A DNA stretch of 30,166 nucleotides from positions 1 through 30,166 of the IMG/VR virus record IMGVR_UViG_3300032315_000982. The stretch is one strand, 5' to 3'. Both the position numbers and the translations under genes were made by a program. Position 1 is the first letter of the stretch; every line of letters begins with the position of its first letter. Positions 1 through 30,166 of the stretch are shown here, piece after piece. Source of the DNA: a virus. The notes beneath the pieces were generated by a model. That model was not told where the DNA came from. It ran no database searches and saw nothing but the letters and a program-made list of their open reading frames with translations.

Positions 1-39
1 GCGTTACAATTGGCGTAACATGGTGTTAACATTTCAAAT

Positions 40-84
40 AAAAAAACCGCTGCACTTGTTGAACAGCGGTTAGCGGCAAACCGC
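40..84 (-). terminator. Intrinsic terminator of the recombination operon, with competing upstream hairpin
   Basis: Read on the minus strand, a 7-bp stem (positions 64-70 with 46-52, ACCGCTG/CAGCGGT) is followed by a run of T, the form of a rho-independent terminator for the two genes at 126-1424. The 66-71 arm can instead pair with 79-84 (GCGGTT/AACCGC), which would prevent the terminator stem from forming. The terminator is clear; the attenuator reading is inference. Positions 1-39 hold no gene that I can support. Confidence 0.75.
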
Positions 85-125
85 AGTTAAGGCAAAAGTA
101 TAAATAAATATTGATAGTTTCAAAT

Positions 126-659
126 TTATTTTTCTAATTCATCATTAAACGCTGATTTTTTCAGCAAATCAGTATAATTCATTGAACCTTTACGGCTAAC
201 ATCGCGCCCAAATATTTTACCAAACTTTTCAGCAGCATCTTTAACGGCGTAAGTTTCAGCGGCGGGTGCGGCTTTTTGCACACCATCGGTTTTAACGGCG
301 TTCCAATCGGTTGCGCCTGCACCTTTATCAGTTTGTATTGGTGCAGCGCCGATACCATCCTGCCACATTGCTTGGCCGTTTATAGGGTTTATTACATGCA
401 GCCTTACAGTAACTACTACTGAGTTAGCAACTATCTGTGTTGACCGAATTTCAACGTTAAAATTGCCAAAGATACGGGTTAGTAAGTATTCTATTTTTTC
501 AATAGGAATATATCTGTAATCGCGAATCATTGGGTGCTGAACTAACCACTTAGCTGGTGGATCTTGATTCAATAATACAGTTAACGCGTTTTGCTTTAGG
601 CTGTCTTCATTTTCTACTAATAGGTCCTGAAGTGTCGGAAGTTTTGTTAGTTGTGTCAT
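126..659 (-). CDS. Probable single-strand annealing protein, Rad52/Sak-like
   Basis: This 177-residue protein probably anneals complementary single strands during phage recombination. Residues 80-105 have the strand-rich pattern VVVTVRLHVINP...W.DGIG, and residues 127-150 have an Ala-rich helix ending in DAAEKFGKIFG. That arrangement resembles the Rad52/Sak group, in which a DGxG strand is followed by an A..DA.KRAA..FG helix. The gene lies ten bases downstream of a RecE-like nuclease on the same strand, the usual exonuclease plus annealing-protein pairing, which supports the call more than the sequence alone. The terminator at 40-84 follows it. It could instead be an unrelated DNA-binding protein; the family assignment is by eye. 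Confidence 0.6.
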   Translation of the reverse strand: MTQLTKLPTLQDLLVENEDSLKQNALTVLLNQDPPAKWLVQHPMIRDYRYIPIEKIEYLLTRIFGNFNVEIRSTQIVANSVVVTVRLHVINPINGQAMWQDGIGAAPIQTDKGAGATDWNAVKTDGVQKAAPAAETYAVKDAAEKFGKIFGRDVSRKGSMNYTDLLKKSAFNDELEK

Positions 660-668
660 GGTTTGAAA

Positions 669-1424
669 TTATTTAGCCCAGTTAGGCAATGAAAGAATAT
701 GTATTTTGTTATCTGATGTATAGCCGTGAAAATTATTAGTTTCCTTGCATTTTTTTAACGTTTCAATATCGGCTAAATATTCTTGGCGCCCGCGTTCAAT
801 TGCTTCGGGATCAAGTTCATAAAGTTCTACGTTAAACGGCGCTTCTTTTTCAACAGCTATAAATATAAAGCGTTCAGCCTTTGTTAGGTCCATATAAAAC
901 GCCGCTTGCACGTGATAGCGATAATTCCAAACAGATTTAGCAAATTCACCGGGTGCTGAATTAGCTGTTGTTTTAAGGTCAATGCAAACGTTATACTTTG
1001 TGTTTAAGAAATCTACTTTGCATTTAGCGTCAAGTTCTGCAATTTTACCGAATACAGGTATTTCTGCTTGGCCCTGTTCTAAAAGTATTGCCGCCTTTGG
1101 ATGTGCTAAAACAACGTTTCTAATGTTTAGGGCCAATTCGTAATCTTTATGCGTTACAAATAATTCTTTGCCTTCGGATTCAGCAATAAATGATTCATAA
1201 ATTGCTTTACCTTCTTTAGTGCGGCGGTCGCATTCTGGCATAACGGCGTAATTATCCTGATTAAATACAACGCTATGAACTAAACTGCCTAAGTTCATAG
1301 CTGAAGTTGGCGCTTGTTTTTCCCCTTCAATATAGGCTTTATAATGCGCAGGTGACTTATGTACTAAGTCTAAAAGTGATTTACTGATGTACTCAGTTTT
1401 ACGGTGATACTCTTGGTTTGTCAT
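669..1424 (-). CDS. RecE/exonuclease VIII-like PD-(D/E)XK nuclease
   Basis: A 251-residue nuclease that should resect double-stranded ends to give single strands for the partner protein at 126-659. Visible PD-(D/E)XK landmarks are GSLVH (46-50), an acidic strand around E121, D138 in KVDFLN, the core IDLKTT with D149 and K151, and YHVQAAFY (170-177). This order is that of RecE C-terminal-like and lambda-exonuclease-like enzymes. I chose the ATG at 1424 because the protein from there begins MTNQEYHRKT. The frame stays open to a GTG at 1457, but that would put the start on the -7 promoter element. The promoter at 1457-1464 on this strand fits an early divergent recombination operon. Confidence 0.75.
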   Translation of the reverse strand: MTNQEYHRKTEYISKSLLDLVHKSPAHYKAYIEGEKQAPTSAMNLGSLVHSVVFNQDNYAVMPECDRRTKEGKAIYESFIAESEGKELFVTHKDYELALNIRNVVLAHPKAAILLEQGQAEIPVFGKIAELDAKCKVDFLNTKYNVCIDLKTTANSAPGEFAKSVWNYRYHVQAAFYMDLTKAERFIFIAVEKEAPFNVELYELDPEAIERGRQEYLADIETLKKCKETNNFHGYTSDNKIHILSLPNWAK

Positions 1425-1456
1425 AAATTTTAAAAATATTTTATTAAATAATAGCA

Positions 1457-1464
1457 CAAATTTA
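1457..1464 (-). promoter_or_regulatory. Bacteroidota-type -7 element for the recombination genes
   Basis: The minus strand reads TAAATTTG, matching TAnnTTTG, 33 bases before the chosen ATG at 1424. A TTG about 20 bases upstream could serve as the -33 element. It lies back to back with the plus-strand element at 1476-1483. Confidence 0.5.
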
Positions 1465-1475
1465 AAAATGTTTTA

Positions 1476-1483
1476 TAACTTTG
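1476..1483 (+). promoter_or_regulatory. Bacteroidota-type -7 element for the rightward early operon
   Basis: The sequence TAACTTTG matches TAnnTTTG and lies 32 bases before the first rightward ATG at 1515. No clear TTTG -33 element is seen. Divergent initiation from a 90-base gap between 1424 and 1515 is the natural reading. Confidence 0.55.
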
Positions 1484-1514
1484 CAACACAATTGAACGAA
1501 AAATTAAAAATTTT

Positions 1515-1751
1515 ATGAAAACATTTGAACAGCTATCTATTAGATGCGACATTTTAGGCATCAGTATTTCGGAACTTTGCAGGCGCGCGGAAGTTGGGCG
1601 GCAAACTGTTGAAATTTGGAAAAATGCAGAACCGCAAACATTGATTATTTATTTTAAACTTATGAATGCTTTAAATGAATTAGAAAATGAATACAATACA
1701 GCTACGGCAATATCAATCGAAAAGCGTAAGCGACATAAGAGAGAGCTATAA
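1515..1751 (+). CDS. Small helix-turn-helix protein
   Basis: A 78-residue protein and the first gene of the rightward operon. Residues 14-36 (LGISISELCRRAEVGRQTVEIW) read as a Cro/XRE-like helix-turn-helix, with the second helix RQTVEIW as recognition helix. The C-terminus is basic (KRKRHKREL). It overlaps the next gene by 65 bases, so the two are translationally linked. It sits directly after the divergent promoter pair, the usual place for a regulator of the early switch, so it could bind the 1425-1514 gap. That role is inference. There is no dimerisation domain beyond the HTH. Confidence 0.6.
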   Translation: MKTFEQLSIRCDILGISISELCRRAEVGRQTVEIWKNAEPQTLIIYFKLMNALNELENEYNTATAISIEKRKRHKREL

Positions 1752-3198
1752 AAGCGGTAATAAAAAAGTGCTATTTGTGTTACCAACGGGCGGCGGAAAA
1801 ACTGAAACGTTTATTTATATGGCATTAGAAGCAATCGGAAAAGGTAAGCGTGTTTATTTCTTAGTGCATAAAAAAAATCTTGTAAATCAAATTTCAGAAC
1901 GTTGCAGGCGATACGGATTAAAGCATGGATTCATAGCAGGCAATCGACCAAAGCAGTATTATTTGCCAGCGCAAGTGTGCAGCGTTCAAAGTTTAAAAAA
2001 TAGGCTTAATGAAGTGCCGCAGCCTGACTTACTTATTATAGATGAAGCGCACCACGCAAACGCGGGAACATGGAAGGATATTTTAGATTTTTACGCTGAT
2101 TCTGTTTATGTTTTGGGCGTTACTGCTACACCGTGGCGCGGCGATGGACAAGGATTAGGCGATGTGTTTTCTGATTTGGTATTAGGGCCGTTACCTGCTG
2201 AGTTGGTTAAAATTGGTAACCTTGTGATGCCTGAATATTACAACTTTAAACCGTTGGCGGATTTTACTAAGATTAAGAAAGATAAAAACGGCGAATACAA
2301 AGCTGATGACCTATTTAAAGAAATGGATAAACCAGCTATAACAGGTAATGCAGTTGAAGAATACAAACGATTGGCACCGGGTGAACCTGCAATTTATAGC
2401 TGCGTAAATATTAAGCATGCTGATAATGTAGCAGCGGCGTTTAATGCAGCAGGATTTAAAGCGGTTTCTATAAATGGAAACTTTCATGAAAGCGAAGTAA
2501 AAGAAATTATATCGCGGTTCGCAATTCGCGATATTCAGATTCTAACGTTTTGCGATTTAATAAGCGAAGGTACAGATATACCAGCTGTATCAGTTGTTGG
2601 AATGTTACGCCGCACAATGTCGCTAAGTTTATATCTTCAGATTGTTGGCCGCGGATTAAGACCGATGCAAGGCAAAGACCGCTGTTTGATACTTGACCAC
2701 GTAGGAAATCAAAAATTACACGGACACCCACTAATGACGCGCGAATGGACATTGGAAGGGATGCAAAAGCGAAAACGAAAAGATACAGATGAACAGATTG
2801 ATAATGAATACAAAGACTGTACAGAATGCTTTAGAACTTATGAAAAAACACACGCTGCATGTCCTTATTGCGGTTTTGTTGAACTTGTAAAGGTTAGCGA
2901 AATTGAACAGGTTGCAGGCGTTGCTGTAAAAGATAAAACTACACTTGACGAACTATTGAAAGTTAAACGTACTGAGCAGGCAAAAAGCCGAACACTTGAA
3001 GATTTATGGCAGTTAAAAATTCAGCGAGGCCACAAAGATAAATGGGTTTATTTTGTATTTGAAAGCCGGGTTTTAAAAGATAAATGTTCTATTTCAGATA
3101 TAAACAATAAACACGGATTGAACGCTATAAATCGCGATGACTTAAAAGCTGCTGTAATGCGAAAATGGTATGAATTTTATAAAACTAAAAAACATTGA
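1687..3198 (+). CDS. SF2 DEAD/DEAH-box helicase with C-terminal zinc knuckle
   Basis: A 503-residue ATP-dependent helicase or translocase. Motifs are in order: LRQYQ near the N-terminus, Walker A PTGGGKT (33-39), DEAH (119-122), TAT (146-148), SEGTDIP (293-299) and QIVGRGLR (318-325). A four-cysteine knuckle follows (C378, C381, C392, C395; CTEC and CPYC) and then a basic C-terminal tail. The SSL2/RAD25-like layout is common in phage replication and recombination clusters. The start overlaps the upstream HTH gene and places the Q-like motif at residue 6, as expected. The next gene, also a helicase, begins five bases after its stop. Whether it acts in replication initiation, recombination or defence evasion cannot be told from sequence. 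Confidence 0.85.
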   Translation: MNTIQLRQYQSKSVSDIRESYKSGNKKVLFVLPTGGGKTETFIYMALEAIGKGKRVYFLVHKKNLVNQISERCRRYGLKHGFIAGNRPKQYYLPAQVCSVQSLKNRLNEVPQPDLLIIDEAHHANAGTWKDILDFYADSVYVLGVTATPWRGDGQGLGDVFSDLVLGPLPAELVKIGNLVMPEYYNFKPLADFTKIKKDKNGEYKADDLFKEMDKPAITGNAVEEYKRLAPGEPAIYSCVNIKHADNVAAAFNAAGFKAVSINGNFHESEVKEIISRFAIRDIQILTFCDLISEGTDIPAVSVVGMLRRTMSLSLYLQIVGRGLRPMQGKDRCLILDHVGNQKLHGHPLMTREWTLEGMQKRKRKDTDEQIDNEYKDCTECFRTYEKTHAACPYCGFVELVKVSEIEQVAGVAVKDKTTLDELLKVKRTEQAKSRTLEDLWQLKIQRGHKDKWVYFVFESRVLKDKCSISDINNKHGLNAINRDDLKAAVMRKWYEFYKTKKH

Positions 3199-3203
3199 AA
3201 ATT

Positions 3204-5369
3204 ATGACAAACTATTTAGAATTTTTAGAAAAGAAAAAAAAGCATTTTGTTTATTCAGGATTTGATATTGAAGATTCAGTATTAAATAAAAATATGTTTG
3301 ATTTTCAAAAGTTTATTGTTAAAAGAGCATTAAAAGCTGGAAAATATGCAATTTTTGCCGATTGTGGTTTAGGTAAAACTTTAATGCAACTTGAATGGGC
3401 TAATCAAGTATCTAAATACACAAATAAACCTGTTTTAATACTTGCTCCGCTTGCTGTTGTAGGTCAAACTTATCAGGAAGGTAAAAAGTTTGGTATTGAT
3501 ATGAATAATATTCATGTTCAAAATTATGAGCAATTAGATAATATTGATTGCAGTATTTATGGTGGTGTTGTATTAGATGAAAGTAGTATTTTAAAAAATT
3601 TTGAAGGCGCTACTAAAAAACAGATTTTAGATAACTTTTATAATACACCTTATAAATTAGCATGTACAGCAACGCCAAGTCCAAATGACCCTATGGAATT
3701 GGGGAACCATAGCGAATTTTTAAACATTATGACACGTAATGAAATGTTAGCTATGTATTTTATTCATGATGGTGGCGAAACATCAAAATGGAGAATTAAA
3801 GGGCATGCTACTAAATTATTTTATCAATTTGTTGGAACTTGGGCAATAATGCTAAATAAGCCTTCAGATATTGGATTTAATATTGAAGGTTATGAATTGC
3901 CTAAACTTAATATTACAGAAAATCAAATTAAAACGCCAAAAAGAGAAAATGGCAGTTTTTTTAATGATGCTATAATTTCTGCTACTAATTTTAATTCTGA
4001 ATTAAGACTTACAAAAATTGAGCGTTTAAATGAAGTAGTAAATATTATAAATTTAAAGCCAAATGAAAATTTTATAATTTGGATTAAGCAAAATGAAGAA
4101 GGCGAACTATTGAAAAAATTACTACCTGATGCAATTGAAGTAAAAGGCAGCGATACTAATGAATGGAAAAAAGAAAAACTACTTGGATTTGCAAATAATG
4201 AATTTAGAATTTTGATTACAAAAACTAAAATTGCAAGTTTTGGTATGAATTACCAGAATTGTAAAAATCAAATATTTGCAAGTTTAGATTTTAGTTTTGA
4301 AGGTTTATATCAGGCTATAAGAAGAAGTTATAGATTTGGTCAAAAAGATGAAGTTAATATTTATCTTATTACTACTGATACAATGTCAAACGTTAAACAA
4401 TCTATTGATACAAAACAAAAACAATTTGAAATTATGCAAAACGAAATGAATGAAGCTATAAATGAAAATTTAAAAGGCAATCAAATGATTCAAAATTATT
4501 TTGATATTGAATCTGAAAATAATGAATGGTATGATATTAAAAGAGGTGATTGTATTCAGTTAATAGAAAATGTTAAAAATGAAAGTGTTGGTTTTAGTGT
4601 TTTTAGTCCTCCATTTGCTGAATTGTATACATATTCAAATCATATTGAGGATATGGGCAATTCAAAAGATTATAATGAATTTTTGATTCAATTTAATTTT
4701 TTAATAAAAGAATTGCATAGAGTTTTAATTCAAGGTAGAAATGTAGCTGTACATTGTATGGATTTACCAATTCAAAAAGGCAAAGAAGGCTATATTGGAT
4801 TAAGAGATTTTAGTGGAATGATTTTAAAAAGTTTTGATGATGCAGGTTTTATTTATCATTCAAGAATAACTATTTGGAAAGATCCAGTTGTCGAAATGCA
4901 AAGAACTAAAGCATTAGGATTGCTTCATAAGCAAGTTAAAAAAGATAGTACAATGAGTAGAGTAGGTATTCCTGATTATGTAATGATTTTTAGAAAAGAT
5001 GGCAATAGAATTAATCCTGTTAATAATACTGATATTCCCGTTGATTTATGGCAAAAATATGCATCACCTGTTTGGATGGATATTGATTATGGTAATACAC
5101 TTCAAGGATATCGCAATGCAAGAGATACAAATGATGAAAAACATATTTGCCCTTTGCAATTAGATACTATTGAAAGATTGATTCATTTATACTCTAATAA
5201 AGGCGATATAATTTTTACACCTTTTATGGGCATTGGTTCTGAAATTTACCAAGCTATTAAAATGGACAGAAAAGGAATAGGATTTGAATTAAAAGAATCT
5301 TATTTTGATTTAGCTAAAAAGAATTTAAAATCTATTGTTGAACAAAAAAACCAACTAACTTTATTCTAA
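3204..5369 (+). CDS. SNF2-like helicase fused to N4/N6 DNA methyltransferase, ending in a clamp-binding motif
   Basis: A 721-residue fusion. The N-terminal half is an SF2/SNF2-type ATPase: Walker A ADCGLGKT (52-59), DESS (125-128), TATP (155-158) and a Q..R..R.GQ motif VI (369-380). The C-terminal part is an amino-methyltransferase with the catalytic motif SPPF (468-471) before the AdoMet motif FMGIGS (674-679), a permuted (beta-like) order; SPP[YF] is typical of N4-cytosine enzymes, although N6-adenine cannot be excluded. The last five residues, QLTLF (717-721), closely match the bacterial beta-clamp pentapeptide QL[SD]LF. I chose ATG 3204; an upstream in-frame TTG at 3195 would overlap the previous stop. 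The gene is markedly poorer in CG dinucleotides and uses AGA for arginine more than its neighbours, which suggests separate acquisition. It probably modifies phage DNA against host restriction. Confidence 0.85.
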   Translation: MTNYLEFLEKKKKHFVYSGFDIEDSVLNKNMFDFQKFIVKRALKAGKYAIFADCGLGKTLMQLEWANQVSKYTNKPVLILAPLAVVGQTYQEGKKFGIDMNNIHVQNYEQLDNIDCSIYGGVVLDESSILKNFEGATKKQILDNFYNTPYKLACTATPSPNDPMELGNHSEFLNIMTRNEMLAMYFIHDGGETSKWRIKGHATKLFYQFVGTWAIMLNKPSDIGFNIEGYELPKLNITENQIKTPKRENGSFFNDAIISATNFNSELRLTKIERLNEVVNIINLKPNENFIIWIKQNEEGELLKKLLPDAIEVKGSDTNEWKKEKLLGFANNEFRILITKTKIASFGMNYQNCKNQIFASLDFSFEGLYQAIRRSYRFGQKDEVNIYLITTDTMSNVKQSIDTKQKQFEIMQNEMNEAINENLKGNQMIQNYFDIESENNEWYDIKRGDCIQLIENVKNESVGFSVFSPPFAELYTYSNHIEDMGNSKDYNEFLIQFNFLIKELHRVLIQGRNVAVHCMDLPIQKGKEGYIGLRDFSGMILKSFDDAGFIYHSRITIWKDPVVEMQRTKALGLLHKQVKKDSTMSRVGIPDYVMIFRKDGNRINPVNNTDIPVDLWQKYASPVWMDIDYGNTLQGYRNARDTNDEKHICPLQLDTIERLIHLYSNKGDIIFTPFMGIGSEIYQAIKMDRKGIGFELKESYFDLAKKNLKSIVEQKNQLTLF

Positions 5370-5482
5370 CCTTACATCCTGTGTAGTTTATGTGGCGAAA
5401 AACAAAACTCAAAATACCGCTAATGTTTAGGGTTTTAAGCATCGTTCAATCCGATGCCGCAGGGTTTTAAAAAACAATTAAC
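5370..5482 (+). promoter_or_regulatory. Non-coding gap with direct repeats around a hairpin
   Basis: In an otherwise packed operon these 113 bases carry no ORF. AGGGTTTTAA occurs twice (5429-5438 and 5461-5470, 32 bases apart). Between the copies is a perfect 6-bp inverted repeat, GCATCG/CGATGC (5439-5444 and 5452-5457) with a 7-base loop. This could be an operator or an RNA hairpin controlling the 61-residue protein that follows. No TAnnTTTG promoter is present. Confidence 0.4.
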
Positions 5483-5668
5483 ATGATAGGAAAAACAGTA
5501 TTATACAAAGACTATGATGGTGAGATCATAGAAGGAATTATAAGGTACATAGGATTTCAAAACAAAACAAAAACTATAACTTGGTATAGTGTTGATTTTG
5601 GATTTAAACAGTTTTTAGTTCCTGAAAATGAAATTATTTTTACAAACAATCAACTAACATTATTCTAA
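5483..5668 (+). CDS. 61-residue protein ending in a sliding-clamp-binding motif
   Basis: I do not recognise the fold with certainty. Residues 1-50 alternate short hydrophobic and charged stretches (GKTVLYKDYDGEIIEGIIRY... KQFLVPENEIIF) and look like a small SH3/Tudor-like beta barrel. The last five residues are QLTLF, the same as the end of the upstream methyltransferase and close to the bacterial beta-clamp consensus QL[SD]LF. The final 18 bases, CAACTAACATTATTCTAA, match the end of the upstream gene with one mismatch, so the tail may have been copied. Its stop overlaps the next start (TAATG). A clamp-directed role is inference. Confidence 0.65.
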   Translation: MIGKTVLYKDYDGEIIEGIIRYIGFQNKTKTITWYSVDFGFKQFLVPENEIIFTNNQLTLF

Positions 5669-6141
5669 TGCTTAAAGACACAATTATAATATTGGCGTTG
5701 TTACTTGCCATTATTTACGCTGGCAGTAAACCCGAACCCGAAGTTATCGTAAAAACTATTTATATAACGCGCGACACATGCGATAATGATTCAGATTTTA
5801 TAAATGCCATTGGCGAAATTGAAACGCAAAATACCGACAGCTTAATAGGTGACAGCGGTCGTGCTTATGGCAGATATCAAATTCACGATGTTTGTGTTAC
5901 CGGGTCGGGCCTTAAAGACTTGCTAAATTACGAGCACAAAGACATGTTTGATTCAGTTAAAGCTGAGCGCGTGTTTTGGGCGGTTATGGGTATCAATTGC
6001 TATGTATACGCGCAAAAGTACGGCAAATATCCTGATTATGGCGAACTTGCACGTATGTGGAACGGCGGCCCGAATGGCTATCAATATGAAAGCACATTAA
6101 ATTACCTTAAAAAATTTGAACAATGCCACGAAAAAAATTAA
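5668..6141 (+). CDS. Membrane-anchored lysozyme/transglycosylase-like protein
   Basis: This 157-residue protein should act on peptidoglycan outside the cytoplasmic membrane. Residues 3-18 are a hydrophobic N-terminal anchor or uncleaved signal. The rest resembles the lysozyme-fold transglycosylases: AIGEIETQ with candidate catalytic Glu at 50 or 52, GRAYGRYQI (64-72) and LARMWNGGPNGY (127-138). It starts in a TAATG overlap with the previous gene and overlaps the next by 19 bases, so it is part of the early operon and not of a lysis cassette. It might assist lysis, or act early on the envelope. Catalytic activity is not certain because the Glu context is only loosely conserved. Confidence 0.6.
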   Translation: MLKDTIIILALLLAIIYAGSKPEPEVIVKTIYITRDTCDNDSDFINAIGEIETQNTDSLIGDSGRAYGRYQIHDVCVTGSGLKDLLNYEHKDMFDSVKAERVFWAVMGINCYVYAQKYGKYPDYGELARMWNGGPNGYQYESTLNYLKKFEQCHEKN

Positions 6142-6410
6142 CTGATTACGAAATACTTTTAGAAATTTACAGACGCGTTTATGCTGTTAGCGAACCGCCC
6201 GCAGATTTTGACGAACTTGTAGCTAATGCCGAACTTAATGAGCGCGGTGAAAAAGATATTAAGTTTATGAATTATGAATGCGAAGACAAAGTTATGGAAG
6301 ATATTTTTAACGAAACAATGGCAAAGTATAAAATTAAAGGATATAGACTCAAACAGTTTTCATTTAGTTTTTGGCTTGGCTGTTCACCTAAATCAAAAAA
6401 AGTATCATGA
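6123..6410 (+). CDS. Unknown 95-residue early protein
   Basis: No family recognised. The protein is mixed-charge and mostly helical by eye, with an acidic central section (residues 22-60, including a DFDELVANAELNERGEKD run) and a short aromatic and basic C-terminus (FSFSFWLGCSPKSKK). There is no signal peptide or membrane segment long enough to be convincing. It overlaps the lysozyme-like gene by 19 bases and the next gene by 4 (ATGA), so it is translated from the same operon. Real coding status is supported by those overlaps and by codon use like the neighbours. Confidence 0.6.
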   Translation: MPRKKLTDYEILLEIYRRVYAVSEPPADFDELVANAELNERGEKDIKFMNYECEDKVMEDIFNETMAKYKIKGYRLKQFSFSFWLGCSPKSKKVS

Positions 6411-6823
6411 GTTTAGATGTTTATTTATATCGAATAAAATATGTCAGCTATGACATGGTTAATTTTCATGAAGAAAAAGAAGAAATTTACCACGATAACA
6501 TAACACATAATTTAAATGTAATGGCTGAACAAGCTGGCATTTATAAAGCATTATGGCGACCATATCAACTGCATAAAGATTATGTAAATACTGAAGATTA
6601 CAAAATTGAAATGGCATTTGAAGATTCAGTAACTATTTTTGCAAGTGATATAATTGATGTTATTGAACAAGGTTTAGATTTGCTAAAAAATAGACCTGAT
6701 TATTTTAGTAAGTTCAATTCACCTAATGGTTGGGGCACTTATGTTCATTTTGTGCCGTTTGTTGAAAATTACCTAAACGCATTAAAACAATATCCTAATT
6801 CAATAGTAATAGTAGATAGATAA
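6407..6823 (+). CDS. Conserved phage protein of unknown function (NITHNL..MA..AG family)
   Basis: This 138-residue protein belongs to a widespread uncharacterised phage family that I recognise by three signatures: MSLDVYLY at the start, DNITHNLNVMAEQAGIY (residues 30-46) followed by ALWRPY, and NGWGTYVHFVPFVENYLNAL near the C-terminus. Members occur in phages of quite different hosts, often near replication genes, as here, just before a VRR-NUC nuclease. No catalytic motif is obvious; the conserved His, Asn and Trp residues suggest a small ligand or nucleic-acid binding fold. It starts in an ATGA overlap with the previous gene. Confidence 0.7.
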   Translation: MSLDVYLYRIKYVSYDMVNFHEEKEEIYHDNITHNLNVMAEQAGIYKALWRPYQLHKDYVNTEDYKIEMAFEDSVTIFASDIIDVIEQGLDLLKNRPDYFSKFNSPNGWGTYVHFVPFVENYLNALKQYPNSIVIVDR

Positions 6824-6824
6824 C

Positions 6825-7199
6825 ATGAAAGAGCAAGACTTATACAAGGCCTTACAAGCTAAACACAGTAAACACGGCATATTATTTCGTAATAATACAG
6901 GCACAGCATTTCAGGGTAAAAGGGCGGTAATTAACAGCCGCCCTATTATAACCGAACCGCGACAAATTACATTTGGCTTATGCGTTGGTAGTTCTGATTT
7001 AATCGGATGGACTGAAAAAATTATAACTAAAGACATGATAGGAAAAAAAATTGCTATATTTACAGCCCTCGAAGTAAAAAACCTTAGCGGTAAAGCTACA
7101 AAAGAACAAATCAATTTTATTAAACAAGTCAGAAAATCGGGCGGCATTGGTGATATTTTGCGCTGGGTTGATGAAGACTTTAAAGCAGATGAGATATGA
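6825..7199 (+). CDS. VRR-NUC domain nuclease
   Basis: A 124-residue single-domain endonuclease of the VRR-NUC branch of the PD-(D/E)XK superfamily. The diagnostic pattern is complete: FRNNTG (21-26), GSSDLIGW with D58, the ALEVK core with E83 and K85, and the downstream SGKATKEQINFIKQVRKSGG with Q95 and the GG turn. Stand-alone VRR-NUC proteins are common in phage replication modules and are thought to cut branched or flap DNA. It starts two bases after the previous gene and shares an ATGA overlap with the DnaB-N-like gene, tying it to the replication genes. I am confident of the family; the preferred substrate cannot be read from sequence. Confidence 0.85.
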   Translation: MKEQDLYKALQAKHSKHGILFRNNTGTAFQGKRAVINSRPIITEPRQITFGLCVGSSDLIGWTEKIITKDMIGKKIAIFTALEVKNLSGKATKEQINFIKQVRKSGGIGDILRWVDEDFKADEI

Positions 7200-7807
7200 C
7201 AACAGAAGCGGAAAACCTACTATCAGAATTAAAAGATGAAGCATTAAAAATGGATGCTTATATTAAAGACGATACTAAGCGCCAAAATTACAGGCAACTA
7301 AAAGAACGCCAACTTTTAACGCTGCAAAATATCATTATTGCACTTGAAGAAAAAGAACAAAGTTTTTTTGAAAAACAAATTACGTTCCCACATTCTAAAG
7401 ACTTAGAACAAGTTATATTAGGTGCTATCTTAGTAGATAATAACGCCCGCGACAAAGTTAATTTTTTAAGCCCTGAACACTTTTATTTTGAAAATCACAA
7501 ACTTATTTTTGAACTTTGTCAATCGGTCGAAGTGGTAGATATAATTACCGTAGCTGAAAAATTAAAATACCGTTGCGGTGGCCCTGCTTATTTAGCTGAA
7601 TTAACAAACCGGGTAGCAAGTTCTGCAAATTTAGAATACCATGCAAGAATACTAATACAAAAGCATGTACAGCGCGAATTGATAAAAGTAGGCATAAATA
7701 TGATAAATTCAATTATCGCTGATACTGACGATGTTTTTGATACCGTACGTGACCTAATGCAAAATATCAAAAAGTTTAACGTTGGAAAACAAATAGTAAG
7801 ACAATGA
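7196..7807 (+). CDS. Stand-alone DnaB N-terminal domain protein
   Basis: A 203-residue protein. Residues 64-165 follow the N-terminal domain of replicative helicase DnaB: SKDLEQVILGAILVDNNA, FYFENHKLIFELC, VVDIITVAEKL, GGPAYLAELTNRVASSANLEYHARIL. Residues 1-60 form a predicted coiled helix. The RecA-like ATPase domain of DnaB is absent: the protein ends shortly after, and the next gene encodes an unrelated P-loop helicase. In DnaB the N-terminal domain mediates ring formation and primase contact. The protein may therefore couple the phage helicase at 7804 to host primase, or interfere with host DnaB. ATGA overlaps on both sides show tight co-translation. Confidence 0.75.
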   Translation: MTTEAENLLSELKDEALKMDAYIKDDTKRQNYRQLKERQLLTLQNIIIALEEKEQSFFEKQITFPHSKDLEQVILGAILVDNNARDKVNFLSPEHFYFENHKLIFELCQSVEVVDIITVAEKLKYRCGGPAYLAELTNRVASSANLEYHARILIQKHVQRELIKVGINMINSIIADTDDVFDTVRDLMQNIKKFNVGKQIVRQ

Positions 7808-9519
7808 AACAACAAAAACCAATTGATTGGGAACAAAAACCCAAACAAAGTACAAAGAAACCTAAAGCAGAACGGCCAGCAGCATCAGCACCTGAAACCG
7901 ATAAAAAAGGTTTTATAGGCGGCTATTTTCGGCCGTTAGGATGGGGAACTGAAGATGGGCAAATGCTTTACTATTTCTACATTCGCTCAACAATGTCGAT
8001 TGTAAAGTATAAAGCTGTAACAATAAACAAGGCTAATTTATTAAGCATAGCGCCGTTAGAATTTTGGGTAACAAGTTTTCCAAACCGCGACAATAGTAAT
8101 TACGAAGTAACTACGGCGGCAGATTATCTTATAAATTTCTGTAATGCGATTGGTTTTTATAATACTGAAAACATACGCGGTCGTGGTGCATGGCAAGAAA
8201 AAAACGGCGTTGTATTTCATGCCGGGCAACAACTTATACAGGATAAAAAGCGCTACAATTTAGGCGGCTTAGATACAAAATACAGCTATGTTTATAATAA
8301 GGCTATTGATATGCCTATTGAATCGGCGCTGCTACCTACTGAAGCGGGCATGATACCTAAGATTTTAAATAAACTAAATTGGCAAACAAAGGCCGATGCA
8401 ATACTATTATCGGGTTGGTTAGCATTGGCGCCAATTTCAGGTATATTAAAATGGCGGCCTCACGTTTGGATAACAGGACCGCGCGGTAATGGTAAATCAT
8501 GGGTTTTAGAAAATATTATAAATGAAGTTATCGGTAATATCGCCGTAAGTGTACAGGGCACAGCGGCAACCGAACCAGCGGTAAGACAAAAACTTAATTC
8601 AGATGCGTTACCTGTAACAATTGATGAAGGTGAAGGTAATGATGAACGCGCAGCGCAACGCATGCAAGAAATAATAGGATTAGCAAGGGCAGCAAGTAGT
8701 GAAAAATCACCTGCAATAGCTAAAGGCGGCAAAGATGGTAAAGCTATTGATTATTTTGTTAGAAGCTGTTTTTTATTTGTAAGCATAAACCCACAGTTAG
8801 TAAACGATTCTGATAAGCGGCGTTTTTGTGTTTTGGAACTAAAAAAGTTACCCGACCCAAAACAATTTAACGAACTTGAAAAGCTAAAAAGCAAAGTTAT
8901 TACAGATGACTTCGGGCCACGTTTTCAGGCGCGAATGTTAAACTTAGCAGATAACATACAAAAAAGCATTAAGCTATTCACAAACGCCGTATCGCTATTA
9001 ACTGAAGATAGGGCAGTAGGTGATCAGTTTGGTGCGCTTATGGGCGGTTGGTGGCATACGCTGCATGATGACCCGGTAACGGCCGAAATAGCATTAGAAG
9101 AAGCAAACGCGATTTTAGAAATGCGCAAATATGAAGAAGACAAAGAAGATTTAACTGATGAACAAAGATGCTTGCAACAGATTTTAAGTCAGGAAATACG
9201 AATAGAAGCCGAAAACTATGTAGGCAATAAAACGATAGGCGAATTAGTTGAATGCGCATTTAATTATCAGCCATCAGTTAAGCCATCGCAAGCTGAAGCA
9301 AACGAACGTTTAATGCGTTTAGGTATTCGCGTCATTGGTGATGACTTACTAATACTAAATACATCTGTTTATGTAAAAAAAGTTTTAAGCGGCACACCTT
9401 GGCAAATATCATGGAATACTATTTTATTAAGGCTTAAAGGCGCATCACGCCGAAGTAATACGCGTTTTGCAGCTGGTATGTCTGGGCGCTGCGTTTCAAT
9501 AAATTTAAAAAATTTATAA
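7804..9519 (+). CDS. Phage P-loop replicative helicase (SF3/DUF927-like)
   Basis: This 571-residue protein probably unwinds the phage origin or fork. The ATPase core lies mid-protein: Walker A GPRGNGKS (225-232), Walker B VTIDEGE (271-277), sensor strand FVSINP (325-330) and arginine-finger candidate DKRRF (337-341). The first 35 residues are a basic, low-complexity linker. Residues 36-200 may be a DNA-binding or primase-related region, as in DUF927-type proteins, but no catalytic primase motif is visible. The C-terminal 150 residues end in a basic stretch (RLKGASRRSNTR). It follows the DnaB-N-like gene through an ATGA overlap and is the last gene before a new promoter. Confidence 0.75.
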   Translation: MKQQKPIDWEQKPKQSTKKPKAERPAASAPETDKKGFIGGYFRPLGWGTEDGQMLYYFYIRSTMSIVKYKAVTINKANLLSIAPLEFWVTSFPNRDNSNYEVTTAADYLINFCNAIGFYNTENIRGRGAWQEKNGVVFHAGQQLIQDKKRYNLGGLDTKYSYVYNKAIDMPIESALLPTEAGMIPKILNKLNWQTKADAILLSGWLALAPISGILKWRPHVWITGPRGNGKSWVLENIINEVIGNIAVSVQGTAATEPAVRQKLNSDALPVTIDEGEGNDERAAQRMQEIIGLARAASSEKSPAIAKGGKDGKAIDYFVRSCFLFVSINPQLVNDSDKRRFCVLELKKLPDPKQFNELEKLKSKVITDDFGPRFQARMLNLADNIQKSIKLFTNAVSLLTEDRAVGDQFGALMGGWWHTLHDDPVTAEIALEEANAILEMRKYEEDKEDLTDEQRCLQQILSQEIRIEAENYVGNKTIGELVECAFNYQPSVKPSQAEANERLMRLGIRVIGDDLLILNTSVYVKKVLSGTPWQISWNTILLRLKGASRRSNTRFAAGMSGRCVSINLKNL

Positions 9520-9537
9520 AAATTTTTATAAAAATAG

Positions 9538-9567
9538 TTTGAAATATAAAAAAGGGTTGTATATTTG
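9538..9567 (+). promoter_or_regulatory. Bacteroidota-type promoter of the second rightward unit
   Basis: A TTTG -33 element (9538-9541) is followed after 18 bases by TATATTTG (9560-9567), matching TAnnTTTG. This is the best promoter match in the window. It lies in the 88-base gap after the helicase gene and 40 bases before the ATG at 9608. It should start the middle unit of small genes, glucosaminidase and SSB. Confidence 0.7.
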
Positions 9568-9607
9568 TGTCAGGATTTGATTAAATAACAACAAAAAACT
9601 TTAGATC

Positions 9608-9742
9608 ATGAACACAGTAAACGTAGTTAGAAACAGAATCACAAACAACGTAATGTTTTTTCTTAATGGCAAACAGGTTTTTCCTACAGCTATTTCGGGT
9701 AATATTTATAAGTTTGAAAACGGCCAAAACATCATACTTTAA
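9608..9742 (+). CDS. Unknown 44-residue protein
   Basis: A short ORF that is the first behind the promoter at 9538-9567 and carries the A-rich leader AACAACAAAAAAC seen at other genes here. The protein (MNTVNVVRNRITNNVMFF..., ending NGQNIIL) is a plausible small beta-rich domain with no known match. Coding status rests on position and the leader. Confidence 0.5.
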   Translation: MNTVNVVRNRITNNVMFFLNGKQVFPTAISGNIYKFENGQNIIL

Positions 9743-9762
9743 CAACAAAAAAACTTCACACA

Positions 9763-9960
9763 ATGAAAAGAATTATCACATTTACCAGCAAGTTTAACAT
9801 AGGCGATATAGTTACCTATGATGACAGAATGACAAAGCCTTACACATCTAAAATTATTGATATCAAGTTTACTGATTCTTATCAGTACATGTACAAACTT
9901 GAAGATAAAATAGGCATTTGGATAACCGATAGATATTTAACAATACATGAAAACATTTAA
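9763..9960 (+). CDS. Unknown 65-residue SH3-like protein
   Basis: No exact family recognised. The pattern FNIGDIVTYDDRMTKPYTSKIIDIKF...YKLEDKIGIWI (residues 11-54) reads as a small SH3/KOW-like beta barrel, a type common among tiny proteins of Bacteroidota phages. The leader AACAACAAAAAAACTTCACACA before the ATG is A-rich with no Shine-Dalgarno. It overlaps the following gene by 14 bases. It is loosely similar in layout to the 61-residue protein at 5483 but lacks the QLTLF tail. Confidence 0.6.
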   Translation: MKRIITFTSKFNIGDIVTYDDRMTKPYTSKIIDIKFTDSYQYMYKLEDKIGIWITDRYLTIHENI

Positions 9961-10150
9961 AATCTACAACCGCTTAATCATTCAAGCGTACACTTCAAAA
10001 GAAATATCCGCAATGCTTTTAAATCTTTACATAGCATTAGCCGATAATGATATGCAAGATATAAAATCTATTATTGAACGCTTTGAGATTACCTATGAAG
10101 AAATAGAACAGATACAAACATTAACAAACAGATTATTAACTTCTGAATGA
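9947..10150 (+). CDS. Unknown 67-residue helical protein
   Basis: No family recognised. After a short strand (KTFKIYNRLIIQAY) the protein is helical with an acidic C-terminal half (ERFEITYEEIEQIQTLTNRLLTSE). There is no membrane segment. It overlaps the previous gene by 14 bases and the next by 4 (ATGA), which supports real translation as part of the middle operon. Confidence 0.55.
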   Translation: MKTFKIYNRLIIQAYTSKEISAMLLNLYIALADNDMQDIKSIIERFEITYEEIEQIQTLTNRLLTSE

Positions 10151-10386
10151 CACCAAAGGATAAAGCAAGCGAACTAATAGAACGTTATTCATTTGGGCGC
10201 TGGCAACAAATGACCGATGTCGAAAAGCTACACACTATAAATATCTGTTTAATGGTTGCTGATGAATTAGGCGACTGCGTTGTATCAGATTTATTAGTAC
10301 ACGATTTGACCGATGAAAAAACTACTGAGGTAGTGCAATATTATTTTGACGTATTAAATGAAATTATTAACTTTAAAAACTTCTAA
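10147..10386 (+). CDS. Unknown 79-residue phage protein
   Basis: The N-terminus MTPKDKASELIERYSFGRW resembles a type of small helical phage protein that begins PKDKAxELV, but no function is known to me. The rest is helical and acidic, with two cysteines only (C34, C44). It starts in an ATGA overlap with the previous gene and lies two bases before the next ATG-containing leader. Nothing suggests a membrane or secreted location. Confidence 0.6.
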   Translation: MTPKDKASELIERYSFGRWQQMTDVEKLHTINICLMVADELGDCVVSDLLVHDLTDEKTTEVVQYYFDVLNEIINFKNF

Positions 10387-10388
10387 AA

Positions 10389-10748
10389 ATGAAAACGACA
10401 ATTGAAAAGTATTATGATGCATTATTATACCTACAAAAAATAGGTAAAATTGAAAACAGTACAAAATTTGCAAAAGATAAAAAAATAAGTGTAAGATTTA
10501 TTTTAACTTGTGTAGAATTAGGTTTAGTAGAAAAAATAAATAGATATTATTATTGTAAGTTTAAAGAACCGAAAATTGAAATGGCTCAAGATATTATAAA
10601 AGTTATTAATGAAAAAAATAATATTTATTATTCTAAAACACCTATACAGCCACAATTACAACTTCCAACAGATGCACAAATGATTCAACATTTAAAATCA
10701 TTAGGCTATAAAATTTTTAAACCATTTACAGATTATCAAGAACTTTAA
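10389..10748 (+). CDS. Unknown 119-residue protein, winged-helix-like, CpG-poor
   Basis: No family recognised. Residues 20-60 (KIENSTKFAKDKKISVRFILTCVELGLVEKINRYYYC) look like a winged helix: two short helices, a recognition-like helix and a beta hairpin. A Gln- and Pro-rich linker (IQPQLQLPTD, residues 91-100) precedes a short C-terminal helix. The gene is very AT-rich, uses AGA for arginine, and contains only two CG dinucleotides in 360 bases, unlike its neighbours. In this it resembles the methyltransferase gene at 3204. It may be a recent acquisition. Confidence 0.55.
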   Translation: MKTTIEKYYDALLYLQKIGKIENSTKFAKDKKISVRFILTCVELGLVEKINRYYYCKFKEPKIEMAQDIIKVINEKNNIYYSKTPIQPQLQLPTDAQMIQHLKSLGYKIFKPFTDYQEL

Positions 10749-10761
10749 AAAACAACAACAC

Positions 10762-11094
10762 ATGAAAACGACAACAGAGTATTTAATGCCAAACGACAAA
10801 ACACTAATTATTACAGGCGAATACAATGAATATTGCCGCGGTTCTCGCGATAAATACGGCGTACCTTTAGAACCTGATGAAGATGCTTTTTTTGAGATTT
10901 TAAGCACTTCGATTGATGATACTGAATACACAACTGATGAACTTGCAATAATGCTTAATATGACTTATGATGAAGTTGAAGAAATTTTGCAAGAATGTTT
11001 AAGAAGTCAAGACGAATCAGATTACGATGCTTATATTGACAACCAAATTCATAACCAACTTGATGACCTTCTATATGAAAAATATAATTATTAG
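10762..11094 (+). CDS. Unknown, strongly acidic 110-residue protein
   Basis: By my count 28 of 110 residues are Asp or Glu and 7 are Lys or Arg. Residues 56-80 (YTTDELAIMLNMTYDEVEEILQECL) resemble a small HTH, while the C-terminal 30 residues are nearly all acidic and polar. High negative charge is a feature of DNA-mimic anti-restriction or inhibitor proteins, but also of many ordinary phage proteins, so no function is claimed. It begins ATGAAAACGACAA, identical for 13 bases to the previous gene's start. It overlaps the next small membrane protein. Confidence 0.55.
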   Translation: MKTTTEYLMPNDKTLIITGEYNEYCRGSRDKYGVPLEPDEDAFFEILSTSIDDTEYTTDELAIMLNMTYDEVEEILQECLRSQDESDYDAYIDNQIHNQLDDLLYEKYNY

Positions 11095-11230
11095 TGCCTG
11101 CGCTGGTTTATTATCTGGTCTAACAATGGCCTTAACACTTGAAAAACTTTATCTTATGTTAGTATTTTGTTTTATTGGCGGCTTATGTCTTGGTATCGGT
11201 TTAATTTTGTTAATTGATAAAAAGAAATGA
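11075..11230 (+). CDS. Small two-helix membrane protein
   Basis: This 51-residue protein has two hydrophobic segments (residues 3-22 and 26-47) joined by a short polar turn (LEK), and ends in DKKK, as expected for a small inner-membrane protein with a cytoplasmic basic tail. I chose ATG 11075 because the in-frame start at 11027 lies deep inside the previous gene and adds only polar residues before the first membrane helix. It overlaps the previous gene by 20 bases. It could be a holin-like or superinfection-related protein; no specific family is recognised. Confidence 0.55.
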   Translation: MKNIIISACAGLLSGLTMALTLEKLYLMLVFCFIGGLCLGIGLILLIDKKK

Positions 11231-11451
11231 TTAACCTAAAAGCCCTCTGCTTAGCGCTGAGCATGGAACGAAGATAATACTAATCAGTATTCCAAATCGT
11301 ATGTTGGCACTGTTAGCGTTCAGGGGATAATTCAAAAACGCATTTTTACTTAACGATACTTGGTTTTGGTAGTTCCAGAAAGGCAGGCCGCTAAACAAAA
11401 ACTTACCTGACAGCTGGAAAGACAGCATTTTTTAACTTTATAACAAACACC
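11231..11451 (+). other. 221-base non-coding gap, candidate structured RNA
   Basis: No convincing gene is present. A tiny 16-residue ORF (11227-11277) overlaps the previous stop. It is followed by a perfect hairpin AATACT/AGTATT (11276-11291), a near-palindrome CTTAGCGCTGAG (11250-11261), an imperfect repeat of TTAGCG.T.AG at 11251 and 11313, and a weak hairpin GCTG/CAGC followed by ATTTTTT (11413-11433). TAACTTTA (11433-11440) is a one-mismatch -7 element before the next gene. A non-coding RNA or leader is possible. Confidence 0.4.
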
Positions 11452-11622
11452 ATGACAGAACTAACTATCGAACATGCAAAAAAAATGCCTTTCATAGATT
11501 GGGTAAAACATTTTAGGCCCGACTGGTCTGATGAAGAATGTGAGTTCTATCTATGGGAATATACTTGTTTTCCATTACATTTTGCAGAAACGATAAAACA
11601 GCTAAACGAGCAACTTTTATGA
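11452..11622 (+). CDS. Unknown 56-residue protein
   Basis: MTELTIEHAKKMPFIDWVKHFRPDWSDEECEFYLWEYTCF is rich in aromatic and acidic residues and helical by eye. It has no recognised family. The ATG follows an A-rich leader (ATAACAAACACC), and its stop overlaps the next start (ATGA at 11619-11622), which argues that it is translated. Confidence 0.55.
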   Translation: MTELTIEHAKKMPFIDWVKHFRPDWSDEECEFYLWEYTCFPLHFAETIKQLNEQLL

Positions 11623-11864
11623 AATACATTATCCTATTTATTGCGGCTGTAATTATCGAAATAGCAAGTACGTTTTACATTTCAGCTGTTTCAGATAGGC
11701 AGCTTTTGCCAATGGTTTTTTGGGCGTTTATAGGGCCTTTTTTAGGCTTGCCCTTCCTTGCCTATCAAATCGAAGCTAAAAACAACCGTGACCGCTTAAA
11801 ACTTGCGCTATGCTATGGTGTAGGCTATGCAACAGGCGCAGCATTAGTAAACATTATAACATAA
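11619..11864 (+). CDS. Small membrane protein, three predicted helices
   Basis: An 81-residue protein with hydrophobic segments at about residues 3-22, 29-50 and 62-80, separated by short polar loops (SDRQ; EAKNNRDRLK). I chose ATG 11619 because it forms an ATGA overlap with the previous gene and starts directly with the first membrane helix; the in-frame ATG at 11553 would lie inside that gene. It precedes the secreted glucosaminidase by six bases, so a role in lysis or export (holin-like) is possible but not shown. Confidence 0.55.
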   Translation: MKYIILFIAAVIIEIASTFYISAVSDRQLLPMVFWAFIGPFLGLPFLAYQIEAKNNRDRLKLALCYGVGYATGAALVNIIT

Positions 11865-11870
11865 ACACAC

Positions 11871-12395
11871 ATGAAAACAGCAATTTTAATTTTGGCAGTA
11901 GTGCTATTTACTTCTGCTACGTTCCCGGCACTAAAAAAACAGCCAAAACAAAACCACATTGAACGTTATATTAACCGCTTTTTAAAGACTGCAAAGCAAG
12001 AAGCGAAACTTTATAATATACCTGTAAGCATAACGCTGGCACAAGGCATTATAGAATCGAATGCAGGGCGTTCAAGTTTAGCAGTTAAACATAATAATCA
12101 TTTTGGCGTAAAGTATCGCGGTAGGGGCAAATATGCTATTTACAAAGACGATACGCCGCGCGATAAATTTCAAGTTTATAAATCTGCATGGTGGTCATAT
12201 CGTGATCATTCAAAGCTGCTAACATCTAAGCATTATAGGCATTTAACAAAGCTAAGCAGATTAAATTATAAAGCATGGGCGCAGGGTCTTAAAAAATGTG
12301 GATATGCAACCGAAAAAAAATATGCTGAAATACTTATTAGTGTCATTGAAAAATATGACCTTTGGGTTTATGATGTACCGATTTTTTCACGATAA
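11871..12395 (+). CDS. Secreted glucosaminidase (FlgJ/lysozyme-like), probable endolysin
   Basis: A 174-residue peptidoglycan hydrolase. Residues 1-20 form a signal peptide (hydrophobic AILILAVVLFTSATF). The catalytic domain is of the endo-beta-N-acetylglucosaminidase family: VSITLAQGIIESNAGRSSLA (52-71) with E62 as predicted general acid, NNHFGVKYRG (75-84), AWWSYRDHSKLL (106-117) and AWAQGLKKCGYATEKKYAEIL (135-155). The signal peptide predicts action in the periplasm without needing holin for release. It follows a small membrane protein and precedes SSB, so it is expressed with middle genes and not with the holin at 14988. Its order relative to that holin makes the lysis scheme uncertain. 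Confidence 0.85.
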   Translation: MKTAILILAVVLFTSATFPALKKQPKQNHIERYINRFLKTAKQEAKLYNIPVSITLAQGIIESNAGRSSLAVKHNNHFGVKYRGRGKYAIYKDDTPRDKFQVYKSAWWSYRDHSKLLTSKHYRHLTKLSRLNYKAWAQGLKKCGYATEKKYAEILISVIEKYDLWVYDVPIFSR

Positions 12396-12630
12396 AACAG
12401 AGGGCGATGAATGGCTAATAATTCAGCACTTACCGATGGGTAATTATAAAGCTATCTGCACACGTGAAAATCAATTTTATAAATTAGGCGATGTAAAAAC
12501 ATTTTTCTTTGATGACTTTAATATTTGGACAAAGGGAAAATTAAAACCTAATAATCATTCTTTAACACTAAAAACAAAATACGATGGTAAACCGCGTAAC
12601 ACTAATTGGCCGGGTCGGAAAAGAACCTGA
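12370..12630 (+). CDS. Unknown 86-residue protein
   Basis: No family recognised. The protein has strand-rich sequence EWLIIQHLPMGNYKAICTRENQFYKLGDVKTFFFDDFNIWTKGK, suggesting a small beta domain, and a basic C-terminus (NTNWPGRKRT). The frame is open from 12298, but earlier starts lie inside the glucosaminidase domain, so I take the ATG at 12370 (12373 is equally possible). It overlaps the glucosaminidase by 26 bases and SSB by 47 bases. Confidence 0.5.
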   Translation: MMYRFFHDKTEGDEWLIIQHLPMGNYKAICTRENQFYKLGDVKTFFFDDFNIWTKGKLKPNNHSLTLKTKYDGKPRNTNWPGRKRT

Positions 12631-12940
12631 GCAAAAAACATTTGGCGAAAAAACGCTAACAAAATTTAGCTTTGCAACATCTGAAAGTAGCAAAGACAAA
12701 AACGGCGAATGGCAAGAAAAAACACAATGGCACAATGTCAGCTATTGGAATAACATTAAACTTGAAAAGGGCGATATGCTTTTTATTGAAGGTAAAATAG
12801 AATACCGGGAACATGAAGGTAAATATTATACTGATATTATTGCTTCGTATTGTAGAAAAATAAACACAGGTCAAAAAGCGCAATCAGTAGAAGTTGAAGT
12901 TATACCACAAACAGAATTTGATACAGATTTGCCATTTTAA
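12584..12940 (+). CDS. ssb: Single-stranded DNA-binding protein
   Basis: A 118-residue OB-fold SSB that coats single-stranded DNA during replication and recombination. The N-terminus VNRVTLIGRVGKEPEQKTF, the segment KFSFATSESSKDKNGEWQEKTQWHNVSYWN, and GDMLFIEGKIEYREHEGKYYTDIIAS follow the bacterial SSB fold in order. The C-terminus FDTDLPF keeps the acidic tip ending in Pro-Phe through which SSB recruits partner proteins. It is shorter than typical host SSB (about 150-180 residues), with a reduced linker, as usual for phages. It is the last gene before the terminator at 13004. Confidence 0.9.
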   Translation: MVNRVTLIGRVGKEPEQKTFGEKTLTKFSFATSESSKDKNGEWQEKTQWHNVSYWNNIKLEKGDMLFIEGKIEYREHEGKYYTDIIASYCRKINTGQKAQSVEVEVIPQTEFDTDLPF

Positions 12941-13003
12941 GTTGCAAAAATAAAATATTTATCTTATTTTTTCTTTGTTGTACTCATTGGTCTTTAGTTT
13001 GGG

Positions 13004-13036
13004 CCGCCTGTTTTGAAGTTCAGGCGGTTTTTTTTT
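13004..13036 (+). terminator. Intrinsic terminator after SSB
   Basis: A perfect 7-bp stem CCGCCTG/CAGGCGG (13004-13010 and 13021-13027) with a 10-base loop is followed by nine T. It ends the unit that started at 9538. Confidence 0.9.
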
Positions 13037-13047
13037 AAAAATAAGAT

Positions 13048-13482
13048 ATGTATTTAACATTTGAGCAAGCGATGCAGCTAATAAAACCTAACGGTGCTAA
13101 GAATCCTAACTATGCTGCTACCAGAATAAGACAGCTTATAAATTTTGGATATTTAACCGAAGTAAAACCCGATGAAATATTTGTAAAGCATTTTGAAGAT
13201 TTTGTTTCTTTAGGCAATATTAAAACAGAATGCTTAGTAACTGCTGAATCCGTTTATAAATACATTCAGAATCGAAATGCAGCGAAAGAACAGTTAGGCA
13301 AAATACCAAAACAAAACCGTCACGTTAAAGCTGTGCTATCTAATGATACAATTATTAACTTTATGTCGGTTGATGCAGCATGTTTATATTTTGCCATATC
13401 TCGGGTTAGAATTATGAATAGCATTGAAAAGAAAAAATATATTAGAGTTCCTAAAATTGACGAATTAGTAAAATTTATATAA
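13048..13482 (+). CDS. Unknown 144-residue protein with NUMOD1-like segment
   Basis: Residues 90-130 (HVKAVLSNDTIINFMSVDAACLYFAISRVRIMNSIEKKKYI) resemble the NUMOD1/helix-turn-helix module found beside HNH and GIY-YIG homing nucleases: a short strand, then S.DAA...ISR..I. The N-terminal half (TFEQAMQLIKPNGAKNPNYAATRIRQLINFGYLTEV) reads as a second, MerR/excisionase-like DNA-binding helix pair. No nuclease motif is present, so if it belongs to that group it is a solo DNA-binding protein. It begins 12 bases after a strong terminator with no clear promoter, so its expression probably depends on read-through. Confidence 0.5.
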   Translation: MYLTFEQAMQLIKPNGAKNPNYAATRIRQLINFGYLTEVKPDEIFVKHFEDFVSLGNIKTECLVTAESVYKYIQNRNAAKEQLGKIPKQNRHVKAVLSNDTIINFMSVDAACLYFAISRVRIMNSIEKKKYIRVPKIDELVKFI

Positions 13483-13484
13483 TT

Positions 13485-13841
13485 ATGTTTAACGAATTAG
13501 CAAAAGAAATACATGAAGGTAACGCCGCGCGCGGATTTTGGGATGGCGAACGAAAATTAACCGAAGTGGTTATGCTTACTGTTTGCGAATTAGCTGAAGC
13601 CATTGAAGCCGACCGCGCTGAAAAGTGGGCAACCGAAACAGATATTTTACAATACAAAAATATCAGCACGCCCGAACGTTTTAAAGAAAATATCAAAGAC
13701 ACGGTTCAAGATGAAATAGCTGATGCGATAATTAGAATTTTAGATTTTAGTCATAAGTTTAACATTGATTTAGATTTTCACATCAAAGCTAAATTACAAT
13801 ATAATGCTTCAAGACCTTACAAACATGGTAAAACATATTAA
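13485..13841 (+). CDS. MazG-like nucleotide pyrophosphohydrolase
   Basis: A 118-residue all-alpha NTP pyrophosphohydrolase of the MazG/dUTPase-2 superfamily. The metal-binding pattern is ELAEAIEADR with E35 and E38, and DTVQDEIADAIIRILDF with E77 and D80, separated by a helical spacer. The C-terminal YNASRPYKHGKTY matches the conserved K..YN..R...HGK.. ending of the phage members. Phage MazG-type enzymes hydrolyse dNTPs or modify alarmone levels; the exact substrate is not predictable. It is two bases downstream of the NUMOD-like gene and followed by small genes in one operon. Confidence 0.85.
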   Translation: MFNELAKEIHEGNAARGFWDGERKLTEVVMLTVCELAEAIEADRAEKWATETDILQYKNISTPERFKENIKDTVQDEIADAIIRILDFSHKFNIDLDFHIKAKLQYNASRPYKHGKTY

Positions 13842-13844
13842 AAA

Positions 13845-14024
13845 ATGACACGTACAGAACAGCTAAGATTAAAAAAGATACTTGAATACAAAAAAGGCTA
13901 TTTAGATGCTTTGTTGTGGATTCAAGATCAAGAGCCTTACGATGATGAATTAGAATTAAGAATTGACATTTTTACACACAAAATTGAAGAACTTCAAAAC
14001 AAACTTAAAGGACATGACGAATGA
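13845..14024 (+). CDS. Unknown 59-residue coiled-coil protein
   Basis: MTRTEQLRLKKILEYKKGYLDALLWIQDQ... and IDIFTHKIEELQNKLKGHDE form two amphipathic helices with heptad-like leucines, separated by PYDDE. No family is recognised. It starts three bases after the MazG-like stop and overlaps the next gene by 11 bases. Confidence 0.6.
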   Translation: MTRTEQLRLKKILEYKKGYLDALLWIQDQEPYDDELELRIDIFTHKIEELQNKLKGHDE

Positions 14025-14424
14025 CGAAAAAAAAGCGGCACTAATTGATAAGATTGGTGAGCAAAAAGTAAACGAATTAACCCAAAACATTTGGCTGCTG
14101 TTAGGCGCACTAAGCACTGCAAAATATGCCATTGCACAGTTTGAACCTAAAAAACTAAAATTTGAAATGAAAAAAAGGTTTATGGATTTGCACACATCTA
14201 TAAATCTATTTGTTAATAATTTCGAAAAGGCAGCAACGCCAACCGAACGCGACCTACTAAATGAAAGTACTTACGATAATGTAGCCGTTATAGCTGAAGT
14301 TGTTGCGATGGCTTCTACATTGCCAGAATCACAATCAGAATGGTATTTAAACGAATGCAAAAAATTATTATTTTCAGCTTATAACAAATCACAAAATGAA
14401 CTGCGTAGCGAAAGCGGTGAATAA
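14014..14424 (+). CDS. Unknown 136-residue helical protein
   Basis: No family recognised. The protein is almost entirely helical with a hydrophobic central stretch (NIWLLLGALSTAKYAIAQF, residues 25-43) too polar at its ends to be a convincing membrane helix. I chose ATG 14014 and not the in-frame 13963 because AAAGGAC immediately precedes it and the longer version would lie inside the previous gene. It overlaps the previous gene by 11 bases and the next by 29. Confidence 0.55.
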   Translation: MTNDEKKAALIDKIGEQKVNELTQNIWLLLGALSTAKYAIAQFEPKKLKFEMKKRFMDLHTSINLFVNNFEKAATPTERDLLNESTYDNVAVIAEVVAMASTLPESQSEWYLNECKKLLFSAYNKSQNELRSESGE

Positions 14425-14794
14425 ATTGTTTCCTAATCAGGATTTAACAGAATTTTACGACCGTAAATTAGGCGTTGGTATGGGTGATATCCAGCGCATG
14501 ATACCAACGGATTTATCTGTATGGGCCGTTTATTGTAACCATCACAAATGTGTTAATTTTGACCTAATTAGGCAGCTACCAAAAACCGAAAATTTTATAC
14601 CGTTATTTCTATTTAGTTCGGTTATGTCGGACCGCTTTAAGCTACATTGTGAATTTGCATTATGGGATCGTAACACAGTTATAGTTAATGATATTGAACA
14701 CGATGCTGATGAATATTTTCAGCGTAACAAAATACTACAGATAGCGGCGCTAATTAAGTTTGAAACACACGAAATACTGATAGTAAAAAAATGA
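14396..14794 (+). CDS. Unknown 132-residue protein
   Basis: No family recognised with confidence. It begins MNCVAKAVNKLF and has a two-part layout: an N-terminal helix with Cys3, then strands (TDLSVWAVYCNHHKCVNFDLIRQL; FIPLFLFSS) and a C-terminal NDIEHDADEYFQRNKILQIAALIKF. The early Cys and later His-Asp hint at a papain-like arrangement, but the spacing is not convincing and I do not claim it. It overlaps its neighbours by 29 and 4 bases (ATGA). Confidence 0.55.
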   Translation: MNCVAKAVNKLFPNQDLTEFYDRKLGVGMGDIQRMIPTDLSVWAVYCNHHKCVNFDLIRQLPKTENFIPLFLFSSVMSDRFKLHCEFALWDRNTVIVNDIEHDADEYFQRNKILQIAALIKFETHEILIVKK

Positions 14795-14967
14795 AAAATT
14801 TACCGACATTTGAAGAAACGTTTAACCAGCAAAAATATGAAGCGGGCGATAATCAAACATTTGAAAAAATCGGTTACATAATTGTAAATGAACTATGGTT
14901 AAGAAATTTTCATAAGTTAGCCCAAACAAAAAAACCGCTGCCTAAAAAAGACAGCGGCCACACATGA
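14791..14967 (+). CDS. Unknown 58-residue protein, last gene of the rightward unit
   Basis: MKNLPTFEETFNQQKYEAGDNQTFEKIGYIIVNELWLRNF is followed by a Lys/Pro-rich tail. It starts in an ATGA overlap with the previous gene. Its last ten codons contain the terminator hairpin of the opposite-strand virion operon (14928-14957), so the C-terminal tail KKPLPKKDSGHT may be constrained by that hairpin and not by protein function. Confidence 0.55.
   Translation: MKNLPTFEETFNQQKYEAGDNQTFEKIGYIIVNELWLRNFHKLAQTKKPLPKKDSGHT
14928..14957 (-). terminator. Terminator of the leftward virion operon
   Basis: On the minus strand the stem CCGCTG/CAGCGG (14952-14957 with 14935-14940) is followed by seven T (14934-14928). 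It lies 31 bases after the holin stop. On the plus strand no T-run follows, so it is one-way. The stem is the same as that of the terminator at 46-70. Confidence 0.85.
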
Positions 14968-14987
14968 AAACAGCAAAAGAGCAAACA

Positions 14988-15446
14988 TCATTCAGGCTCG
15001 GTATCTTTACCGGGCTTTTTTAATATATCTTTAGGATTCGGAATAAAACCTTTAAAATAACCGATAATATTAACACCTGTTGTTTGTGATACGTTTTCAA
15101 AAATTGATTTTAGTTCAATGCCACAAACGAACAAAGCAACATAATAAGATAATGTAATTTCTAAATCTAACATCCACGTGAAAACCTGACTTGAAATTAT
15201 CGCTAAACAATAATCATTCATTTTGTTTATTGTTCTTCTAAAACCGCGCGATTGTATTTTTTCTTTTAATGCTTTAGCTTTACGAACGCCTGTTAAAAAG
15301 TCAACTAATAGTAAAAAACTGAGGCAAATAATAAGCGGCTTTAAAATAAAAAGTTGTTGCTTAATTTCTGGCAAAATCTTAATAAAATAGTTTAGCGAAT
15401 CAGATGCTAATCTAAGCGAATCGGCGGTAATAGTCAGGGAATCCAT
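14988..15446 (-). CDS. Phage holin family protein
   Basis: A 152-residue membrane protein, last of the virion operon. Three hydrophobic segments lie at about residues 32-53 (LFILKPLIICLSFLLLVDFLTG), 78-95 and 100-115. The VDFLTGVRKAKALKEKIQSRGFRRTINK segment between the first and second helices is typical of the Phage_holin_4 family, in which D..TG precedes a basic loop. The C-terminus is polar and charged (KDILKKPGKDTEPE). It would form the membrane lesion that triggers lysis. It begins in a TAATG overlap with the upstream membrane-protein gene. Confidence 0.75.
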   Translation of the reverse strand: MDSLTITADSLRLASDSLNYFIKILPEIKQQLFILKPLIICLSFLLLVDFLTGVRKAKALKEKIQSRGFRRTINKMNDYCLAIISSQVFTWMLDLEITLSYYVALFVCGIELKSIFENVSQTTGVNIIGYFKGFIPNPKDILKKPGKDTEPE

Positions 15447-15934
15447 TATAAGATTTTAATATAACGTGAAACAATAACGGCGGTTGGTGTACCAATGAAG
15501 ATATACCACCACGGCAGGGGAACAAATATAATAAAGAATGTAAATGTAAATAGTGAAACCCATGTACCAAAGCAAATAGGGCAGGCGCCAAGCATTGACC
15601 AAGGGTTATTTTTCATATTGTTTTCGACATCATTATAAAGTGATTCTACTTCTTGTAGGTATTCTTTATAAATAGTATCAGCTTCTTCAGCTGTTTTATT
15701 TTGCAGTTCTTCGTTTAGTTCCTTATCGCGGTTTTGCTTCCACGCGTTATATTTTGCCCACACGCGTTTTTTTTCTTTAGCTTCGAAGTCTAAGTATAGT
15801 TTAGAAATAAATTTGCCGTAAGCGGAAAATATGCGCCCAGAATAATATTCGCCCTGCACAGGTGATCCGATACAATAATGCAAAAACTTAATTGAAAAGG
15901 CTGCAAATATTGAAAGTGTTATAAGGGATAGCAT
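15446..15934 (-). CDS. Membrane protein with CPIC motif
   Basis: This 162-residue protein has an N-terminal hydrophobic helix (residues 2-22), a long charged region with coiled-coil character (45-108), then GACPICFGTWVSL (116-128) leading into two hydrophobic segments (127-143 and 143-156). A CPxC-x-G-x-W motif at the mouth of a membrane helix resembles small DUF1360-like membrane proteins. The position just upstream of the holin suggests a lysis or late membrane role such as an accessory holin, but no spanin features are visible. Confidence 0.6.
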   Translation of the reverse strand: MLSLITLSIFAAFSIKFLHYCIGSPVQGEYYSGRIFSAYGKFISKLYLDFEAKEKKRVWAKYNAWKQNRDKELNEELQNKTAEEADTIYKEYLQEVESLYNDVENNMKNNPWSMLGACPICFGTWVSLFTFTFFIIFVPLPWWYIFIGTPTAVIVSRYIKIL

Positions 15935-15935
15935 G

Positions 15936-16160
15936 TTAGTCTATTGGTGGGAATGGTGGTTCGGGTTTAGGTTTATAGTCTATCAAAGGTAGTGTTTTTA
16001 CCCATTGAAACTCAGGATTTACGCAAAATTCCATTTCCTCTGTGCTGATTATCCATTGGTCTGAAATATCTTGTATTGGGTTGAAATAGCTGTCATCGTC
16101 ATATAATTGCCCGACAAGCTCATTTTTTTGCGATTCTGTTAATAGTCCTACGTATGTCAT
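15936..16160 (-). CDS. Unknown 74-residue protein of the fibre region
   Basis: MTYVGLLTESQKNELVGQLYDDDSYFNPIQDISDQWIISTEEMEF is followed by a Pro-rich C-terminus (YKPKPEPPFPPID). I do not know a function. Its position directly after the fibre gene (ATGA overlap) suggests a fibre-associated or chaperone role, which is inference. Confidence 0.6.
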   Translation of the reverse strand: MTYVGLLTESQKNELVGQLYDDDSYFNPIQDISDQWIISTEEMEFCVNPEFQWVKTLPLIDYKPKPEPPFPPID

Positions 16161-16939
16161 ACTTGTCTACCTAAAGTTGTTTGAAATGCCTGCACGGCTG
16201 TGTAAAAATTACTTGCATCTGTATCTGTTAAGCCATCACCGATAGATGCGAAAGCAAATTGTTTTGATGAAAATATTTGAGCTGAACCACTATTATTTCT
16301 TGCACCAACATAAACATCAAAATTTATTGCTGTTGTTCCAGCAGATGTGTTTGTTCCTTTTAAAATACCATTCAAAAACCCTTTATGATTTGATGATGAA
16401 TTTCTTGTGTTAATATGAAAACCTCTTGAATCAGCATTTATAAAACTTACATATTGACCTCCAAAAGATGAATGATTTGTATAATAAGTAACATTTGAAA
16501 TTCTTGAATCAATACCAAAACCTGCTACAGAGCCATTATAATTTCCTATGTCTTCTTTTGCTTCATCAATATTTGTTCTAACATAAATTGACATATGATT
16601 ATTATTAGTTATTGCAGAAGGATTTAAAAAAGTATTTGCATATGAATTAGTTCCATTACCTTGTATACCATTTGCACTATGAGTCATACCACCAAAAAAT
16701 ACTAAGCGAAAAGCTGCATTTGTATCCAAAGGATTTTTCAAATTCCATTTATGCGTTGATGCAGTACCTCCAACAAATGGGTATATAGCACGCATTTTTG
16801 TCCAAATATTGTTAGCCTTTAGTGATAGTACTAAGGTATTGACAGCACTCTGTTGCGTTGGATTTGTCAAACCTGCTGCGGTAATAAACGCTTGTGCATC
16901 GGCATCAAAAGCAGCAAAAACATAAGGATTTATTATCAT
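16157..16939 (-). CDS. Tail fibre/receptor-binding protein with lectin-like core
   Basis: A 260-residue protein likely to contact the host surface. Residues 1-77 (FDADAQAFITAAGLTNPTQQSAVNTLVLSLK...IWTKMRAIYPFVGG) and 231-260 (SIGDGLTDTDASNFYTAVQAFQTTLGRQV) are the conserved frame I recognise from Bacteroidota phage fibre proteins. Between them, residues 78-230 form a Ser/Asn/Gly-rich beta region (MSIYVRTN, FHINTRNSSSNHKGFLNGIL, NFDVYVGARNN) that reads as a concanavalin/LamG-like jelly roll. This central part is encoded by a 456-base stretch with no CG dinucleotide (16251-16706), unlike both flanks. It begins in an ATGA overlap with the 403-residue fibre gene. Confidence 0.7.
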   Translation of the reverse strand: MIINPYVFAAFDADAQAFITAAGLTNPTQQSAVNTLVLSLKANNIWTKMRAIYPFVGGTASTHKWNLKNPLDTNAAFRLVFFGGMTHSANGIQGNGTNSYANTFLNPSAITNNNHMSIYVRTNIDEAKEDIGNYNGSVAGFGIDSRISNVTYYTNHSSFGGQYVSFINADSRGFHINTRNSSSNHKGFLNGILKGTNTSAGTTAINFDVYVGARNNSGSAQIFSSKQFAFASIGDGLTDTDASNFYTAVQAFQTTLGRQV

Positions 16940-18147
16940 CTTGTTCCGATTAGAGTTAATTTAAGACCTGTTGCTGTTCCGTTTCCTATCTGGTCGATGT
17001 CTATTGTAATTTCGGCATCGTCAGTAAGCGCAGATGTCGTAATAGTTGCAGGCGTAGCAGCCGTTGTGCTTGTTTTTTCTGTATTGTCAATTGTTAGCTT
17101 TGTACCTAAAACAGATGTGCCACCTTGATTTATGTCAACCGTAAAAATAGAACCCGATGCTTGTGCCGTTGTAAGCGATGCACGAACCGATGTAAGTGTC
17201 ATAGCGTGAGGCATTCTGAAAGTTACCTTAGCAGTTCCCGTTGTTAAGGCTGTTGTTTCATCGCTGGCAGCTAATTGTATCTCTACAGCTTGTCTTGTAT
17301 CGTTTTGAACATGTAGCAAGATATGTCCATCTGTTGCACTTTTTTTAGCAACATAGCCAACTACAACTATATAATTAGGTGTTGCAGGTTTAACATTTGT
17401 AATTGCACCCGGTGTTGTTGTACTGAGATATAAAATATCACCTTCTGTAAAAGCGTTTGTGTTTAATCCGTGTACTAATCCGTTAATCGCCACAAAGCCG
17501 TTTGAAGTATCTGCAATGTCTTCTGCCGTAATACCAAAAGTTGTTTCACTATTTGCAACGCTGTTTGCTTGTGCTAAGTTTATACCAACAAATCCGCCTG
17601 CAACACCCACCACTTTTACAACGCTGCCTTTTGATATTAAAGAACCGCTTGTATTACGTGCCTTAATAACTAATTGCTGACCAAGTCTATTGATTAAACC
17701 ACCTTGCAAACCTAAATCTAAAGTACCATCTGTGCTATTCCACGCTAATTCACCAACCCCAACTGTATGTGCTGCTGCTGTGTCAAATTCTAAATAATCT
17801 AAGTCAATAATTCCAGCATTTGCAGAATTGCCTACAACTAAAACACTTGCTAAGTCTTGTGAACCGCCGCCACCACTAACTACAAAAAAAAAATCTGTAC
17901 TTAACAATTGGGCTAAGTCCGCACAATTACCTGTAAAAGGTATTGCCGCGGCTGGTACTACTTCAGTATTTGCAACTTGTGCAGGGTCGATATATTCAAC
18001 GCTGCCATTATCTTGAACAACTTTAACGCTGCCGTTAACGTTACATTCAATTTCAACGATGTCAGGGCTAAGGCTGTTAATGAAATCGCCCGATGTCGAA
18101 TCATAAATAGCTACATTACCATTTGCGAGTTTTACTATGTCTATCAT
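16936..18147 (-). CDS. Fibre or decoration structural protein
   Basis: This 403-residue protein has an N-terminal domain (IVEIECNVNGSVKVVQDNGSVEYIDPAQV), then FTGNCADLAQLLSTDFFFVVSGGGGSQDLASVL (71-103), a glycine hinge and a fibre-style repeat start (LVVGNSANAGIIDLDYLEF). The middle (131-275; GELAWNSTDGTLDLGL...GQQLVIKARNTSG) is the domain common to phage fibres, in which short strands enclose an N-S-T-D-G turn. The C-terminus is a Thr/Ala-rich beta domain ending LTLIGTR, which reads as a jelly roll. It precedes the lectin-like gene by an ATGA overlap, so the two may form one fibre. Confidence 0.65.
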   Translation of the reverse strand: MIDIVKLANGNVAIYDSTSGDFINSLSPDIVEIECNVNGSVKVVQDNGSVEYIDPAQVANTEVVPAAAIPFTGNCADLAQLLSTDFFFVVSGGGGSQDLASVLVVGNSANAGIIDLDYLEFDTAAAHTVGVGELAWNSTDGTLDLGLQGGLINRLGQQLVIKARNTSGSLISKGSVVKVVGVAGGFVGINLAQANSVANSETTFGITAEDIADTSNGFVAINGLVHGLNTNAFTEGDILYLSTTTPGAITNVKPATPNYIVVVGYVAKKSATDGHILLHVQNDTRQAVEIQLAASDETTALTTGTAKVTFRMPHAMTLTSVRASLTTAQASGSIFTVDINQGGTSVLGTKLTIDNTEKTSTTAATPATITTSALTDDAEITIDIDQIGNGTATGLKLTLIGTR

Positions 18148-18150
18148 TTT

Positions 18151-18489
18151 TTATAAGTTTATTTCATTATTATATAATCCTACTTTAGTACTAAATTCAA
18201 TGCAATCATATTCAATGCCGTCAACTTCAATTTTAACTACCTCACCGTTAGGGTCAATTATCTGGCCAGTATATGTGTAATTTTCGTTTAGGTTTGTCAT
18301 TGTAAAAATAACTGTTTCACCATCTAAAACATCAATGCTATAATAAATAGAAATACTACCAAAATTAAGCTGCAAAACCCAAACGCCTTCATTTAGCGCA
18401 TCAACAACAATACCAGTATTAAATACAGCATCACAACTGTTAAGACAGCCCAAAATTAACGTATTTTCACAACAATTACAACAAGCCAT
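18151..18489 (-). CDS. Cysteine-rich 112-residue protein
   Basis: The N-terminus MACCNCCENTLILGCLNSC has six cysteines within 19 residues; residues 20-112 are strand-rich (WVLQLNFGSISIYYSIDVLDGETVIFTMTNLNENYTYTG) and look like a beta sandwich. It has no recognised family. It follows the terminator at 18513-18540 and starts the fibre subset. A metal-binding or disulfide-linked baseplate part is possible. Confidence 0.6.
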   Translation of the reverse strand: MACCNCCENTLILGCLNSCDAVFNTGIVVDALNEGVWVLQLNFGSISIYYSIDVLDGETVIFTMTNLNENYTYTGQIIDPNGEVVKIEVDGIEYDCIEFSTKVGLYNNEINL

Positions 18490-18512
18490 ATATATAAATT
18501 TAAATATTTTCT

Positions 18513-18540
18513 AAAAAAGGGGGTATTGATCCCAACCCCC
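18513..18540 (-). terminator. Internal terminator between neck and fibre genes
   Basis: On the minus strand GGGGG/CCCCC (18536-18540 with 18519-18523), with a 12-base loop, is followed by six T (18518-18513). It lies 45 bases after the 190-residue gene. The loop is fairly large but the stem and T-run are good. Confidence 0.75.
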
Positions 18541-18584
18541 TACTAATTGCCCCAAGGTAGCGAAATTTGGCGGCATAGTGAATC

Positions 18585-19157
18585 TTAACATATCGTGAAT
18601 GGTTTGCACTTTTCATTTAGTGCTAAATCATATCTTAATTCAAAATCTATACTAACTATTTGCATTAAACTTTGCAATGTCTTTGCATCTTTGCCTGTTT
18701 CTGAAGCGTAAACAGTCCATGGTAGTATTTCATTAGATACCGGGAACAAACGCGGGTTAACTATTGCGTATTGCCATTGTACGCCCTTAAAATTCGCACC
18801 GTAAAGCGCAAACTTAACCGAATCTAATAACATACGCGGATCAGCGCATAAGTTCCAAAAAACTAATTTAAATGGAACACGCACATCCAATTCGATACCA
18901 CAACTTCCGCGCTTTGTATTTGCTGCTTTTCTTGTTTCAGAAACAATACCATTAACACGGATATAATAGCCCGCTCCCGAGGTGTCTGTGATGCCAACAT
19001 AATTACGGTGTCCGTTTTGCGTAACATTTAAACTAACAACCTGCCCAGCAGTATCTTTTACAGCTATGCCATTACCGTTAACGTTTACATTTACGGCTGT
19101 CATTGCAGTATCAATTTGCTTAATTAGTTCGGTTATTATATTTTGTGTTACGTACAT
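18585..19157 (-). CDS. Probable neck/tail-terminator-like protein
   Basis: A 190-residue protein. Residues 82-130 (KRGSCGIELDVRVPFKLVFWNLCADPRMLLDSVKFALYGANFKGVQWQ) and 143-178 (ILPWTVYASETGKDAKTLQSLMQIVSIDFELRYDL) resemble a neck or tail-terminator layout: a strand, a DP-start helix, then a closing strand. The hexapeptide KRGSCG (82-87) is also present in the 291-residue tail-like protein at 27754. It ends KCKPFTIC, with two cysteines. It lies downstream of the 188-residue neck protein through a TAATG overlap. The family name is tentative. Confidence 0.5.
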   Translation of the reverse strand: MYVTQNIITELIKQIDTAMTAVNVNVNGNGIAVKDTAGQVVSLNVTQNGHRNYVGITDTSGAGYYIRVNGIVSETRKAANTKRGSCGIELDVRVPFKLVFWNLCADPRMLLDSVKFALYGANFKGVQWQYAIVNPRLFPVSNEILPWTVYASETGKDAKTLQSLMQIVSIDFELRYDLALNEKCKPFTIC

Positions 19158-19723
19158 TATAGTAAATCGATTTCTTCTAAAATTGCTAATAGTTCATTTC
19201 GTGCGGCTGTTTCGCCTAATTCGCGTTCTGTTTCTGATACGGTTGAAATATCTTTTGCAAAACGTTCTTCTTGAAATTCCATTATATTTGCCATTTCATC
19301 ATTCGTATAAGTTATGGCACTAACGCTGGCATTTTCAGTAACTTTAATGCTTTGAAATAATGAACCGCTAAAATTTAAATCAACTGTATTTGATTGTCGG
19401 CCTGTTAAATCTCTTAGTTCTTTATAACCTTGTGTTAAATACTTTGTTTTATGCGGATTGCCATTTTTAAAAACACTTTGACCGTTTTTACCTTGCGGTT
19501 TTATAGCTGATGCTTTAACTGTTGTTAATGTAAGCGGATTTATATAAAACGGATTAACACTATATTGCCCTATTGAACCGCCTGATGTATCTAAGCCTAA
19601 AAAAAATATTCTTTGCTTATATTCTGCAATGACTTGAATAGCGGCAGCCTGTGATATTCTACGCGCTGTATTATCGTCATTTACAACTTGTGCAAGTATT
19701 TCTAAGCGTTCAGATATATTCAT
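19157..19723 (-). CDS. Probable head-tail connector/tail-completion protein
   Basis: This 188-residue protein has an Arg-rich N-terminal helix (ERLEILAQVVNDDNTARRISQAAAIQVIAEYKQRIF). It then has YKELRDLTGRQSNTVDLNFSGSLFQSIKVTENASVSAITYTNDEMANIMEFQEERF, which follows the pattern of HK97 gp10/Mu gpG-like proteins (an L-[ST]-G-x-L strand, then an interaction region ending in an E-F turn). The C-terminal acidic helix (ISTVSETERELGETAARNELLAILEEIDLL) fits. TAATG overlaps on both sides tie it to the neighbouring neck genes. Confidence in the exact role is moderate. Confidence 0.5.
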   Translation of the reverse strand: MNISERLEILAQVVNDDNTARRISQAAAIQVIAEYKQRIFFLGLDTSGGSIGQYSVNPFYINPLTLTTVKASAIKPQGKNGQSVFKNGNPHKTKYLTQGYKELRDLTGRQSNTVDLNFSGSLFQSIKVTENASVSAITYTNDEMANIMEFQEERFAKDISTVSETERELGETAARNELLAILEEIDLL

Positions 19724-20703
19724 TAGCCGGGAAACATTGGGTACATTCTTAAACGTGGTTCACATCTATAACAAAAGCGGTCAGTTTCTAACAGCTGAAT
19801 AATATTATCAATTTCATTATCTAAAGCTTCAATGCTGGCATTTTCCCACTCAGCTATTTTAACATTTGCCCATTCGTTACCGTGTGTTTTAATTAGATTT
19901 AACCTGTTGTTAGGCGAAACCCATTCTTTAAGAATTTGCACACCTGTTTGATACAGAATTGTCATACCTAATCGGTCTAAAAACTGGCAAATAATATCAG
20001 TATCAACACAATCAACACGTACACACGCGCCTAAATAACCCGAAGGCGAAGCACTAACACCGTTCCAACCTTCAACATTTAGCACCATATCACCGCAAGG
20101 CTTACAATTAGATGCAGCATTGCAAGTGTATAGATAAGGCGCTACTCTTGTAGTGTCTATGGTAATTAAAATTACATCTTCATTAAAAAACTTTTTAACA
20201 AATATGTGCATTTCCGTATCTGCAAAAACAGTAACAGCCTGACTAAATAATATATTGCCTGCATAATCAGTTACATAAATTGTTGAACTTGCATTAACTG
20301 TACTTTTAAAACGTACCGAATCTACAAAAATACGGCTTTGTGGGCTACTAATCCATTTTTTAGATACTTTGATGCCGCGATTGGCAGCTACAGGTATATC
20401 TGAAACATTACTAACCTGACAAACAGAATATAAACTGCCAATGCTATTTAACTTTATACCACGCGCATTTAAAACAGCTTTCAAACGCTTTTCTACAATA
20501 TCAGCAGCAAAATACATCTTTTCGCGTACTGTTTCTGTAGCTGAAACTAATGCCTCACTACTAACTGCTGCGACATTATTTATAGTTAACCCTTCAAGAT
20601 TTTCTAAATAATAACCGCTTGTCGGAACTGTACCTTCAGGATAACAGCCGTTAAGACTTATTATATAGTTTTCTAAACAAGTAGGTGTATTAAGATTCAG
20701 CAT
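19723..20703 (-). CDS. Unknown 326-residue virion protein
   Basis: The protein is strand-rich with cysteines, including TCNAASNCKPCGDMVLNVEGWNG (around residues 193-215) and VRVDCVDTDIICQFLDRLG. The segment YDAALDNEIDNIIQLL-type C-terminus (SIEALDNEIDNIIQLLETDRFCYRCEPRLRMYPMFPG) adds a CYRC pair. I do not recognise a family. Its position between the capsid gene cluster and the neck proteins suggests a head-completion, neck or baseplate part. The gene overlaps the previous one by 14 bases and the next by one (TAATG). Confidence 0.55.
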   Translation of the reverse strand: MLNLNTPTCLENYIISLNGCYPEGTVPTSGYYLENLEGLTINNVAAVSSEALVSATETVREKMYFAADIVEKRLKAVLNARGIKLNSIGSLYSVCQVSNVSDIPVAANRGIKVSKKWISSPQSRIFVDSVRFKSTVNASSTIYVTDYAGNILFSQAVTVFADTEMHIFVKKFFNEDVILITIDTTRVAPYLYTCNAASNCKPCGDMVLNVEGWNGVSASPSGYLGACVRVDCVDTDIICQFLDRLGMTILYQTGVQILKEWVSPNNRLNLIKTHGNEWANVKIAEWENASIEALDNEIDNIIQLLETDRFCYRCEPRLRMYPMFPG

Positions 20704-21061
20704 CTAATTCAGTTTGTTTTTTGCGACCGCGTTTTTTAGGCTTTTCAGTTTCGGTTATTTCTTCGGTTTCAACGGCTTCAACGGTTTCGGCTTCGATGGT
20801 TTCGGGTTGTTGTACATTTTCTTCTATTTTAATTACAGATAATAAACCTTCTGAATAATAAATATCTTTAGGGAAATCATTTTGCTTTACAGCCTTTTCA
20901 ACAGCCTTGTTAATCTTTATGCTGCCTATTGTTTTCTTTTGTGTTGAATAGTCGAATAAATAAACAACATCTTCGTTATCTGTACGCTGTACATTTACCG
21001 CGCTGTAATATTTACGAATTATTGTTAATGCTTGTGCTATTTTTTTTGAATAGTTTACCAT
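20690..21061 (-). CDS. Unknown 123-residue protein with acidic and basic tail
   Basis: Residues 1-70 (YSKKIAQALTIIRKYYSAVNVQRTDNEDVVYLFDYSTQKKTIGSIKINKAV) look like a small alpha/beta domain. Residues 80-112 are an extremely acidic, repetitive linker (EAETVEAVETEEITETEKPKK), followed by a basic knob (KKRGRKKQ). Such tails occur in head-stabilising or DNA-associated phage proteins. It is the first gene after the capsid terminator at 21075-21098. Confidence 0.55.
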   Translation of the reverse strand: MVNYSKKIAQALTIIRKYYSAVNVQRTDNEDVVYLFDYSTQKKTIGSIKINKAVEKAVKQNDFPKDIYYSEGLLSVIKIEENVQQPETIEAETVEAVETEEITETEKPKKRGRKKQTELDAES

Positions 21062-21074
21062 GTGTTTTTATTTT

Positions 21075-21098
21075 AAAAAAGGGCGGTTTCCCGCCCTT
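21075..21098 (-). terminator. Terminator directly after the major capsid gene
   Basis: On the minus strand AAGGGCGG/CCGCCCTT (21091-21098 with 21079-21086) forms an 8-bp stem with a 4-base loop (GAAA). It is followed by a T-run (21080-21075). It lies 13 bases after the capsid stop. It allows strong capsid expression relative to downstream genes. Confidence 0.9.
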
Positions 21099-21110
21099 CA
21101 ATCATTAAAA

Positions 21111-22829
21111 CTAAATTGTACCGTTATAAGTATCGTTGCAAGCTGCGCTATCAGTAATAGTAAGCTGTGCAGCACCTGTATTAGAACTTGTAGTGTAGAA
21201 ATTACTATAAGTTCCATATACATTTGATTCGCCTAAAATTTGAGCAGTAGGCGCACCATCAAATGAATTTGAATCTAAAACCCAATCAAGGTCTGTAATT
21301 GTCGCACCTGTTGAAGGCGTTGAAGCACTATAAACATTGTAAAGTGTTTCAGTAGAAACAGTAAGCGCAACATCTGTAGTTGTAGCAGAAACAATTACAA
21401 CCGATGTAACTGTATCATTAGTCAAAACATAGATTGTTAACGCTGTGCCATCCCAACCACCTGCAACAGTATAAATTGAACCTACACTTGCAAGGGCAGC
21501 TTGTGCAGCAGCTACAAAATTATTAGCACCAGCTTCAGTACCTGTATCGAATGAACCGCCTACGCTAAATGGTAAGCCGTTGATTTGAATTGCAATAGCA
21601 TCAGTAACATCAACTTCAATACCTTCAAATTGCTCAACTTCAACTTCTCTTGAATAGAACAAAGCACTACATGCTACTTCACAAGCATCAGCAGATTCGC
21701 AGAATGTTGCATCAGTTGCATTTGGTGCAGCAACAAAACCGCAAGCTGGTTCAATATCGCAATATCCTGTATCAGCGCAAACAACTTGATATTTGAATAC
21801 ATCAAGTACACCATCAAATAAACAGTCGTTAACTGCCCAGCATTTAGGCATACCAACTACGGCCCAATTAGTAGCGAATTGAATGTATAGTTCAATTTCA
21901 TCATTACACTTAACGTAAGACATAACAACATCATGCTCAATACCTAACCAAGGGTCAACAACAGTAGTACGCATTTGGTCTTCAAAGTCATAAGTAAATT
22001 GACCTTTGTTCTTTGCGTAAGTGATAAGTTGAAGCGCACCCGGTGCCATTGCGATAATGTCGCTTGTGTTACCTAATGCAGCAGGAAGGTTAGTATCGTA
22101 ATAGATAGAACGTGTGATTTCAAGCAAAGAAGCATCAAAACCATTATCGTTACCAGATGCAATAACACGCGCTTTGCGGTATTGGTCAAGCAAAGTACCA
22201 CCGATAAGAATCAATTGTTGTTCAATTTCAGCTTGTTTGCGATCGCTGTCAAGGATTGATTCACCAACAGGATTGATACCTAAACCAGAACTAAGGAACA
22301 AAGGCAAAGACTTAGAAGTAACAGCAGGATCAGCACAATCGCACTTAACGAATGAACCAACAAAACCACCGTTAGCTACAACCGTTGCAACTTCTTTACC
22401 TAACTTGTTAATATGGTTTCTAAGAACTTCATTAACATAACTGTTTTGATAATCGGCGCGGCTTTCTTTGATACAACGAATTAACTCATCGTCAATCTTA
22501 ATTTTCTGAGAAACTGTTTTGTTAGTAATTTCAACTTCATCATAAAGCGGCTTAACTACATCGCCATCAGTAGGGCAATATTCAAGTGAAGTAGCGTTAG
22601 ATTCAGAAAGACGTGGGAAAAAACGGCGTGAAACTTTGTACACTTTACCGTTACCTTGTTCAACGGCTTGAACGTTGCCAAGTTTAACTTGTGATGCTGA
22701 TTTGTTTGCAGCAGAAACAAGCAATTGCAAAAGACCGATGTTTGGTGAAGGCATAGAACGCATGCCGCTATTATTATTTAGCGATATGTCTATAATTTTC
22801 CACGCATCAGCGAGTTTTATAGTTGACAT
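21111..22829 (-). CDS. Major capsid protein
   Basis: A 572-residue shell protein. The core (residues 1-350; for example TNKTVSQKIKIDDELIRCI, LRNHINKLGKEVATVVANGGF, DQYRKARVIASGNDNGFDASLLEI, FTYDFEDQMRTTVVDPWLGIEHDVVMSY) has the helix-strand layout of HK97-type capsid proteins. Six cysteines lie at 351-387 (C351, 357, 363, 377, 383, 387), ahead of a Thr/Ala-rich beta extension (400-572) that could be an added surface domain. Position supports the call: scaffold gene upstream, its own -7 promoter element (22942-22949), terminators on both sides. The extra 200 residues are longer than the usual fold requires. Confidence 0.75.
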   Translation of the reverse strand: MSTIKLADAWKIIDISLNNNSGMRSMPSPNIGLLQLLVSAANKSASQVKLGNVQAVEQGNGKVYKVSRRFFPRLSESNATSLEYCPTDGDVVKPLYDEVEITNKTVSQKIKIDDELIRCIKESRADYQNSYVNEVLRNHINKLGKEVATVVANGGFVGSFVKCDCADPAVTSKSLPLFLSSGLGINPVGESILDSDRKQAEIEQQLILIGGTLLDQYRKARVIASGNDNGFDASLLEITRSIYYDTNLPAALGNTSDIIAMAPGALQLITYAKNKGQFTYDFEDQMRTTVVDPWLGIEHDVVMSYVKCNDEIELYIQFATNWAVVGMPKCWAVNDCLFDGVLDVFKYQVVCADTGYCDIEPACGFVAAPNATDATFCESADACEVACSALFYSREVEVEQFEGIEVDVTDAIAIQINGLPFSVGGSFDTGTEAGANNFVAAAQAALASVGSIYTVAGGWDGTALTIYVLTNDTVTSVVIVSATTTDVALTVSTETLYNVYSASTPSTGATITDLDWVLDSNSFDGAPTAQILGESNVYGTYSNFYTTSSNTGAAQLTITDSAACNDTYNGTI

Positions 22830-22941
22830 TTATTGTAATTTAATAATATAAAAAATTGTTTTTGTTTGGCATTTTCCACGCTGCCAGCGTTCTGTTTTTT
22901 TTCTGTGCCGCAGCACCCTATTTTGTGAGAGGTCGTTACTG

Positions 22942-22949
22942 CAAAGATA
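22942..22949 (-). promoter_or_regulatory. Bacteroidota-type -7 element for the capsid gene
   Basis: On the minus strand TATCTTTG matches TAnnTTTG. It lies 113 bases before the capsid ATG, downstream of the terminator at 23002. No matching -33 TTTG is seen. The rest of 22830-23001 is a leader with no ORF. Confidence 0.6.
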
Positions 22950-23001
22950 AGATGTTTTAAAATAAATAATTTTATAAATTTTTTATAGAATATTTTGCAC
23001 T

Positions 23002-23027
23002 AAAAAAGGCAGCCCTTTCGAACTGCC
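23002..23027 (-). terminator. Terminator after the scaffold gene
   Basis: On the minus strand GGCAG/CTGCC (23023-23027 with 23008-23012), with a 10-base loop, is followed by six T (23007-23002). It lies 28 bases after the scaffold stop and ahead of the capsid promoter element. Confidence 0.75.
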
Positions 23028-23055
23028 CTGACAAACTTTAAACCAAACTTACAAA

Positions 23056-23880
23056 CTAAATTAAACCATTATCTTGCATGTATTTCAATCGCGCTGGGTG
23101 AATACCGCTTTTTGTTTTTTCATCAATCTCAAAACTTTTTGTTTGCCCACCGTTACTTTGTTTTTCGAAATTGTATTCAGCTGCAATAATTTCAAATAGT
23201 GTTTCATACTTTAGGTTTTCCGTTGGCTTAGATGGATGCTTTACGCGGTTACCATCTTTGTTAACCCAAATGTTAGAATCGCCATCAATTTCAAAATCAA
23301 AACCGCGCTCACGTATTTCGGCTTCTAAAATGGCGCGCATTTCTTTAGGCGCTAAACGTGCATTTTTTACAGATTCAACAAGCGAACCGCGCACTTTATC
23401 TATTTGCTGATTTTTAATGTAGCTTTGAAATTTACCCTGTTCTTCTTTAATAGCCTGCTGCATTAGCATTTCTTTTTCATTCAGCTTTGCGTTAGCTAAT
23501 TCAAGTTGTTGCGTTAGCTGTTGCAACTTTTGCGCATCGGCTGATGTGTATTCTTGCTTTAGCTTTTCAATCATTTCGACTTGGCTATTCTTCAAATCAG
23601 AAACAATAGTTTTAAACCTGTCTTTTTTGTCTATTGCTTCATATTTCTTTAAGTCAATAGCAAAAGCATCAGCAATCTGTTTTTCTGTTTTTGCGTATGC
23701 AGCGCCAAATAATTCAGCGCTTTTAGCTTCTTCAATCTGTTTGCCTAAACGTTCCTGTACAGTACGTTCAATTTTAGATACATAACCCGTTACGGCTTCA
23801 TCTAATGTAATTTCATTTGATTCTAATTTCTGAATCAGTTCGGGTTCAATACCCAATTTTTCTACAAATTTGTCAAGCAT
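23056..23880 (-). CDS. Probable capsid scaffolding protein
   Basis: A 274-residue protein with a long coiled coil (about 60-160: Lys/Glu/Gln-rich, with repeated QLTQQLELANAKLNEKEMLMQQAIKEE). The N-terminus begins LDKFVEKLGIEPELIQKLESNEITLDEAV and the C-terminus is basic (KTKSGIHPARLKYMQDNGLI), the usual form of scaffold proteins, which bind the capsid through basic C-terminal helices. It lies immediately upstream of the major capsid gene, the standard position. I chose ATG 23880 over the GTG at 23886. No protease active site is visible. Confidence 0.8.
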   Translation of the reverse strand: MLDKFVEKLGIEPELIQKLESNEITLDEAVTGYVSKIERTVQERLGKQIEEAKSAELFGAAYAKTEKQIADAFAIDLKKYEAIDKKDRFKTIVSDLKNSQVEMIEKLKQEYTSADAQKLQQLTQQLELANAKLNEKEMLMQQAIKEEQGKFQSYIKNQQIDKVRGSLVESVKNARLAPKEMRAILEAEIRERGFDFEIDGDSNIWVNKDGNRVKHPSKPTENLKYETLFEIIAAEYNFEKQSNGGQTKSFEIDEKTKSGIHPARLKYMQDNGLI

Positions 23881-24235
23881 TTTCACGTGTGTTTATGTTA
23901 AAAAAAAATTTAGTAAAATCTTCAAATGATATACTTAGCGGCAATTCAAAACCGCTTTTTAAAATAACCTTAGTAAACTTTTCGCCATCTTCCCATTCTG
24001 ATTTATAAAACGTTGCTACTTCATCAAGGTCAATATAACAATAATCTTCAAGTTCAAGAACAAATTCAGTTTCTTTATCTGATTTTAGATGTTCATCTAT
24101 TTGTTTTTTGATTTTTGCCGCTGCTTTGTAGTCTTCAATTTTAACAGCTTCATCAAAATCTTTTTGAAGTTCATCAAGCGTTAGCGGTTCTTCATTGTAT
24201 TCAAGTTGAATAACAAATTTGTGAAATCTTGGCAT
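23873..24235 (-). CDS. Unknown 120-residue protein with UVR-like motif
   Basis: Residues 20-50 (LDELQKDFDEAVKIEDYKAAAKIKKQIDEHL) match the UVR helical hairpin known from UvrB, UvrC, ClpC and McsA: an L...M..AV...[DE]F..AA.LRD.I pattern. The N-terminal 18 residues and residues 52-110 are strand-rich and acidic. Such motifs mediate protein contact. It overlaps the scaffold start by 8 bases and lies between scaffold and the L,D-transpeptidase-like gene. The role is unknown. Confidence 0.6.
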   Translation of the reverse strand: MPRFHKFVIQLEYNEEPLTLDELQKDFDEAVKIEDYKAAAKIKKQIDEHLKSDKETEFVLELEDYCYIDLDEVATFYKSEWEDGEKFTKVILKSGFELPLSISFEDFTKFFFNINTRENA

Positions 24236-24236
24236 A

Positions 24237-24428
24237 TTATCTACGTTTATTTGCGCAGCCGCAGCCGCGTTTAGGGGTTACTGTTCTTTGAATAGGTTGC
24301 GCTGGTTCTGATACGTGAATAGTACCGAGATAGTTATAATTACCTGTTTGCTGTTCGGTATACCATTGCGCGGGGGTAAATTGGTATTCAGTACCGTTTG
24401 TTTTATGCTTTGCTTTTATTACTAACAT
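24237..24428 (-). CDS. Unknown 63-residue protein with CxC-basic tail
   Basis: Residues 1-45 (MLVIKAKHKTNGTEYQFTPAQWYTEQQTGNYNYLGTIHV) form a short beta-like domain. The C-terminus is TPKRGCGCANKRR, with two cysteines among basic residues, a possible metal or nucleic-acid site. The gene is packed (1-base gaps) between its neighbours. No family recognised. Confidence 0.55.
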   Translation of the reverse strand: MLVIKAKHKTNGTEYQFTPAQWYTEQQTGNYNYLGTIHVSEPAQPIQRTVTPKRGCGCANKRR

Positions 24429-24429
24429 G

Positions 24430-25056
24430 CTATAATTCTATTAGTGTAAAGTTAATAAGTTGATTAGGCTGAAATATTTTAATAGCCTCAAACCATCGCG
24501 CATCGGGAACAACTAAACAACCAGCTGACCAACTATCAACAGCATGACCGATGCCGCCACGGTGAAAATTGATACCGTACCAACCTTTAGTTTTAACTGT
24601 TTTATCTAATTTGCGGTCACGTGTATTATCGCGAAAAATTTCTATTGCGCCCGCTTGATAAAAATACGGCGCATTTAACCAAAGGTGTTTCCAATCACGT
24701 GCAGTAATAAACTTATGCGATGCTATCACTTGCTGCTCACATGCAATCGCGCTACCTGTAATGCCGCCAACGGTCAAAGGATTAAATACTATGAAATCGC
24801 CGGGTGTAGTGCTACATGGTAATATCATGTCGGCGATGCGATTGTTAAACCTTACAACATAATCGGCAAACTTATTGTCGAAGCTTTGGTCTGTACGTAT
24901 CCAAACAAGGTCGTAAACTGGCTTTACCCATCCTCTTATATTCATTTCCGCATCAATCCATTGCTTTGCTCCTCCGAGTGTCAATGGGCCAACTATGCCA
25001 TCAATTGCACCGCTATAATAATTGCGGTCTTTAAGTAGTTTTTGAAAGTTTTTCAT
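24430..25056 (-). CDS. Peptidoglycan-binding and L,D-transpeptidase-like protein
   Basis: This 208-residue protein begins with a peptidoglycan-binding-1 motif (FQKLLKDRNYYSGAIDGIVGPLTLGGAKQWID, 4-35). Its C-terminal domain ends with GINFHRGGIGHAVDSWSAGCLVV (161-183), carrying H165 and C180 in the YkuD-like H...S-x-G-C arrangement. No signal peptide or membrane helix is present. It lies between the head-morphogenesis gene and a small gene, and not in a lysis cassette, so it may be a virion-associated wall enzyme or a late endolysin. It is the third peptidoglycan-acting protein in this window. Confidence 0.7.
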   Translation of the reverse strand: MKNFQKLLKDRNYYSGAIDGIVGPLTLGGAKQWIDAEMNIRGWVKPVYDLVWIRTDQSFDNKFADYVVRFNNRIADMILPCSTTPGDFIVFNPLTVGGITGSAIACEQQVIASHKFITARDWKHLWLNAPYFYQAGAIEIFRDNTRDRKLDKTVKTKGWYGINFHRGGIGHAVDSWSAGCLVVPDARWFEAIKIFQPNQLINFTLIEL

Positions 25057-25059
25057 GTG

Positions 25060-25911
25060 TTATTTTTTAATATAGTTTTGTGAACGTACCGGGTAAGCGA
25101 TATGCCTACAATTATAACCGCCGCGATTTTGGCAAAAGTTTTCGGGCGTTGTATCGGGTATCATACCAGTACCGTTATTATCGGCCCATTGAATCTCAGT
25201 TTCTAAATCTTCAAATAATATCAAACCTAATTTACCGTTTTTTGTTTCATTAACCCATCGTTCACATTGTGCGCGGCTATCTTTAACAATAGAACCAACG
25301 TACAACAAAGCATCCATCTTATAACTTTTTCGCACCGCTTCGTTAACTACACCATCATACTGTAATAACGCGTCACGTGATGCCTGCAAACTAATTCTTT
25401 TTAATACGCCTTGCCGCGCTTCAGTAGTTGTTAATTGGCCTGCAATTGAAGTAACAACATCTGTTAAACTACTTCCTTGGTTAACTGCAATTAGCAATTC
25501 ATTTTTAAGCGGGTTTATTAGGTTTACGTTTAATCCTTGCCCTTGCATCGCAGCTATTACATTATTAACAGCATAGCGCTTAAATGGATTCAAAAAACTT
25601 TTTGTTATATCAATGCCGTTTAATTCTTGTTGCGCAAGCTGTGTATTAGCGCCAATTTCGTCAAAGTTTTCTAAAAAAGCCGAAACCATTACATTATAAC
25701 CAGCCTTTTCTAAAAACCTATTAACAGCTGTTTTAAACGAACTTAAACGCGCTATGTTTTCCTTTGACCTTACTAAATTGCCTGATGTTGTTCTAAACTT
25801 ATTTATCCAATCAACAACTTGTTTTACAAATTTCGGTTCTACTTTATCAAACCTTTTTTGTAAAATTTCTAATGCTTTATCGTTAATTCGTTCGGGTTTG
25901 TTGAAATCCAT
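25060..25911 (-). CDS. Mu F-like head morphogenesis protein
   Basis: A 283-residue minor head protein. The C-terminal 90 residues (DALLYVGSIVKDSRAQCERWVNETKNGKLGL..., ENFCQNRGGYNCRHIAYPV) match the SPP1 gp7/Mu gpF family: a D-x-R...C start, then N-x-R-G-G-Y-N-C-R-H. The N-terminal part is helical. It directly follows the portal gene through a TAATG overlap, the standard position. It is expected to help portal incorporation or DNA entry. Confidence 0.85.
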   Translation of the reverse strand: MDFNKPERINDKALEILQKRFDKVEPKFVKQVVDWINKFRTTSGNLVRSKENIARLSSFKTAVNRFLEKAGYNVMVSAFLENFDEIGANTQLAQQELNGIDITKSFLNPFKRYAVNNVIAAMQGQGLNVNLINPLKNELLIAVNQGSSLTDVVTSIAGQLTTTEARQGVLKRISLQASRDALLQYDGVVNEAVRKSYKMDALLYVGSIVKDSRAQCERWVNETKNGKLGLILFEDLETEIQWADNNGTGMIPDTTPENFCQNRGGYNCRHIAYPVRSQNYIKK

Positions 25912-27701
25912 TAGTTATTATCTTCGTCGTTATCGTCGTTATTATCTTCGTCGTTATCCGAGTTATCTGAATTATCTGAATTATTAAATTCATCAATATT
26001 AACTTCGGGAATTACATTACTTGCAACAGCATCAAAACGCGGTGCTAACTTTGCATCAATTGCATTTTTAATAGCTGTGTAATCATTATTCATAATATCA
26101 AAGCCTTCATCGTAATATAATTCAGTAACAGCATCAAAAACAAACTGAGCGCTAATTGCATCCTTTTCTGTTATTTGTCCAGATGCTAACAAATTTACGC
26201 GTTCATCTACCGTATAAAGATAAGCGCTGTTATACATTGCGCAAATTGTAGCTATTTGGCGCGCTATTGCATCAGAATTATAACGGCGGTCAACATAGCT
26301 TATATAACTTTCATAACGTATAGCTGTCGGCAAACCTTTTTGTGATAGTGCAAATTCTGCCATCAATTCTGTTTCGGTTTTAAGGTCAAAACTGATTGGC
26401 GCGTTAACCATTATCGCGCTTTCAGTATCCATAAATACAATGGCTTGAATAATACGCAAAACATCCTTATAACGCGCATAAACATCATCTGATATTTTAC
26501 CAACTTCAATATATTCAGGTTCGCGGTCTAATTCTTTTGCAACGCCCGATTGCGCAGCTTTTAAACTGCGGTTAATATTTAGCACTTGTTCGGCTTTGCC
26601 TAATGCCTCGGTTGCTACTTTGTTAGTTTCTTGAATAGTGCTAACATCAGGGCTATAATAACGTATTGGTTCTACTTGCTGTTTATCATTATCGCCAAAC
26701 TTAGAAGTTGTAGGGTTTAAGTTATAGGCTGCCAATGGCGTAATACTTAGCACTTTGCCGTGCCCGTGACAAGTTTTACAAGTTATGCTATTATCGTAGT
26801 TATTTGGGTCTGGTACGCGGCCCACACCATTACAACTGTTACAATCAACCCCTTCAACAAATTTAATAGGGAAGCATGTCGCAAGCATAACCGATTTATG
26901 CTGATTGTCAAAAATAGCAGCATCATTAAGATAAGGTATCGCAGGGCTAAAATCAGACTTATAAATTTTAAACGTATTGCCATAAGAATCATATTTAGGT
27001 ACAACGCGACCGCCTAAAGTAACCCACGGCATAATACCGCTATTGTGTTCATAGATAACTTCAAACATTGTTTTATCACCATACGCGCGGGCCTGAGCGT
27101 AAAACATATCGGTAACAATGTGATAGTATAGCGGGTTTTCAATACCTAAGGTAGCATATTTATTTTTTGATATGCCTTTATATATTAGAAGTCTGTATTC
27201 AGGGTCATTAAAAACAATCCTATCAGACTGTATTACTTTCATATCTACATTAACGCGCACGTTATCGCTTTCAATCCCTTCGCCTTTAGGTTCGATAAGC
27301 AAAACGGCGTTAGGGTCAAGTACCCGGTTCGGAATAAAAACAGAAAATACAAAAGACTGTAAAGTATTTTCGCCGAACTTTTCATTTTCGGCAAATTGCT
27401 GCATGTCCATATTTTCAAACCTAACAGAATGCTTTGCAGAACTTAACAGCCTATGCAATTCGGTTATTGCCTTAACAAGCGGCGATTCTGTTTTAGGCTG
27501 GTATGTATTTTTACGATAGTTTAATATCTGTTCATCTTCATTTGGAAATGCCTTATCTAATGCAGGCGGCACTTCACCGTAAAAGTGTGGCTTAATGCTT
27601 TCATAAATACGCTTCCAATCCGCTTTAAATGGGTGTACAGGCGGATTTAGTATTGTAGCATTTACAGTATTTAAAAATTCGTAAAACTGTTCTATGTTCA
27701 T
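25911..27701 (-). CDS. Portal protein with inserted zinc-finger-like region
   Basis: A 596-residue protein forming the dodecameric vertex through which DNA is packaged. Size, position before the Mu F-like gene, and an N-terminal wing rich in aromatic and acidic residues support the call. Inside the chain, CNSCNGVG (287-294) and CKTCHGHG (308-315) form a CxxCxGxG pair like the DnaJ zinc finger. The protein ends in an acidic low-complexity tail (NSDNSDNSDNDEDNN..., 574-596). It overlaps the next gene by one base (TAATG). The DnaJ-like pair is unusual in a portal. Confidence 0.8.
   Translation of the reverse strand: MNIEQFYEFLNTVNATILNPPVHPFKADWKRIYESIKPHFYGEVPPALDKAFPNEDEQILNYRKNTYQPKTESPLVKAITELHRLLSSAKHSVRFENMDMQQFAENEKFGENTLQSFVFSVFIPNRVLDPNAVLLIEPKGEGIESDNVRVNVDMKVIQSDRIVFNDPEYRLLIYKGISKNKYATLGIENPLYYHIVTDMFYAQARAYGDKTMFEVIYEHNSGIMPWVTLGGRVVPKYDSYGNTFKIYKSDFSPAIPYLNDAAIFDNQHKSVMLATCFPIKFVEGVDCNSCNGVGRVPDPNNYDNSITCKTCHGHGKVLSITPLAAYNLNPTTSKFGDNDKQQVEPIRYYSPDVSTIQETNKVATEALGKAEQVLNINRSLKAAQSGVAKELDREPEYIEVGKISDDVYARYKDVLRIIQAIVFMDTESAIMVNAPISFDLKTETELMAEFALSQKGLPTAIRYESYISYVDRRYNSDAIARQIATICAMYNSAYLYTVDERVNLLASGQITEKDAISAQFVFDAVTELYYDEGFDIMNNDYTAIKNAIDAKLAPRFDAVASNVIPEVNIDEFNNSDNSDNSDNDEDNNDDNDEDNN
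25914..25952 (-). repeat. Short tandem-like repeat encoding the portal's acidic tail
   Basis: GTTATTATCTTCGTC occurs exactly twice (25914-25928 and 25938-25952). A 9-base repeat encoding NSD follows just upstream in the gene. It gives the portal an Asp/Asn-rich C-terminus, and its copy number may vary between relatives. Confidence 0.8.
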
Positions 27702-27718
27702 TCTATTTGATTTTAAAT

Positions 27719-27745
27719 AGGGCGGCTACATTATATAACCGCCCT
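27719..27745 (-). terminator. Hairpin between the tail-like gene and portal
   Basis: On the minus strand AGGGCGG/CCGCCCT (27739-27745 with 27719-27725) has a 13-base loop and is followed by TATTTAAAATC, a weak T-run. It may lower read-through into the portal gene. The stem resembles that at 21079-21098. Confidence 0.5.
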
Positions 27746-27753
27746 TATAAATA

Positions 27754-28629
27754 CTATGGTGTAATTGTAATTACAAGTGAACCAGTTACGCCCGAAGCAT
27801 CATTAGCTGTTGCGATAACAGTAACTAAGCCCGGTGCAGTAGCAGTAAGCAAACCACCTACAGAAATAGTAGCTGTACCTGTGCCGTTAACAACAGACCA
27901 CGTAACAGTAGCATCAGTAGCGTTTAATGGCAAGATAGCAGCAAGCATTTGCAATGTAAGACCATCGCCAACAGTTGTTACGTTACCTGTGCCTGTTACA
28001 ACGATAGAAGTTACCCAACAAACGTTATAAGGTAGTGTTAACAAGAAGTCTAATGACAATTGGCTAAATGTACCTAACTGTTCATTGTATCGAAATTCAA
28101 CGGTCCAGTATGCATCATCTTCGTCAGTTTCTGCAATCTGATAAAACGGGCGAACTGTTACGTTTGAATACCAACCTAAAAAACGGCCATCGCAAGTTAC
28201 AAAACCAAATTCATAGCCCGCAGCTTTAGCAGGATTAGATAAGAAATTATAAAGCGCATCAATCGTAAATGTAAGGTCATTTTCAGCGTCAGTTAGTGAT
28301 ACAACACGCGACTGTTTTACTACCTCCTCCTGTCCGCAGCTACCGCGTTTCTTAGTAGTAAATTCAGGTGCAGGCAAACCACCGCTAATACGTGAACCGT
28401 TAACGCGGCCAAAAACGTTTTTATCAGCTATTGCAGTTTCCCATTCAGTAGAATCTGTAATATCGGCAAATTCGTAGTTACATTTTTTTGCAAACCAACC
28501 AGCGATACCACCTGAATAAACAGTTGAATCGCACGGATCGCAAAGGTAGTTAGGGGCATTATCCTCATCTATGCAAGGCGGGCAAACGCCAAACGCGCCC
28601 AAAAACCCATTTATAAAAGAAATATTCAT
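27754..28629 (-). CDS. Tail-tube-like structural protein with bacterial Ig-like domain
   Basis: A 291-residue protein. Residues 208-291 (SIVVTGTGNVTTVGDGLTLQMLAAILPLNATDATVTWSVVNGTGTATISVGGLLTATAPGLVTVIATAND) are a Big_2 Ig-like domain, often attached to phage tail-tube or capsid decoration proteins. Residues 1-207 include CPPC, CDPC, a KRGSCG motif (94-99) shared with the neck protein at 18585, and a strand-rich core. It lies upstream of the portal. Major tail protein is the best guess, but a decoration or baseplate role is possible. Confidence 0.6.
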   Translation of the reverse strand: MNISFINGFLGAFGVCPPCIDEDNAPNYLCDPCDSTVYSGGIAGWFAKKCNYEFADITDSTEWETAIADKNVFGRVNGSRISGGLPAPEFTTKKRGSCGQEEVVKQSRVVSLTDAENDLTFTIDALYNFLSNPAKAAGYEFGFVTCDGRFLGWYSNVTVRPFYQIAETDEDDAYWTVEFRYNEQLGTFSQLSLDFLLTLPYNVCWVTSIVVTGTGNVTTVGDGLTLQMLAAILPLNATDATVTWSVVNGTGTATISVGGLLTATAPGLVTVIATANDASGVTGSLVITITP

Positions 28630-28667
28630 GTTTTTTGTTTTTAAATATTTGTAAATGAATTACGACC

Positions 28668-29621
28668 TCATCTACATTGCTTGTTATCTAATCGACATCT
28701 TTTGTCAAATGACAAATCTAACAAAAACATACGGTTATCTTCAGGTTTAGAATCATATCTAAAGTTTTGATATTGCACCGCGTCAACAGTTACGTAATTG
28801 CCTCTCACAGCTTGTTGTAGTAACTTAATGTAAAACGGTGGTACAGCGCCCGAAATAATGCCGTAATTTTCTGTTATATCTTTACTAATAACTACATTTC
28901 TGTCATTTTCTGTTATCGCTTCAGTATCGCCAAAGAACTCAACAGTTCCAAAGATACGAAGTGAATTGTAAAACGGTGTATTATTAGAACCTAAATAGTT
29001 AGTTAAAGTTCCGTAAAAATTACCGTTGCAATCATAATTTGCATAAGTACTATAAATTAGTGAAGTATCGTTTAAGTTGCCGCAGCCTTCTACCTTTTTA
29101 TAATATTCTGTCCAAAGCCTTTTATCTATTTCAGGTTCTAAACTTATCTGATTTATTTTGTAATATTTAATGTACAATCTAAAGCAATCCAAATCAGCAG
29201 GGAACAAACCTGTATTAACAAACCACGTTTGAATGCTGCCCGTTGAAAGACTTTGACCTACGTGGTAACTATCAGAAAAATCATCTATAAATTCAGATAC
29301 TAAGTTACCGCAACAATCATATAAGCTAACTACAACATAATGCGAAGTACTTGTACTTGTTTGAAAACCTGCTACCAAAACGCTATTAGGCTGATTATAC
29401 AAATCAGTAACTTGTGTTTGAAATGGTATAATATCGCCTTCAACATACGGAATATAAAACGGCAAATCAGAACCGCATAAATTACAGTTCCACGCATCAG
29501 TTTCGTTTTGCATAAAATTAGGCGGCAAAACAGGGCAGGCATACCGAATCGGTACGGGCTGCCTAAAAGAATATGTCCTACTAATTTCGGGCGTATATGA
29601 AACAGGATAATTTACTAACAT
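28668..29621 (-). CDS. Unknown 317-residue virion protein
   Basis: The sequence is strand-rich with aromatic residues and several cysteines (CNLCG at 46-50, CCG at 106-108, RCRLDNKQCR at the end), consistent with a tail or baseplate protein, but no family is recognised. I chose ATG 29621; an in-frame TTG at 29639 would lie on top of the -7 element at 29629-29636. With initiation near the ATG, the transcript would have almost no leader. It is preceded by a short gap and another virion gene on the same strand. Confidence 0.55.
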   Translation of the reverse strand: MLVNYPVSYTPEISRTYSFRQPVPIRYACPVLPPNFMQNETDAWNCNLCGSDLPFYIPYVEGDIIPFQTQVTDLYNQPNSVLVAGFQTSTSTSHYVVVSLYDCCGNLVSEFIDDFSDSYHVGQSLSTGSIQTWFVNTGLFPADLDCFRLYIKYYKINQISLEPEIDKRLWTEYYKKVEGCGNLNDTSLIYSTYANYDCNGNFYGTLTNYLGSNNTPFYNSLRIFGTVEFFGDTEAITENDRNVVISKDITENYGIISGAVPPFYIKLLQQAVRGNYVTVDAVQYQNFRYDSKPEDNRMFLLDLSFDKRCRLDNKQCR

Positions 29622-29628
29622 ATATTCG

Positions 29629-29636
29629 CAAAGATA
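29629..29636 (-). promoter_or_regulatory. Bacteroidota-type -7 element before the 317-residue gene
   Basis: On the minus strand TATCTTTG matches TAnnTTTG, eight bases upstream of the chosen ATG. No TTTG is found at the -33 position, so this is weaker than the 9538 promoter. Confidence 0.45.
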
Positions 29637-29661
29637 CAAATAAAAATTAAATTAAAAAATT

Positions 29662-30166
29662 TTATCCTAAATCGCTACATTTATAGTTATTGTCAAAAGT
29701 AATAATAGGTATTAAACTTGGCGCAGGTATTGGAACACTCATTAAAATTTCGTGTCTTATTGTGTGTGGTCCTGTGCCCGGGTCAAAGTCACCATCAACA
29801 ATAAACCTATAATAAGCTATTGGAATTGTATCGCTAATCTTTATAGCAGTTACTATATTGCCCGCGTAACTTAAAACGCCTATAGGGCTATTTGCGTTAT
29901 CTACAAAGTTATTTTGAACTATATTTATGCCGCCTACATAATCGGGATGCGCTAATATTTCAGCTATTACCGCCGTTGGGTTACCTGTAATAGTCCACAA
30001 AGGTAAAACGCCAACAGTTCTATAAGTTGATGTACTTGTTAATGCAACTAAGCCGATAGGGCAATAATCGGGCACTTGCTGATATGCAATACCTGTAACC
30101 CAATAACGCTGACCTTGTGTTAATTGTTGTACGTTTATTTTAAAATTAGCTTCATTCGATGGCGCA
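29662..30166 (-). CDS. Unknown virion protein, cut by the window edge
   Basis: The reading frame is open from the stop at 29662 to the right edge. The GTG at 30075 is only an internal codon: in-frame residues such as NVQQLTQGQRYWVTGIAYQQ continue upstream without a stop. The visible 168 residues are strand-rich, with DGDFDPGTGPHTIRHEILMSV and a cysteine near the end (KCSDLG). No family recognised. It is the first visible gene of the leftward virion unit. Confidence 0.6.
   Translation of the reverse strand, partial: APSNEANFKINVQQLTQGQRYWVTGIAYQQVPDYCPIGLVALTSTSTYRTVGVLPLWTITGNPTAVIAEILAHPDYVGGINIVQNNFVDNANSPIGVLSYAGNIVTAIKISDTIPIAYYRFIVDGDFDPGTGPHTIRHEILMSVPIPAPSLIPIITFDNNYKCSDLG

Follow-up and report, generated by a model that had tools for sequence, protein, structure and literature searches.

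The window, the whole 30,166-nucleotide stretch of viral DNA analysed here, carries at 5483-5668 (+) a gene for a genuine small protein with a clamp tail, apparently undescribed but of a general kind already known. This 61-residue protein, p61, is predicted from AlphaFold2 and Foldseek to comprise an SH3/Tudor-like barrel (residues about 4-53) and a disordered tail ending in QLTLF. The initial annotation had offered two readings of it: a separate small clamp-binding protein, perhaps an inhibitor, or a cassette bounded by a short direct repeat. A conserved clamp-tailed gene stands from the first of these, while its inhibitor flavour is weak. At about even confidence, we propose that p61 is an accessory clamp-tethered adaptor, whose QLTLF tail would dock in the pocket of the host β clamp while its barrel brings a ligand to replicating phage DNA.

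Scans of viral contigs recovered p61 at 87-95% identity in five loci (L001-L005). A search with a neighbouring gene, the VRR-nuclease, yielded 39 loci from this group of phages, and mapping of these revealed a second clade of 58-residue proteins, 43-45% identical to p61 (L030, L031, L032 and L044). A profile search confirmed that nine contigs in all carry relatives, with about 44% identity between the two clades. Within clades dN/dS is 0.03-0.23, indicating purifying selection, and p61 is a real gene. It is missing from most related phages and is thus dispensable. No family in Pfam, NCBIfam or PADLOC matched p61, and PHROGs gave only insignificant matches (E 0.04 and 0.07). Among annotated phages no relative was found, the 58-residue form returning only noise (E 0.2-5), and solved structures gave no sequence match at E below 1 (none below 1.6 in the PDB). 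The sole match in a genome contig (L007) was rejected as spurious: 39 residues matched inside an open reading frame read as an aldo-keto reductase.

All ten aligned p61 sequences, from both clades, end in an unchanged QLTLF, so that the clamp peptide singled out by the initial annotation for comparison in distant homologues persists at about 44% identity. A QLTLF end that varies within the family, which the initial annotation had named as refuting its reading, is thus not what the relatives show. The eight columns before it contain no invariant position. When the 23 invariant columns are scattered at random, a fully invariant tail arises in 0.6% of cases, a figure that ignores relatedness. The underlying codons vary silently among members, for example CAA TTA ACA CTA TTC TAA and CAA CTA ACA CTA TTT TAG. 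Because the pentapeptide is invariant, the linker variable and the codon changes synonymous, the tail is kept as a peptide. The alignment also holds six invariant aromatic residues (Y8, Y22, F25, W34, Y35 and F39), noted with regard to a conceivable aromatic cage for a methylated ligand such as Tudor barrels have.

This peptide fits the clamp-binding consensus QL(S/D)LF, whose third position is tolerant (PMC11139829), and the QLxLF motif found at transposase C-termini (PMC4549789). Short motifs are easily over-read, and five residues could serve another purpose, such as protease recognition or binding of a phage protein by a hydrophobic C-terminal tag. We regard such a role as highly improbable, given the match to the consensus, the predicted flexibility at that position, the invariance across clades and the presence of the same type of motif on unrelated DNA-modifying enzymes of the same phages.

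AlphaFold2, run on the family alignment, modelled p61 as a barrel of five strands with a pLDDT of 76, which falls below 50 at residues 57-61. The second clade gave the same layout of barrel and tail, its residues 52-58 also falling below 50. The motif is thus predicted to sit in a flexible, accessible segment. Against the PDB, the best Foldseek matches of the p61 model were Tudor domains (probability 1.00, E 0.015, TM about 0.65-0.70), with weaker matches for the second-clade model (best E 0.33); in BFVD, many uncharacterised small phage proteins resemble it. The predicted SH3/Tudor-like barrel is similar in size to five-stranded barrels such as the Tudor domains of PHF1 and PHF19 and those phage proteins, a likeness at the level of predicted fold that is accompanied by no sequence family in Pfam, NCBIfam or PADLOC. 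The Foldseek E-values are modest and the alignment behind the model is shallow, which limits what the fold can say about a ligand of the barrel.

In the proposed mechanism, QLTLF, as the last five residues of a flexible tail, would fit into the canonical peptide pocket of the host's β sliding clamp, and the barrel would offer a second binding surface near replicating phage DNA. Clamp binding, the adaptor role and the existence of a barrel ligand are what we infer from these features. The arrangement resembles that of bacterial C-terminal QLxLF clamp binders such as Pol II and IS transposases, in which a consensus pentapeptide likewise follows a folded domain at a flexible C-terminus. Unlike these, the putative clamp binder p61 has just a small predicted barrel in place of a recognisable enzymatic domain. 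Its recruitment would resemble that expected for the clamp-tailed DNA-modifying enzymes encoded nearby.

A very small protein with a consensus-like motif could instead compete for the clamp, filling the DnaN peptide pocket so as to slow or stop host replication, or diverting the clamp during takeover. Precedents exist, as small proteins at this pocket, SocB of Caulobacter and RipA of Streptococcus pneumoniae, can be toxic (PMC12795458), and phage clamp inhibitors such as Twort Gp168 are known (PMC11139829). We nevertheless consider this reading unlikely. Searches confined to Pol A, Pol III α and the clamp, which gave matches in ten control genomes, gave none in ten related records of 31-46 kb, which may be fragments. 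The phage group therefore seems to use host replication proteins, including the clamp; an inhibitor would harm the phage's own replication, and poisoning the host clamp is improbable for a phage that itself needs it. The same type of tail also occurs on enzymes encoded in the same slot. While p61 shares with SocB and RipA a presumed target in the same pocket, it differs in lacking a stable antitoxin-like partner: the 76-residue gene that precedes it in relatives is gone from the window and is not adjacent to p61 in the 58-residue clade. Twort Gp168 and p61 are both phage proteins with the host clamp as presumed target, but Gp168 works in the DNA channel (PMC11139829), and the p61 motif is one for the canonical pocket, which argues against a Gp168-like mode. 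A toxin-antitoxin pair of p61 and the 76-residue gene was separately rejected for want of linkage, because the latter has disappeared from the window and does not neighbour p61 in L030-L032 and L044.

The gene lies in a hypervariable slot. Its left border is a ResIII-type helicase (1687-3198, +; PF04851, E 3e-27), found in every related locus that extends to this point. Its right border is a 157-residue gene (5668-6141, +), with no Pfam assignment above the cut-off, whose start codon overlaps the p61 stop (TAATG). Within the window's slot, p61 is preceded by a 724-residue fusion of an SNF2-type helicase and an N6/N4 DNA methyltransferase (3195-5369, +; PF01555, E 9e-19; PF00271, E 5e-7), which also ends in QLTLF. 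With a G+C content of 24-30% and absent from L001-L005, it is a low-G+C, replaceable cargo gene. Comparison of 41 loci in which the slot is complete, some of these loci being near-duplicates, showed it to be empty in L010, L020, L021, L022, L025 and L041, and to contain only a structured RNA element in, for example, L011, L016 and L017. Other loci hold methyltransferases, an HNH endonuclease with the 76-residue gene, a PD-(D/E)XK nuclease, or p61. Of the 13 loci that carry the HNH endonuclease gene, 9 also have p61, as against 1 of the 28 that lack it (loci not independent); a strict partnership with the HNH and 76-residue genes is unlikely, because p61 persists without either in the window. 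In L003, a PD-(D/E)XK nuclease (2925-4173) directly precedes the clamp-tailed slot methyltransferase, forming a possible restriction-modification pair.

Clamp-type tails recur on unrelated DNA-modifying enzymes of these phages, namely N6/N4 and D12 methyltransferases and a Mom-family protein. Most methyltransferase families of the slot end in clamp motifs: the N6/N4 enzymes in QLTLF, QLSLF, QQKLF or QTKLF, and the D12 enzyme in QLSFF. Fusions of 833-835 residues instead end in PTLFDCI, without a clamp-type tail. Across 628 called genes, 25 end in QxxLF-like motifs against 0.3 expected from the within-protein frequency, the 25 being related genes that belong to 6 of 122 families. A search limited to open-licence papers found none on phage methyltransferases with clamp-binding tails. 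Outside the slot, L029 encodes the Mom-family DNA modification protein (5456-6139; PF25680, E 3e-33) with a clamp-like QIELF end. A 51-residue protein ending in QITIFN/K (L004, 8962-9117; L033 and L034, 8873-9028) is another possible minimal clamp binder, with no clear sequence relation to p61.

The two QLTLF ends of the window are also alike as DNA. The tail and stop codons of the methyltransferase, CAACTAACTTTATTCTAA (5352-5369, +), and of p61, CAACTAACATTATTCTAA (5651-5668, +), match at 17 of 18 bases with a spacing of 299 bases, as the initial annotation had recorded, and the sole mismatch is a silent change in the Thr codon (ACT/ACA). Besides a tandem repeat near 25912, no other two 18-mers in the window lie within 400 bases of each other and differ by one base or none. 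In simulations with the phages' codon usage, one mismatch or none separates two QLTLF-stop ends in 5% of cases; the shared peptide accordingly explains most, though not all, of the likeness.

Homology to relatives points to how the arrangement arose. That with L002 runs from 5468 rightward, and that with L013, L024 and L023 extends through the RNA element and ends at 5473. Breakpoints and alignment mark 5468-5486 (+) as a scar, the 3' end of the 76-residue gene that precedes p61 in relatives, at the junction between the methyltransferase-element and p61 modules. The methyltransferase and RNA element occupy the place of the HNH and 76-residue genes, whose last bases remain before p61. Judged from these alignments, the simplest reading would make the methyltransferase a newcomer and p61 a resident. 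The suggested cassette of 299 bases bounded by direct repeats fails, since the methyltransferase reads as the newcomer and p61 as the resident; when relatives with and without the segment beside the methyltransferase were compared, p61 stood in L001-L005 with neither that gene nor the 18-mer upstream.

The two copies nevertheless coincide with breakpoints. Homology to L023 starts exactly at 5352 and homology to L009 exactly at 5651. Behind the stop codon of the D12 methyltransferase in L009 (3798-3820), L014 and L023 (3608-3640), in-frame clamp-tail codons have been left that read SQQKLF-stop or SQLTLF-stop. These leftovers are scars of an earlier slot occupant, either TCACAACAAAAACTATTCTAATG, which is almost the sequence that ends the L003 methyltransferase in QQKLF, or TCACAATTAACACTATTCTAACC, and those of L009/L014 and of L023 join different downstream DNA. 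Clamp-tail codons are thus recurrent recombination joints. At its left end the window encodes a Rad52-family annealing protein (126-659, −) beside a DUF3799 PD-(D/E)XK nuclease (669-1457, −), probably a phage recombination pair and a plausible source of short-homology exchange.

The repeated 18-mer might then reflect only the swapping of slot genes at their tail codons, and not two independent clamp tails. The exact homology starts at 5352 and 5651, the D12 scars with their differing downstream contexts, the Rad52-type protein with its nuclease, if these are the source of the exchange, and the 5% chance of so close a match given the peptide all speak for this. Such an account leaves unexplained why p61 retains the peptide under synonymous change, and why related methyltransferases of L024 and L029 and the Mom-family protein have tails of their own; moreover, p61 in L001-L005 lacks an upstream copy of the 18-mer. 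We judge it unlikely as an alternative to a clamp-binding tail: the joint is real, but probably does not account for the tail. Simple copying of QLTLF from the methyltransferase was discarded as the chief explanation, because the tails of nine relatives have codon variants of their own, without that methyltransferase upstream. A broader and more doubtful proposal combines both aspects. The region would be a replisome cargo slot, in which DNA-modifying genes of unrelated kinds and a minimal barrel adaptor are swapped at their tail codons by the phage's short-homology recombination, with the clamp-targeting sequence doubling as the exchange joint.

Between the methyltransferase and p61, the slot also contains an undescribed structured RNA element (5375-5467, +) of about 93 nt. 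The alignment gives it an outer 7-bp stem, a variable hairpin, a T-arm-like hairpin with a TTCRATC loop and a possible D-arm. We aligned 28 distinct copies from related phages, about 90-100 nt in size, which occur singly or as two in tandem after cargo genes (window, 5375-5467; L013, 3620-3822; L024, 3775-3867; L038, 3725-3926; L057, 6305-6397; L066, 2508-2610). In the outer stem and variable hairpin, 7 pairs have changed on both sides, and 98.4% of cells are paired against at most 53% in slid controls. Against the model the window copy reaches 101 bits, by construction. For the invariant core, RNAalifold prefers a long hairpin. The element is possibly tRNA-like in shape, as far as the alignment indicates; Rfam gave no match and ARAGORN called no tRNA in it. 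A coding reading (CSLCGEK...) was rejected and structure preferred, because most copies contain in-frame stops and the stems covary.

If it binds the clamp, p61 would be a very small phage protein consisting of one barrel and one clamp peptide, and as such a probe of clamp traffic. It would also help to test why clamp tails are attached to DNA modifiers, several methyltransferase families and Mom among them, in phages that rely on the host replisome. The slot, for its part, lends itself to an open comparison of how genes are replaced at short homologies that encode tails.

Follow-up and report, generated by a model that had tools for sequence, protein, structure and literature searches.

A CpG-free stretch lies over a probably interchangeable core in a putative lectin-like phage adhesin

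The fibre gene investigated here very probably encodes a lectin-like adhesin in which residues 1–81 and 227–260 form a conserved frame and residues ~82–226 an interchangeable core, swapped by recombination at the conserved ends. The gene is located in a 30,166-base stretch of viral DNA, referred to as the window. Exchange of the core is supported by sequence comparisons that do not depend on base composition, namely regional dS, conflict between trees, synteny of the backbone and change-points; the modular swapping first proposed from the letters of the window (the sequence-only reading) is thereby upheld, with host binding by the swapped part as a prediction.

The fibre gene, its predicted fold and its neighbours

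The fibre gene, its parts and the two adjoining genes are as follows (window coordinates):

16157..16939, minus strand: predicted receptor-binding (fibre/adhesin) gene, 260 aa (ORF; PHROG match; jelly-roll model)
16697..16939, minus strand: conserved N-terminal flank, residues 1–81, two helices and first strands (identity, model)
16262..16696, minus strand: probable exchanged core, residues 82–226 (change-points; dS contrast; GC3 deficit over residues 80–230)
16157..16261, minus strand: conserved C-terminal flank, residues 227–260 and stop codon, edge strand and C-terminal helix (identity, model)
15936..16160, minus strand: companion ORF, 74 aa, overlapping the fibre stop by 4 nt
16936..18147, minus strand: upstream structural-type gene, 403 aa (ORF), overlapping the fibre start by 4 nt

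A Pfam profile search with the fibre protein gave no family (including lectin and LamG families) above its cut-off, and the PHROG matches, with phrog_17104 as the best (E 2e-13), were all of unknown function. The AlphaFold2 model, based on a 61-sequence alignment, had a mean pLDDT of 89.8 and a pTM of 0.89, and comprises N-terminal helices (residues 13–22 and 27–42), a beta-sandwich and a C-terminal helix (residues 239–256). When compared to the PDB, the model was most similar to the region of domain 4 of the arabinanase AbnA (5ho2; Z 18.1, 2.6 Å, 186 residues), the other matches being further jelly-roll domains of the ConA/LamG kind, and ConA-like lectin and LamG are among the names carried by the viral matches in BFVD. 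The fold matches also contained binding domains of clostridial neurotoxins, which are read only as a reflection of the common jelly-roll fold. A concanavalin-A/LamG-like jelly roll is thus supported by a confident model and its fold matches, in agreement with the lectin-like character that the sequence-only reading had ascribed to the segment. The exchanged part would, according to the model, supply most of the sandwich strands together with their loops, and the frame the helices and edge strands. A ConA-like fold does not by itself establish a ligand, and carbohydrate binding, tail attachment and host or receptor binding are putative roles, suggested by the fold together with the genomic context.

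Ten named records were matched by the fibre protein, all at less than 60% identity, with Flavobacterium phage FL-1 as the best (33%), and named-phage relatives of the window were found neither by a DNA search with 18000–25900 nor by a protein search with the 596-aa ORF. The viral relatives compared below (L002–L081) are the best 80 of 102 confirmed loci, all of them metagenome contigs. Judging from the translations, the domain is fused to Ig-like repeats in relatives; in L002 it ends a 450-aa protein that begins with such repeats.

The upstream 403-aa gene has a weak match to Phage_cement_2, below the cut-off. It contains a second mosaic segment (17284–17867), which is entirely or mostly missing from the blastn matches of L003, L014, L015, L017, L018 and L038, with both sides aligned at 74–92%. 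The companion ORF has a relative in 70 of the best 80 of 102 loci (tblastn), the 4-nt overlap being usual, and accompanies the fibre whatever the core type, with an identity showing no evident tie to that type. It was modelled with a pLDDT of 94.7 and matches only unnamed phage proteins; its best PDB match had a Z of only 2.6 and no known fibre chaperone was among the matches listed, which excludes nothing. Between fibre and companion ORF, a homing-endonuclease-like ORF is found in L012 and L002 and an endolysin-type gene in L077. The endolysin-type gene of the window (24430–25056) lies far from the holin, among structural genes, and its relatives adjoin the fibre in L002 and L077, with a nucleotide match of ~70–78% where little else matches.

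Histories of the core, its flanks and the phage backbone

Several relatives carry nearly the same core between clearly different flanks. Nucleotide identity to the window over N-flank, core and C-flank amounts to 78, 98 and 78% in L002, 73, 96 and 87% in L004–L006, and 64, 89 and 70% in L010. The corresponding dS values between the window and L002 are 0.77, 0.044 and 0.85, so that the core does not evolve in step with its flanks, and a core of 98% nucleotide identity and such low dS between flanks so diverged at synonymous sites is a pattern that protein-level selection cannot produce. When the locus sequences were compared by blastn, the matches of L002 and L004–L006 to the window were confined to the fibre, the companion ORF and the endolysin gene. 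Scanning with the core alone recovered the same contigs and, in addition, a partial one and two at 34% identity. These alignments show one and the same middle in phages with little other detectable DNA in common.

The reverse arrangement, with the same backbone and a different core, is equally present. L012 matches the window over 12397–18871 at 89–93% outside the core and its edges, with an N-flank 99% identical at the nucleotide level up to residue 54, and L022 and L027 match ~10122–22938 at 89–94% with the core omitted. The cores of these three relatives are only 53–60% identical to that of the window in nucleotides, so the ends align and the core does not, as the sequence-only reading had anticipated; core dN among the backbone relatives is 0.54–0.81. 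A pairwise survey covered 77 distinct domain copies and 2,850 pairs, after 18 of 95 copies had been dropped as identical duplicates. Among the 44 pairs with a core identity of at least 85%, the N-flank is below 80% in 34; among the 47 pairs with an N-flank identity of at least 85%, the core is below 65% in 40. Grouping at 85% identity resulted in 71 combinations of 51 N, 55 core and 45 C types, and seven of the eight core types with more than one member were found with two or more N types; this count depends on the threshold (6/9 at 80%), and fewer types have clearly different N flanks at 80% than at 85%.

Two copies of the domain occur in 14 of the best 80 of 102 loci, 11 times within one ORF, and the paired cores are at most 61% identical. 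The two lectin-domain copies share one ORF in L004, L005, L006, L035, L052, L057, L058, L060, L069, L070 and L078, where the paired cores are at most 53% identical in nucleotides. Such genes would carry alternative cores side by side and could be a source for exchange. Elsewhere in the window, gaps at 10401–10741 and/or 14798–14930 interrupt highly similar backbone alignments (L013, L022, L026, L027, L031 and others), which suggests further exchanged or inserted pieces.

Change-points in the core-swapped pairs (n = 18) had medians at residue 95.5 on the left (IQR 82–105) and at residue 226 on the right (226–227), those in the core-shared pairs (n = 35) had medians of 81 and 232 with a wide spread, and the GC3 deficit of the family begins near residue 80 and stops near 230. 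Residues 46–105 are well conserved, and residues 79–105 of the CpG-free core are not hypervariable. The sequence-only reading had placed both boundaries at domain limits and both frames wholly outside the CpG-free core: this holds for the right edge (226–232), but on the left a conserved shoulder carries the N-terminal conservation on to about residue 105. Phylogenetic trees were built for the 14 taxa with at least 90% of a neighbouring 162-aa gene, and the trees of the neighbouring gene, N-flank, core and C-flank all rejected each other (AU p ≤0.0004), including the separate core phylogeny that had been suggested as a check. The middle is shown to have a history different from those of the ends and the neighbouring genes. 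The conflict between the N-flank and C-flank trees implies that the flanks are not one unit, and that single crossovers and whole-gene exchange occur as well.

A gene evolving in place, with a fast core under diversifying selection between constrained ends, would also produce conserved ends around a variable middle, and the high core dN among the backbone relatives fits such an account; it is nevertheless very improbable in view of the 98% identical core at a dS of 0.044 between flanks at 0.77–0.85 and of the tree conflict among the 14 taxa, and for several pairs rate variation without exchange is ruled out by the dS contrast. We consider it just as improbable that the assembly of metagenomes joined the conserved gene ends to cores of different phages. 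The viral relatives are all metagenome contigs, and conserved ends could mislead an assembler, but the contigs sharing a core are mostly non-identical there (89–96% for L003, L004, L007 and L010), many flank substitutions lie close to the core, and several samples yielded contigs with this arrangement (L004, L005 and L006; L007, L008 and L009). Rewriting of the core by a diversity-generating retroelement, although such elements diversify receptor-binding or tail-fibre proteins elsewhere, including in a Bacteroides phage, according to the accessible part of the literature, can be regarded as exceedingly improbable. Record-wide searches covered 44 records (the window and 43 of the 80 loci), most of them fragments, and a reverse transcriptase (RVT_1) was found in none of these; furthermore, the window contains no template repeat, near-repeats of the fibre ORF occur in only 3 of 81 sequences and represent a second domain copy each time, and the differences include synonymous third positions. 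Somewhat less improbable, yet still unlikely, is that the exchange is driven, through cleavage and co-conversion, by homing endonuclease genes beside the fibre. A candidate lies directly after the fibre in two of the cleanest swap partners, a 201-aa ORF with a NUMOD3 motif in L012 (2822–3427; 20.8 bits, cut-off 20.4) and a 198-aa ORF in L002 (5913–6509), HNH-like by eye and without a Pfam match; against this, a crude motif scan of 66 distinct loci found such genes within 2.5 kb in only three, with one lying 1.7 kb off, and none is present at the corresponding position in the window.

Codon composition of the core

The absence of CG claimed for 16251–16706 is exact, the nearest CG dinucleotides on either side starting at 16249 and 16707. 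These 456 bases are the longest CpG-free gap in the whole window and span residues 78–230 of the fibre gene, whose ten CpGs all lie outside the run (seven before, three after). The second-longest gap has 450 bases (4442–4892), so such gaps are not unique in the window; it sits within an AT-rich ORF (3195–5369, GC3 0.14) with matches to helicase and N6/N4 DNA methylase families. Recoding of the core residues with the codon usage of the window gave a mean of 16.4 CpGs and a minimum of 5 (5,000 draws), and when synonymous codons were shuffled within the whole fibre gene, P was 0.0008 for a core with zero CpG and 0.005 for a longest gap of at least 458. A shuffle confined to the core gave a mean of 1.1 CpGs and zero CpG with P 0.26. 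The lack of CpG is thus beyond chance against the codon usage of the window and unremarkable given the core's own codons.

The core lacks CpG because it uses almost only A/T-ending codons, with a GC3 of 0.05 against 0.24 and 0.22 in the flanks and AGA for all five of its arginines. The CpG-free run reflects AT-richness at third positions and not avoidance of CpG, whose loss is a by-product; CpG avoidance as such (e.g. through methylation or restriction) was rejected, the codon composition of the core accounting for zero CpG (P 0.26). As a sign of exchange, the gap pointed to a real exchanged unit, whereas the CpG loss in which it was recognized is a side effect of A/T-ending codons. The drop in GC3 from ends to middle is ~0.22 in the window fibre, and a drop of at least 0.19 was seen in none of 97 control genes of 220–450 aa from the window and related loci.

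Composition was compared across the family after dropping loci with less than 1,500 nt of other genes, leaving 56 loci in one test and 55 in that of fourfold sites. At fourfold sites of the 55 loci, GC averaged 0.09 in the core, as against 0.18 in the N-flank, 0.17 in the C-flank and 0.20 in other genes. Correlation with the phage's own genes was 0.71 (N-flank), 0.52 (C-flank) and 0.10 (core). In 46 of the 55 loci, which have about six other genes of at least 150 aa each, the core was more A/T-shifted than all of these genes. Among 13 homologues from bacterial genomes, five lacked a clear GC3 deficit and the rest had a mild to strong one. Synonymous third-position changes within core types numbered 34 from A/T to G/C and 20 from G/C to A/T, and the amelioration test, which considered the direction of these changes, was not decisive. 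Since low GC3 is common to the cores of nearly all relatives, it alone neither dates nor proves a single transfer into the window phage.

A tentative reading, which we hold somewhat less probable than its negation, is that the core belongs to a pool of cassettes with a base composition of its own, moving so often that its synonymous sites uncouple from the phage genome that carries it, while the frame follows that genome. If so, a local loss of GC3, visible as a CpG desert, would be a single-genome marker of exchanged receptor-binding parts. A little less probable, and on balance unlikely, is that selection on core RNA or translation, unrelated to exchange, accounts for the A/T-ending codons; this account competes with the pool for the composition only. 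A GC3 deficit in 53 of the 55 loci speaks for such selection, and the third-position changes (34 to G/C, 20 to A/T) fit a low-GC equilibrium no less than a drift towards the mean of the genome, but five of the 13 bacterial homologues (L082, L083, L085, L089 and L093) have no clear deficit, and the core GC3 of 0.69 in L083 indicates that the fold does not require one. The composition data fit a cassette pool, and an A/T-favouring pressure on the core is also possible.

Candidate recombination enzymes and known systems

Homologous recombination at the conserved ends offers the simplest fit to the data, and we infer it as the most likely mechanism. Two phages would meet in one cell, where the conserved gene ends could act as homology arms, and recombination between these ends would replace the middle and hence the binding surface; the new middle may then change the surface sugar recognized. 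The CpG-free stretch would be the visible trace of such events, since a core pool would keep A/T-ending codons whatever the phage. Two genes of the window encode the likely agents in this phage:

126..659, minus strand: Rad52-family single-strand annealing protein (PF04098 Rad52_Rad22, 24 bits, cut-off 20.3)
669..1457, minus strand: exonuclease partner, PDDEXK, exonuclease VIII-like (PF12684, E 6e-36; phrog_412 exonuclease VIII, E 1e-76)

The window thus holds an annealase with a nearby exonuclease, as in a Rad52-type system. PF04098 was found in 8 of the 44 records (7 above the cut-off; mostly fragments), including the window, L007, L014, L022 and L027, and DUF3799 in 12 of the 44 (11 above the cut-off; mostly fragments). 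The median pair identity of the flanks is modest (68% for N, 66% for C), so each event may need partners more similar than the median pair, and the longest runs of perfect identity have medians of 14 nt in the N-flank, 10 nt in the C-flank and 8 nt in the core. According to the accessible part of De Paepe et al. 2014 (PMC3945230), Rad52-like annealases promote mosaics between diverged sequences, and a 67% identity combined with a run of 11 bp yielded recombinants below the authors' threshold of 1e-8; the flank runs of 14 and 10 nt lie at the low end of the range reported there as tested. The family resembles that system, as far as its available text describes it, in that a Rad52-family annealase is encoded by a phage and the mosaics are bordered by moderately conserved sequence; the work of De Paepe et al. 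was experimental and used lambdoid phages, whereas the system of the window is known from gene presence alone. RecT, as an alternative annealase, and a serine invertase (Resolvase, PF00239) were each found in none of the 44 records, which are weak absences given that most records are fragments. An invertible tail-fibre switch was also considered and set aside, no serine recombinase gene being found in these same, mostly fragmentary records. Within 15400–18200, the only repeat was a 15-nt inverted pair of 93% identity (15545/17543), with no direct repeats.

T-even adhesins are said to have been described in 1998 as swapping specificity by recombination at conserved segments that bracket hypervariable receptor-binding segments. 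The family of the window is similar in that a variable core lies between conserved ends and their histories conflict. The adhesin gp38, according to the accessible part of PMC12529663, has five glycine-rich motifs alternating with four hypervariable segments; in the family studied here, one continuous jelly-roll core is instead swapped between two ends, with a putative role in specificity. Exchange of receptor-binding domains between close and unrelated phages, as presented in the part of Smug et al. 2023 (PMC10684548) available to us, is a further parallel, although the tail-fibre and neck-passage examples given there retain the N-terminus and exchange a C-terminal domain that is not homologous, in contrast to an internal homologous core with both ends staying in place. 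The cryoconite phages of Bellas et al. 2020 (PMC7468147), in the accessible account, likewise combine a stable core genome with shuffled homologous variants of tail-fibre and receptor-binding domains, deduced from reads recruited and reconstructions made across several metagenomes; as far as that account goes, the present family differs in that the breakpoints lie inside one gene and the composition is decoupled from the backbone. Published work on this protein family was not found in a literature search that left most subscription journals outside its reach.

Swapping of adhesins by recombination at conserved parts is already known, and is seen here unusually cleanly; less expected is a core composition uncoupled from the genome, family-wide. 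In a phage adhesin family that is so far uncharacterised, the results locate a probable domain exchange with a precision of a few residues at one of its two edges, and both informative kinds of partner are present, with the same core in other phages and other cores in the same phage. Spacing of CpG, read from the letters alone, located a real recombination unit, though CpG is not the cause. The natural combinations of frame and core constitute a ready set for asking if the core alone sets host specificity and, should composition prove to mark what is exchanged, one genome could be enough to flag receptor-binding cassettes.
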